64,000 nucleotides of DNA from Owenia fusiformis (lineage: Eukaryota > Annelida > Polychaeta > Sabellida > Oweniidae), in assembly GCA_903813345.2 (NCBI GenBank), contig CAIIXF020000006.1:31106024-31170023 (forward strand), read 5' to 3'. The notes beneath the pieces are model-generated. The model did no database searches. It was not told the origin of the DNA and saw only the letters and a list, made by a program, of their open reading frames with translations. The position numbers and the translations under genes were made by a program. Shown here in pieces: positions 1 to 64,000 of the stretch (its first letter is position 1; the number at the start of each line of letters is the position of its first letter).

Positions 1-125
1 ATATTGCTATCAAAAACGAAAATATCTTCATTCTGCCAATAAACCCATACAATTGGCGATCTAACAACATAAAAAGAATTCTAAAATACTCTGGAATGTA
101 TCGAGGTAGGTCATTTAATAGTTTT
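1..125. repeat. Dispersed repeat, copy also found near 61.4-61.8 kb
   Basis: The first ~125 bases match two segments near 61440-61600 (reverse complement) and 61690-61805 (same strand), including the string AATAAACCCATACAATTGGC. Near 61.5 kb the two copies face each other, so this is probably one arm of a foldback or MITE-type element cut by the window edge. No coding content is seen. Confidence 0.7.
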
Positions 126-1195
126 TTAATGAATTTTCTTGTTTTTTATACATTTTATCAAAACATTCTTCGTCACATTCTTTTCTAGGTACATTAGTAT
201 ATACGTTATGCGAAAGTGAGAGGTCTAGACATTGTTGGGAAGGAGTGATTCAAATTTGAAAAATAACATGTGACTCAATTGAGGGTTGCAGCAAAATTCT
301 GAACATGCACCCTGGCCTTGAGAGCATCTCTCCCTTTGACACTATTCACATTATTATCACTTCACTTTCGCGAACAGCATTATTTTCACTATTGGCAATC
401 TTTTTCTGAATTGATGTATAGTAAAAACAAACCATACAGCTTTCAAACTGAATGTACTGATCAAGTCCTAAAAGCTGTGCAACGCTGCAATTCCAGTTTA
501 CTGTTGGAGTCTTACTACATATCGCATGCTCAGTGCCAAAAGGATGTATGTAAGTGCAATTTTGTATTTCTATACATCCTTTTGGTGCTGAGCATACAAT
601 ATATACCACAGCCTATAATTTTGTGTTCATTAATCATAGTCCCAAAGGTGTCTTCTTGGGAGTAAGAGGATGTGGTTCATTCACGAAAAATCTAATATTT
701 TGAATAATTTTGGAAAAACGAACTGCAGTGGTAAAAATGACGCGAGAAGTAAGTCATTTGATTCATTCATTTGTGAGGATACAGTAGATGTCTACAGACT
801 GTGAAAAGTTTTGAATTCAATAAATGAGTCAGATTTTATCCTTTTCTCGCCATTTTTTGTCAATTTTCAAACCAGAAGTTCAGAACTGGAACTGACCCAT
901 GTATAATTATTTTACATCATTTGATAGATAATGCATTTTAAATAAAATAATACATCAGAGAGGAAAAAATATAATAAACCTGATGGAAATAAAAACTAAA
1001 CGTTTCCATCTAGTTTTTTGTAGTATTAGTATTTACTTATATTGAATAGTCGTCAATATACCCAAAAATTATACATTGTTCATGAACTCAACTATGTTTG
1101 ATATTTGGAACTCATAAAATACATTATATGATTATATTTGCAAACACTAACTTTTATACTTGTATGTTCATAGACTTCTCTTTGTTTACTTTTAG
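126..1195. other. No gene recognised; upstream intronic or flanking sequence of the SLC27A-like gene
   Basis: AT-rich sequence with only short open frames. A hairpin lies at 527-594. I could not find the missing N-terminal exon of the SLC27A-like gene here, so that exon is probably left of the window. One alternative is an in-frame extension of the first visible exon back to an ATG at 1098, described with that exon. Confidence 0.5.
527..594. repeat. Short inverted repeat (22-bp arms)
   Basis: Positions 527-548 pair with 573-594 at 20 of 22 bases, leaving a 24-base loop. The arm reads TGCTCAGTGCCAAAAGGATG and onward. It could be a small MITE or simply a hairpin; no flanking duplication was identified. 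Confidence 0.6.
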
Positions 1196-1584
1196 AGCCT
1201 TGAAAGTTCTCATCAATGCAAAGTTGAAAATGAAGAGCCTTGCTAAAACTGATGGCAACATTGTGTATCTCTTCAGACAGACACTCCGTAAAATGCCTTA
1301 TAAAACATGCTTTATATTTGAAGACAAGAAATGGACTTTTAAAGACATTGATGAATATTCAAACAAAATTGCAAACTTTTTCTATGAAAAAGGTGTTCGT
1401 CAAGGCGATGTTGTAGCAATATATATGGAATCTTCCCCGGACTTTGTCTGTATGTGGTTAGCTCTTGCCAAAATTGGTGCGATCGGGGCACTGATTAACT
1501 TCAATCTGAGAATGGAGTCCCTTGCTCACTGTATTAAAGCTGCCAATGCAAAGATGACTGTTTATGGTGGAGAATTGGACAAAG
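1196..1584 (+). CDS. SLC27A4: SLC27A-like, first visible exon
   Basis: The acceptor is TTTACTTTTAG at 1185-1195 and the donor is AAAG/GTAAAT after 1584; the exon ends in phase 1. It encodes [17 protein letters not shown] onward through the N-terminal AMP-binding region ([36 protein letters not shown]). Family members have a membrane segment just upstream. The frame is open back to an ATG at 1098, and that stretch is hydrophobic (FANTNFYTCMFIDFSLFTF), so an alternative start without the acceptor cannot be excluded. I favour splicing because of the pyrimidine-rich acceptor. Confidence 0.88.
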
Positions 1585-4500
1585 GTAAATATGCAGTGAA
1601 ATCAAAAAGTCCCAAATCTTATGCTATTAGATAGCATAAGTATAGCTAATAGCTATGAACATTTTGTAATTTTTGAAATTAACTTGAAATGTGGTATATC
1701 ATAGAAACTGAGTTATATCTGATTTGATATCTATTAAAATGGAAAGTGTGACAAATACATGTTTATTCAACAAGGATATGCTTACTACTTGTTAATAAGT
1801 ACACACTTATTGCTTATCCAGCAAAATATAATTCACTTATTTGTTTAATTTTGAACAATTTTGACATTGCAGCTGTTGCTGAGGCAAGGAGTCTTATATG
1901 TAACGACATGACATTGTATTGTTTGGGAACTTACAATAGTGATGTCCTTCAAGCCTCACATCTAGACCCTTTGCTACAACAGGCAAGTAACATGCCTCCA
2001 CCTACAGACCACCTCACCAAATTTAAAGGTACCATATGTTATAATTACACCCTTCCTCAATCTTTCTTTTCTTATTCACATAATGTTTTTTTTATCTTTT
2101 TCTACTAAGGCCATGTTTCAGAATTCAGAAAATCAATTTCTTCAGTGTTAATAATGGATTCATGTGCTCATCCTTTGCTATCACTCTAAACATACATGTT
2201 AATGTTCAAATGCTATCACTCTAAACATACATGTTAATGTTTTATTATCAGTCTACTTTTACTGAATAAATAAAGCTAATCATAGTGATATGTGAGAGGC
2301 TACAAGAAGTTGCTAGGAAGAATTAGAAACAACTCAACTTAACAAACCACATTAAAGCAAATTTAATTCGAAGTATACTTAGCTAGCTGTGGTTACATAG
2401 ATTTGCCATTGAACACACTATGGATCAACAAGTGTGTTATTTAGCAATTGCTAATAATTACAATGGTTAACATTAGAATTCCCCCGCATCATAATCATTT
2501 CGATTAACTCTAAAGTTTAATCCCAGTTTCAATTGGTTGACATTTTAAAGATGAAATTTGACCAAAACAATGTGTCATGCTCAGAATTTTGGAAGAACAT
2601 TCTTTGAGTGCTTACTTGTAGACCTAGTCTTTTGGAGATAAAGCCTATAGAAACCTGAGCCTATATTGTTTTTTCCAGTCAACTGATGAATTAGTCATGA
2701 CAGACTTACTTCTGAAAATCCAGTATGTCCAATAATTCCAATAAATGTTTAATCAAGTTGACAATGTTTTGTTGCAGATCCCCTATTCTACATCTACACA
2801 TCAGGGACGACTGGTCTTCCAAAGGCAGCTATTGTTATAAACAGCAGGTATGAGTTATACTATTTAACTATATTTAGTCAGTTATACATGTAGTTTAGTA
2901 CAGAAGTAAGTAATAGTATAGCAGTATATTGGCATCATATATCACTTCAAAATTCAAGGTCAATGACAAGGTCACCAGACAAACAGTCTAGTTTTTTGGG
3001 GCTCTGTATGGACTTAACCAATATTTATGTGACTACAATAGTTATTTGTCATCCATGTGTTGACTTGGTGCACAAATACAATGGAATAGGGAAATGGCCA
3101 TCATTTTTATTAGCTACTAAATTACAACTTTTGTTTTTACAAGTATATCCTCATGTGAAAGAGAATATTACTTAAGTCTCAATCAAGTAATGTTAAAAAA
3201 AACTAACCATCACTTTTTTGAGCAACATCTCAAGAGTTATCGCTTTGATTTGCATTGAAAAATATGAAATGGTTATTGCTTATCATAATTTTCACTGTCA
3301 TTGAAAAAAATGATCCAAATATGGCTGTCGTTCAACTAAAAGCGCACAACATGTGATTGTGACCCCAATGCCCATGGTACTTTTATAATTGCTTGTTGCA
3401 ATGTACTTTGACCTTAAATCAAGGTTACCTACTTTTAAATGTCCAAACTTCAAATAAAAATTATTTTTAATATAAATAATCTTTAGAGGATACAAGACGA
3501 TGAGCACCTGTACTTTGTAATCTTTAATAACTAATATTTTATATCAGAAATAACATTGTGTAAACACATGATAAAGATATGTTAGTTTTAAAGTGACAAT
3601 CCCTAATACATATCACAGCATTCTGAAGTGACTGCATTTTTAAGATATCATTAAAAACAATTAAATTTAAGAATTATGAATAATTTATAAGAAATAGTAA
3701 ACTTCAAATTCTTTCACTACCATATTGTTTCTACTTAAACTTTTTTTCCAAATGTCAAATATATGCTATACATTGATAGCTTTTAGCATCATAATAATAA
3801 TGTTTTAAATTGTTTAATTTAAAGTAGAAAATAATCTTGATTTTCATGGTTGAATATTATAGATATATATAAGTATTACTTGAAAGGACCATTCAAAATT
3901 ATTGGGCATATTTTGCCGTTATCTTTTCTTCTTTTCATGCTGGAGATTACTGGTCATTCTAATATGATACGTGACGTCACACTAGCTAGAACAATTGATT
4001 TTCTGGTCTATATTGGAGTATGTATGACTGATAAAATTCATGAATGCAAATAGTTGTGTTTCTTGTTTGTTTATCATATAAGAATCATAACAAAGATATG
4101 ACCTCAAATTTTATTGTGGCCATTCCCAAAGACCTCAATCGCTACGCGATTTTGGTCTTTTAACAATGAACAGTATAAATTTTTCAGTCATATATCATGC
4201 CATAAATCATAAAATCTCGGTCTTTATTCCTTAATTATTAAGTTACCTTAAAGATATATATGAAGAAACATTACTGTTTTTCAGATTTTTCTATATGTCA
4301 TATTCCCTGCATCAGATGTTCAACATGACAGATGATGATATCTTGTACTGTACATTACCTCTGTACCATACTGCTGGTGGTGTTCTTGGTGTAGGACAGG
4401 CTCTAGTCTTCGGAAACACTGTGATCATCAAAAGAAAGTTCTCAGCAAGTAAACACTGGGATGACTGTATCAAATATAATGCTACAGTAAGTATGAGGAC

Positions 4501-7500
4501 TTAATCTAAGACTGATACTTAAGGTTTCTTGCTTAAGTATGAACTGACGGAAACATCAACCAAATATGGGCCAAATGTGAAAATAGACAAATAGACATTG
4601 GAAAAATAAATGGCAGCATGGGTGTTGGTAGGGCCAGAATACATGCAAACATGTAGCAAGAGTCAACAAATTTCTTGATCAAGCAAGTAATTCCATTGAT
4701 AGAAAATTACATAAAAAATGGAAATATGCCATCAAATAGAGGATGTTGGACTTTAATCACTGGTCAAAAATGCAGATTTCCTAAAATCTCATTGGAATGC
4801 ATTTATGTAGCATTACTGAGGGATCATAATTTAATTCTTATCAAGAATTCCTTCAAAATCTTAGAATTGCTGCTCCTTAACCAAGTACTCATGCAGATTC
4901 AGTAGGTTAGAAAGATGATTTAATTGAACTTGTGCATTTGTCCCTTAAATGAGTTTACATTCTTATGACAAGAATGGGCCTGATCTGCCTCATGATATCA
5001 AGATTTAATACTATTCTTGTGCAGTCAAATTGTATCATATACACAGAATGAGAAATCAATGAACTCAAGATGGGGATGCAGAATATTTTTGTTGCTTAGA
5101 ATGGTGGCAGCTATTTTGGAATTTAGCTGATGTTCATAAGTGGAGATTCTCCTTATTTTCTATTAAGGAGACATCATGTTTTTGAATTCAATAAAGTTGT
5201 AAAATACTTGCAGATGATTCAATACATTGGGGAGATCGCTCGCTACCTCCTAGCTCAACCTGAGAGTCCCAAGGATAAAGCGCACAAAGTCAGACTGGCC
5301 TTTGGTAATGGGCTGAGACCCCAAATTTGGGAGGCTTTCATGAAGAGGTTCAATATCAGCGTTATTGGGGAGTTTTATGGTGCCACTGAGGGAAATGCAA
5401 ATGTAGGTAAGTTATGCTGAGGATTACTGCAGGAGTTGAAGTCTTCTCTGGAGCTTTCTAGTGCAGCATTTTTGCTCTCATTATATTGATGTTGGCATAC
5501 AAGTTCTGCTCAAAAATGGATTTCAATTTTCGGCTTGCACTCCCCTTTACCCTAACTGATCAACAAAACTGGTGGACAAAAGTTTTTGTTCAGATCTGAT
5601 CAGTGTTTTGGTGTACATATAGTTTACAACCTCTGATCAAGAGAGAATTTTTCTGGAGACAGTATATTCAAAAGGTAGATCCTATGAAATTGTGAAAATA
5701 TTCATTTTAACCTTTAATGCTTCCAGTTAACTCAGACAACAAAGTTGGTGCAGTGGGATTCACGACAATGATTGCCCCTCAACTCTACCCCGTGACGCTT
5801 ATACGAGTAGACGAACAGACAGGTCTACCACTAAGGGATGAGAATGGAGTTTGTATCAAATGCAAACCAGGGGAACCAGGTGAGCTGGTGGGCAAGATCA
5901 TCAAGGGAGATCCATTGAGGGAGTTTGATGGCTACGTCAACAAGGATGCATCCAGCAAGAAGATCACACAGAATGTTTTTGCTAAAGGAGACTCAGCATT
6001 CCTGACAGGTAAAATGACTACACAAGACCATTTGACACCCTATATAAGTGTTTTATAACAATATGGTATATTAGATTGCTGTGATACAGAGCTAAGCATT
6101 GATCAGCACAAGGGGTACTAACAAAGAGCAAGGCCCACAGCAATCACCTGCTGGCTGGTGCTAATGAAACCCCTGAATGCTTTGTTCTTATGATTTTAAG
6201 GCACCATACTATCTGTGGTCATATATGAACATCATTTAGCGTCATGAGTTGATCCTCACCATATTAATTAGATTCATAAAGCATTCTGGATCATTTAACC
6301 AATAAAATGTCATGAACATTGAAATCTTTATGTATGATTGAGTTCCCTGCTTCTCTTTGTCATTTCTTTCCATGTTTAACACATTATACAACATATGTTC
6401 CTAGGTGACACTCTGGTGATGGATGAATTTGGCTACATGTACTTCCGTGATCGTACAGGGGACACATTCCGCTGGAGGGGTGAGAATGTCTCCACTGCAG
6501 AAGTTGAGGCCTCAGTTAGCAACATTGTACACCTTAAAGACGCTGTCTGTTATGGAGTGGAAATTCCAGGTATTCTTACTTTTTTTGTCGAAATACCCCT
6601 TCCCCGCTCTTAGTTATTAATGATATTAAAGTTTGAAGACCATGTGCAACTTCATACATACTAAACAGAACACCAAGATGGTAGTTGGGGAGTGATTCTT
6701 CTTGAATTAAAATGTGGGGAAAATGGTAAGACATGCAATAAAGCTGCTACATAAACGATGCATATTATTAGTATATAGAATTATCTAAACTGATGTCTTT
6801 AACTTTTTTTACAGCACATGTATTATAAAGTACTCAATTTTTGAGATTTATCAAATGTTTGGGCAAAATCTAAACCTTAAAGATAGATCATTACCTGAAA
6901 ATATATATTTATTTGTCATCTAACAGTTTCAAATGTTAGTCTATATATTGTATCATTAACTTTTGTTGCTAAGCTTTATATTGCTGTTGTTTTGGTCATG
7001 TCTTGTTATGTATGGTTGAAGTAATGTAAAGTCCAAATCTTTAAATGTGAAGTTTTGTCAAATTGGGAGCTATAGAAAGCGTTCCAGTGTAGATTATTAA
7101 CTGCATAATCCTTGTTATATGTACTACACTTAGCATTGTGTCTCTCATGTAAAATATTTGTTTGCAGGCAATGAAGGGCGAGCAGGTATGGTGGCAATCA
7201 TTGATATCTCATATGTAAAATATTTGTTTGAAGGCAATGAAGGTCGAGCAGGTATGGTGGCAATCGTTGATATCTCATATGTAAAATATTTGTTTGCAGG
7301 CAATGAAGGGCGAGCAGGTATGGTGGCAATCATTGATATCTCATATGTGACATATTTGTTTGCAGGCAATGAAGGGCGAGCAGGTATGGTGGCAATCGTT
7401 GATATCTCATATGTAAAATATTTTTTTGCAGGCAATGAAGGGCGAGCAGGTATGGTGGCAATCGTTGATATCTCATATGTAAAATATTTTTTTGCAGGCA

Positions 7501-8723
7501 ATGAAGGGCGAGCAGGTATGGTGGCAATCGTTGATATCTCATATGTAAAATATTTGTTTACAGGCAATGAAGGGCGAGCAGGTATGGTGGCAATCGTTGA
7601 TATCTCATATGTAAAATATTTGTTTGCAGGCAATGAAGGGCGAGCAGGTATGGTGGCAATCGTTGATATCTCATATGTAAAATATTTTTTTGCAGGCAAT
7701 GAAGGGCGAGCAGGTATGGTGGCAATCGTTGATATCTCATATGTAAAATATTTGTTTACAGGCAATGAAGGGCGAGCAGGTATGGTGGCAATCGTTGATA
7801 TCTCATATGTAAAATATTTGTTTGCAGGCAATGAAGGGCGAGCAGGTATGGTGGCAATCGTTGATATCTCATATGTAAAATATTTTTTTGCAGGCAATGA
7901 AGGGCGAGCAGGTATGGTGGCAATCGTTGATATCTCATATGTAAAATATTTGTTTACAGGCAATGAAGGGCGAGCAGGTATGGTGGCAATCGTTGATATC
8001 TCATGTAAAATATTTGTTTGCAGGCAATGAAGGGCGAGCAGGTATGGTGGCAATCGTTGATATCTCACATGTAAAATATTTGTTTGCAGGCAATGAAGGG
8101 CGAGCAGGGATGGTGGCAATCGTTGATGAGCACCAAAGTGTTGACTTGGATCATCTGGCTGATGGCCTGAAGAAGTCTCTACCAGCATATGCTAGACCTG
8201 TATTTGTGCGCCTCATCAAGTCTGTAGATGAGCATATGACAGGTATGATCACAGCAATCCAATCAGTTTGTATGCAAAGTTTCCATAAAACTTGAAAACA
8301 TAAATACTGATGAGGAACTGTAAGCTTCTTGAATCTTGCCATGAAGCATTTTGGAACATTGCCTAACATTATCATTTTTTAGTACACCGTATATTGGCTT
8401 TAGGTACAATTTCTTTTGGTATAATGAGGTTGTTCCATATTTTTATTATTACTCTGTATCTAATTTTGTATCTCAATATGTCAGTGATTTTGAAAGTTGA
8501 AAATTCGACAGATTAGTTAAAAACAACTTGTGTTTATCCCTTGACTTTCTGTATACCTGCAGGTACATTCAAGTTAAAGAAGACATTGCTGAGGAAGGAA
8601 GCATTCAACCCATCAGAGGTCAGTGATGCCATGTTCTTCAAGGATGTTATGTCAGGAGGATCGTACAAACCTCTAACAAAGGACGTCTATGAAGCAATTT
8701 GCAATGGCACAAAACGAGTTTAA
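1196..8723 (+). CDS. SLC27A4: Long-chain fatty acid transport protein (SLC27A1/SLC27A4-like), nine exons, N-terminus missing
   Basis: This gene encodes a fatty-acid transport protein/acyl-CoA synthetase, a membrane protein that takes up long-chain fatty acids and activates them with ATP and CoA. Exons are 1196-1584, 1873-2028, 2778-2847, 4285-4486, 5214-5406, 5727-6008, 6405-6569, 8090-8242 and 8563-8723. Every junction has GT-AG sites and consistent phase, giving 589 residues plus a stop. Visible motifs, in order, are the AMP-binding loop [14 protein letters not shown], the CoA-ligase segment [25 protein letters not shown], and the FATP signature around [19 protein letters not shown]. Family members are about 620-650 residues and start with a membrane segment; about 50 N-terminal residues are absent here. 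SLC27A1 versus SLC27A4 cannot be decided, since an invertebrate gene may be co-orthologous to both. The intron 6570-8089 contains a 66-bp array derived from the next exon's boundary. Confidence 0.93.
1873..2028 (+). CDS. SLC27A4: SLC27A-like, second visible exon
   Basis: The acceptor is GACATTGCAG and the donor AAAG/GTACCA. The codon split with the previous exon reads GCT (Ala). It encodes [18 protein letters not shown] and the linker to HLTKFK, the variable region between the N-terminal lobe and the AMP-binding loop. Confidence 0.85.
2176..2241. repeat. Tandem duplication of a 31-35 bp segment
   Basis: TGCTATCACTCTAAACATAC and the following ATGTTAATGTT occur twice, at 2176 and 2211, in an SLC27A-like intron. 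Confidence 0.85.
2778..2847 (+). CDS. SLC27A4: SLC27A-like, third visible exon (AMP-binding loop)
   Basis: A 70-base exon between GTTGCAG and CAG/GTATGA. It encodes [20 protein letters not shown], the ATP/AMP signature of the adenylate-forming superfamily, with the Ser-Gly-Thr-Thr-Gly core and the motif lysine intact. It begins and ends inside codons, both consistent with the neighbours. It is too short to appear as a long open frame. Confidence 0.93.
4285..4486 (+). CDS. SLC27A4: SLC27A-like, fourth visible exon
   Basis: The acceptor is CTGTTTTTCAG and the donor ACA/GTAAGT. It encodes [20 protein letters not shown] and [19 protein letters not shown], the conserved FATP substrate-side region. 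It ends in phase 0. Confidence 0.93.
5214..5406 (+). CDS. SLC27A4: SLC27A-like, fifth visible exon
   Basis: The acceptor is ACTTGCAG and the donor GTAG/GTAAGT. It starts in phase 0 with [18 protein letters not shown] and ends with [14 protein letters not shown], where YGATEGN is the conserved adenylate-forming core motif. Confidence 0.93.
5727..6008 (+). CDS. SLC27A4: SLC27A-like, sixth visible exon
   Basis: The acceptor is GCTTCCAG and the donor ACAG/GTAAAA. It encodes [30 protein letters not shown] and [19 protein letters not shown], all typical of SLC27A1/A4. It is phase 1 at both ends. Confidence 0.93.
6405..6569 (+). CDS. SLC27A4: SLC27A-like, seventh visible exon (FATP signature)
   Basis: The acceptor is TTCCTAG and the donor CCAG/GTATTC. 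It encodes [20 protein letters not shown] followed by [14 protein letters not shown], the FATP/VLACS signature, then [10 protein letters not shown]. It ends in phase 1, so the next exon must begin at a second codon position; every acceptor of the downstream 66-bp array meets this. Confidence 0.94.
7140..8089 (+). repeat. 66-bp tandem array copying the intron/exon boundary of the next SLC27A exon
   Basis: Fourteen units lead into the true exon at 8090. Unit starts (the GCAATGAAG string) fall at 7168, 7234, 7300, 7366, 7432, 7498, 7564, 7630, 7696, 7762, 7828, 7894, 7960 and 8024. Each unit is 38 bases matching the exon start plus about 28 bases matching the intron end, including an AG acceptor. 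Unit 2 has GAAG in place of GCAG. The unit starting at 7960 is 64 bases and breaks the frame. Acceptor variants TTTTTTGCAG, TGTTTACAG and TGTTTGCAG recur in that order three times before units 6 to 14, a 198-bp higher-order period. The long open frames on both strands here are by-products of the 66-base (22-codon) periodicity. Confidence 0.95.
8090..8242 (+). CDS. SLC27A4: SLC27A-like, eighth visible exon
   Basis: The acceptor is TTTGCAG after the 66-bp array; the donor is ACAG/GTATGA. It encodes [20 protein letters not shown] and [15 protein letters not shown], the conserved C-terminal acyl-CoA synthetase lobe. Only this copy continues into the rest of the exon. It differs from the array copies in having GCAGGGATGG where they have GCAGGTATGG. 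Using the acceptor at 8024 would insert 22 residues in frame; acceptors at 7960 or earlier would shift the frame if the rest of the array were retained. Confidence 0.9.
8563..8723 (+). CDS. SLC27A4: SLC27A-like, last coding exon
   Basis: The acceptor is ATACCTGCAG. It encodes [18 protein letters not shown] and the C-terminal [15 protein letters not shown], ending in a TAA stop at 8721-8723. The length and end agree with the family's usual C-terminus. Confidence 0.93.
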
Positions 8724-10195
8724 TTCAGGGACAGAGAATACCATACTGTGTATCAATATCATTCACTTTGATCACTTCATGTGACTGACAGTTCCCAACC
8801 ATAATTGAAGGACGTTTCTCAGTTGGGGTTTCATTCCATATCCACTCTAGAGTTCATTACATATTGTTGATACTATTGTCCAGATTAAGCTAATCAATTT
8901 TCCATAGTGACATGATGCTTTCTTTACAGGGTGTGTTGAATGAACTGCATGGTCTTTCTTACTGAACATTTATATGTATCTTGCTTAATATGTTTTATTG
9001 TAACAACTAACTGCTTTTTGAGAATTTTTAATGTTTAGAAAGATGTGAATGTAACATTTTATATTACAATTGTATGAATTACTGATGAGCCAAAACTTTT
9101 ACATTGGCTTGGCAGAGATCTTAAGCTCATATACCAAAGTTTGCTTTTTTCTGATGCAGAAAGAAAGAAAAAGCTTTACCAACTAAGTATTAGATTGGGG
9201 TCCATTGTTGGTACAATTATAAACAATAAGTAGAAAACCATTGTCTTCATATGAACAATGACTACAAAAGGGTAATCAAGACAGTTCCAAAAATGGACAC
9301 CCAAATCTTACAATGTATATAAAGAATTAATGCTTTGATTTGATTTTATATCAAGAAATGCTGTTACTGGCGCCTCATCATGTGAAGTGTAAACCACCAT
9401 TTATTTCCTGATGTTTGCAGTAATGTTATAAAAGTGATTAATGCGTGCAGGTTATCTACATAGGTGTGAAGTGTCACATTTCAAGAAGTTTCAACAGAGA
9501 AACTTGTCACCACCTTCAGTGACCATTACTCATGTGTTTATGAAACCAGTATCTGTTTTTTTTTTTCATGATTTGCAAACCAGAGTCGAAAAGCCTATGA
9601 AAACGTTGAAATGTCATACTAACAATGGCAGTATAGCAATTGAAACAATGATCATGTCTTTATTAGTCATATTTCTAGTCATTCTCTTAAACAACCCCTA
9701 TGTGGTTTTATGGCCATTTAATCATCTTTGAATTTGATTGATCATTCATATGGCCCTAGGATTTGCTTAACATCATTATGGATACTTCAACTTGGAAGTG
9801 TATTATGATACATTGTCCATTAAATATATGAAATAAATGCATGTATTCACTCTAAAAAGGTAATTTGAGGTCAACTGTAATTTTACTTTAGAAAATCAAT
9901 GTTATGAATTAAAAACTCCAGGAACACTTTTACAAAGACAAACTTCATTTCATTTCATTTCAAAAGTGCTCCTGTGAGCTAAACTATCGCATTTAGATAG
10001 TTTACAAAATGTATCAGCACAATCAATGCAGCGTTCAATTAATGTATGATTTTATAAGCACTATGCTTGACATATAGCTATATTTGTAAATGTACATGCA
10101 CTGTTTGATACTTCTACCATTGTTTATATATAAATGAAAGTGTTGATTGTCATATGATGAATAATGTAACAAATAAAGAGAACAAAACTGCATTT
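8724..10195 (+). other. Likely 3' UTR of the SLC27A-like gene
   Basis: About 1.45 kb of non-coding AT-rich sequence follows the stop. AATAAA occurs at about 9831-9836 and 10172-10177; the latter is followed within about 25 bases by a T/G-rich stretch. A small hairpin (AGGAACACTTTT paired with AAAAGTGCTCCT) lies near 9920-9975. The UTR extent is inferred. Confidence 0.55.
10172..10177 (+). promoter_or_regulatory. Candidate polyadenylation signal of the SLC27A-like gene
   Basis: AATAAA followed by GAGAAC and then TGTTTTGTGTTTTAAT from about 10202, the usual spacing of a downstream T/G-rich element. An alternative AATAAA lies near 9831. Confidence 0.5.
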
Positions 10196-10560
10196 AGAGA
10201 ATGTTTTGTGTTTTAATAAGGGACAAGTATGATCATTACCCCAGCAAATGAACTTTGAGTAGAGATATAGAGAAGTCAACTCTCCATCTGTTCATATGTC
10301 CACTCAAATACCAGTGGGTGAATACAGTTCGAATTTCATAGATTCATGAATTATCAAAAATGAATCTTCATTTTGGTTGAAGAAATATGAACGACTATGA
10401 AAAGTATTGCGGCCAACTTTGGTCATTTATTTTGGATTCCGGTCATCATGTTAGTGGATGTGTCCTTATAAGGTGAATTTCCTCAAGGAAAAATAATAAA
10501 AAGATGGTGAGGTTAATTGGTGAGTGATTACGATAGCTCACTATGAGAGCTAAATAAAAA

Positions 10561-11134
10561 TACAGGGTGACACAAATAAAATGCCACCCACTCATTTTTG
10601 AGTCTCAATAATTAATGAATCTTTGTGATTTTTATGTGAAGATGGAGTGTTCAATGGAGAAAAGATTGATATGCTTGCATATGACTTGGAAATTAAGAGA
10701 GATCTCATTTTCTGCGCGGCATGCTCGGACTCAAAATCACTCAAAAATGTAAATTAGAAAATCTGTCTTTCTTAAAATTTACCCAATAAGCGAGTCATTT
10801 GACAAAACTATTAAGGAAAAATTGGTATATGTGACATGTTATTGATAATATATGTGGAAGCTAGTGAAAGCAATCCATAAATGACTCGAATAATGGTCTA
10901 AATTAGAAATCCCATCCCAGATTTCAGAAAACTGTATTTTGAACATTTTTTGACGATTTCACCGAGAGCATCCCTGGACGGAAATCATGATTTCTCTAAA
11001 TCAAAAAGGTGTTGATGCTATCAAAGTACAACAATCTTTCCCAATTGTACACTCCATTTACACAAGAAAAATCACAAAAATTATTGAGAAGTTATTCCAA
11101 AATAAGTGGGTGGCATTTTTTGTGTCACCCTGTA
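10561..11134. mobile_element. MITE with ~100-bp terminal inverted repeats and TA duplication (Tc1/mariner type)
   Basis: The element at 10563-11132 starts CAGGGTGACAC and ends GTGTCACCCTG, with TA on both sides. The outer ~100 bases pair imperfectly (for example ATGCCACCCACTCATTTTTG with its inverted counterpart near 11100). The interior is not coding. The CAGGGTG-type end and TA target fit non-autonomous Tc1/mariner-like elements. Confidence 0.85.
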
Positions 11135-11258
11135 CCATGCTTATCTACTGTGCATGGTGCACCTTAGATGTGTCTTGATACACTAAAATACACAAATAAT
11201 ATTCCTTACTGCAAAACAAAATATAGATTTATTTCATGTTCAAGGTAAATTAGTTACA

Positions 11259-11559
11259 TTAACCTCTTGAATACCCAGAGTGACGGATATATCCGTCACA
11301 AATGAAATAAGACTGGTGCCCAGAGGGACGAGAAAATCCGTCACAAAATTTTTCACAAAAATTGCTCTCATTTGAACAATTTTCATCCAATTTACACAAA
11401 AATTGTTTTAAAACGTGTAGAAATGATCTCTGCCGTCCAATTTTACTAAGCTAAGCATCTAAAGTTGTATAGGTATGTAATAAAATGTCAAAAGGTGGCA
11501 AAAAATGAAAAATTCTCTGGTTTCATGCCAATTTTAGAGCCTGGGATTCAAGAGGTTAA
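11259..11559. mobile_element. Small MITE flanked by TTAA (piggyBac-like)
   Basis: TTAA at 11259-11262 and 11556-11559 flank a 293-base segment beginning CCTCTTGAATACCCAG and ending CTGGGATTCAAGAGG. TTAA duplication is characteristic of piggyBac-type insertion. The interior holds an 18-base palindrome, TGACGGATATATCCGTCA. No transposase is present. Confidence 0.75.
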
Positions 11560-11850
11560 GGTTGTCCATTCAATATAATAGATGGATATCTATTCTTCCG
11601 GGAACATCTTTACTTATGTTATATACAGTATATTTTAATATTGCAGTCTCAGGTAAATTGTTCAATTTTCTGAATGAATATCATGAATGTCAATGATATG
11701 GCCTTAGTTGTAATTTGTACAGGATCATATGTTCCACTCCATTCTAAGCTTTACAGTACCATATTTAGTACCTCTATATTAACACATCATTTCATATTTA
11801 ATATGTGTTTAAAAGTCCTGCTATATACAAGTGTTTATATTCTACATATC

Positions 11851-12402
11851 ATGCAGGCCCGGGGGGTTCACTATATATAAACCTTGACGGGGATCCTCGG
11901 CGCATGTGGGGTACCTTTTTCAACGTTTGGTATGGCAATGGACCCATATTTTAAGATTTGGTATGGGAATGCCCGGAAATTTCTGACTTCTGAGGTATGG
12001 CAATGGTCGGACTTTTGCTCTTCTGGTATGAGAATGGTCGTTGTAGATACGTTACCTAACATTCGTGGTATGGCATTGGTCCAGTAGTTGCAAATTTGTA
12101 TGACATTGATCCTATATTTCATTTACTTTGAATTAAGGTATGGCATTGGTTCCATATTTGGACATTTGGTATGGCATTGGTCCTACATTTTGACATTTGG
12201 TATGGCATTGGTCCCATAATTCGGCATTTGGCATGGCATTGGTCCTATATTTGGACATTTGGTATGGCATTGGTTCTATATTTTGGTTGGTATGGGAACA
12301 TATTGAAATTTGACAGATTGGTATGGGAACATATTGATATTTGAGGCTTCAGCCTAGGACCCCCGTCGAGTTTTATATACAGTGAACCCCCCGGGCATGC
12401 AG
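11851..12402. mobile_element. Inverted-repeat element with internal tandem repeats and 6-bp duplication
   Basis: ATGCAG at 11851-11856 and 12397-12402 flank an element starting GCCCGGGGGGTTCACTATAT and ending with its inverse. The interior (about 11920-12330) is an array of degenerate copies of GGTATGGCATTGGTCC in 16-40 base units. The open frames on both strands are by-products of the repeats. Transposon class not assigned. Confidence 0.85.
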
Positions 12403-12958
12403 GGAAGTCTGGTTCAGATTGTGTCAGTGTGTGATGTGTCAGTGTGTGATGTGCCTGCATATGTGTCACTGGTAGTAGAGCTCTAGATTCATACCATCTC
12501 CAATTTCATCTGAATGGAAGTCAAGGAAAAAAAAGAAACCTGACATCAACAAACACCAAAGTAGGTCATTGACACCATGAAATGAATTTTAAGAAATATG
12601 ATATCATTTGTGAATTTGCATAAAAGGACCCAGAAATCTTTAAAGAAGGATTTGTAATGCTTTGTACAAGGTTGTTACACATTAATGTTAAACTGTTTTA
12701 TTGAAAACTAAGAGGAAGCCTTAAGACCTGTATACAGTTTAAACCATTTTGGCTTATATTGTGGTCGTATTCAATATCTGATATGTGAAACTTTTATTAT
12801 GACTAAAAGTGTTTTAACTTTTTTTTTTTAAATGTTGAACTATGAAAGCTCTGCTACAACCATTTTTTTACAAAGGATACAGTCATATAAGGTGATATGG
12901 TCTTTGAAGATTGTGTACCTGAAAATAAAATAAAAAATTATCAATCTAATACGTAAGG

Positions 12959-13080
12959 GTTATGTACTGGTAAGTTTTGGATATAGGGTTTATCCCAAAG
13001 GAAATATGTGTATCGGTCCCTCAGGAGATACACATATTCCCCTTGGGATAAACCCTGCATCCAAACCAAATGTACATAAC
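12959..13080. repeat. Palindromic element, 122 bp
   Basis: Positions 12959-13014 pair with 13027-13080, with a short GGTCCCTCAGG centre. Outer ends read GTTATGTAC and GTACATAAC. It can fold into a near-complete hairpin and looks like a very small foldback element. Confidence 0.75.
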
Positions 13081-13269
13081 AGATTATTCCATACCTACTG
13101 AGCTTCTAGGTACATTAAAATTCATAAAGTTCCAAAATTCAAAAAGGACAACTGAACTAGTAATTTAAACCTAAAGGAATCAATTTTATTTAATAATGGA
13201 TGAATGTAATCTAGGCCTAATCGGTAATGTGGCAACTGTTTCACGTTACTACATGTGTTAGCTGCTTAA

Positions 13270-13505
13270 TAAGCAATATTTAAATGTTTTGTGATGTTGT
13301 GATTACCAAAGAACCAATAAACCAAAACTATAAATTATGTATACGTTACTAATCACGTGGGGGCAAATCTGATTGGTCCATTAATTTTATTGTGTTATAT
13401 TATGACCAATAACACTTATTTAACATTTCTTTTATAATGGTTATCGCAAGAAATCTACATTGGGCTTACAATGCAGAAAACCACATTTTTGTAGCTGCAA
13501 GTCCA
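13270..13505. repeat. Dispersed repeat, second copy at 45.6-45.8 kb
   Basis: About 235 bases share strong similarity in the same orientation with 45600-45820. Shared strings include TATAATGGTTATCGCAAGAA and TTTTTGTAGCTGCAAGT. No coding potential is apparent; probably an interspersed element. Confidence 0.7.
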
Positions 13506-14676
13506 TTAAAGGCCCCATATAAAAGTTTAAACCACTTTGGCTCATATTGCAGTCTTACCCAATGTTATTAAAATGTGATATCTAAAACTTTTTTATTAAA
13601 TTTCAAAAAGTGATTTTTCACCCTAAATGATGATGATGCCACTTTAGGTGCAAACGTTTTTTTTAATATGCTTAACCATTTAAGTGGCACATTAGGTATG
13701 ACATTTTATTATTCAAATAGTAAGTCCTTTGTTTAATTTTCCAAGTGGTGTTGAAAAGTTAATGTTTAGCACTGAATAGTGGAATATTTGATGTTATTTG
13801 AAAAATTGTGGGAAATTTGAATATTTAAAAAATAAAAATCTGAGAACTTTTTCCCCTTAAATTTTTTTAAAGTCATGAAATTGAAATTAGGAAAGAAATG
13901 ATAAAAACATATTTTCAAACTATAGATGGGGCCTTTGAGGTACACATTCTCTTAGTCTTGTGAAAAAAGTGATGGATACAGCGTGTACGCATCCTGTTCC
14001 CAGACCTTGGCGATACCTCCCAAGATATTAAAGCTAGTGATGCACCTAATACAGTGTAAATACAGTGTAATTCTCTATTTGTTAAATGTTAAGACTTATA
14101 GATTACTGCAATACTGAAACTCAAGCAATGTAAATTCCTACTTCCAATTTAAAATATTGATTTTAATATTATTAGATTATAACTTTTGTGACCTAATTTG
14201 ATGACTCTGATGTTTCATACCATTTTTTGAGGACTATTTTTTCTGGCTTTGTACCCGTCTGTGCTGCTACCAGTTTCTTGAGGTCTCCAATTGTATCATC
14301 TTCACTGAAATTCTGTTAAGGACAACTGTATGCAAAAGTGGGAGAAACTTTTGAGGATGTAAATGAACACGTAAACTTATGCATTATTCACATAATGTGA
14401 AAGATGACAATAGCACTGATCTTATTCCAAACTGTATCACCAGCCAGGATTAATTATTTTGAAAATATTTTCATTATGTTGATAATCTATGTATAACTTT
14501 GTGTGGGTGATCACGCTTCAATTCTGCATTGAAAAGGATACTTGCACTTTACTCTGACTTTCTTTCCCAGTCTGTCATTACACGTCACTTCAATCATCGT
14601 TGTTGGTTAAGGTAGAAGAATCTGCAATTGGCAACACTAAATAACATCTACTCTAGTTCAACTTTTTGCAATTAGG

Positions 14677-15564
14677 CCATAAGAAGTAGATTCTTTGTTT
14701 TGCGTCCCCTTGCTTGCACGATTTTGAGTAAATCAGAAAAAACAAACACATTCAAATAGCAATCACAAGGGTCTGAAAGTACCATCGCATTTCATTCAAT
14801 CAGAATTAGACGAAATGGCAGATAAGGCCTTAAGAAGTAGATTCTTTGTTTTGCGTCCTGGTAAAATCCAAATCATGCAAGGGTACAAGGAAAACAAACA
14901 CAAACTCAAAAAAAACACAAACTTGTTTGCTGGGAAAAGTTAACATTTTATGGGCATAAAAAGGATGACATACCAATTTGCAGTGATTACAAACACATAT
15001 CTATACATTTTATACAATATATTTAAACATAGCTATTATTCAAGGGTAAAAAATAAGAAAATACACAATGTATGCCAAAGTAATTATAACACTGTCAATT
15101 TTGATGCACATCAAATTATCTGCCATTTCGTCTAATTCTGATTGAACGAAATGTGATGGTACTTTCAGACCCTTTTGATTGCTATTTGGATGTGTTTGTT
15201 TTTTCTGATTTACTCAAAATTGTGCAAGCAAGGGGACGCAAAACAAAGAATCTACTTCTTATGGCCTAATTTGATGTGCGTCAAAATTGACAGTGTCATT
15301 GATACTTTGGCATGCATTGTGTATTTTCTTATTTGTTACCTTTGAATAATAGCTATGTTTAAATATATTGTATATCTAAATGTATAGATATGTGTTTGTA
15401 GCCTAATCACTGCAACTTGATGTCATCCCTTTTTCTGCCCATAAAATGTCTATTTCTCAGCAAACAAGTTTGTGTTTTTTCTCTTGAGTTTGTGTTTGTT
15501 TTACTTGTACCCTTGCATGATATGGATTTTGCCAGGACACAAAAAAAGAATCTACTTCTTATGG
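14677..15564. mobile_element. Compound inverted-repeat element with an A-B-A'-B' layout
   Basis: Segment A (about 14677-14826) is inverted at about 15112-15264. Segment B (about 14826-15111) is inverted at about 15262-15564. All four junctions carry the same end, CCATAAGAAGTAGATTCTTT or a near variant. The result is a dimer of two interleaved palindromes, about 888 bases, with no coding frame of note. Confidence 0.8.
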
Positions 15565-17698
15565 AAGTTAGCTTCCTCAATCTTTAAAATTATGCTATTC
15601 ATCATGATAATCAAAACTGATACAGGAAATATAACATATTCATCCTCAAGTACCAAGACCATCTCATCGTTCTGGTCTTGCATGCATACAATAAGCAACT
15701 ACATTGTATTTTAAAACAAGAAAAATAATTCTTTGTGAAATCATTCAAATACAATATTGTGACTATACAAGTCAGGTTGACACTTTTTATCGTTAATGAT
15801 TTCATTAATATATTAACATTGTTAAAAGCATTATTTTCCTAAAATTTGATATTAAAAGAGGCTTAACTGTCTGTCAAATATCCTGACATTATGGATAAAT
15901 ATGCAAAATGCTAGATTATCAAAGTAGATTTTGAACTAGAGAACTTAAAGATATTGCAGAAATGAATGGGGTTGAGTTTTACTATACTGGGGTTGAGTTT
16001 TACAGATTTGCCTTTGCATTGACTTTGGGTTGAGTTTACCGGGGCTGAGTTGACTTGGGATTGAGTTTTACTGTATCATTTTGAAATGAAATTCCACTGA
16101 ACTAAATTAAAATATATATAACCATTGATTAAGACAGGAATATGAGCTGACATTGTACAAATGAATGCATAAAGGTATGTTTCCTACAATTATGCCATAA
16201 CAACTGTGTGTGTGTCACCATTAGTGGTGGGACTCGTGTGAATTATCCTACTCGAGTAGAGGCTCTTGAACACTCGATTTATTCGCGATTAAAATGAATG
16301 ATTTTGGAAAAAAAGTTCAGAAAAACTTACACTTTCAGCGAACTTTCACTTCCGGTAGCAATGTTTTCAAGTGTTCTCGGCTCAACCTACCTTGAATAAC
16401 TCCAACATACCCATCAAATTATTCAAATAGAATAACTCAATACACTTTATATGTTCTTGTTTTGCATTGAAAAGTAAATAATTTAGCAATTTACGCTAAT
16501 TGGTTTGACCTCGTTAAATATTGCATTGCACATGCGCAACCGGATGTAATCAATAAATAAAAACAAACACGAGAAAGCCTATCGTATTTGATTTATTATT
16601 TCAGTTAAGGTATCAAACTACAATGCTATATATTAAGGAAGGCATCATTGCTAAACATTGTACAGAAATGTTGTACATTGGATGTGTTTTTTTACGTAAA
16701 TTGCGGTTGAAAGGTGGGTAAATCACATTTTCTTCATCATTTTTTCAATTCGAGTCAGAATTTACCAATCGATGAATCGTATTTACAGGGTTTGGCGAGT
16801 AGTATTCGAGTCCACGAGTCAATCGTTGCTCCACTAGTCACCATGATTTACAAATATTGAATACCAGTAACCAGGATGGCTGTAACAATGGAATCACTCC
16901 ACAGATGTTGCTTTTGAAAGGGAGAAGAGAAAAAATCTATGTTTCACTACAAATATTTGACTTTTTGTGACGGTGGTCTTGTGTTTGAAATCTGTTGTAA
17001 AGTGTTGAAAATTCGAATAGATGGCGGAAAAAGTAGATCTTTTGATTTTGGTGGCTCTTTTTTCTAGACATTTCGAGTCCCAAGGGCGATACATGAAGCT
17101 CATAGTGAGCACCATCAATCTTCATTATTCAGTTATTAGACTGAAAGTAAGGTTACTCTTTTGACTTCCGGTTAGGAGTCCCATTTTTGTTTGGTCATAA
17201 TCACTGAGTTTGTGTACATTTCACCTTATTTTTTAACTTCAGTTGAGTCTCAATACTCTAAGCATTATTTTGATACTTAAAACATGGTCAGAATCACTTG
17301 CAAATCGCAGATATTTAGCTTGAAGCACAATTTTTTAAACTTTTTTGGGCCAAAACTCCGTCCATGGACATGACCTCATATCTATTTACAGATCGCCGAG
17401 AAATGTTAAAGAAAAATTTTCTGACAAGTTACAAAAATATGAAAGTTGAATAAACATAAAATATCACTGATCAAAGCCCCTGGCATGAGAAAAAAATTAT
17501 TTAGAATTTTCTTTTTTTCTAAGTTACTGGACTTCATTATATTATGTTAGATATTAGATAGATGGTGCTGACTATGATGGAGCTATAACGTGGTATATGT
17601 GGTTTGGTTACTGAAATCTTAGGTTTTTCATAATTGGTCCAAAGATTTGCAAGTTTTTCAATTGAATTGTATGGGGCCATTTATAGTGGAGTTATCCC
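15565..17698. other. Intergenic sequence, repeats only
   Basis: No gene recognised. Around 15968-16073 a short motif GGGTTGAGTTTTAC recurs about five times in degenerate form. Around 16225-16845 lie inverted GAGTC-rich ends (AGTGGTGGGACTCG at the left, CGAGTCCACGAGTC at the right) that may mark a degraded hAT-type element. The remainder is featureless AT-rich sequence. Confidence 0.45.
15968..16073. repeat. Short degenerate tandem repeat (GGGTTGAGTTTTAC)
   Basis: The motif GGGTTGAGTTTTAC and close variants appear about five times at uneven spacing. Low complexity; no function inferred. Confidence 0.55.
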
Positions 17699-18668
17699 AA
17701 TTACTCACAGGGGCTTGTCTGGAGGGTCAGGCGAGCCCTCCAATAATTCTGTACTGTTATAAAGAGTTTAAGGGAGGTCGATTTTGATGCTTCATGAAAT
17801 TTGTAGAAAATGATTGTTAGATATATCCAGTAAAAATATATGGAATCCTTTCAAAAATTGACATGCTGATTCAAACAACACTACAGAGTAAAGTTACCCA
17901 AAATGGTAGCAATCCATCCACTGGTTGCTGAGAAATCTGAAGAATATGTAAAGAAGTGCAGTGATAAAAATGAAAAAAGACGGAAAACATATTTCGAAGA
18001 TGAGTGTTATTTGTTTTATCACAAAGGGAAAATATTCCCGCAATATTAGGTGCATCATGGGAATGGACTGCTGTGAAATAATGAACGCAAGTGACATCTA
18101 TCTAGAAAAAAGATGTAGTTATTGTGCATGCGTTAATAATATGAACTAATCAAATTGCTGGATTGAACGCAACTGCGCATGGAACACGGGATAGTCGCCA
18201 TTTTTTCAACTTTCAGTTTCGAAACATAATTTCATGCATCTTTTTGCTTATAGCAGTTGTTATAGGCTGTCCTTTGTTAAAAATAATATACGGGAATGAA
18301 CCTAGGGAAACAAAGAACTCTAGGAACTACCAATTTTTAAAAGTGCGTGTCTTGAGGAAGAAATCGTCTCTGGAGCTAATAATTTTGAGGTAAAAATTGT
18401 CGGTTTTTTCATTTTAATCACTTCTTTACATATTCTTCAGATTTCTCAGCAACCAGTGGATGGATTGCTACCATTTTGGGTAACTTTACACTGTAGTGTT
18501 GTTTGAATAAGCATGTCGATTATTGAAAGGATTCCATATATTTTTACTGGATATATCTTACAATCATTTCTATAAATTTCAGGAAGCATCAACATCGGCC
18601 ACCCTTATACTCTTAATAAGCAGAACACACTCATCGGAGGGCGAGACAAGCCCCTGTGCAATTACTCA
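17699..18668. mobile_element. Foldback transposon with ~280-bp arms and a 9-bp duplication
   Basis: AATTACTCA at 17699-17707 is repeated at 18660-18668. Between them, the left arm (17708 to about 17985) pairs with the right arm (about 18400-18659); the ends read CAGGGGCTTGTC and GACAAGCCCCTG. An 8-9 bp duplication fits hAT or Mutator-like elements. The central ~400 bases hold only short open frames. Confidence 0.85.
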
Positions 18669-19249
18669 AACCGTGATATAGAGAAGGATTCGAACCTTAG
18701 TAACTTCCCACTATCCGTGGTCCCTATGTGTTGCCCAATCAAAATATGAATTTGATTTAATATATAGCCGCCTGAGATGTGAGCAAAACAAACTTACATT
18801 TAACTTTTTCCAATATTTTTTTCTACGCCGTTTTTTCTAAACACGAACAGCTTTTCTAAGTAAAACGATGTAGCGAAATTGAGGGGGCGCTCAATAAATA
18901 TTTATCAAAGTTTTATACCAGGTGAAAGACTTCTTACTGGCAAGGTAGATATTTTGCTTGGTGATATTTTGAATCACATTTTTTGCAATTGATGTTCATT
19001 TCACTAATTCTATCATAATTGAAGAAATCGTGACCACTTACAAAATTAGAAAATGAACGATCCCTCGTCAATTAACGCAGCGCCATCTATGTGTAAGTTA
19101 GTCTGTATCTGTAACAACGGAGGAGGAATGTAATAATGTAGAAATGTCATATTTCTTACTCATACTGCTGTTTATCAAGTAAATAAGGAGATATAAAGTA
19201 ATAGCCTTGTATGTATGGATAAATCATAAACAAAGTAAAACATTCGTCA
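18669..19249. other. Presumed promoter and 5' UTR region of the MGCTSTK gene
   Basis: This is the unique-looking sequence upstream of the predicted start at 19250. No TATA box or other core element could be assigned with confidence. An ATG at 19211 is followed after two codons by TAA, so it does not compete seriously with the start at 19250. Confidence 0.35.
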
Positions 19250-19283
19250 ATGGGTTGTACGTCTACAAAACAGGAAGGAGTTG
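19250..19283 (+). CDS. MGCTSTK gene, exon 1 (start codon, myristoylation motif)
   Basis: ATGGGTTGTACGTCTACAAA onward, ending G/GTAAGT, a consensus donor. It encodes MGCTSTKQEGV plus one base, which joins the next exon's AT to make GAT (Asp). The start is chosen for the MGC myristoylation context and the phase match. The exon is only 34 bases, so it is invisible to simple open-frame scans. Confidence 0.6.
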
Positions 19284-22200
19284 GTAAGTGTCAACGTTCA
19301 TTATTTCTTCATTGGCAGAGTGTCCAAACACAGCAGAGTGTCCAAACTCCAAACAAACAAATATTTCCATGGTTCGAATTTGATTCTAAGAAATTGATGG
19401 CTTATGTGGAGAGTGTGAAACATTAATTCATTTTATAAAGGATTGTTCTGAACTTAAGAGTCGTCGATTATTATTAAAACCCCTTATTGACAAATATGGG
19501 GATGGCGTATTGCCCTTTATCTTCGCTCCAGATGAGCAGGATGACTGTATATTTATTGTTAATACTTTGTATGCGATGTACCAACATCGAACAAACGCCA
19601 TTTTGTAAATATTATCCCGACCTTGTATTGTTCACCTTAATGTTTGTATATATGTTAACATAAAATAATGTATATTATGATGATCAATTATGGTCGCAAT
19701 AAAGAAATATATATATATATATAAGGGGGAGGTAACGAACAAATTAAATTATGCAATAAAGTATATGCAGGCACATGGATCATCAAATAGAAACATGTGA
19801 TTTATTGTTCACGAAAAATAGTCCCTCTCTGAGAGTGGTTCGGGCCATGCATTTGATCTTTAAGAGGGGGTTGTTCCCACAGGGTTTGTGACAAAGGGAT
19901 TGGGTGGGGGTGGGGGGTTCGCACAAGCCCCATGAACCCTCTCTCGCTACACCCATGGCACTATCTTTCCAGAAAGATACAAGTGTTTAGATGGTCTACA
20001 TCTTTCAGTTTTGCACTAAAAGTACTTTATTATACAGCAATTAAAACCTGTGTAAAGGGAACACTCCATACGACAAAACTGTTCCTTGTCTGCACTCTGC
20101 AGACAGGTGTTCCGTACAGAGATAACTAAAACATTAGAGGAAATAACTGTGAACAGAAGAATCCATTACGCAAATACAAGCTACTAAATGTGGAGAGACA
20201 TTGAGACACTAAAGGTATCCTGGGAAGGTATCACAAACCAGAATTATTTTGGACAGTACATTATTGAGCATTTGACTTTGGAATGGAACTATATTGCTTC
20301 TACTTCAAGGAATATTCCTTGCCAGACCCTTTCTCTCTTGATATGGTAGCTATAATCATATATATAGTTTCCATATTTAGCAAAACATGGGAAAATGTTT
20401 TAATATGGTCAATATTGATCATTTAGAAATCTAGTGCTTATTTCCAGTGAGCTGCCATCTTTTAAGATGTCTTGCAGGACGTGATGTCATCAACTCTCAA
20501 CTTCTATAACCTTGCCCATAACAGTATAGGAAAGTAGCACAAAATCACTTCTAGACAAGTGATCATTACTTTCTGTGCAAAACTGTTTTCAGGGCTTGTC
20601 AACTTAGAATAAAAGAAGAGATTTTCAGAAGGATTAAATAAGATACAAAGTTGAAAAAGAATATTTAGCTGGTTTTGTAATTCTTAAAGCGGCTCTAAGG
20701 TCTGTGGAGAGAAAAATGGAGAAATTTTACCTTTTCTGAGCTATCGGGGTGAAGTTTGGTCCAACATCTTCTTCCTTATTCCTATTTCATAAAAATGTAT
20801 GCATATGGCAATAGTCATCAACCAGTAGAACTGGCAAATCGTTTAGAATCTACAATTCCATACAAGGAGTCCCACTCATAGATTTTTCAAATTCTTTCCA
20901 AGTCGACGTCGAAACACCTAGCGGGTGAAATTGAATCTAATTTTTCTGGCTGCTCGAATCGATAAAATCTCTGATAGTGTGAGTCTTTTTATGAAATCTT
21001 TCTGATAGAAAACACTTAATTAATATTAGAAAGCATTAAATGTTGAATCCGAAGCGTAATCTGAAATAAAAGTGAAAAAATATTGCGCGGACGTCAGAGA
21101 ACAAACTTCCGGTTTAATAAAAAATGACGGACGTCGAAGGAGAAATTATGACGAAGAATTAGAGGATTTTCCTTTGCCATTATCGATCGTTATAAGGTAT
21201 GTGCACAAATTCTAGTTGCATACATGGAAAATAGATACATTTTTAAAGGCAACAACATATTCAAAGCTTTCATTTTACGATAGGCCCAGGATCATTGGAT
21301 ACGACTCGGCAATCGATATTCCCACTTTAATAGCTCCTCACCTAATGCTACATGTAAAGTTGAGCGTCGATGACATCACTTCCTGTGTGAAATTTAAAAG
21401 ATGGCAGCTTACTGGAATTGAGCATCACATTTCTAAGTGATCAAATTTGACCATATCAAAACATTTTTGTGTGTTTTGCTATACATGGCAAGCATATATA
21501 TGGTTATAGCTACCATATGAGGAGAGAGATGGTTTGGCAAGGAATATTCCTTTAAATGCATGTATGGTCAAATGTGGTCAAGAGCGTAGTCATAGCATAG
21601 TCATATGTGGTCTAGAGCATTGTCATATATGGTTAAGAGCATAGTCATATGTGGTCTAGAGCATTGTCATATATGGTTAAGAGCATAGTCATATGTGGTC
21701 TAGAGCATTTTCATATATGGTTAAGAGCAGTCATATGTGGTCAAAAGCATTTTCATATATGGTTAAGTCTTAAGAGCAGTCATATGTGGTCAAGAGCATA
21801 ATCATGTGTTGTCAAGGACAATCATATGTGGTCAAAGGCATAGTCATATTATGTGGTCAAGAGCATAGTACGTCATATGTGGTCAAGAGCATAGTTATAT
21901 GTCATTAAGAGCATAGTCATATGTGGTCAATAGCATTATCATATGAAGTCAAGGGCATAGTCATATGTCGTTAAGAGCATAGTCATATATGGTCAAGAGC
22001 ATAGTCATATGTGGTTAAGAGCATAGTCATATGTGGTCAATAGCATTATCATATGAAGTCAAGGGCATAGTCATATGTGGTCAAGAGCATTATCATATGA
22101 AGTCAAGGGCATAGTCATATGTCGTTAAGAGCATAGTCATATGTGGTCAATAGCATTATCATATGAAGTCAAGGGCATAGTCATATGTAGTTAAGAGCAT

Positions 22201-25200
22201 AGTCATATGGGGTCAATAGCATTATCATATGAAGTCAAGGGCATAGTCATATGTGGTCAAGAGCATGATATATGTGGTATATTCAAACATTAGATAAAAA
22301 TGAAGAATAAGTATCAGTAAAAAGTTAAGAAACATCTGTGAAGCCAGCTTGATTTCACCAAGGGGAGCTTTTGCCAGGAGGGGGAGTTTATAGACAGTTT
22401 ATGCAAAAAAACATGCGAAAAGTGCTAAGAATTGTGAAAGACTGCATGAATTTGAAAGAATTTCTGGTCAAGGGGGGGGGGGTTCCACTTCCCCAGCTCT
22501 CCCTTTATAGTAATAGATCTCCATGTTCATCCTATATATTAATACAACAAAGCTTAATCATTCATCCTTCCTTTTAGATATATCAAGTGGGATTGCACCC
22601 TTTCCACGGGAGGGTGAATCTGGTCCTGCAGTCAACAGCAATGTCTCATCAAAAAGAGATTTAGGTAGCAAGAAAACTGTTAAGTCGCACTTGCCTCCAC
22701 TCAAAGGGGATCTGAGCATGAAGAAGGATGCAAGAAGAAACCGTCATAAGGTGCTTAAAGACTGGAGAAATAGGAGAGTAAAGGCTGCCGAGGTAAATAA
22801 TTGTTTTATTTGTTTTCACCCAAGAAAAATTTAGTAAGTTTATTTAAGGCCACCTGTGCGGCTTGCCAGTCTAAAGCCTTCATTGTTGTTGTAATTTTAA
22901 AGGCAAGTGCTCTGTATTTGAAATATTTGTTTACTTTTTGTGCTCCGCACAGAATAGGGCGTTGTGAGGCAGTCATTATAGGGTTCAATGACATCAAAAT
23001 GGCAACATGCACCTCCCAAAGGTCTGCTCTGTTCTGATATGTAAATGCTTTTATCAAAATTCCAGAAAAAACACTTATCTGTTTGACTTGAAATTTCTAG
23101 AGTTGACTAGACATAGGATCTGATTAGGTTTTTGGCTCGTGGATGAATTACTCGGTGGCAATTTTGAATTCTTCTGTAAAAATAGTGCAATACTCATCAC
23201 TGTTGATTGTTTCCCTTTCTTTTATTGCTATTGTTTAGTATCATTAGCATTCAGTGTTTATTCTTGGACCATTGGTTTTCTTAACATGCAGTAAAATTTT
23301 ACTATATATAGTGAAACCCGAATATCCAAGAGGAGTTCGGATTAAACAGGTTTCACAGACCAATGAGATTTGGACCAGAGAGGTAACCCTTTATGGCCAT
23401 TATTATTATATGTGCTGTGGTTTCAATTGAATATATTATGGTTTCTTAAAAGAATTTGCCTGGGTGTTGTATCATCAAAATAAGGGCTCATAACTGAGAA
23501 CAAATTTAATCATCATCTTTAAAAGTATTAAATGTATTGAAAGTTATAGACTAAAGATCTTATTTGTGTTGGTTTCACGTGAGCCTATTGTTAATATGAG
23601 TATACAATATCATGACTTGTTTGTGTAAAACTTTTCAAGGAAAAATCAATTTTTAATGTTAGAATGGAGTGATCAACATGTAAATGTTTGTCATTTTGAT
23701 GGAGTAATCTCTGGATATAGTTGTATCGTCTCTTCAGACTCATCAGATTTATCATTTCCAAGACAAAGTCATCAAATATTGATGAAAAAGCAATTTACCT
23801 TAAGGCTTGTGCAGATTAATTATCTTAATGCTGACTCTTTTAATTTGATGAGGTTGGAGCAGATATTTCATGTTTGTCCCAAAAACAAATGGAACTTACA
23901 TTTTTAAACTTTTTGAACAAAAAAAACCCAAAAATACTCAAAACTCAAAAAAATGGTAGACCCAAGGCTAATTGTTTTTGAGTTGTACAAGGATAAAAGG
24001 TCAGTCAACAACTGATATCTAGAATTTCAGCTTGGCCATGACTTTTGTTAAAATACAATGTTTATTTGCTTTTAATTGTATTAGGTACCAATTATTTATA
24101 GGTTAGGAATATTGACTTAGCATTTCTCTTTGTGAGCAAAGAATAATTACTATAGCTTGAGAAACTTCAATACTTGGAACACAAAGAACCTCAGAAGGTT
24201 TTCATGACACTTCACTTTTTTTCAAAACTTAATAGGGGCCATACCATTGCATAGAATATGAAAGATTGATTAGGTCCACTATTCATTGATTATTGTAGAT
24301 TGATTAGGGTCACTATTCCATTGAAGTTGTTTGGTTAATTTGGGCCACTATTCCATTGAATATGGTAAATTGAATAAGGTTACCATTCCAAAGAATATGG
24401 CAGATTGATTGGGGCCACTATTCCATAAGATATGGTAGGCTTATTGTGGCCACTATTCCAAAGAACATAGTTGGTTAATTGGGGCCCACTCTTCTATAGA
24501 AAATGATAGGTTAATTGGGGCCCACTATTCTAAAGAATGGTTGGTTAATTGGGGCCCACTATTCTATAGAATATGGAAGGCTAGTTGGGGCCACTATTCC
24601 AAAGAACATGGTTGGTTAATTGGGGCCACTATTCCAAAGAACTTGGTTGGTTAATTGGGGCCACTATTCCAAAGAACATGGTTGGTTAATTTGAATATGG
24701 TAGGTTAATCAAACCTTCTTACAACTATCATATGATCATATCAATTATTTATCTGAAATGAAGTGTCTGAATTCTACTCACCAAGCAATTCCAGTAGTCT
24801 CTGATCTCAATGAATCACTCAATACATATGTAATTTGACTCATATAGTAAGCTTATGGAATTGTCTTCTCACTCATCCATCTATCTGTCCATCTGTTCAT
24901 TCATCTGTCCATCCATCCCTCAACATTTTTTGGAACAATGAAAACGGGATATTTGCCAACCAAATGAAATCTTCAAAGATAAGTGACTCAATTTGTCCAG
25001 TGTTTTATGATACCATTTGAAAGGCTAGAAGGTCAGCTTTAACAATCTTTTCTGCTTAAATAGATTTCATAATTATAAAGTTGGCAAATTAACACCATTT
25101 CATTCCAAGAGTGTTATTTACAAATTTATTGTAACATTTTGATTTTAGAAAAGCAGACAAGAAATAGCATTAGAATAGAAAATTAGTGTCAAACTAAATC

Positions 25201-25787
25201 TGTTTGGTAAAGGAAAACATAGAATTGTCATCTGAAATATATAATGTACAGGGCGAGCCAAAAGAGGTTACCCAAACAAATGTCTATAACCCCGGAGTCA
25301 TTTAGCAAGGTTTAAGGTCATATCTGGCACAATTAAACCTTGTTCAATGTTCTTTTATTCTACATGTTCTATTAATTTTCACTGGTATGTCAGTTTTCAA
25401 TGCTAATCATTATATCAGGTACAAAATTGCCACCTAATCATGAAATCACTATTTGATCAACTTGATCAATTTGATCAACTTTCCTTATATTCCTCAAACT
25501 TTCCTCTAATTGTATATTCAAATGCTGGGACAAATATCATCATTATTCTGACCTTTGATTTTTGTTTGATTAGCCTGTTTAATTAAAGATCTGATTGTTT
25601 TATACATTGTAGGAGATGTCACATAAGATAATGGATGAGAAGGAATTACTGTCAGTTCGCTCATTGCGTTCTAGAGCTACCTCACAAACCACTTCAAGAG
25701 CCCCATCCCCTACACCTGGGTCAAGTCAACCTGCCCATTTCAATGGTATGTCATTCTTACTATCAAGCCAACTTGCACATTTCAATG

Positions 25788-25819
<32 letters not shown>

Positions 25820-28800
25820 CTTTTTTTCTTTATTCATTCATTTCACATACAACTTCTAACATACAATTCATTTTCATATAGTACTGTTAAATTGACATAA
25901 TTTCCATATTTGAATTTACTGATACAGTTTTTGGCTACTAAGACCAAATTATTTATATCACTGTTTTCCATTCCTAAAAGTATATCACTAGTTGACATAT
26001 GTATCATTTTGCCAAATTTAGCATTGCATTTATCTTGTACAACTTTCCACAATCCTTTAACAATTCTACATTCCACAAAGAAATGTTCATATGTATCTCT
26101 CATCGTATTACAATATTTACAGTTCTCATTCTCAGAAAGTTTCATCTTGTATAATAATATGTTTGTTGGGTAAATTTTATGTATAATTTTATATTGCAAT
26201 GCTTTAAGTCTTGGTTCTTTAATTTTTGAAAATTCATACCAAATAGTTTTCCATGTCAAATTTTGATAAATTTGATCCCATTTTGCTTCAACCTTTGGAA
26301 TCATTAACTCTTTATCCAAAATCATATTCTTAAAATGCTTTGCGGTGATATCTTTAACAAACATTTTATTATATTTACAAGGTTTCTCCTCCTGTTGAAT
26401 ATCAACATCGACATTCATCAGTGCACTTTTAACTACATTGTATTGTAAAAGGATTTCAGGTGTTTGCCCGACAATCTGTACAATTTCATCATAATCTTTT
26501 ATGGAACCATTTTGACTTAGAAAATCTTTTACTTTTACAATACCTCGGTCCATCCATTTTTTGAAATAAATATTTGACCTTTTAAACTGTATGTTCATAT
26601 TATTCCAAAACACATCGTGCTTTGAAACACTTTTTGTGATCCTGAGGTCTCTATTGTTGAGCCATTGTTTGATTAGATATATGTAAAATTCTGGGAGTTT
26701 CTCTATTTCTGTTTTATTTTTGAGATTTTCATAATTTGTTTGATATTCAAATATAAATGGTCCATGTCCAGATTTTTTTAGAAAATGTTTAAATATATTA
26801 CGCCAAGTAGCTTGATGTGTTATAGAATATCTTTTTACCCAGGTCATAATCATTGTACTTTGCGTAACGTTTATATCAATCATATTTATACCTCCATTTA
26901 CATATTTTTGACGAAGTATTTTTCTTTTTATCCGTTCCCCTCCTCTCCCAGTTTTATTCCCCCATAAAAACTGATACAAAATATGATTTATATTGTCTAA
27001 TATGTTTTGAGGTGCTTTAAACACCATCAGCATATTTGTTATTTGAGATGCTATCAAAGATTTAATTAAGTTGACTTTTCCAATAAGGGTAATATTTCTC
27101 TTTGACCACAATTTTATCAATGATTTCATTTTATCTATTTTTTGGTTCCAGTTTATTTCAATTTTGCTAGCTTCACATGTATTAGAAAATATAATTCCTA
27201 AGATTTTCAGTTTGGCATTATGTCCAAGTTTCCACGTTATACTACATGGTGATTCCATTGAGTTTTTATTTTGCCCGAGCCACATTGCTTGGGATTTTTC
27301 TTTATTTAGTTTCAAACCTGTGGTCAAATAGAACTTGTCAGACTCTTTCATGAGTTCTTCTAGTGATGCGCTATCTTTTAGAAATGCAGTAGCATCATCT
27401 GCATATGTTGTAATTTTGACATTAGTTTCATTGTTTATAGTAATTCCTTTTATATTATCATTTTGCCTAATTTTATTTGAGAACATTTCTGTTGCTAAAA
27501 CGAAGATCAATGCACTTAATGGACAGCCTTGACGCAAGCCTTGCTTTAATTCAAACCACTGGGTGAAAAATCCATTATTTGTTACCGCTGATGTAGTATT
27601 TTTATTAAAAACTTGAATCCATTTGATAAAGCTTTCACCAAAATTATATTTTTTGAGCATTTCAATGATGAATGTTTTTGATATCGAATCAAATGCCCGG
27701 GAATAATCTAATGCGACCATCATTGCTGGTAAATTCTCTGTCTCAATATGATTTAATACATCATCAATAAGTCGAAGATTAAGATGGATACCTCGCTCCT
27801 TCATATAAGCATTTTGATCTGAATTAACCAATTTCTTAATTACCTTTTGTAACCTCTGAGCTAAAACTGATGCCCCTATTTTATAGTCAACGCATGTTAG
27901 TGAAATTGGGCGAAAACTTTTCAATTTATTCCTTGGGAGTTCTTTACCCTTTAAAAGCAATGTGATGATACCTTTTCTCTGGCTACACGATAATTGTCCC
28001 TTTTGATATGAAAAGTTTAAAGAGTTAATTAAAATCAATTTGACCCTTGACCAGAAAACTTTATAAAAAGCAGATGTAAGTCCATCTATGCCTGGACTTG
28101 AGTCATTTTTCATCTTTTTTAAACATTTTGAGCATTCATCTACAGATATTTCACCTTCACATAATTTCATATCATCATTATTTAATTTAGGAACATTGAT
28201 ATCTTCTATGAAATCATTTAAAGTATATTTAATGTCATCATTTACTTCATATAAGTTCTGATAATATTCAAATAAGATATCTAGCACTTCATTTGTGTTA
28301 GATGTTAATGTTCCATTGCTTTTTTCTAAATGCTCAATTGTTTTCATTTTTGCATTAGAACTTTCCAATCCCAGAAAAAACTTTGTATTCTTTTCACCTT
28401 TTTCTACCCAGTCAATTTTTGAGCGAATTTGAGCACCTTTTGCTTTATTTTCTGTCGCTAATTCAAATTGTAAATTTAATCTATTTTCAACATTTTTAAA
28501 TTCTGCATTATTTGGGGCCTTTGCCAACCTTTTTTGTGCCAAATTCAACTCATGTTCCAAAAGCTTGAGATCATTTTTTTGATTTAAAGCACGTTTTTGA
28601 CAAAAAGAAATAGTCTTTTGTTTGATTTCACTTTTGCATGCATCCCACAGTGTTTGCGGGTTAAGATTCTCAAAATCCTGAGTGACATTTTCAATTAAAT
28701 TATTTATAAGTGATATATAGTGTTTGTCTTTTAAAAGGCTGTTGTTAAACTTCCAATATCCCCTTCCCTTATCTGTTGATCCAAAAATTATATTTGCACA

Positions 28801-31800
28801 TACTGTTTTATGATCTGATCTTGCACATGGGTAAATGTCTGCACTCACAGTTTTATTAGCTAATCCATTTGAAACAAATAAATAATCCAGCCTTCTAGCT
28901 ATAAATGGATTTTTCTGATACCATGAATATTCTTGAACATCCTCATTATGATTACGCCAAATGTCATTCAGATTATTCAAATTGACAAACCTATTAAGTT
29001 TTTCAACCACTTTTTTGCTATGCTTATTACCAGATATAATATCAATGTCATTGTTCATCACACAGTTCATATCACCACCAACTATAATTTCAAAATTCTC
29101 ATCACCAATCGTATCTATTAATTTACTGAGGTTATTCAAAAATTCAATCTTATCATTATCTCTGTTCGGAGCATAGCAATTCACCAGTGCAATTCTTGTA
29201 CCCTCAGTTTTTATTTTCATTATTTGAATGGTACATTTCAATGGTATGTTATCCTTACTTTCAAGTCAACTTGCATATTTCAGTGGTATGTCATCCTTAC
29301 TTTCAAGTCAACCTGCACATGTCAGTGGTATGTCATCCTTACTTTCAAGTCAACCTGCACATGTCAGTGGTATGTCATCCTTACTTTCAAGTCAACCTGC
29401 ACATGTCAGTGGTATGTCATCCTTACTTTCAAGTCAACTTGCATATTTCAGTGGTATGTCATCATTACTTTCAAGTCAACCTGTACATTTCAGTGGTATG
29501 TCATCATTACTTTCAAGTCAACCTGCACGTTTCTGTGGTATGTCATCCTTACTTTCAAGTCAATCTGTACATTTCAATGGTATGTCATCCTTACTTCCAA
29601 GTCAGCCTGCATGTTTCTGTGGTATGTTATCCTTACTTTCAAGTCAGCCTGCACATTTCAGTGGTATGTCATCCTTACTTTTAAGTCAACCTGCACATTT
29701 CAGTGGTATGTCATCATTACTTTCAAGTCAACCTGTACATTTCAGTGGTATGTTATCCTTACTTTCAAGTCAACCTGCACATTTCAGTGGTATGTCATCA
29801 TTACTTTCAAGTCAACCTGTACATTTCAGTGGTATGTTATCCTTACTTTCAAGTCAACCTGCACATTTCAGTGGTATGTCATCCTTACTTTCAAGTCAAC
29901 CTGCACATTTCAATGGTATGTCATCCTTACTTTCAAGTCAACTTGCATATTTCAGTGGTATGTCATCCTTTCTTTCAAGTTGACCTGCACATTTTAATGG
30001 TATGTTATCCTTACTTTCAAGTCAGCCTTCACGTTTCTGTGGTATGTCATCATTACTTTCAAGTCAACCTGCACATTTCAGTGGTATGTTATCCTTACTT
30101 TCAAGTCAACCTGTACATTTCAATGGTATGTCATCCTTACTTTCAAGTCAACCTGTACATTTCAATGGTATGTCATCCTTACTTTCAAGTCAACCTGTAC
30201 ATTTCAATGGTATGTTATCCTTACTTTCAAGTCAACTTGTACATTTCAATGGTATTTCATCCTTACTTTCAAGTCAACCTGTACATTTCAACGGTATGTC
30301 ATCCTTACTTTCAAGTCAACCTGTACATTTCAATGGTATGTCATCCTTACTTTCAAGTCAACCTGTACATTTCAATGGTATGTCATCCTTACTTTCAAGT
30401 CAACCTGTACATTTCAATGGTATGTCATCCTTACTTTCAAGTCAACCTGCACATTTCAATGGTATATCATCCTCAAGATGACCTCCGCTTTCCAAAAATT
30501 TGAAAGCTTGAAAAATTTCCTGACCTAAGAAGCAGTTTGATCAATTCCAAACTAAATTAATTTCATACTGATTGGCTTAAAAGTCAACAATTTTATTTCA
30601 TCATTTATTTTTAGCTTATTTCAAACAAATCATGTCATACCAAAAAACAGGACCGTAAGAAAGTTGAATAATTTCGTCAATTTTGCATATTTTAGAATTA
30701 TTTAGTTCATTCAATATGAATTCTGTTCCTGAAGTTTGATGATAATCTGTCAATTGTGTCAAAAACTACAGTACTTTACGAAACAAGCTCAAAGTGGGCA
30801 CTTCTCCTCTCTTTGCACAAACGAATACTGTGAACCAAGTTGTTAATGACCCTAACCTATACACATCAATGTGGATGGTACATATTGGGGTAGTTATTGC
30901 CCTCTTAAGGTTGTTAGGGGCCTGTCAGTATACACATTGGCTTTGAGAAATCACCAAAGATAAGAATCTGGGGGATTTAGATCTGGCAGATGAACTGCCC
31001 ATATGGTTTGCGTTCTGCGACTGATGAGCTGACCACCAAAGCATTGCCTAAACCATTTCAGCATATCATTTGCAGTGTTAGGGTGGTATTGGCTTGTATT
31101 GGTGGTATTATTCTTGGAATAAACTTGTCCATTCAGAAAGATATGTGTGGAGGGAGATCATCAACAACTTTGTTTGCCGGATTGAATTGTGCATAGAGAG
31201 GAGAGGTGCACATCTTGGGCATGTTTTGTAAGGAACTGTAAATTTTGACTCAACTAACAAATTATTATCAAACTTTCACAACAAAATTCACATTGAATGA
31301 ACTAAATAATTCTGAAATTACAAGGCAAAATATGCAAAATTGAGTTATTCAACTTTCTTACGGCCCTGTTTCTTTTGGACACCCTGTATTCACAACAATA
31401 CTTACACAAGACTCATATGTTTTCCATGACTCTTTCATTGTACATGTATTTCAAGGTCACCCAAATGGCAGCGGCTGGACAGAGGAAAATGAAAGATCAC
31501 AGCATGAATCCAACAGTAACAATCAAACAATGCAAAATTCTAAAATTACTGGACATAGTGCAAGCTTAGAGACAGATTCAGTGGGAAGTGCAGAAACTGA
31601 AAGCACCAACTTAACATCAGGAGTAATGGTGCCAGAATTGAACAATGGGGATCCAGTTTCACAGATAAATGAAGGGAATCCTCAGATACCAAGCATTACG
31701 ACAGAAAGTATGGATGATGGAAATACCAAATCACATGAAAATCTACAGAATGGCCAATTGAGAAATGAAGGCAAGAAAGTAAAATTCAATGATAAGCCAT

Positions 31801-31805
31801 TATAG
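19250..31805 (+). CDS. Unrecognised four-exon gene; predicted dual-acylated 243-residue protein (starts MGCTSTK)
   Basis: I do not recognise this family. Exons 19250-19283, 22578-22792, 25613-25745 and 31456-31805 join in phase (1, 0, 1) to exactly 244 codons including TAA. The protein begins MGCTSTKQEG; Gly2, Thr6 and Lys7 fit the N-myristoylation consensus and Cys3 is a likely palmitoylation site, predicting membrane attachment. Residues about 45-90 are basic and helix-prone (MKKDARRNRHKVLKDWRNRR). Residues about 95-127 are Ser/Arg/Pro-rich, and the last ~115 are acidic, Ser/Asn-rich and probably disordered, ending KKVKFNDKPL. There is no transmembrane segment. The third exon ends inside a 42-bp minisatellite carrying its donor, and a LINE sits in the third intron. 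Function unknown; an adaptor or scaffold role is speculation. The phase agreement supports a real gene; exon 1 is the least certain part. Confidence 0.65.
19399..19722 (+). mobile_element. 5'-truncated LINE remnant (3' end of ORF2)
   Basis: The frame from 19399 to the TAA at 19606-19608 encodes GLCGECETLIHFIKDC and onward to a natural C-terminus (YAMYQHRTNAIL). The CGEC-4-H-4-C pattern is the CCHC knuckle at the end of many non-LTR retrotransposon ORF2 proteins. It is followed by a short 3' tail with AATAAAG and an ATATAT run to about 19722. The 5' junction is not clear. It lies in intron 1 of the MGCTSTK gene, same strand. Confidence 0.75.
20307..21552. mobile_element. Inverted-repeat element with ~190-bp arms
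   Basis: The left arm at about 20307-20500 pairs with the right arm at about 21360-21552. Both ends carry AAGGAATATTCCTTGCCA, whose first 14 bases are themselves a palindrome. The arms share long strings such as TGATATGG/CATATGGTAGCTATAA and AGCTGCCATCTTTTAA. The central ~860 bases show no transposase. No clear flanking duplication. Confidence 0.8.
21577..22275. repeat. 22-bp minisatellite with higher-order structure
   Basis: About 30 degenerate units of GAGCATAGTCATATGTGGTC plus AA, 19-25 bases each. A larger block of about 110 bases (TCAATAGCATTATCATATGA followed by AGTCAAGGGCATAG) recurs about four times in the right half. It lies in intron 1 of the MGCTSTK gene and is not coding. Confidence 0.9.
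22578..22792 (+). CDS. MGCTSTK gene, exon 2
   Basis: The acceptor is CTTCCTTTTAG and the donor GCCGAG/GTAAAT. It starts at a second codon position and ends in phase 0. It encodes ISSGIAPFPREGESG, then KKTVKSHLPPLKGDL, then the basic helix-prone KKDARRNRHKVLKDWRNRR. The clean frame and splice sites support a real exon. Confidence 0.7.
24240..24710. repeat. ~36-bp tandem repeat
   Basis: About 13 units of a sequence like GGTTGGTTAATTGGGGCCAC followed by TATTCCAAAGAACAT, 28-37 bases each, with homogeneous units at the right end. Intronic, no open frame of note. Confidence 0.88.
24866..24925. repeat. CATC/TCTG-rich microsatellite
   Basis: An irregular tetranucleotide run of ATCC, ATCT and GTCC words. 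Simple-sequence repeat. Confidence 0.75.
25613..25745 (+). CDS. MGCTSTK gene, exon 3
   Basis: The acceptor is ACATTGTAG and the donor AATG/GTATGT. It encodes EMSHKIMDEKELLSVRSLRS, then a Ser/Thr/Pro-rich RATSQTTSRAPSPTPGSSQP and AHFN. The last 25 exonic bases plus 17 intronic bases form the unit of the downstream 42-bp array. Donor use at the second copy (after 25787) would add 14 residues in frame. Confidence 0.7.
25721..25790 (+). repeat. 42-bp splice-donor minisatellite, left part (before LINE insertion)
   Basis: The first units of the array include the end of exon 3 (25721-25745) and a second copy ending at 25787, each with AATG/GTAT donor-like sequence. A LINE then interrupts the array; it resumes at 29233. 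Confidence 0.85.
25791..29232 (-). mobile_element. L1/Tx1-like LINE, 5' truncated, inserted in the 42-bp array
   Basis: The element reads on the minus strand. Its poly(A) tail appears as a T run from 25791, and its truncated 5' end lies at 29232. ACATTTCAATGGTA at 25777-25790 and 29233-29246 is the best candidate target-site duplication, although the target is itself repetitive. Length about 3.4 kb. It lies antisense in intron 3 of the MGCTSTK gene. The long undamaged reading frame indicates a recent insertion. Confidence 0.93.
25843..29232 (-). CDS. LINE ORF2: APE endonuclease (partial), reverse transcriptase, CCHC knuckle
   Basis: About 1,128 residues without a stop (the open frame runs a few codons past the element boundary into the flanking repeat). 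The N-terminal ~150 residues are the C-terminal part of an apurinic-type endonuclease: LVNCYAPNRDN, IIVGGDMNCV, RRLDYLFVSNGL and the catalytic ARSDHK. The reverse transcriptase follows, with FRPISLTCVDYKI, MVALDYSRAFDS (catalytic Asp), LKQGLRQGCPLSALIF and the YADDATAF box. The downstream region (NKTGRGGERIKRKILRQKYV, GGINMIDI) resembles L1/Tx1-group proteins. A CKYCNTMRDTYEHFFVEC knuckle lies near the C-terminus. The first ~70 endonuclease residues are missing through 5' truncation, so autonomous movement is unlikely. Clade assignment is tentative. Confidence 0.93.
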   Translation of the reverse strand, partial: TIQIMKIKTEGTRIALVNCYAPNRDNDKIEFLNNLSKLIDTIGDENFEIIVGGDMNCVMNNDIDIISGNKHSKKVVEKLNRFVNLNNLNDIWRNHNEDVQEYSWYQKNPFIARRLDYLFVSNGLANKTVSADIYPCARSDHKTVCANIIFGSTDKGRGYWKFNNSLLKDKHYISLINNLIENVTQDFENLNPQTLWDACKSEIKQKTISFCQKRALNQKNDLKLLEHELNLAQKRLAKAPNNAEFKNVENRLNLQFELATENKAKGAQIRSKIDWVEKGEKNTKFFLGLESSNAKMKTIEHLEKSNGTLTSNTNEVLDILFEYYQNLYEVNDDIKYTLNDFIEDINVPKLNNDDMKLCEGEISVDECSKCLKKMKNDSSPGIDGLTSAFYKVFWSRVKLILINSLNFSYQKGQLSCSQRKGIITLLLKGKELPRNKLKSFRPISLTCVDYKIGASVLAQRLQKVIKKLVNSDQNAYMKERGIHLNLRLIDDVLNHIETENLPAMMVALDYSRAFDSISKTFIIEMLKKYNFGESFIKWIQVFNKNTTSAVTNNGFFTQWFELKQGLRQGCPLSALIFVLATEMFSNKIRQNDNIKGITINNETNVKITTYADDATAFLKDSASLEELMKESDKFYLTTGLKLNKEKSQAMWLGQNKNSMESPCSITWKLGHNAKLKILGIIFSNTCEASKIEINWNQKIDKMKSLIKLWSKRNITLIGKVNLIKSLIASQITNMLMVFKAPQNILDNINHILYQFLWGNKTGRGGERIKRKILRQKYVNGGINMIDINVTQSTMIMTWVKRYSITHQATWRNIFKHFLKKSGHGPFIFEYQTNYENLKNKTEIEKLPEFYIYLIKQWLNNRDLRITKSVSKHDVFWNNMNIQFKRSNIYFKKWMDRGIVKVKDFLSQNGSIKDYDEIVQIVGQTPEILLQYNVVKSALMNVDVDIQQEEKPCKYNKMFVKDITAKHFKNMILDKELMIPKVEAKWDQIYQNLTWKTIWYEFSKIKEPRLKALQYKIIHKIYPTNILLYKMKLSENENCKYCNTMRDTYEHFFVECRIVKGLWKVVQDKCNAKFGKMIHMSTSDILLGMENSDINNLVLVAKNCISKFKYGNYVNLTVLYENELYVRSCM
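29233..30475 (+). repeat. 42-bp splice-donor minisatellite, main array (~29-30 units)
   Basis: The unit is GTATGTCATCCTTACTTTCA followed by AGTCAACCTGTACATTTCAATG. Each copy matches the end of exon 3 and its donor (AATG or AGTG followed by GTATGT). Variants CACATTTCAGTGG, CATGTCAGTGG, TACATTTCAATGG and TGTTTCTGTGG cluster in sub-blocks, with the right-hand ~10 copies most uniform. Because 42 is 14 codons, all three forward frames stay open for long stretches; these are not independent genes. Confidence 0.95.
30628..31388 (-). mobile_element. Tc1/mariner-superfamily relic with terminal inverted repeats
   Basis: The right end reads GTTTCTTTTGGACACCCTG then TA at 31387-31388. The left end near 30628-30660 has the imperfect inverse (CAAAAAACAGGACCGTAAG). 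The arms pair for about 100 bases (for example AGAATTATTTAGTTCATTC inverted near 31300). A decayed transposase lies inside on the minus strand. It is located in intron 3 of the MGCTSTK gene. Confidence 0.8.
30860..31100 (-). pseudogene. Decayed mariner-like transposase fragment
   Basis: Minus-strand translation gives CFGGQLISRRTQTIWAVHLP then DLNPPDSYLW, a stop, and FLKANVYTDRPLTTLR. The PDLNPPDSYLW string matches the (S)PDLNPxDxxLWGxLK motif holding the last catalytic acid of Tc1/mariner-related DDE transposases. In-frame stops show it is inactive. Confidence 0.8.
31456..31805 (+). CDS. MGCTSTK gene, exon 4 (C-terminal, stop)
   Basis: The acceptor is ATGTATTTCAAG; its first bases GT join the G from exon 3 to make GGT (Gly). 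It encodes HPNGSGWTEENERSQHESNS and a long Ser/Asn/Glu-rich tail with SLETDSVGSAETESTNLTSG, ending KKVKFNDKPL and TAA at 31803-31805. No AATAAA is visible close downstream; the UTR runs into an inverted-repeat element at about 31885. Confidence 0.68.
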
Positions 31806-31884
31806 CTAAACATTCTTATATAACTAATATTTACTTGTATAACTAATATTTAATGTAACAAATTTTTTTGGTCTGTTTAGCCCA

Positions 31885-32367
31885 GTATACACCAATGGGG
31901 CAAAATCCCACTTGCCCCATTGAGTCCCATCGAATCCCAACTTGCCCCATTGAATCCCACAAGAACACATGGGTTCTTGATGACTTTGCCCCATCATGGC
32001 CCATGGAGTCCCATCAAGCGACATAAAATCCCACCGTGCCCCATTGGTGTATGTTGGACTTCACACAACACGTCATATGATCGATGGGGCAAAATCCCAC
32101 AATGCCCATTGCCCCATGGAAAGAATGAACATGTTCATTCTCGATGGGGCAAGATGGGACTCCGTGTGATTTTGCCCCATCTTGCCCCATCGAATCCCAC
32201 GTGGAACCTCATTGGACCTCATAGACTCATGGGACCTTATAGAACTCGATGGGGCAATATGGGGCAAAATCCTAAAGAGTCCTACAGACTCCATGGGGCA
32301 AAATCCCAAGAAGTCCCACGCAATGTTAGGTCTATGGAGGTCCCAATTTGCCCCATTGGTGTACACC
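31885..32367. mobile_element. TGGGGCA-rich inverted-repeat element
   Basis: The ends GTATACACCAATGGGGCA and TGCCCCATTGGTGTACAC are inverted copies. Between them TGGGGCAA and its inverse TTGCCCCA recur about 20 times, often next to ATCCCA, with several nested short palindromes. Open frames on both strands are repeat artefacts. It starts only 80 bases after the stop of the MGCTSTK gene. Confidence 0.8.
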
Positions 32368-32629
32368 AGACTTTATGGTTAGTATGCAGGCATACTGAGC
32401 ATGATGGGCCATAAAACATGATTAATAGAGATTACCTAGGTGCTAGTAGTTAATAGTAAATTTTGCCGCCAGGTGTCAGCTTGGGTCAGAAAACATTGCA
32501 AGTAGAAATCATTGAGATAGAGGCAGAAAGTAATGCAATTTCTGGCCTAAATTTGATTAAGACTACCACAAAACAAGGCCCAGATATAGCCAAAATGTAG
32601 CTGTTTGAATTCAGGCACACTATTTGACA

Positions 32630-34675
32630 AGTGACCAGAGCTGTCAAGTGTCCCGCGAATGGCGGGATTATCCCGCGAATTTGATCAAAATTAGGCTAAT
32701 TCGCGTGTCCCGCATTGTCCCGCGAAGTCCCGCAAAATGTGGCTTTGACCTCCGCGAATTTCCGAAATTGTTGCAATCCCCTATATTTTGATTATCTTAT
32801 CTTATATAAGAAGCTAAGTTTTTGCACTTTTGAGGAGTAAAGTTTACCTAATTTTAAGTACCTAGCATGCTGTTGTTTGGTATCAAAATAAAGGGGAAGG
32901 GTTCAACTTTCATTTTAATTACGAAAATAGGGATGTAGGTCACAAATAGTTCCAACGTTGGCCTTTTTACTACCCGTGTGGCCTTCATCTCAGAACTGAG
33001 CAAATGTTAGCAAACGCGAGTTACAATAAATGTACGCTGATATCTAGAAAGGGTTTGTATAAAAAACCGGGTACCGGGTAGTAAATCCTCCATGCTGGGT
33101 TCAAACTTGGTACCCGGTACCCGGTCAAAAAAAACGGGTACCCAAAAAACGAAAAATACGAATATATAACATAATTAGATTATGAGAAAACATGTAAGAT
33201 TTGTTTTGAATTTGCAAAAATGTATGTAACATGATTCAAAATTGAGCTAGAAGCTTCAAATAAAAAGCATATTTTAAGGCACTTTTCTTCCTCTATCGTT
33301 ATGGCCATATTTTCATTGGTTATGGGGGGGGGGTGCGATCGCACCATCGCACCCTCACCTGGCTACGCCTATGACATTGTAAGACATAACAATTTACAAT
33401 TCAGTGGACATTTTGTCATAAATTGGGATAACTTAAATTATGATTAATAATCAAAATCTTACACGTTGCATCATGCAAATTAACACACGTCACCTCTCTG
33501 CTAAAGCAACGATAGCTATTTACAGATTTAAATCATAATCAAAACAATTCACGTACCAACATACGAACTATTGAAAATAGAGTAAGATTGATTTGTCTTG
33601 TTTTTCAAATCGTCTTACAATGTCATTGGCGTAGCCAGGAGGGGATGCGATCGCACCCCCCCCCCTTCATTACCAATGGAAATATGACCAAGATGATAGA
33701 GGAAGAAAAGAGCCTTAAAATGCTTTTTATTTGAAGCTTCTAGCTCAATTTTGAAGGAAGTTACATACATTTTTGTAAATTCAAAACAAATCTTACACGT
33801 TTTCTAATGATCTAATTATGTTGTGTATTCGTATATTTCGTTTTTTGTTTTTTTTTCGACCGGGTACCAAGTTTGAACCCAGCATGGAGGATTTACTACC
33901 CGGTACCCGGTTTTTTATACAAACCCTATCTAGAAAATTAACCTCATATCCTATAATTTGATGTAGATTAGTCGAACCCCTATATCATGGGCTTTCAATT
34001 GAAAGCCCATGCCTACAGTATATGAATAGGTACATTTTAATATATAACATTATGGGGGTAAGCGTTTCATAGTTGGTCGAGACGCCAGAAGTGCAAAGTA
34101 TTGTTCCGAATTTTTGAATTTCGTGTTAGATTACGGTAATCACACCTGAAGCATGGTTTTTGTTTTTGATAAATTACAATAAAGTTTAATAATATTCCTA
34201 TGCGTATTTTGTGAAATTGTGTTGACGTTTATTTAAGTTACAATGTAACGGTGCATTATATTTGATTAATCAGTATCTGAAAGTTTGATATAAGTACTTC
34301 TACACGCTTTTACATTAGTCCCAATCACGCAAATCCCTTGAATGTCCCGGGACATCCTGCAAATTTAGGTGGATGTCCCGCGAAATCCCGCAAATTTAGG
34401 GCACTTTGTCTATAAAATCTGTCCCTCTATGAAGTTTTTGGTGGTACACCTGTTAACTGTCCCGCAATTAGGGTGTTTGTCCCTCGAATGGTCCCGCGAA
34501 ATCCCGCGAATTTGATAAAAAAAATCTCCTATTAGCAATCACGCAAATCCCTTAAATGTCCCGCAAAATCCCGCGAATTTAGTAGATGTCCCGCAAAATC
34601 CCGCGAATTTTGGGCACTGGGTCTAAAAAATCTGTCCCGCGAGAAAATCTTTAGGGGTTGACAGTACTGAGTGAC
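32630..34675. mobile_element. CCCGCGAA-rich inverted-repeat element with 6-bp duplication, interrupted by a second element
   Basis: AGTGAC at 32630-32635 and 34670-34675 flank ends CAGAGCTGTCAA and TTGACAGTACTG. Both terminal ~130-300 bases are clusters of TCCCGCGAATTT-type motifs. The centre is interrupted by another foldback element (33051-33926). The CAGNGCTGTCAA end resembles hAT-group termini, but the duplication is 6 rather than 8 bases, so the class is uncertain. Confidence 0.8.
33041..33936. mobile_element. Nested foldback element with 10-bp duplication
   Basis: TATCTAGAAA at 33041-33050 and 33927-33936 flanks an 876-base element with ends GGGTTTGTATAAAAAACC and GGTTTTTTATACAAACCC. 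Arms of about 330 bases pair, including GGGTACCGGGTA blocks and a GTGCGATCGCACC palindrome. It is inserted inside the CCCGCGAA element and is therefore younger. Confidence 0.88.
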
Positions 34676-36723
34676 ACAAGCTGGATATGTCAGATCAGCT
34701 TGAAAAAACAGTTTCATTGCACAATATTGTCACAAGTCCATCAGAAGGAGACATTTGCCCAAACAAGGATATTCTGGTAAAATAATTAATCAATCTCAGA
34801 TTGCTAACAGTTAACTAAGTAATATCCAAACATGTTTTCTATTTCTAGAAGCATTTGAATTTATAATTTCAAAATAGCTGTTACAACTATTAAACATACA
34901 TTGCCAATATAGGAAGACTTTTGTATTATACGTACAGCATCAAAAAATTTACCTTATGTTAAATGAATATCAAATGTGAGTTTTGATTCAATACATGAAA
35001 TTTCATTTAAGGAAAAATAATTGATTCACAACCAAAGCAGATTTATTCTGGCATGTATGATTGATTTAATTTTGAATATTGAATCATAAAAATCAAGATT
35101 ATTTTTACTAGCATCTAGTCTATTAATTTATTTCTAATGTTTTTTCATGTTATCTTACATAATGTTAAGTACATTTGAACCTGTAAATTGGAATTCCTGT
35201 GTTAGTGGAACACTTCAGAATCCCAAGATGTTAAATATAAGTGGTACGCCTCCTAAGTAGAACACTTTTTAGAGGTACCAAAGGTGTTCCACTTTGACAG
35301 ATTTCACTGTATATTATATTGAAAACCAAAGAGGAATCAATTTTGTGTTAATGCAATAATGTTTTCGATATCATTATATTATATATGTTATTACATATGT
35401 ATTTTGTAAGAGAAACTCAGGTGCAAAGATTTGTTTAAAATTTGTTGTCTAAAATTATTTGTGAATACCTTATAATTCAATAATGGAAGTCTTATGTGTG
35501 GGTAATGTCTATTCCAGCCTTCATATTTTGGCATTATCCTCTCCTAGGATTGAAAGGAATATATGTTGTTAGAGTCGAGATCTTCCAATTTACATATTCT
35601 AATAATGTGTGCAAAACTGCAAATAGGTTGTGACATTTGTCATAAATACCCTGCTACTTTTTTACAAACCCCATTGAAAATGAGCATATATGTCAAACAA
35701 TTTAAAATTAATGGTAATTCAAATATTGCTTTTGAAATTTCCATATAACATGTTGCTTGGCAATCATAGCATTTGTTTAAAAGAAATGTGTTACAATGTA
35801 TTCATCTAAAACATATCACCAAAGTCACTTTATTACTATTTGAACATGCACTGGATTGCATTCGTAATCTCATTGAATGAAGTTCAATTGAGACACAGCC
35901 AGTAAAAGCCCCTCAGTCCTGCAGGATGTAAGTAAACAAAATTTCCTTTATATTTGGTAGGAATTTGTACAATTGTCAATTATTTTACACAATTTTTATA
36001 AATGGTTGCTATGTAATCCAAAAGTAATTTTTATCTGTTATAGGATTATATTCTGTATAAAATAAATTATTGTAACATTCCTATGCAATAATTTTAGGAA
36101 TTGGAAGCATTTCTAATGTTTTGATTAGATTCAGGAATATGTGTATTTTTTAATATTATGATAAATAAACCATAATTTTATTATATTCTAAACTAACAAA
36201 AATTAAATATGTTTTGTTGTGTTAAGGTGTATGAAATCTCTTGGTGGTATTAAATTTTTAATTTTGGATTTCCCAATAGGCCTTGTTCAGATGACTTTGC
36301 AACTCAGACATTTTAACACAATCATCTTTTTATCAGATAACATTTTTCTTTAAAAAGGTAATTATATTGTCATCATCTTGGTAGGTAAACTAAACATGCA
36401 ATTAGAGCAATTGTTTTTCATGCATTGCAGTGCATTTTCACATATTGGGAAAAAACTTTATGTTGATGTTTATAGTAAACCTTCATTTACATCATGCTTA
36501 AAAGCGTATTGTGTGAAATTGTCAAAATGCCCACATCTAAGCTGCATTTGTCTTTAAACCAATTTTCCATTTCAGTACAATTTGTTCCTTATTTGGGCAA
36601 CTGAGCAGATCCCTGATATTGCTTCATTGGCCTTTACAAAATGTATCAAAATGTTTCCAATTGGTGTTGAGAGTACAACACCACACTTCTGAAGTTATTT
36701 CTGTAAATTGACAAAATCACATA
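34676..36723. other. Intergenic AT-rich sequence
   Basis: No gene recognised. Around 35170-35310 is a degraded relative of the element at 41502-42341 (GTTAGTGGAACAC at the left, GGTGTTCCACTTT at the right). The rest shows nothing I can support. Confidence 0.5.
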
Positions 36724-37399
36724 TAGTCTGGCAGAAACTTCAAAGCTAATCGTTTTCTTCGGATTACAATGTTTTTTAAACTTATCAGCATGAGTATAGG
36801 GTTTGGACCTCAAAACCATAGGATGCCGGAGCGGCACCCTTGGGCAACTCTCTACAGAGCATTTCTTATACCCCCCTGATAAAATATACAGGGGGTACTA
36901 TAAGACACCATCATATCTCAGACACTAATAAATATATTAACTTGAAATTTTCAGGAATCGGTTTTAGTATGATGCTTGACACATGTGACAAAAATCAAGA
37001 AAATTTTTTAATCCGTTGCTATAGCAACAGAAATAGACACTATTTGTTACCGTAGAAATGCATTATTTTGCTGATTTTCATAATTTTCTTCATATTGTTG
37101 ATTCTTAAAGCATCTGAAGTATATCTAAAGATGAAATAATTCATCATATGGTTTATTTTATATATCTAACATTTCAGTTGCTATGGTAACATCACTTAAT
37201 AATCAAGTTTTTACATTTCACTTTCTTTAAAAAGGTGGTCCAAAATAACACTTCTTGAAAAGGTTATGCTCCCTAGGTAAAAAAGTGCTGCTTTAGAGAT
37301 AAATAGTCACATGAATTTGAAAAGAAAATTATAATTTAATTTTACCCCACCTCGACAGCCACCAAATCTGGCAAAATAGATTAATTTTCAAGGTTCAAA

Positions 37400-38780
37400 T
37401 AAAAAATGCCCCCAGTGGCCCCCAGAAGCTATACCATGGACCCCAGTGGCCCCAGAAGCTATACAGGGGCCCCCTGTGGCTCCAAGATGCTATAAGGTGG
37501 CCACCAGAAGCTATACAGGGACCCCTAGTAGCCCCCAGAAGCTATATGGTAGCCCCCAGAACCTATACAGGGGCTCCAAATGGCCCCTAGAAGCTATATG
37601 GTGACTTCCAGAAGCTATACAGGGGCCCCCAGTAGCCCCCAGAATCTATACAGTGGCCCCTAGTGCCCCCTAAAGCTATACGGTGGCCCCAGAAAGCTAT
37701 ATGGTGGCCCCCAGAAGCATATCCATCAGCCCCTAGTAGCCCCCAGAAGCTATATGGTGGTCCCCAGTGGCTCCAAGAAGCTTTACAGTGGCCCCCAAAA
37801 GCTATACAGGGGCCCCTAGTGGCCCCAAGAAGCGATATGGTAGGCCCCAGAAGCTATATGATGGCACCCAGAAGCTATACGGTGGCCCCAAGTAGCCGCC
37901 AGAAGCTATATGATGGCATCAAGTGGCCCCCAGAAGCTATATTGTAGCCCCCAGAAGCTGTACGGTGGCCCCCAATTGCCCCAAGAAACTATACAGGGGC
38001 CCTCAGAAGCTATACGGTGGCTCCCAAAAACTATATGGTGGCACCCCAGTGTCTCCAAGAAGCTAAACAGGAGCCCCAAGAAGCTATACAGGACCCCTAG
38101 TAGCCCCCAGAAGCTATATGGTAACCCTCGGAAGCTATACAGGACCTCCAAATGGCCCCTAGAAGCTATATGGTGACTTCCAGAAGCTATGCAGGGGCCC
38201 CCAGTAGCCCCCATAATCTATACAGTGGCCCCTAGTGCCCCTTTAAAGCTATACGGTGGCCCCAGAAAGCTATATGGTGGCCCCCAGAATCATATCCATT
38301 AGCCCCTAGTAGCCCCCAGAAGCTATATGGTGGTCCCCAGTGGCTCCAAGAAGCTTTACAGTGGCCCCAAAAAAGCTATACAGGGGCCCCTAGTGGCCCC
38401 AAGAAGCTATATGGTAGGCCCCAGAAGCTATATGATGGCACCAAGAAGCTATACGTTGGCCCCCAGTAGCCGTGAGAAGCTATAGGATGGCATCCAGTGG
38501 CCCTCAGAATCTATATGGTAGCCCCCAGAAGCTGTACGGTGGCCCCGAATGGCCCCAAGAAACTACAGGGGCCCCCGGAAGCTATACGGTGGCTCCCAAA
38601 AAAAAAGAAAAAAATTCACGATGTTGTCAATCTGAAATGTTTCATGGCCATTAAATTTCACTGTTAGAGAAATATCCAATTGAATTCAATGTTAAATCAA
38701 ATATCCAGTGCCTTTAAAAGCTATACGATGGTCCCCAGTGCCCCCCAGAAGCTATACAGGGCCCCCCAGTAGTCTGACTG
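37400..38780. repeat. 22-24 bp minisatellite with a 572-bp higher-order repeat
   Basis: The unit is like GCCCCCAGAAGCTATACGGTG plus G/GC, about 55 copies, C-rich against an AT-rich background. A block starting CTATACAGTGGCCCCTAGTG at 37646 recurs at 38218, so a multi-unit segment of about 572 bases was duplicated in tandem. It is interrupted by about 110 bases of other sequence near 38600-38710. Frames on both strands are artefacts. Confidence 0.9.
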
Positions 38781-38819
38781 CTCAGATATGAGGAAAGCCA
38801 ATGCTTATAAAATTTAGAC

Positions 38820-39020
38820 ATTATGCCAAAATCTAGACTATGCCAACCTCTCTATTGTATAATTACATTAGATTTTATTATGATGCATGTTCTAAATGCC
38901 AAAGTCTAGACTATATGCCAACCTCACTACTGTATGAATTCATTAGATTTCATTTGATATACATGTATATACTAAATATAAAATATGCAGTGTCCTATAT
39001 ACTAGTGTAATACTATATAC
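38820..39020. repeat. Tandem pair of a ~71-bp segment, inverted relative near 41.4 kb
   Basis: AGACTATGCCAACCTCTCTA near 38838 recurs in altered form about 71 bases later. An inverted relative is seen near 41385-41440 (AGAGAGGTTGGCATACAGTC). Confidence 0.6.
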
Positions 39021-39419
39021 TAGTTTAAGAATCAACTATATGAAGAAATGTTGAAAATCAGCAAAATAATGCATCTCTACGGTAACAAATAGTGTTCTGT
39101 TACTGTTGCTATAGCAACGGATTAAGATTTTTTCTTGATTTTTGTCATACATGTCAAGCATCATACTAAACCTAATTCCTGAAAATCTCAAGTTAATATA
39201 TCTATCAGTATCTGAGATATGAGGGTGTCTTATAGTACCCCCTGTATATTTTATCAGGGGGGTATAAGAAATGTTCTGTAGAGAGTTGCCCAAGGGTGCC
39301 GCACCGGCATCCAATGGTTTTGAGGTCCCAACCCTATATTAATGTTGATAAGTTAAAAAAACATTGTAATCCGAAGAAAACGATTGAATGTCAAAATACC
39401 CTATATTTCTGCCAGACTA

Positions 39420-40659
39420 ATATATCATTCTAAAGTGTCTCACATTCATGATTCCAGTTAAATATCACTCAATATTCAAATGAATGTAGTTTTGAGCTGC
39501 TTCAATGTTTTTCTTGAAACTTGGTCAGAGTGTCCACCATATACATATATATGGCAAGTCTCATAGTGCTTCTACTTTGTCACCATTATTTATTTAAATC
39601 AATGCAAAAAATAAGTTGATGCCTAGACTTTCCCTAAAGATGGTTAATAGTAGAACACTTTATTCTATGATGGTGAAATTCCCTGCAATCTGATTGGTCC
39701 ACGTGACTTAAATATATTCTGTATTTACACGCACTTTCCAGTGTCAATGACGTCAGCGTTGGGATACGGTCCAGTATCCCAACGCCCCAGATTTCCATCC
39801 AGGATATGACTGTTACTGAAAAAAATCAATGGCGATTACTTTACACCAACGCATGCTTATCTTTGAATTTTGCTATAAATATCTGATTCAAATATCAGAA
39901 ACGTATACTGTGATCACCACAATCAATAATTTTAAGATAAAACACGCAAACAAAAAGCAAACAACAAGGCCATAAAGATTTTGAAGGAATATCGATTAAA
40001 AATCTCTGAGGTGAGAAGGTTGATCTGTTTCTCCGGCCCCGAGCCAACGGACTTGATTTAGGCGAGTTTCATATGGGTAATCATGGAATAAAATCGTTAT
40101 TTAATGATTTCTTGTGAAATACAGAAAATATTCTTCCCTTGAACGTCTGTATTTCACTCTGCTAGCGCATCGTGAAATACGACCTTCTCGGGAAGAATAT
40201 TTTCTGCATTTCACTCGAATCATTGAATAACTTATAGTATTTTGAAACTAATGACTTGCTTGCACATTAATGAATATTACATTTATTATGACGAGAAAAA
40301 CATTTTCACTTAATGTGTCCATTAGGATTGACCTGAGAAAAATATAAAACATGTGGGGTTTAACAGATGAGTCTCTTTCCAAGAAATACAGAAGGGGCTG
40401 AAAAAGCGTCATTATTTTTTATTTGGCAATTTTTTCATGATGCATGTAAATCTGAAGATTACTGGGTTTCTTGCAAATTGTTATAAAAAGATGTAACATG
40501 TTGTTTCAGATACTGAACACTTGTCACTCAAAATTGGGAGTATACAATATGTGACTACATAAGAAATCAAACAGATAATATACCAACTCAAGAAAACAAA
40601 ACAGTATTTGACATAATGTATTATAATGTATTATTGAATCATATTACACATGTATTAAT
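39420..40659. other. Intergenic sequence with small palindromes
   Basis: It holds a 12-bp-arm palindrome near 39750-39786 (GCGTTGGGATAC paired with GTATCCCAACGC) and a longer inverted repeat at 40096-40231. No gene recognised. Confidence 0.5.
40096..40231. repeat. Inverted repeat, ~42-52 bp arms
   Basis: GTTATTTAATGATTTCTTGT and the following AATACAGAAAATATTCTTCC pair with GGGAAGAATATTTTCTGCAT and the following TCATTGAATAAC. Probably a fragment of an interspersed foldback element. Confidence 0.65.
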
Positions 40660-41501
40660 GATAGACAGGTTCCAATTCAAATAATTCAAGTTTTTGAGGC
40701 ATTTTTTAGAAAAAGCAACAGACCTATTTTTACTAGATCAGTTTTTCATGCTGATAAAGATATTAAAAGATGACAGCTCAACGGGGTGGTCACGATACTA
40801 AATCTTGGCATTTTTAACCCCCTAGGAAAATATTCTAGGGGGTACTATGAAACTAGTTCATAACTCAAAGGATATATGAGCTATTGTTCTGAGTTGTACA
40901 CCATACATTGCTAGTACAAATATGAATACTATCCTAAAGTTATGGGTTGATACCCTTATTGGTCTCAGAAAAATACAAAAAACAGGAAAAAGATACGCAA
41001 TTTCTGTCTTGCCAATTTTATATTTGTAGCTTCAAGCACAATATGAGAGGTTTAACAGCTCATAGTAGTATTCTAAAAACATTTCCAAGCTATGTGTGGT
41101 ATTGTAATACATCTATTTTAGTTATGAAGTACTATTTTGTAATTTTAATATGACTTTATAGTGCCCTACCCCTGGAAAATTGAAGAAAGTGGATGTGGTG
41201 AATTTTATCATTTTGCAGCATTAAGTTAGAAACATGTATTGATAGACACCAAATCAATAAATTCATACCATCATCAAATGTTAGGTGACATTCTAATTCA
41301 TTTATTACTAGAATATAGGACTTAAGATATTTTATATGTAAGTTTTCAATTAAGTACATGTATCATAATGAAATCTAGTGTAATCACATACTAGAGAGGT
41401 TGGCATACAGTCTGGACATTGACATAAAGTCTAAACATTATAATCATCAATTGATCTCATTTGAGCAACTAGACTATGGTGGTCATCATGCACAAGTAAT
41501 G

Positions 41502-42341
41502 TACAGTAGAACCTGCTAAGTGGAACACCTCCATAAGTGGAACACCTCCCAAGTGGAACGCCTTTTCAAAGTCCCGTTTTAAAAACCCATTGACTTAATG
41601 TTAATTGAACCTCTGTAAGTGGAACACCTCCAAACTTGAACAGTGAAAACCCCATATTGAAAAATTAACCTGCTAAGTGGAACAGTCAATTTCCATAGAT
41701 TTCAATATTGATATATGTAAACAGAATTAATCTCCTTCAATGATATCTGGGTATGAAAACAGGTAATACTGTGATAATTGGCAAATTAGGATTTTAATGG
41801 ATTAACCTCCTGTAGAGGTCAACATGAGATGCAACCAATAATTAATTTGATAATCAGCAAATTAGGATTTCATAAGATTTTCATTCAGAAAATTGGATTA
41901 ACCTCCTGTAGAACTGGACACGTGATGCTACCACTAATTAATATCCCTTGCTGTTTGTTTCAAACTTAATAAGTAAGATTAAAAAGGTCATTTAAAAACA
42001 ATTGAATTATTAGCAGTAGGAACAAGTCTTTAAAACTTAATTGCCTAATCCTTGTACCTGAGACTGGCACAATTAGGAGGATTAAGAATGTCAGAAAACA
42101 TTTTTGGCAGAATGAGGAGGATTAAGAATGTCAGATACCTTTTCGAGTAAAATAAATGGATTATTAATGGTATATACCTGCCCTGTAATGAAGGGAGAAT
42201 CATATTTCCAATGATACATATAAATCCTATATTTGATCTTGTATGTTCCCTGTGAACCCAAAACCTCCGTGTGGAACACCTTCTAAGTGGAACGCTTTGT
42301 GGCAGAATGGAGAGTGTTCCACTTACACAGGTTCTACTGTA
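41502..42341. mobile_element. MITE with CAGTAGAACC ends and TA duplication (pogo/mariner-like)
   Basis: TA flanks an 836-base element, 41504-42339, starting CAGTAGAACCTG and ending CAGGTTCTACTG. The terminal regions carry repeated AAGTGGAACACCTCC motifs. TA target and CAGT ends fit pogo/Tc1-mariner non-autonomous elements. A second inner CCTCCTGTAGA motif recurs twice. Confidence 0.85.
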
Positions 42342-43299
42342 TTTACATAATAATGTTATAAAGGAGCATGTAGGTTATCGCAAACAACTTCAGACAATTC
42401 TAACTTGAATTATGAATATATTCTGACCATGAACATGGGTATATCTTTTAGATCTATTCATTATCTTCAAGAAAAGTAAATATAATGATTAATCAGACCT
42501 CAGTGATATTAAAGGGAATGGCCCAATCAACATACTTTTTACTAAAAATGTTGACCTAATTTTTACCAAAGATGCAACCTTTAATTATATTGTTGAATGC
42601 ATAGCTTTGAGACATGTTCTATTTCCTAAGAGGAAAAGTGGATTGCTCCAGGGACTTTAAAGACACTGATGACCAAAATGAACTGAAACCAATGGATAGC
42701 ATGAATTTTTCAAAGGGGAAATAACATGGGGAACACTAATCTTAGGGGAATTCAGTTTTCTTTTCAAGAGCTATTTGATACATTAAAATAAAGAATAGTA
42801 ATGCATTAAACATTAATAAAATGATAGCATTTTTGGTGAAAATGAGGTCAACAACTTTGAAAAAATATATTGATGGGTTGGTTGATTGCTAGTGTAATAT
42901 CTCCGAGTCCGATTGACTTTATTATCCCTGTATACCTGTCTTCATGGTCAGAAAATAGTCATAATTAAAGATATAACTGTCTGAAATTGTTTGTGATAAC
43001 TTACCTGAACCTTTCCAGGTCAAATCAGGAGTGACAAAATTATTTCCACCAAATTTTTGACATGTCTTCAAATACGATAATATTTTCTTCATAAGATAGA
43101 GTGTCACTTGTGAAATTTATTGATTGACCTGAGATCGTACCATATCTTTATGACATAGAAGCGAAATAGCCATATTGAACTTTAATGATGTTTGTTTAAT
43201 TGTTGTTTGCCACTTTTCGACAATTGTCAAAATTTGGGGGTTTTGGGGGAGGGGTACAATTAGGTTAAAAATTCACCTGATTCAGACTATCCTTAAATG

Positions 43300-44100
43300 A
43301 GCACTGATTCACCCGAGAGCATAACTTTTTCAAAACATGTAAGTGTTATTTTTGGACCACTCACATTAATGTTTCGTCTAATTTTCCCTCAGAGTTTCAT
43401 CTTTGTCCAAATCTTATGCCATATTTGTTGAGATATATGAATGTTCATTATTTAAATCTTGCCTTCCTTTGCAGTTGGAAAAGATTCGGCATTAGGCGTT
43501 ATAAGTCCCAGAGCATGATAAATAAAAAATAACAACAAAATGACATAGAACTGATAGATGTTTTCTCCTGTGCGTGTCAGCCTTGGTCTACCAAATTGCT
43601 ATTCAGTAAGAAGAAACTCTTTTTTCAGTTTCCATTTTAATTTCCTGACAAATAGGGCGATCATCCCAGGATTTTTTCTATGATCTATGTGTCGCCATAG
43701 CAACTTCTGTTTTAGAGAACAATAGAAAAGATTACTTTACCATAATTTTAATCATCCCACATTGTAGACATATTTAGAATTAGAAATATGAAGAAAATGA
43801 CAAAATCCCTTAAAACACATTTCTTAGGAAACAAATAGTGTCGTATTCTTGTTACTATGGCAACATAGTTTCTTCTTTTTGTCATTTTTGTCATACAGAT
43901 TACCTATCATACCAGGACCAAATCCTGAAAATTTGAATTCAGTATCTTCATTAGTATCTTAGATATACATGTATAAGTTTATTATAGTGTCCCCTGCAGA
44001 TTTTATTGGATTATATAAGGAAAATGCTCTGAAGAGGGTTGCCCAAGGATGCCACTTAACAGTTCTGGTATTTTTGAGGTCCCAACCCTCTATTCATGGG
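43300..44100. repeat. Diverged single arm of the 36.7-kb foldback family
   Basis: Inverted relative to 36780-37260: shared GAGAGCATAAC, TTATTTTTGGACCACTC, AACAAATAGTGTC, ATGGCAACATAG, TTGCCCAAGGATGCC and TTGAGGTCCCAACCCT. It lies inside the 40.66-44.75 kb structure. Confidence 0.65.
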
Positions 44101-44750
44101 AATAGTTCACCATTGTAAAGCTACTCATGGTTAACTGACAGAATTGATTGTATCTTCAACTAAGAAGACAATAAAATGTTAAAACCAGAAGAAAACCACA
44201 CCAACTTTCTTCTATTTACCAGGGGTAGGGCACTATAAAGTCATATTAAAATTACAAAATAGTACTTCATCACTCTAATAGATGTATTACAATATCACAC
44301 ATAGCTTGGGAATGTTGTTAGAATACTACTTTGAGCTGTTTAAGTTATCATATTTTGCTTGAAGCTACAAATATAAAATAAGCAAGAAAAAATGACAAAA
44401 ATTGCATATTTTTTTCTAATTAATTGTATTTTTCCGAAACCAACAAAGATATCAACCTATAACTTTAGGGTAGTATTCAATGATGTACTAACAATGTATG
44501 CTGTAGAACTCAGAACAATAGTTTATATATCCTTTGAGTTATGAACTAATATTATAGTACCCCCTAAAATAATTTCACAGGGGGGTAAAAACACTAAAAT
44601 TCAGTGTTGTGACCACCCCGTTGAGCTGTCATCTTTTAATATCTTTATCAGCATGAAAAACTGATCCAGAAAAAATAGGTCTGTTGCTTTTTCTAAAAAA
44701 TGCCTCAAAAACCCTTTCCCTTGAGATATTCTGAAATTGGAACCTGTCTA

Positions 44751-46171
44751 TGAATCATATTACACACGTATTATTGAATCATATTACACACAAATAATTC
44801 TAACTAGTGGTTGAAACATAAAATACACCAATTATTTTCTGTGGCACCAACTCCTGTACATAGGAATATATAATTGGTATTCATAGCAAAGATTCAATTT
44901 ATTGGCATTTGGAAATGCATTCATTCTTTGATTTGTATAGATATATTTCATACTTAAGTATTATATGCTTATCTGGGATAAACAGTTTTTTTATACATAC
45001 TAATTAACTGAATATTCCTCTTATAATTTTTTCATCAACATATGTGACCAACAGGCACTGCATTTTATACTTGCCAAAGACAGATGTGACCAGCTAAACA
45101 TTGTATGTACAAAATGGAACAGGTTGAAAACAAGACTATTTTTTCTATAGAACTTATATAATTATACAATTCCGAAAAAAACATTGTCTACTTCTTGACA
45201 AACCCTGGGTCCTATTACGGCCTTCATCCAAACATCAAATTTGTTTGTAATTGGTCAGATCATTTCAGTACAAAACCCTGTCAGATTTTTCAAGCAACCT
45301 TCACAGTCAATTTTATCAAAGCAGATATGAAATGGTATTTTTGACCTAAAGAAATCAATATAATTTTTTGATAAATGTATTTGGATATGTTTTCTCATCA
45401 GTATTGTGGAAATTATTTCACTCTAATGATCGTTATTGTTGCTTAATATATCTTAATAAGCAATATTCGAATAGGTTGTGACGTCATTGGCCCCCACATG
45501 ATCTCTCACTGGTCCCCAGGTGACCCGTTTTGGTCCGTTAAATCATGATGTCATAATGCCAAGATGGTTTGTTATTTGTTACACAACAATCATATAGCTG
45601 CCATGACATCGTAATTACCAAGGAACCAATGAACCCAAACTAAAAAATTATGTATGACGTGACTAATCACTTGGGGCCAATCTGATTGATCAGTTAATTT
45701 TATTACATTATTTATGACCATTTATTTATGACCATTTACCATTTTATAATGGTTATCGCAAGAACTCTACGTTGGGCTTACAATGAAGAAAACCGCATTT
45801 TTGTAGCTGCAAGTTGAGAAAACCTATTTCAGTTGTCCTTAAATAAAAAAACACTACTACCCAATGTGACAAGTAAATCCCTGTACAGTCATCTGCCTAT
45901 TAATAACTAACACTCATTTAATAATATAAACTCCATAAATGGGGTCTTATCTAAACTGAACTTAATTTCTGATATTTGGAATGGTGGGTAGAATTTTGCT
46001 GCTAGTATTATTACGCCTGTTGGTACACTTGCACTTGAACGTTTCAGGCAAAACCTGTCAATATATATTATATTATATTATATACAGTATAATAATTTCA
46101 TATCTGGAGTGTCATTACAAGTATTTCAATTTTTTAGATACAGTTCCATTTCCTTTAAATTTATAATATCA
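44751..46171. other. Sequence downstream of the TRIM gene, including its likely 3' UTR
   Basis: Contains the second copy of the dispersed repeat (45600-45820). On the minus strand an ATTAAA signal candidate lies at 45922-45917, about 250 bases after the TRIM stop; no AATAAA was found nearby. Nothing else is recognised. Confidence 0.45.
45600..45820. repeat. Dispersed repeat, second copy of 13270-13505
   Basis: Same orientation as the copy at 13.3 kb; shares TATAATGGTTATCGCAAGAA and TTTTTGTAGCTGCAAGT. It has a local duplication of TTTATGACCATTTA. Confidence 0.7.
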
Positions 46172-46384
46172 CTATATGTCTTTTTCTTTTGCATGTATGT
46201 GTTTGATACTGTCTGGATTCTGTTTTCGCTTCTTTGGTCTTGGACTTGTCGATTCTGTATCAGATGGGCCTGGAGATGGTGCTGGAGTAGAGGCTCGTTG
46301 GGCATAGTTTGGAAGCAACTTTTGTATAAGATCATTGAAGAATTGTTCAACTCTTTTGCCAATCTTACCAACTTCAGAGTCAGG
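46172..46384 (-). CDS. TRIM24: TRIM24-like exon 10 (bromodomain end, basic tail, stop)
   Basis: The acceptor is CATTGTTTCAG. It encodes [20 protein letters not shown] (last bromodomain helix), a Ser/Pro-rich stretch and a basic PRPKKRKQ motif that could be a nuclear localisation signal. The stop is at 46174-46172. Confidence 0.93.
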   Translation of the reverse strand, partial: PDSEVGKIGKRVEQFFNDLIQKLLPNYAQRASTPAPSPGPSDTESTSPRPKKRKQNPDSIKHIHAKEKDI

Positions 46385-49300
46385 CTGAAACAATGAAAAT
46401 GTTATGATTTAATTTTACAAAACAAAATATATTTTCATTATTACCACATTGCATTGGACATAATGACTCAGATGGGAGTAGGTAGTTACCAGTTTCACCA
46501 CCAGGTGGCTAGTTCGGGTCAGATAGGATGCATGTATCAGAGAAAGTTCCCTTTAACTTAATATTCATTTGCTTTAGTGGTTCAATTTTTATATCACCCA
46601 TATGTATCTAATAGTTATACAAATAAAATATGTACAGTAAAAGAAAATGTTATCTGTCCAATACAAGAAAAGATAAATCACTTTTTGTGATTTTATAACA
46701 TGGGGTCTATGGGGAATCTCCCCAAACTAGAAGTCACATTTTCAAAAAATATTATCTTCAAAGTTGATAAACAATTTTCGAAACAATATTTTTGGATGTA
46801 CTTTTACTAGTAGATTTCAAATATAATATCACTTTTGAATTTTGAATATTTAATGACGTAAATCAATATTATATCTACTTGCATCTAGTCTATTGGAATA
46901 CTTTATACCTGTCTCAGATTACACAACACATCCAGTAAGTTTTGATCTTTTTACCAATATACATGTACATTTTAAAAGTTATTTCTGCAATACCAAACCC
47001 AAAGGTATACCCCACTCTTTGGCCAACCAGGATTACAAAAGCTATATCATGCTATAAGCTTATTTTGAATTGGGTAAACTAAAAATGATTAATGCAAAAT
47101 AAATAAAAAAGTAAACAACCAGGTCTGATTACCCCTGGTCATTACTGGTAAGTAAGTACAGATCCCCTAACAAGTTCTGGTGACTATTGCTATGTCATTA
47201 CACACTGTGTACAAAACAAGTGTATAATCACTTACTGCATTATATGTTGCACAATTTTTGAAAATAAGCTGGACATCTTCAATGAAGGTTTCTACACTGT
47301 CATAATGGTCAAAGTGACCTCTTCGCAACTTAGTTTTAATGCTTGTCAGATCCATAGGCTGTGTTATAATCTTGTAGTAGTTTGGAACCTGCAATGTATG
47401 AAGCAAATACACATCAGACTTATGTAAACAAAATTAGGAGAAATGTACACAGATTATTAATAACAAGACAATATTCATCATAAACACATCAATTATATTT
47501 CAGATTGAATCACCCCTCCCCATTACATATAAGAATAAGAATGATTTTTGAAGTTGCTTTCTTCAAAAATAGATTTGTTATTAGGGTACTGAACAGAAAT
47601 TATTCATCAGATATGAAATGTAATGTTTTTTCACTAAAGGTCACAATTCTAATATGGACAATGGCAACTTCTTAATTAAGCATAGGAATACAAGGCATTA
47701 ACATGCAAAAGTCACTACCTGCCATTTTAACAGGCACCAACCACTAATGCCATCCACAAAAAGTCGGAGATTATAACAATATGTCACCACTTGTAGTGGT
47801 GACATTAAAATGACTGTTAAAACATATAGTCAGGAATATTTAGGTGAAAATATTTCAAAAATATATAGAAGCAATTTTAAGGTGGATTTCAAAACTTCAT
47901 ACCATTCTTTTGAAAACCTGAAGTGGCACCAAGCAATCCATTGACTTTTTCACCAAAAATCCAAGATGGCCGCTGTGATGTATCAAAAAATCATAAAAAA
48001 TGACTAAAGTTATGATTTAATAAGTCAAAATAGTTGTATACTGATCAAACATGACTAATAATAGTACCTATCAGAAATTCATATCCATTTAAAGTCATTG
48101 GATCATTTTTGTGTGAAAACTGGAGTCCCACAAGGCTCAACTTTATGTCCGCTACTTTTTTGGCATTTTTTGCATTGACCATGGCATTTGCACATAGCAA
48201 TGCATAGAAATCCATTTTTGTAACATGTGCACCTAGGACCACATTTCACCTTGAACCCACACTTGATCAATGCTTTGCATGCTGCTTGAGGAAGGGCTGT
48301 TTCACCAAAAATCCAAGATGGCCGCCTCAATGTATCGGCAAATCACTAAAATTGACTAATATCATCATTTAATTTGTCAAAATAGTTAAATACTGATCAA
48401 ACATGACTAATTATAGTACCTATTAGATGGTCATATACATTTAAAGTCACTAGATTATTTTTGTGTGAAAACTGGAGTCCCACAAGGCTCAACTTTATGT
48501 CCCCTACCTTTTTAGTCTAATGACTTTCATTGACCATGGCATTTGTACATTGTAATGTATAGAAATCCATTTTTGTAACTTGTGCACCCAGGACCACATT
48601 TCACCTTGCACCCACACTTGACCAATGCTTGGCATGCCTTAGCTGCTTGAGGAAGGGATGTACATAGTGGCACCAAGGGGGACATGTCATACTGCCAGCC
48701 CCATGTTGTGAACTCCGATACCCATGTTGGATTGAAGTTGGCCCCAAACAATACAACCTTGGTTAGCAAGTTCTTAAAATTTTCTGTGCAAGGGCTCCTT
48801 TTGTTGGTGGCATTCTATCAATGACTGTATGGCCATCACAGAACATTTGCCTTCGTGCCGCATCGATATCTATCTGGTTGCTGGTTCGATCATATACTAG
48901 AACAGTAAAACATTTTAGGGACTGAATGGCATGAACTGACAAAGTCAGGTTTGTTGTAACCATTTGTGCTACTTGTAGAAAAGCTGGAGTAACTTCCTTG
49001 AACACATTCCATAGATTGAAGGGCAGATTCTTTGCTATGGCCAAAGAATGGTGCAGTTATATAATATAATTTAATACCTGTAATTTTTGAGAGGTCAGAA
49101 GGCAATCCAGATTTACACTTATTGCACCCTAATGCTGCAGCCATGGCAAGAACAACTACACCAGTATTTCCACTGATTCTGTTTATGAAGTCTTTTTTAC
49201 CTTTTGAGGTCATCTGAACAAAGAGTGCAGTATTATCTTCTTTATGAGTACACGGTTCAATCATTACCTGATTACTGTAACTGGCAACTGAGGAAAGCAC

Positions 49301-52300
49301 TTAACAGATTCCACAATAGTCATAAACGTCAACCTCAAAAATAGAGTTGGCCAGGAATGCTAACAGCTCAGTCTTGTTCTGGTTGTTTCTTAGAAAGCTT
49401 AACCAATTCTGGGGCATCACATTCTCTGCATAAACCTTCAGGGACTTCCTACTGTTTTATAGATAACAGATAACATCTTATCTTGAAACACCTTCCATAG
49501 GCCGCCTTAACTTGGGATGAGACATTGGTACCATATTCTTGGAAGTTGGTAGCCACACCAGGATGCATCACATGGACCAGAAGGATGCCATCTATTAAAA
49601 TTGCATCTGCAGGTGACTATTCCAATACTTCAGATCCATCTGGCTTAGCTTCTTGACATTAAAGTCTGCTTTTGTTGTAGGTCTCATGGCTCCGTGGTTA
49701 TGTAGGGATGGCGGGAACTCATGGTTTTCATATTTGAAAAACTCAGACATGTCATTGGTTCTTGATTGGCATGCAATGTAGAGTAATAGCAAAAAGTTCA
49801 TAATAATTTTTTCTCAGATTCTTGACTTCAGGATTCACTTGCATGCATAGTTGGTGTGGTCTAGGGAGAAAAAAACAAAGAATCATCTGCAGTGATTCCT
49901 GAGGTCAAGGAACTGAGAGAAGAAAATTACCTTATTGCTATGCTCTATATTGCTTGCCTTTGACAATCAAGACACATAACATGTCTGAGTTTTTCAAACA
50001 TGAAACCATGAGTTCCCGCCATCCCTAGCTAAGCATGGAGCCATGAGACATACAACTAAATGACCTACTTAAATGCCTAGAAACTAAGCCAGATGGACCC
50101 AAAGTATTGGAAAAGCCAACTGCAGATTCAGTTTTAATAGACTGCCCCTTTCTGGTCCTTTCTGGTGTTTCATCCCAAGTTAAGGCAGCTTATTGAAGGT
50201 GTTCCAAGATTAGATGTTGTCTGGAATGTTTACCTACAAAACAGTGAGAAGTCCCTAACAAGGATTTATCGTGGCACTGGTGCTAGAAGGATGATTTATG
50301 CAGAGATGCACAAATGCCAAAGAATTTACCAGCCTTTCTAACAACCAATGGAACCAGACTAGGCTGTTTGCATTCCTGGCCAACTTTATGTCTGAGGTTG
50401 ATGTTAATGAAATGCAAATGATAACTACTATTTGGGAATCTCTTCAGTGGTTTCCTCAATTGCCAGATACAGCAATGATTGAACCTTGTACTCATGAAAA
50501 AGCTGACACTAGGCTCTTTGTTCATATAAAACAGATGACCTCAGAGGGTAAAAAATACTTCATAATCAGAAGTGGAGATACTGATGTCCTTTTTCTTGCC
50601 ATGGTTGCAGCATTAGGGCGCAATAAGTGTAAATCTGGATTGCCTTCGGACCTCTCAAAAATTACAGGTATTAAATTATATTATATAACTGCACAATTCT
50701 TTGGCCATAGCAAAGAATCTGCTCTTCAATCTATGGAATGTGTTCAAGGAAGTTAGTCCAGCTTTTCTACAAGTGGCACAAATGGTTACAACAAACCTGC
50801 CTTTGTCAGTTCAAGCCATTCGGTCCCTGGAACATTTTACTGTTTTTTATTATATGATCGAACCAGCAACCAGAGAGATATCAATGCAGCACGAAGGCTA
50901 ATGTTCTGTAACGGTCATACAGTCATTGACAAATACCACCAACAAAAGGAGCCCTTGCACAGAAAATCTTAACTTGCTAACCAAGGCGGTATAGTTTGGT
51001 GCCATAACCAAAATGGTTATCGAGTTCACAACATGTGGCTGGCAGTATGACATGTCCCTCCTGATGCCACTATGTACATCCCTTCCTCAAGCAGCTAAGG
51101 CATGCCAAGCATTGGTCGAGTGTGGGTGCAAGGTGAAATGTGGTCCTAGGTGCACAAGTTACAAAAATGGATTTCTATACATTGCAATGTACAAATGCCA
51201 TGGTCAATGGAAGTCATTGGACTAAAAAAGTAGGGGACATAAAGTTGAGCCTTGTGGGACTCCAGTTTTCACACAAAAACAATTTAGTGACTTTAAATGC
51301 ATATGACCATCTAATAGGTACTATGATTAGTCATGTTTGATCGGTATTTAACTATTTTGACAAATTAAATGACGATATTAGTCAATTTTAGTTATTTGCC
51401 GATACATTGTGGCGGCCATCTTGGATTTTTGGTGAAACAGTCAATGGATTGCTTGGTGCCACTTCAGGTTCTCAAAAGGATGGTATGAAGTTTTGAAATT
51501 CACCTAAATATTGCTTCTATATATTTTTGAAATATTCTGTGAACATATCTCCTATTCAAACCCGACTAATATGCAATACCAAATGAAGCTGACCATGAAA
51601 ATGAAGTGAATGAAGTGCAAGAAACTAGAGATTGTAAGACAACACTTACCGATCTATCTACTGGATCATGGAAAGGGGTACTCTGGTCATGAGAGAAGAG
51701 TTCAAGGAGAATCCTCTCACAAACCTAAAACACACAAAATATTTTTGACCTCTTTCATATTTGGGCATGTACATTGTATATATATTAGTATGGTCTGAAG
51801 GAGGTTACTGTATAAGTGGTAATTTTGCCTAATCATTTAATTTGCCTATTTCCTAATTTTTGCCAGGTTCGGAAAATTAAATGTCGGAAATATTGTCTTT
51901 ATAATGTTATCCAATGGGAGGTTTCTTGTCATTAGGAATTAAAATTAGGAAAATGATGAAATTTGACCATTCGGAAAATTAACCACTCGGATTAAATACC
52001 ACTTATACAGTATTTGAATTTTCTAAATGCACCAGCGCTAATTACAGAATATACAGTTCAGAAATTTATATTTGCATGTTTGCATTATGAATTGGTGAAT
52101 GGTGTGGTTTTGATACAGGAGCTGAACACACTACTGTTTACCTTCAGCTCTTTGTCACTGAGTCCTACGGGAGCCTTTCTCTTCATTGTGCCCTCGGTTA
52201 GCTCAGACTTGGGACTGGTGTCTGTGATTCTCAACTCATCCACACTATGACACAATGGGCAACGCCACGAAATATCAGGACTGCAAAATGCGAGATATAT

Positions 52301-55300
52301 AAGAGCAACACTAAAACGGACAAAATGAGTGGAGAGGAGAGGGTATGATTTCTGATAGAAAATTCAACAAATTTGCATGATTTATTTTTTCATGAGAAAG
52401 TTTACAAATAAATCACTACATGAAAAGGTCCATAGAATCGTGAAATCTGGAATTTTTTTTATTCTGCACAGATACATAGACCTATTGATTATATAATTTT
52501 GTTCAAGTTCAATTTAAGATGTAATCTTTCCAAACTATGAGCAACTTTAGAGGTTTTCAAACCCCAAAATCAACACTAAATGAATAATAAACTAGCTGTA
52601 TACTGTATTTGACATTGGTTCAATTCATGGAGGAATTTTGATTTCAGTCACCCTGCCAAAAATAGAATATGAATTAAATGTCCCAAATAGGTCACAGTGA
52701 CCTGTATATATATATTTGAACTGCTTACAATTTTGAACATTGTTTTATATAAAACTTAAATTCTGGATCTGATAAAAAACCAAGGTTCAACAATCAAGCC
52801 AAATATAATTCTTCCAATTGCTCATTCAGTATTTGATTGACAGCTCAATTTTGCACTTTCCATATTTGGAAAATGAAATTGATGTACTGTGTTAAAACTC
52901 CAAGGTCAAGCTGATCTGGTCACTCTCTAAGATAATTTAAATAGAATATTGACTGAAATTAGGTGATTCTATCTTCATTTTTGTCAGTTGAAATATATTT
53001 ATAGAAAAAATGATGTTTCAAATCATTCTTAGATATGCAATATCAGTTTATTTGAGAGGTTTTATGAGAATTATATTATTATTTAAAAGGATGTTTTTGC
53101 ATCTTTTATATGATTATTTTGTCAAAGAAATAATTTTACAATCTTCACAAGTTCAGGGTTTCATTTGAGTCCCAATTTATTCAATTTTGGGTCATACCTC
53201 CATGTTCCTTGAAAAACTCCAACCTTACAACACCTTACATCTCTACTTCATAGAGGAACAATGAACTATGACATTTAATCAATTAGCCTATGTCAAGGTT
53301 GTGAACTTTCTTGTTTCTTTTTACAATTTCTCCTTATTCTCACGACTTATGAATAATGCAAGTGTGAAAAATGTCTGCTTACAGTTTAATTAGAAAAAGT
53401 AAGAACAACACAATTAAAAATTTCGAATCAAGAACTACATTACCGGAGTTTCTCGCAAATAGGCCCATGGGCATTTATTTGAAAGAGGGATGTATGAAAA
53501 AGTATTTTTCCCTCTTTATAAAGGCCCATTGGTGTTCATTTAAAAGGAATCTTTATAAACACCCAGTGGGCGAAAACATTCGAGAAAAGGATTCAAATTG
53601 CTTAAAAACAGAAATGGCAAACAGAACAGAGCATTGGGGTAAGCTTGACATGATGTAGCAGAAATATGACAAAAGGTCACATATTGGACAATCTTCTTGC
53701 CCGCATTCATGTTATTATTGCATGAGTATGAAGACCATGGGCCAACTTTGCGATCAATAATATCCCCCGAAATAAATGCCCACTGGCTTGAGAAAGCCAT
53801 TTTTCCTCTTAATAAATGCCTACCCCCTTGGAAAAATGTTTTCCCCTCTAAATAAAGGCCCATGGGTGTTTATTAAAAATTCTTTCAAATAAACACCCTG
53901 TGCAAAATAAACACCCATGGGCCTATTTGCGAGAAAAACTGATATGGTGGGAGGAACAATAAATTGCAAGAAAACAAAAGGTGACAATTAATAAGACAAC
54001 AAAAGATGAATATTAAATTTATCTTACTTGGGGAATTCTTTCAGTTCTGGAACATGGCATTTTAAATGGAAGACTTTGGGGCAGAATTCGCAACATAACA
54101 GGTCCCCTCCATTGTGACAAACAGCACAGTAATCCTCATTTGGGTCATCGGAATTCTGGCTGTGTGGTACATTCTGTTCTGCATTCTCTTCTACCTTTGG
54201 TTGTTCAGTGAATGGAATGGTGTCAGTAGAGGAATCTTCTTCCTACAATACATCATTTGGAGGATGAAGTATAATCAATTTTCAAGTATAATCAATCATG
54301 TAAGCTGACGATAGGGATACAGCAATTTAGTGTAGTCCTTTAAAGTTACATCCAAACAAACTGTTTGTAGTTTATTTGCAGATTGTAGTTTTTTGATGAT
54401 AAGACAGAACATATTTTGCATATGTCAGGCTCAATCATGAGCCCCCATAAAATTGCTAAGTTCAGGAAAATGGCAGTTTTCATTTAGACCTATTCTAAAA
54501 TTGTTGATGGATAAAGTGACAAATGGACTAGCTGGTGATTCTATAGGTTCAGTATGTTTTTTGTGTCAAATATCAAGTCTCCACTATTGTTTGCAATAAT
54601 AAATATGGAAAGGAGTATGATCTTCGCACATGTCCTTATTACGATCATGATGTTTAATCAAAGCAGAACATAAATATACCATTTGTGTTTGTGATCCTAC
54701 AGGATCTTTTGTATCATCCTTGTCTTGTTTTTCTGTCCTCTTGAGATCATTATAGAGGGTGCTTGCATCATCATCAGGATTGTAATTGCTGGGGTTCTGC
54801 AAAAAATATGAAAAAATATTTCAATCAAGAATGTCATGAAATGATTACAGTGTACAATCATTTGTAAGTTTCAATTTCCATAATTGCGCAATGACAGTCA
54901 TTTTTGAATATTTCCTTAAAATATTTTATCAACGTAGTTCTAAATCATGATAAATTCAATATTACAAATTTAATGCACACATTAAGCATAGCTTCAGTTT
55001 TATGTTTCAACTTAATAACCTTATTATTAATAACAAGTGATAATGGGAATGTTACTCTGGACCTCTATCACTAATTATAAAAATCAAGAAAAATAGAACC
55101 ATACTTATTACAGGCTTACAAGAGATTTCCTACCAAGTGTATCACAAGGAAAAAATAACAAGATGCAAAGTGATAAATATCGCACTTTGAGAGCAAAATT
55201 GCCACTATGTGATTTACCCAGCATGCCCAAAATCTAATCAAATGGTGACACTTGTCTGCTCTTGCATCTGTTAAAATTGTAAGACGAAAAAGCACTTATC

Positions 55301-58300
55301 CTTGAATTTTGATGACAAGATTGATGTGGTACAAATGCTAGGTATAAACATCCACACTGCTAATATGAATATGAAACTATGACTATGACTCACCAAGCTG
55401 ACAGGAAGCCTCATGCCCATTTGTGGCTCATCAACTGACAGTCGTTCTGTCTTTGGTTTTATGCCTGACTGTGCACTATCAGGGCTCTCTGCCTTAGGGG
55501 CTTGTGGTTGGGGAGATGGTGTGCTGTAATTCCTTGGTGTGAATCCTTGTGACCCAGTTGATTCTGCAAAATAATATTTCCTCATTTGACTACCTTCACA
55601 AGAACTTATTTTCAATGATGATGTTGAGAAAATTTTGGCAAGATTGCAGCCTTTGTCGTGAAAGGGTTAAGCGTCCACAATGGCCAACTAAATATGGAAA
55701 TTTGTGTTGATTTTCAAATCCCTCCTAAGTGACTAATGAGAGAAACATTTATAATTGAGTTATTGTTCAAAGTGATTTTCCAGCAATGCAATTTGAATTT
55801 TACCTTTATGTGGCACTGTAGAAGAGACCAAGTTTCCCTGCTGTGCCTGCTTCTTCTGCAACTCCATGTTGCTTTTCCTCAGTTGTTCAATCTCTGCCTG
55901 CAGCTGTAGCTGTTGTTGTTGCTCCTGCTGCTTCTGTACTTGTTGTTCTAATATCCTCCGCTGTTGTAACTGGATGAGGTTTATCTTTTGTGTGTCAACT
56001 GTTCCAACAGTTTGAGAAACTGCTTGTGCCAGGGGTTTAACTAAACTATTGGCTTGCCTCAGCTTCTGCTCCTCTTTTTCCTGTTTGTATTTTCTCAGGA
56101 GGAATGCTTGTTGGTCAGGTTTGAGTTGTAGGAACTGCTGCCTAGTGAGGTTTGGTAGATTCTGTACCTGCTGGGTGGTTCCAGGTGGGTTAGAGGCTGT
56201 GCTGGTCGTGGGTCTCTGTCTAACAACTTGTTTGCTTGTCTGGTCATGTTGGCTCACCGAAGATGTTGACACTGGGTGGGTCACAGTTGAAGTGGAGTTG
56301 GTAACTTGGACAGGATCGGGGTTGGGTGGCCCTTGGTTGTTAATAGCATAACCGGGACCAGGGTATACGACACCATCCACCATTATCTTACCTGCTGATT
56401 TGATATGATTGTTGAAATTATCATCTACTTCAAAATTTATGGCCACTCTGTGTTGTGGGTTAGGGACCTGCACAATGGTTTTGTGAACCTTACGAATCTG
56501 TGTTATCATCACACGCCTACTGCTCAACAATGCTGTGTCACTAGATTCTTTAATGGCAAACTGTGCTACTTTTACAGCTTGATCAATTTTTACCTTTAAG
56601 TCCAGAACCTCAACTTGTTTCTTTGTCAACTGGCTTTTCTTCACTTGAGAGATCTCTTGCAGGTTGCTCAAAATCGTCTTCGCTCTGTGATTGATCTCAT
56701 GAATTGCACGAACAGCAAAGTTCTTAATACTTGTTGTAACTTCCACTTCACGGTCAGCTATCTCATCATGACGTCTTTTAATAAGCTCCAGTGCTTCATT
56801 CACGTGCTTTCCCTTTTCAATCAATCTGTCAACTGATTTCTTAAGGTCGTTTCTGTGATGGCCCGTAGCTTCCTCGATAGTGAGATATCTATGGCCCTTA
56901 TGGTCTTCTAACTGACAGTCCCGGCATGTTAATCTGCAATGTAAAGGGAATTGTTTAAATCAATAAGATTATTTGGATATTTAAAGAAACATTTTTACAA
57001 TTGATAAGTCAAAAGCATCTAAGAAAGGTGGGCAAAATGACAAATATCACAAGGTTCTTAATTTATTTGTTTTCTAAACTGGGTCAAAAATCCCTTTTAT
57101 CATTTTTGCCCAAAACAGAAATACATGTACTAGTAATTTTCAATTTCAGTTAGGTCAACTTCGAGGCGAGTGACACAATCTCTCTCTTATTTGCCTTAAC
57201 ATTTTTTCAGCATTTTTCAAATAGAACTAGTGAATATTAATACATACTTGGTACAGTCCTGGCAGTAGAACCGGTATTGTTCACCCCTGTGAGCAGGACA
57301 GATCAAATGGATACTTTGAGATTTCTGGTTTTTGTTGCTGGAAGCTTCCTCCTTAGACTGAATGTTGTGGTCTTTGGTGACCTTGACACGCCTATGTGCT
57401 GAGACACATCCATCACAGAGCCATTCGTTACACTCAACACAGAATGATGTAGGTACAGCATTATCCTCACAAGCAGTACAGAGACCTATATCTTCAGAGT
57501 GTGGTGAAGCACCTCCTTCGGTTGTAGGAACCTTTTTTGTCACGAGTAAATTGTCAGTGAGTTCATTTACCGGGAACACTTGGGAACAAAGTGGGCACTT
57601 CACAGAGTTATCTGAAAACACAAGTTACATAGTGAACACCTCATTTTGCCAAAAATAGCCAAAAACTAAAAAATATTTATTTCATGTATTTCCTCTATTG
57701 CTAGAACTTTGCTTCAGCATTTTCACTTGTATAAAGAAATGGATGAACTTCCATCAGAGGAAATGTTTGTCATTTTCACCAAGAATGACGTCCAGGGTTC
57801 TCATCAGAAAATTTTTAGACCCCGGATTTTTAGCGGTATTGTGACTACTTTTTTTTATACTTTTCAACATACTTCTTAAGATTATCTTGCTATTTTAATC
57901 CCAATATTTATTTCTAAAAGGTTTCTGACTTCTTATTCCTTATTTGTATCCAGTTTTATGTATTTTCTCAAGAGTGTTACCGCAAATATTGTGACAAAAA
58001 TGTAAAATTTGACTCCTGAAAAAACACTTTAGACTCCAGAAAAGCTATTAGACTCTGGAGCAAGAGGGTTTTAAGACATTGTCGTCGATCTGTATCCAAA
58101 TATCTTACATGTACCACTATGTTGAAAGTAACATTCAAGTTACTGAAAAGTAAATCAGTCACAAGTCAAATGTTTCACTTGAACTTCTCACAACAGACTA
58201 AATAAATGAAAACATCAGGCAAAATTAATGGAAATCATAAATTTAACATGGAGAAGTTGAAAAGTTCCTACAAACCACAGGCGGTTTTGTCAAAACAACC

Positions 58301-61300
58301 AGTTGCCTGCTGGTAGGTAATGAAACCCTTGCAAGTATATACATCCGAGGGCTCCAATTAGCCTTGCCCAAGTCGGTCTCTTTTACTATCTTGATTTCTA
58401 TTATAACCGCCTTGTACCAAAGAGAAAGCCACGTGCTTTACCAACAGTTTGTTGATGTCGGTAAAATTTGACCAATCAACGACGGCCCTGAAGCGTTAGC
58501 TCATTATTATGCACGGTCAAAAACAAGTACACTTTTCACCGGGACTTTTCACGAACAAATCTTGCACGAATCTGAGCATGAATTCATTATGAAAATACAA
58601 ATATTTTATCAGATAAATATCAATGAGAGTTTAGTGGATGCCGGGGTATCGATAACCAAAGGTGAGAAGATTTCAACAATAAACGTTGAAACGATCGCTG
58701 AACATGTAGGCTGAGATTCAATCACCGATTGACGACAACATGACCCGCTACATTGGACTAGGTGTTCGTGAATTTTCATCGCGAAATCAGTTTTAAATCA
58801 ACATTGAATCGCATGATTTAATTTATATTAATGACTCTTACCTTCCAATGTACATTTAAATACATAATATATTGTTACTCTAACGAAACACTCGATCAGA
58901 TCATTGAATTTCAAGTCGTAGATAGGAAGTTTGTTTTGTTTATAGGCCAATGGTTTTGTTTATGAAGCTCAACCTGATAACGTTTTGATTGGTCATTCAG
59001 CCTGAAGTCACACGTTGTGTCCACGCGATATCTGTCAATCAATAAGGTTTCGCGATACCCCTGATAGCGTAGGTATTATGGAAATCTCGAAACCGTTGAA
59101 TATTTCAGCATAATAACAGCGGAGATGTATTGGATTGTACAAGGCGGTAATAATTCAAGATCAGATAAGTAAAAAAATACAAAACAGAAGGGCTTGAGCA
59201 AGCTATTGTAGTCCCATAGAAGTGGATTTTCAAACTTGCTAGAAGAAAACATTTTCCTGAATCATAATTTCACTTAATGTCTTACCTTTCATTTTTTATT
59301 GAACCAGAGATAACTTATTGCATCTATATTAGAAAAACCAGGATGATATTATAAGCCCCAACTTTGGCTCTTCGGAAAGGACACACACATATACAATGTA
59401 ATTGCAATTATTAAAGGGTTTATAATGGTTTATATAAGTTTCATTATTATGATTATATGTTCCGCATATTTTGTTTTCAAGCTTACACATATATGGTTCT
59501 AAATAACTTATAGTTTTTATCGGAATCATTATCATAGAAATGAAATATAGGAAGACCAGTCTCTTCACATGGCCTGTGATTTTGGCAAAAAAAAGTTCAA
59601 TCATTTTTCCAATTACCATAATACTTAATAACTTTGAATATCCTGTTCATTTTTCCTTCTGTCTGAATCATTACAAAGTCCTTAGTAATGTTTGTTTATA
59701 TGAGACAATCATGACAGTATATATGTGTACCATATGACTAAACCACACTTATCCAAAGCTCCTCCGAAAAGACATTTTTTAGTGTATTGCTAAATACTGT
59801 TTAAACAGATTGAATTTGTGGGAGCAATTTTTGGAGATTATACATTGTTTCTATTTGTGTATTCATATTTTCGAGATTTACCACAGATTAAAAATTATCT
59901 GCGATTTTTCATAGGCAATAGGGCAAGACATCATTAAAGTCATCACTTTAAGGCTATCATGAATGTACTTATAGTTTTTTAGCTGCTGGACCAGGGACAC
60001 GTGGGCCTATGTAACAGCATTATGCACAGAAACGACTCAATTGTTGGTGATAATTGTCAGTAAATTAAACCTATTATCACAGCAAAAATAGTGATGAAGA
60101 TACAATTTTATATTTGCGGCATCCTTAATTTGTAATTTTACACTCAGTGTTTTAAAGGGTTTTACAGAACTGTCCTATTTGTAAACATTGTGCTAATGCC
60201 TTTATACATCAGTACTCAGAAAAGTTAGTAAGAGACACCCACAGTTTGTCTTTTCCGAAGAGCTCTTCGGAAAGGACTTTTTTCTTGTGTCAGAATTTTA
60301 AAATTGGTTTTACAGGTATATGACAGTTCAAAGCTACTTGTTTGTTTTGAATATTCAAGAAACTAAATGCATTTTGTTTTAAAATAGTTTTTAGTGTATC
60401 ATATCACTTCAGTCTTAAAATACACATGCTCTTCGGAAAAGACATTTGCGTGTCGGAAAATCAGTTAGTTATTTTGAGAGCCAATATCTCAGGAACCACT
60501 ACAGCCTTTTGTATAATTCTTTTTAGTGACAGAATTCTAACACTCAGTACTATTGATATCATCTTAAAAAACAGTAAGCAAAGATTGGAAAATATGTTGA
60601 AAAATTCTGTATTTTTTAACATAAAATTTAAATTTAAATGTTACACCAACGGTTATGTGTTACAAGCGGTTATAAAAACTCTATACATTATAATGGACAC
60701 ACTTGTTGCATATCATTTTAAAGCAAATTCCTTAATCTTCCCAATGCAGCCAAATTACTTTAACAAACTCTATTTAAATACATGCTTGAAGTATATATTT
60801 AAATGTGGATTTTTTCTCGGGAATTTGTTACCCCCGTGTTAGCTCCTGGATTCGCCAGTGCAGGGGGTGGGATTTTGACATAATACTTCATCCTGGCAGT
60901 AGGGACTTTTGAAATATTCCTATATTGATCGGGACTCGACTATTCTTGACCAGCTTTTATTGCAAGAGATGGAGGAATCTTAAAATAGACATATTATGAG
61001 TTGTTCTTAGCAATTCAAATGTCAGACATTTACAACATTTTTACAACGATATGGCAGGGCTGTCAACTTGGGACCATCTAACGTGAGTGACTTACAAATA
61101 TTGAACACCTTCCTTCACATTTTGGACACCTTACTGAATACTGGTCAATATTATGGAACACCTAAAAATTTAGGTGTAGGGTAGGTGTAAATATTTTTGA
61201 AACAAATGCGTAATATATACACATATTTCGTACCAAATGCGTGACATAAACGGCAATGGCATGCAAAGACTGTATGGAATGCGTTCGCTTTTTTCGCCAT

Positions 61301-62533
61301 TCGAACTTTTACTGTATCAGCATTTCATAAGAAACGATTTTTAAAATGTCAACATTATTTATCGCATCCTACGACCCCTTTAGATTGTGGTCGTACGCCG
61401 GTATCATTGGTAAGCCTGTCTTTCTACAATGTCGGAGAATGAACTACGCATTGCACTATTAAATGACCTACCTCGATACATTCCATGTATTTTAGAATTC
61501 TTTTTATGTTGTTAGATCGCCAATTGTATGGGTTTATCGGCAGAACGAAGAGATTTTAGTTTTTACATCGGAAATATATCAGCAATTTTCAAAATGTCGG
61601 AAGGGGAATTCCCCAGGAATTTCCCTTAGACTGGTGCATGCCGGGAACTGAATGGAGGAATTTGACGGTTGAAATAAGTTAAATATTACACGCAAATATT
61701 GCTATCAAAAACGAAAACCTCTTCGTTCTGCCGATAAACCCACACAATTGTGGATTCAACTACACAAAAAGAATGCTAAAATACCAAGGAATCTATTGAA
61801 ATAGGTATCTTAAGTGTAAGTAGCATAGAAAATTCTCCCATGTTGTAATCGTACAGACAAAAGAATAAGACGTTCGCAAGACTAGAACGTAGAGATAGTC
61901 TTGGAACGAGATAAAACATTATGTGTGATATTTGATCATACACGCTATATTGATGCATGATTTCTCTTTTTCCAGCAAATGCCAGATCACGCCTAATGCA
62001 TGAGGGTTGACAGGGCTGTTATAGAATTACTTCGTTGTGGGGCTATTTCAACCAGATTGGCTTATTTTCTTGATTCACAGTGTCCGCCATGTTAGTTTTT
62101 GAAAATCGAAACCTCCAACAGGTGAGGATTTATATGACTAGGTCTTACTGACCCCAGAAATATGAGTTATCGGCACTGGTCGAAATAACCCCATGGTCAG
62201 AATAACCCCATGACGAAGTGAACACAGCGCATACAACGCGACGAACCTATGTGTCTACTATGCTACTTGGAACTCTCGGAGCGAATACTCCATGCGTTTC
62301 AGCCAAACTTTTAAATGGTGCATTGAAGAAACGCGACTTTCCTTTGGGAAACATTTGGATCTTGCCTATAAAAACGTACCTGGTTCGGAAACAACACAGG
62401 ACCTGCAGAAAGAATGGAGACACGGAAATAACTTGGCTTCCTTCGTTTCAAAACTCTCTTTACACACGCCACAATTATAAACGCCTCCTTCAGAACCTTT
62501 CTCTGGCGGTTTTTCTGTCGATTCGGCTTCCAT
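46172..62533 (-). CDS. TRIM24: TIF1-family TRIM protein (TRIM24/TRIM33-like), complete, ten exons, 909 residues
   Basis: TIF1 proteins are nuclear cofactors: the RING acts as a ubiquitin E3 ligase, and the PHD finger-bromodomain pair reads histone tails. Exons (minus strand): 62533-62380, 57611-57248, 56933-55804, 55563-55394, 54796-54680, 54242-54028, 52280-52142, 51724-51650, 47388-47236, 46384-46172. All junctions agree in phase and sum to exactly 910 codons. Domains: RING 21-60, B-box 1 96-133, B-box 2 156-187, coiled coil to about residue 300, Gln-rich segment about 480-540, PHD 684-727, bromodomain about 764-860 with the acetyl-lysine-binding Asn at 838. An in-frame TAG lies 15 bases upstream of the ATG. 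The tail [11 protein letters not shown] resembles TRIM24 more than TRIM33, but an invertebrate gene may be co-orthologous to both. The RING has a short single-residue C-x-H spacing and no long N-terminal extension. Confidence 0.95.
47236..47388 (-). CDS. TRIM24: TRIM24-like exon 9 (bromodomain core)
   Basis: The acceptor is ACATTGCAG and the donor TGCA/GTAAGT; 51 codons, phase 0. It encodes [20 protein letters not shown] and [13 protein letters not shown]. The PMDL helix and the terminal YN pair, whose Asn contacts acetyl-lysine in bromodomains, are intact. Confidence 0.95.
48045..49801 (-). pseudogene. Degenerate multi-copy invertebrate gene, left (minus) copy
   Basis: Minus-strand fragments in order include [70 protein letters not shown] and [12 protein letters not shown]. 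Then come [20 protein letters not shown] and a Cys-rich [19 protein letters not shown]. This order (PCTHEEADTR-type box, VYDRTS box, C-terminal Cys-rich box) matches a family I recall as common in marine invertebrate genomes, probably mobile; its biochemical role is not known to me. Frame breaks show it is not functional. Confidence 0.65.
50030..51345 (+). pseudogene. Degenerate multi-copy invertebrate gene, right (plus) copy
   Basis: The mirror copy, better preserved in its first half: an open frame at 50298-50756 includes [37 protein letters not shown] and [19 protein letters not shown]. Shifted frames follow with [16 protein letters not shown], then [18 protein letters not shown] and [18 protein letters not shown]. 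At least two frameshifts separate the parts. Confidence 0.65.
51650..51724 (-). CDS. TRIM24: TRIM24-like exon 8 (bromodomain helix Z)
   Basis: A 75-base exon, acceptor GTGTTTTAG, donor ATCG/GTAAGT. It encodes [20 protein letters not shown] and PVDRS, the first bromodomain helix and start of the ZA loop; compare KCERLLLxLYCHE in vertebrate TIF1 proteins. It is phase 0 at both ends. The 4.3-kb intron after it holds the large palindrome. Confidence 0.9.
51806..52012. mobile_element. Small MITE, ends ACTGTATAAGTGGTA
   Basis: TACTGTATAAGTGGTA at 51806 is inverted as TACCACTTATACAGTA ending at 52012; about 207 bases with internal GGAAAATTAA repeats. A TA target is likely. In TRIM intron 7. Confidence 0.75.
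52142..52280 (-). CDS. TRIM24: TRIM24-like exon 7 (end of PHD finger)
   Basis: The acceptor is CATTTTGCAG and the donor GAAG/GTAAAC. It encodes [18 protein letters not shown], with the last Cys pair of the PHD finger, then a basic linker ([15 protein letters not shown]). Confidence 0.92.
53449..53936. mobile_element. Inverted-repeat element, ends TTTCTCGCAAATAGGCCCAT
   Basis: TTTCTCGCAAATAGGCCCAT at 53449 is inverted at about 53914-53936. The interior repeats AAATAAAGGCCCATGGGTG-like motifs about eight times in both orientations. Length 488 bases, in TRIM intron 6. Open frames on both strands here are not genes. Confidence 0.8.
54028..54242 (-). CDS. TRIM24: TRIM24-like exon 6 (PHD finger, first part)
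   Basis: The acceptor is TATTGTAG and the donor CCAA/GTAAGA. It encodes an acidic lead and then [20 protein letters not shown] and [17 protein letters not shown], carrying the first six zinc ligands of the PHD finger. Confidence 0.94.
54680..54796 (-). CDS. TRIM24: TRIM24-like exon 5 (acidic linker)
   Basis: The acceptor is ATTTTTTGCAG and the donor AATG/GTATAT; exactly 39 codons, phase 0 both ends. It encodes [20 protein letters not shown] and the acidic [12 protein letters not shown]. Because it is symmetric it could be skipped without a frameshift. Confidence 0.75.
55394..55563 (-). CDS. TRIM24: TRIM24-like exon 4 (linker)
   Basis: The acceptor is ATTTTGCAG and the donor CTTG/GTGAGT. It encodes [20 protein letters not shown] and [16 protein letters not shown], a disordered linker ending RLPVSL. 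A canonical HP1 box (PxVxL) was not seen. Confidence 0.85.
55804..56933 (-). CDS. TRIM24: TRIM24-like exon 3 (end of B-box 2, coiled coil, Gln-rich linker)
   Basis: A 1130-base exon, acceptor CATTGCAG, donor AAAG/GTAAAA. It encodes [16 protein letters not shown], then a long heptad-type coiled coil ([18 protein letters not shown] onward) and [13 protein letters not shown], a stretch conserved in TIF1 proteins. A Pro/Ser/Thr-rich linker and a Gln-rich segment ([20 protein letters not shown]) follow. Confidence 0.94.
57248..57611 (-). CDS. TRIM24: TRIM24-like exon 2 (end of RING, B-box 1, start of B-box 2)
   Basis: The acceptor is GTGTTTTCAG and the donor CCAA/GTATGT. It encodes [10 protein letters not shown] (last RING pair), the first B-box ([30 protein letters not shown]) and [18 protein letters not shown] of B-box 2. 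Phases match the neighbours. Confidence 0.94.
58359..59205. mobile_element. MITE-like element with ~60-bp inverted ends
   Basis: The left end, 58359-58417, runs from TAGCCTTGCCCAAG to ACCGCCTTGTAC. The right end, 59137-59205, is its imperfect inverse (GTACAAGGCGGTAATA to AGCAAGCTA). The interior of about 720 bases has higher GC and no transposase. Confidence 0.7.
59366..60444. repeat. Dispersed TCTTCGGAAAGGAC motif in both orientations
   Basis: The motif occurs at about 59366, 59757, 60262 and 60428 on the plus strand and inverted at 60248. At 60248-60276 two copies meet as a near-perfect palindrome, GTCTTTTCCGAAGAG/CTCTTCGGAAAGGAC. Probably terminal repeats of one or more small elements, for example 59757-60260. 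Confidence 0.5.
61440..61805. repeat. Inverted pair of the dispersed repeat also at 1-125
   Basis: Arm 61440-61585 (for example CCAATTGTATGGGTTTATCG) is inverted relative to 61690-61805 (CGATAAACCCACACAATTG). The loop is about 100 bases. The same arm opens the window, so the family has at least three arms here. Confidence 0.75.
62380..62533 (-). CDS. TRIM24: TRIM24-like exon 1 (start, first half of RING)
   Basis: ATG at 62533-62531, donor CCAG/GTACGT. It encodes [17 protein letters not shown], then [26 protein letters not shown] and VVSEP. Zinc ligands are Cys21, Cys24, Cys38, His40, Cys43 and Cys46. An upstream in-frame TAG supports this start. Confidence 0.92.
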
Positions 62534-63227
62534 ATCTAATGATTTCTAAACTTGTAAAAGGGCAATCTACTTTTTATCCTGGTAACTTTGATAACTTTCC
62601 CGCACGACAACCGACTTGACCTACTTTGATTTGGGTGTTACTAAATACCACCTAGGTGTCCCACACCTAGGTGCCCCTTTTCAGGTGTCCCTTTTCAGGT
62701 GGCGGCGTGAGGCTTGGAATATAGGGAAATATTGGTCGATTAGACCCTGATATAAGTCAAATAATAGTACTAGAGTATGAATGGAGTTGTACTTTTCTTG
62801 ATGAGGTAAGAATAAAAGTAGTTTTGTGACATTTTAAAGAGAAAAAACTAAGATATTTTTTCTAGATTTTTTTCTGACCATGTTGCTTTCGGAAAATAAA
62901 AATCTCTCAACTTTCTATCAGCATTTCCAACACTGGTCTTTGTTATTACAAAACCAAAAGTTGTTGTATGTGTTCATCGTTGTATCATTTATATGAGATG
63001 GTTACAACAATTCTAAAGATTCAACTCTCTTGTCAAAGATGACCCAGGAACCCCAGGACCCTATCCTACAGATTTTCTTTATCAACCAGATATCAGTTCC
63101 TGGTCAGTTAGACTATATATCCTCTAGTCTGATATTAGATATAGTCACTAAGCAGTCAGTGTACAATGTACATGTCAGAGAATAAGTCTAGTACTAAGGA
63201 AAAGTGTATGTATATGTAGACTGAGCA
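62534..63227. other. Upstream region of the TRIM24-like gene
   Basis: Presumed promoter and 5' UTR side of the minus-strand gene. Around 62645-62705 the motif AGGTGTCCC and variants (CACCTAGGTG) are repeated. No core promoter element could be assigned. Confidence 0.4.
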
Positions 63228-63352
63228 ATAAAAAGTACATGACTTTGAACCCATGCACAGTAAAATTCAATAATTCTAGGATAGAAAATAGTATTCTATC
63301 CTAGAATTATTGAATTTTACTGTGCATGGGTTCAAAGTCATGTACTTTTTAT
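63228..63352. repeat. Perfect hairpin: 59-bp arms, 7-base loop
   Basis: 63228-63286 is the exact reverse complement of 63294-63352; the loop is AATAGTA. The arm begins ATAAAAAGTACATGACTTTG and ends TCTAGGATAGAA. No mismatch was found in 59 bases. It lies about 700 bases upstream of the TRIM start codon. Confidence 0.93.
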
Positions 63353-63884
63353 ACAATACATAGAAAATAATGTATTGTGCATCTTCAGCATTCAGCTGAG
63401 AAGATATCTAATGATCTCTCTAGACTCGGCATGATGCCTTGTTCTGTAGGCATCTGGATGAGGAATGGGAGCAGCTATTCTGCCATCAACTGAATACTTT
63501 GGGGGAAAAAAACAGAAGCTGCTGTCAAGTCAGTTCAACGTAATATACGTATGTCACCTGCGATCCCAACATCTCAGTTTTACATACAGACATGGGCTTT
63601 CAACTAAATAATTATGAGAGTGCTTTAAAGCTCAAATATTGTTATATATCATTTTGCTACCAAGATACGACCACTTCCAAGTCAAGATTGTCCATTCATG
63701 AGTGCCTCGATAAGATCTACATGTACATTCTCTAAGTCATCATTTTTTTAAATAATTCAGTATTCGTGTATCCTAATCATTCAATGTTCACTTTCAGCAT
63801 TACAACTTGCCATCAAAGCGCTGTACAAAATCCGATCAAAATGATGCTGAAATAGTAAAAGTCTGTGTGAAAGTGTAAGCTTGC

Positions 63885-63972
63885 CTGCACCCAAGCTTTC
63901 CCCAAGACTAGAATCATCATCAGGTTTGATATTAATGTTCAAATAATTATTGTCACTAGTTCCAGGCATAAC
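63885..63972 (-). CDS. Weak candidate exon on the minus strand
   Basis: Minus strand: acceptor TTTCTTTTAG, then GTTATGCCTGGAACTAGTGA and onward, with a possible GC-type donor GTGCAG/GCAAGC. The frame gives MPGTSDNNYLNINIKPDDDS then SLGESLGA. It could be a first coding exon of another gene or an alternative TRIM 5' exon. There is no homology I recognise and no supporting neighbour exon, so this is a guess. Confidence 0.22.
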
Positions 63973-64000
63973 CTAAAAGAAATTATCAGTATCTATGTAA

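Follow-up and report, generated by a model that had tools for sequence, protein, structure and literature searches.

A tandem array of 3' splice-site copies at an intron/exon boundary of an SLC27A-like gene in the annelid Owenia fusiformis resembles the mirage minisatellites of amphioxus

We analyzed a 64,000-nucleotide stretch of the Owenia fusiformis genome (assembly GCA_903813345.2, contig CAIIXF020000006.1, positions 31,106,024 to 31,170,023; hereafter the window), in which the 3' end of one intron of an SLC27A-like gene is filled with tandem copies of its own intron/exon boundary. Fourteen decoy acceptors precede the authentic one, and we consider it probable that the array is a mirage-type minisatellite across which the spliceosome mostly or always joins position 6569 to position 8090. 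The DNA shows the anatomy of the sequence, its reading frames, the quality of the splice sites expressed as pairing energy, and the recurrence of such arrays in the genome, and from there on we infer which sites are used, and why. The units span the boundary, lie beside the authentic one and carry splice signals, while a 198-bp higher-order repeat and distinct edge forms point to concerted evolution inside the array with divergent edges. This class of minisatellite is already described, in amphioxus (PMC3087553; PMC3902484), and the annelid array extends it to a distant phylum.

The gene model matched the Pfam family AMP-binding with 194.6 bits (E 2.9e-57, cut-off 29.9), and AMP-binding_C with 22.9 bits, which is under the cut-off of 24.5. 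In PDB it matched long-chain fatty acid transport protein 2 (FATP2; 7.7e-140, 470 bits, residues 21-586 of 589). Given this whole-length similarity, the gene is SLC27A-like, coding for a fatty acid transport protein with putative transport/ligase activity. On the plus strand, as are all features of this locus given below, exons 1 to 6 of the coding model were placed by eye at 1196-1584, 1873-2028, 2778-2847, 4285-4486, 5214-5406, and 5727-6008. Since the model has no established start codon, additional 5' exons upstream of 1196 are likely. Exon 7 (6405-6569, donor CAG|GTATTC) is placed by the exon model, its translation and homology to FATP2, and is followed by the phase 1 intron 7 (6570-8089), which holds the array in its 3' end and, with 1,520 nt, is the longest of the eight modelled introns (288-1520 nt). 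The authentic exon 8 (8090-8242, 153 nt, donor CAG|GTATGA) and the final coding exon 9, including the stop codon (8563-8722), complete the model. The G+C content of the window is 34.75%. In keeping with an annelid, the genome gave 34 innexin matches, and all three listed matches to the annelid erythrocruorin linker domain (PF16915) exceeded the cut-off. Amphioxus, brought to mind by the mirage literature, was set aside as the source on the number of innexins, the linker matches, the number of chromosomes and the G+C content (near 41% in cephalochordates); a search for GFP-family genes gave no match here and none in control genomes. A search for COX1 gave no mitochondrial contig at the threshold used.

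Tandem Repeats Finder (TRF) placed the whole array at 7147-8127 (period 66, 14.9 copies, 96% matches, score 1843), its final copy being the authentic boundary. The first exonic bases of the decoys are at 7168, 7234, 7300, 7366, 7432, 7498, 7564, 7630, 7696, 7762, 7828, 7894, 7960, and 8024, and that of the authentic acceptor is at 8090. A preliminary description of this locus, made from the sequence, had reported that an SLC27A-like gene carries a minisatellite built from its own 3' splice site, with up to 15 competing acceptors, and both statements agree with the anatomy and the homology given above. It had also reported 14 near-identical 66-bp units before the exon at 8090, each with 28 intronic bases that include an AG acceptor and with 38 exonic bases. 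The count and this composition stand and AG is present in all 15 copies, but the last decoy unit (7998-8061, acceptor 8024), as seen in sequence and frames, is 64 bp long. Of the 14 spacings between acceptors, 13 are therefore 66 bp, and the one between 7960 and 8024 is 64 bp; in addition, the decoy at 7234 has GAAG in place of GCAG. A branch-point-like YTNAY motif lies 21-23 nt upstream of all 15 acceptors. Because the last 20 intronic bases of five of the 14 decoys are identical to those of the authentic site, and four of the 14 carry a run of seven T, some use of decoy acceptors is plausible, the decoys being locally about equal to the authentic site.

The array is homogenised in its middle, with distinct forms at its edges. 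The first, intron-side unit (7140-7205, acceptor 7168, donor after 7185) has a short 'ctcatgtaaaat' form at its edge, and a 198-bp repeat of three units occurs three times within 7470-8061, its third copy being 2 bp shorter. Units spaced three apart were identical in 6 of 11 pairs, and the triplet copies probably derive from a recent three-unit amplification. When the assembly was searched with a 201-base array query, all seven matches fell at this SLC27A-like locus, and no second copy of it was found. The array is known from one assembly, and in amphioxus the genome draft is described as seemingly mis-assembled at the globin mirage for one haplotype (PMC3087553), both of which would suit an assembly artefact or a chance repeat. 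Such an origin is nevertheless extremely improbable for an array of only about 1 kb in total, whose units carry ordered private variants, the 198-bp pattern and a 2-bp difference, and which is accompanied by four further boundary arrays with other unit lengths, presented below.

Each of the 14 decoys also contains CAG|GTATGG 18 nt downstream of its acceptor. The authentic exon 8 reads CAGGGATGG where all decoys read CAGGTATGG, and the GT of the decoy donor is therefore missing from the authentic copy. With an acceptor and a donor 18 nt apart, every decoy is a complete, frame-keeping mini-exon (NEGRAG); the first one, at 7168-7185, has the layout AG|GCAATGAAGGGCGAGCAG|GT common to all 14, and the one starting at 7234 differs from the others at one internal base. 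The energy of the U1 duplex was -8.8 kcal/mol for decoy donors, compared with -5.6 to -10.5 for the eight authentic donors of the gene, a calculation that is blind to the GT itself, as the authentic GGATGG stretch gave -6.7 in the same way. Elsewhere in the introns of the gene, none of 244 GTs reached the energy of the decoy donors, which thus look equal in quality to real donors in terms of pairing energy. The decoy donors, with their in-frame outcome of six added residues (NEGRAG), and the read-through stops described below had been overlooked in the preliminary description.

Spliced in at their own acceptors and donors, these mini-exons could form a working ladder, by which the C-terminal lobe of the ligase would gain one NEGRAG hexapeptide or several. 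In all 14 decoys the distance from acceptor to donor is divisible by three and respects the phase of exon 8, which would fit such a role, as would the lack of this donor in the authentic copy. Yet exons of 18 nt usually require special enhancers, the introns between successive decoys would measure 48 nt (one of 46 nt) if the mini-exons were spliced, compared with the 288-1520 nt modelled for the gene, and the NEGRAG site lies within a conserved stretch aligned to FATP2. Moreover, no decoy-only donor was seen by eye in two other acceptor arrays of this genome (L022 and L039), and we regard a working ladder as improbable. A search of the assembly for GGGCGAGCAGGCAATGAAGGGCGAGCAG, the junction string expected from a spliced mini-exon, found no match. 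In transcripts, exon 7 joined to any acceptor would give AAATTCCAGGCAATGAAGG, which is not present in the window, followed by GCGAGCAGGGATGG for the authentic exon, GCGAGCAGGTATGG for decoy read-through or GCGAGCAGGCAATGAAGG for a spliced mini-exon.

Reading frames weigh on the use of the decoys as plain acceptors. All acceptors present one codon phase to the upstream exon, as proposed in the preliminary description; on the downstream side, only read-through from 8024 stays in frame. From the 13 other decoys, read-through toward the rest of exon 8 first meets a stop at 8028-8030 (ORF 7134-8030, translations) because of the 64-bp spacing: the last decoy unit interrupts the frame open from the upstream decoys, whereas its own reading into exon 8 is in frame and adds 22 amino acids. 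In mature mRNA, ATCTCACATGTAAAATATTTG between exonic stretches would be the mark of this read-through from 8024. The preliminary description had suggested that acceptor choice may produce length variants of the conserved C-terminal ligase lobe, and the read-through frame is indeed open for 298 codons, with one in-frame product from 8024. As all decoys but one lead into a stop, a general in-frame series of length variants through acceptor choice is excluded. The open frame is not evidence of selection, since by our own estimate roughly a third of 22-codon units would be open by chance, and in the two other acceptor arrays, where spacings are 45/61 and 260/259 bp, all seven decoys meet stops. 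Length variants through acceptor choice are thus a very improbable reading of the array.

Paralogous genes gave an indication of the relative age of the intron and the array. One paralogue (L007/L018) has an intron at the equal position and reads GAGCAGGGATGG at the corresponding codons, suggesting that the form without GT is probably ancestral. Two C10 paralogues share the Gly codon at which the intron lies, with a matched segment that ends with PG and a following one that starts with G, and the array as the source of the intron was ruled out; the intron is older than the array. No array touches the ends of these two paralogous introns, and the intron of the first C10 paralogue contains further arrays in its interior (L016:8661-9642).

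Our preferred reading, a mirage-type minisatellite, would begin with a tandem duplication of the ancestral intron/exon boundary (28 intronic and 38 exonic bases). A synonymous G-to-T change in one copy would then have created the donor (CAG|GT), and this donor-bearing copy would have been amplified, the latest steps being of three units (198 bp). Exon 7, ending at 6569, would be joined mostly or always to 8090, since no acceptor but the last runs on into the remainder of an exon of normal size (153 nt) with its downstream donor, exon definition in O. fusiformis being an assumption here. For each decoy, its own donor 18 nt past the acceptor would leave a mini-exon too small for good definition. 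Occasional decoy use would mostly lead to a premature stop, or else to 22 additional residues in frame (from 8024 only) or to six per mini-exon spliced.

Competition between these sites could also have consequences of its own, and the preliminary description had offered as an alternative that the array may lower splicing efficiency and vary between alleles. The array might act as a length-dependent attenuator, in which competing sites slow or misdirect splicing, nonsense-mediated decay removes the products, and the length of the allele tunes expression. The acceptors are locally near-equal, the decoy donors are good, and the stop at 8028-8030 lies 212 nt upstream of the exon end at 8242, a distance that falls within the usual rule for nonsense-mediated decay. 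For the intronic variable number tandem repeat (VNTR) of human ABCA7, length is described as correlated both with exon skipping and with reduced expression (PMC5954066). The amphioxus cases, however, are described without interference in regular splicing (PMC3087553; PMC3902484), and an attenuating role seems unlikely to us.

To place the array in its genomic context, we surveyed 104 exon segments (84 myosin-head and 20 paralogue segments), a small sample chosen by family, in which a segment is a match from an HMM or tblastn search and not an exon taken from an annotation. The 84 segments were those of 92 myosin matches that fell in the 20 regions examined, the other eight lying outside, and 65 of 210 first-look candidates were scored. 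Outside the SLC27A-like array, four of the 104 segments had a boundary array. Two are on the donor side, namely L017 (unit of 21 bp) and the left-hand array of L021 (34 bp x 4), and two on the acceptor side, L022 (unit of 260 bp, three decoy acceptors) and L039 (unit of 61 bp, four decoy acceptors). L017 is the weakest of these cases, as its unit includes four exonic bases only, with GT at the donor place in 25 of 33 stretches after GAAA. In all five boundary arrays, as far as checked, the copy that runs on into the exon is in keeping with the conserved protein, which is expected if exon definition picks that copy, and the stops met by every decoy in the myosin arrays L022 and L039 when read through in the authentic frame mean that regular transcripts of these loci depend on the authentic site.

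Exon ends were not enriched in arrays, with 5 of 168 myosin ends near an array (within 20 nt, period of at least 10) whereas 200 random placements gave 12.4 such ends on average (minimum 2), and boundary arrays may therefore simply be tolerated there. After reading the sequences, three of these five ends were counted as boundary arrays (L021 left, L022, and L039). L020 (17 bp x 2.2) was dropped given that its second copy has no GT, as was the right-hand array of L021 (21 bp), which is entirely intronic. Matches to the AMP-binding family were rejected as multi-exon controls, as all 14 scored (of 186 candidates) cover nearly the whole domain in one match.

Mirage minisatellites have been described in amphioxus in Adh3 and the globins BflGb6 and BflGb9 (PMC3087553), as well as in troponin C and PGBD5 (PMC3902484). 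The data reported for Adh3 and the globins suggest that regular splicing is undisturbed (PMC3087553; PMC3902484), and the globin mirage is reported to show concerted evolution with divergent edges (PMC3087553). As in these reports, O. fusiformis has a tandem intron/exon boundary beside the authentic one, many units with AG/GT, a homogenised middle with divergent edges, and both 5' and 3' boundaries affected (PMC3087553; PMC3902484). Unlike the amphioxus mirages as described, the host is an annelid, the 66-bp unit is repeated 14 times, the array is described from its DNA sequence, and each decoy is complete as an 18-nt mini-exon thanks to one base that all decoys share and the authentic copy lacks. 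The VNTR in intron 18 of human ABCA7 is likewise an intronic tandem repeat whose 25-bp unit begins with a splice donor, and retention of a single unit was observed (PMC5954066). That unit holds a donor, not a full acceptor and exon start, and its effects on splicing were measured, whereas those proposed here are predicted from DNA. In human segmental duplications, internal tandem repeats are reported to change gene structure, and boundary repeats may create splice sites and introns (PMC2812944), while the Rogers model proposes intron creation via duplicated AG/GT proto-splice sites (as cited in PMC3087553). Unlike these cases, the intron studied here is common to paralogues and predates the array, and no intron gain is shown. 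The preliminary description did not mention that this class of array was already described, and our literature search found no paper combining Owenia fusiformis and minisatellite.

By name, mirages are described in lancelets in the papers found, and they now extend to a distant phylum. Four of 104 segments, in a small sample chosen by family, suggest that the phenomenon is not rare in this genome. Such loci bear directly on how the splicing machinery settles on a single site when as many as 15 are nearly equal locally, copy number being the natural variable, and on whether new exons or introns can start from repeats at the edges of exons. There is a small chance that, through a synonymous base change that gave each decoy its donor, the array became a ladder of 14 in-frame mini-exons, either self-neutralising or productive. 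If so, any decoy used would cost only six residues (NEGRAG), with no frameshift, and the array would form, together with the other boundary arrays, a series of natural experiments on how exon definition rejects near-perfect decoys, and a source of new exons.

Judged by its sequence, the gene that carries the array is SLC27A-like. Its coding model, of nine exons with boundaries placed by eye, matched the AMP-binding family (2.9e-57) and, over almost its full length, the PDB chain of long-chain fatty acid transport protein 2 (7.7e-140), while the C-terminal domain model scored 22.9 bits, slightly under the cut-off of 24.5. Tandem Repeats Finder placed the array at 7147-8127 (period 66, 14.9 copies, 96% matches), and together with the acceptor positions this confirmed the preliminary description in that 14 copies, each joining 28 bases of intron to 38 of exon, precede the authentic acceptor, after which the exon begins at 8090. 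The unit length of 66 bp holds for most of these decoys, but the last is 2 bases shorter than the other 13, and the acceptor spacings run, in order, 12 × 66 bp, 64 bp (7960 to 8024) and 66 bp. A 201-base query from the array gave seven matches across the 498-Mb assembly, all seven at the array locus.

The units had been regarded as competing acceptors. The acceptors are present, but the donor found in all 14 decoys had been overlooked. Every decoy reads GAGCAG/GTATGG where the authentic exon has GAGCAGGGATGG; the base change leaves the glycine intact (GGT vs. GGG) and creates a donor 18 nt downstream of every decoy acceptor. With a branch-point-like YTNAY motif 21-23 nt upstream of the acceptor in all 15 copies, each decoy is predicted to be a complete 18-nt mini-exon, keeping the frame and encoding NEGRAG, rather than an acceptor alone. 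The U1 pairing energy of the decoy donor was -8.8 kcal/mol, compared with -5.6 to -10.5 for the eight authentic donors of the gene, and was matched by none of its 244 other intronic GTs, although the authentic stretch without GT scores -6.7 and such an energy is by itself no donor test. The authentic exon-3 donor, AGCAG/GTATGA, differs from the decoy AGCAG/GTATGG at the final base only.

A ladder of length variants through acceptor choice, as suggested earlier, is ruled out by the reading frames. When read through, decoys 1-13 remain open until the 64-bp step, which shifts the frame, and then reach a stop at 8028-8030; only decoy 8024 enters exon 8 (8090-8242) in frame, adding 22 residues. The possible in-frame products are an insertion of 22 aa via this one decoy or of 6 aa for each mini-exon.

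The last 20 intronic bases are the same as at the authentic site in five of the 14 decoys; four others have a longer T run, three have TACAG, one has GAAG and one is altered at two other positions. Units three apart were identical in 6 of 11 pairs vs. 1 of 13 for adjacent units, and two consecutive 198-bp blocks are identical, which argues that the latest amplification proceeded in three-unit steps. In one paralogue on contig C10 (L007/L018), an intron occupies the same glycine and the sequence reads GAGCAGGGATGG, whereas another paralogue (L006) has GCTGGCATGG; accordingly, the form without GT is probably ancestral, and the intron predates the array. An adjacent pair of AMP-binding domains on the same contig (G000:C10:9447898-9460022), with long open frames of 1229 and 933 codons, differs from the SLC27A genes, which are multi-exon.

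The boundary array of the SLC27A-like gene is no isolated case in this genome. Four boundary arrays were found among 84 myosin and 20 paralogue segments, in a sample (the C10 paralogue cluster and 20 regions with myosin-head matches) picked by family and not by repeats. One, of ~33 units of 21 bp, starts at the donor of a paralogue (L017), and another, of four 100% identical 34-bp units, lies at a myosin donor (L021). The other two place decoys ahead of an authentic myosin acceptor, three at spacings of 260, 260 and 259 bp (L022) and four at 45, 61, 61 and 61 bp (L039); all seven hit stops on read-through in the authentic frame. In this array and the other four alike, the copy that runs on into the exon body agrees with the conserved protein (judged, for the myosin exons, without their downstream joins). 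Tandem arrays of period at least 10 make up 12,409 of the 164,000 bases of the surveyed myosin regions. Arrays were not enriched at exon ends (5 of 168 myosin segment ends vs. 12.4 at random), which counts against their targeting to boundaries.

Two further observations concern the myosin regions. In L022 (6426-7522; G000:C4), the decoy adjoining the authentic exon shows NDQLFKLEAPDYTEEGIP vs. NDHIFKLEAQDYTDEGIP, with silent and conservative changes mixed, as if it were a former real alternative exon or had been converted from another gene. Region L038 (G000:C9:37986001-37996000) holds twelve tandem variants of one myosin heavy chain exon, of the TYSGLFCVVINPYKRLPIY... type (37986009-37994334, minus strand), several with plausible AG/GT borders, and resembles a mutually exclusive exon cluster.

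The window has a GC content of 34.75%, and arrays of period at least 10 take up 5301 of its 64,000 bases. Minisatellites also lie at 21594-22278, 24269-24691 and 37410-38598 (units of 22, 35/70 and ~52 bp). A non-LTR retrotransposon on the minus strand, whose 1140-codon open frame covers endonuclease, reverse transcriptase and zf-RVT, seems to lie within a 42-bp minisatellite (25791-29265 and 29233-30473), of which somewhat fewer than 2 units stand past the poly-A end of the element and ~29 at the opposite end. Two copies of one sequence, both with partial open frames, face opposite ways at 48438-49320 and 50427-51299; their alignment of 894 positions shows 88.7% identity and makes them an inverted duplication, probably of a mobile element. 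Open frames for a B-box, a PHD finger and a bromodomain follow in that order at 47170-57624 (minus strand), which we take to be, perhaps, a TRIM24/33-like (TIF1) gene. The assembly contains 34 innexin matches, and among the matches listed, three exceed the cut-off for the erythrocruorin linker C-terminal domain, which is not known from outside the annelids.

Minisatellites made of intron/exon boundary copies are called mirages in amphioxus, where they are described at 5' and 3' boundaries alike, with AG/GT signals in many units, haplotypes differing in length and apparently regular splicing (PMC3087553, PMC3902484). Exon-intron boundary tandem repeats are also reported in human duplicated genes (PMC2812944), and the human ABCA7 VNTR shows that a repeat bearing a donor can accompany altered splicing (PMC5954066). 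Listings of the open-licence literature gave no description of mirage arrays under that name outside amphioxus. By its structure the SLC27A-like array belongs to the mirage kind, here in a new phylum; unlike the amphioxus mirages, it has a donor in every decoy that is absent from the true exon.

The decoys and the authentic acceptor are barely distinguishable by local sequence, yet the exon behind them differs, the authentic acceptor at 8090 lying 153 nt before a donor and each decoy acceptor 18 nt. On this ground, we infer that exon definition would pick the copy continuous with the exon body, here and in the other arrays. The decoy donors may assist, each decoy being closed into an exon too small for recognition.
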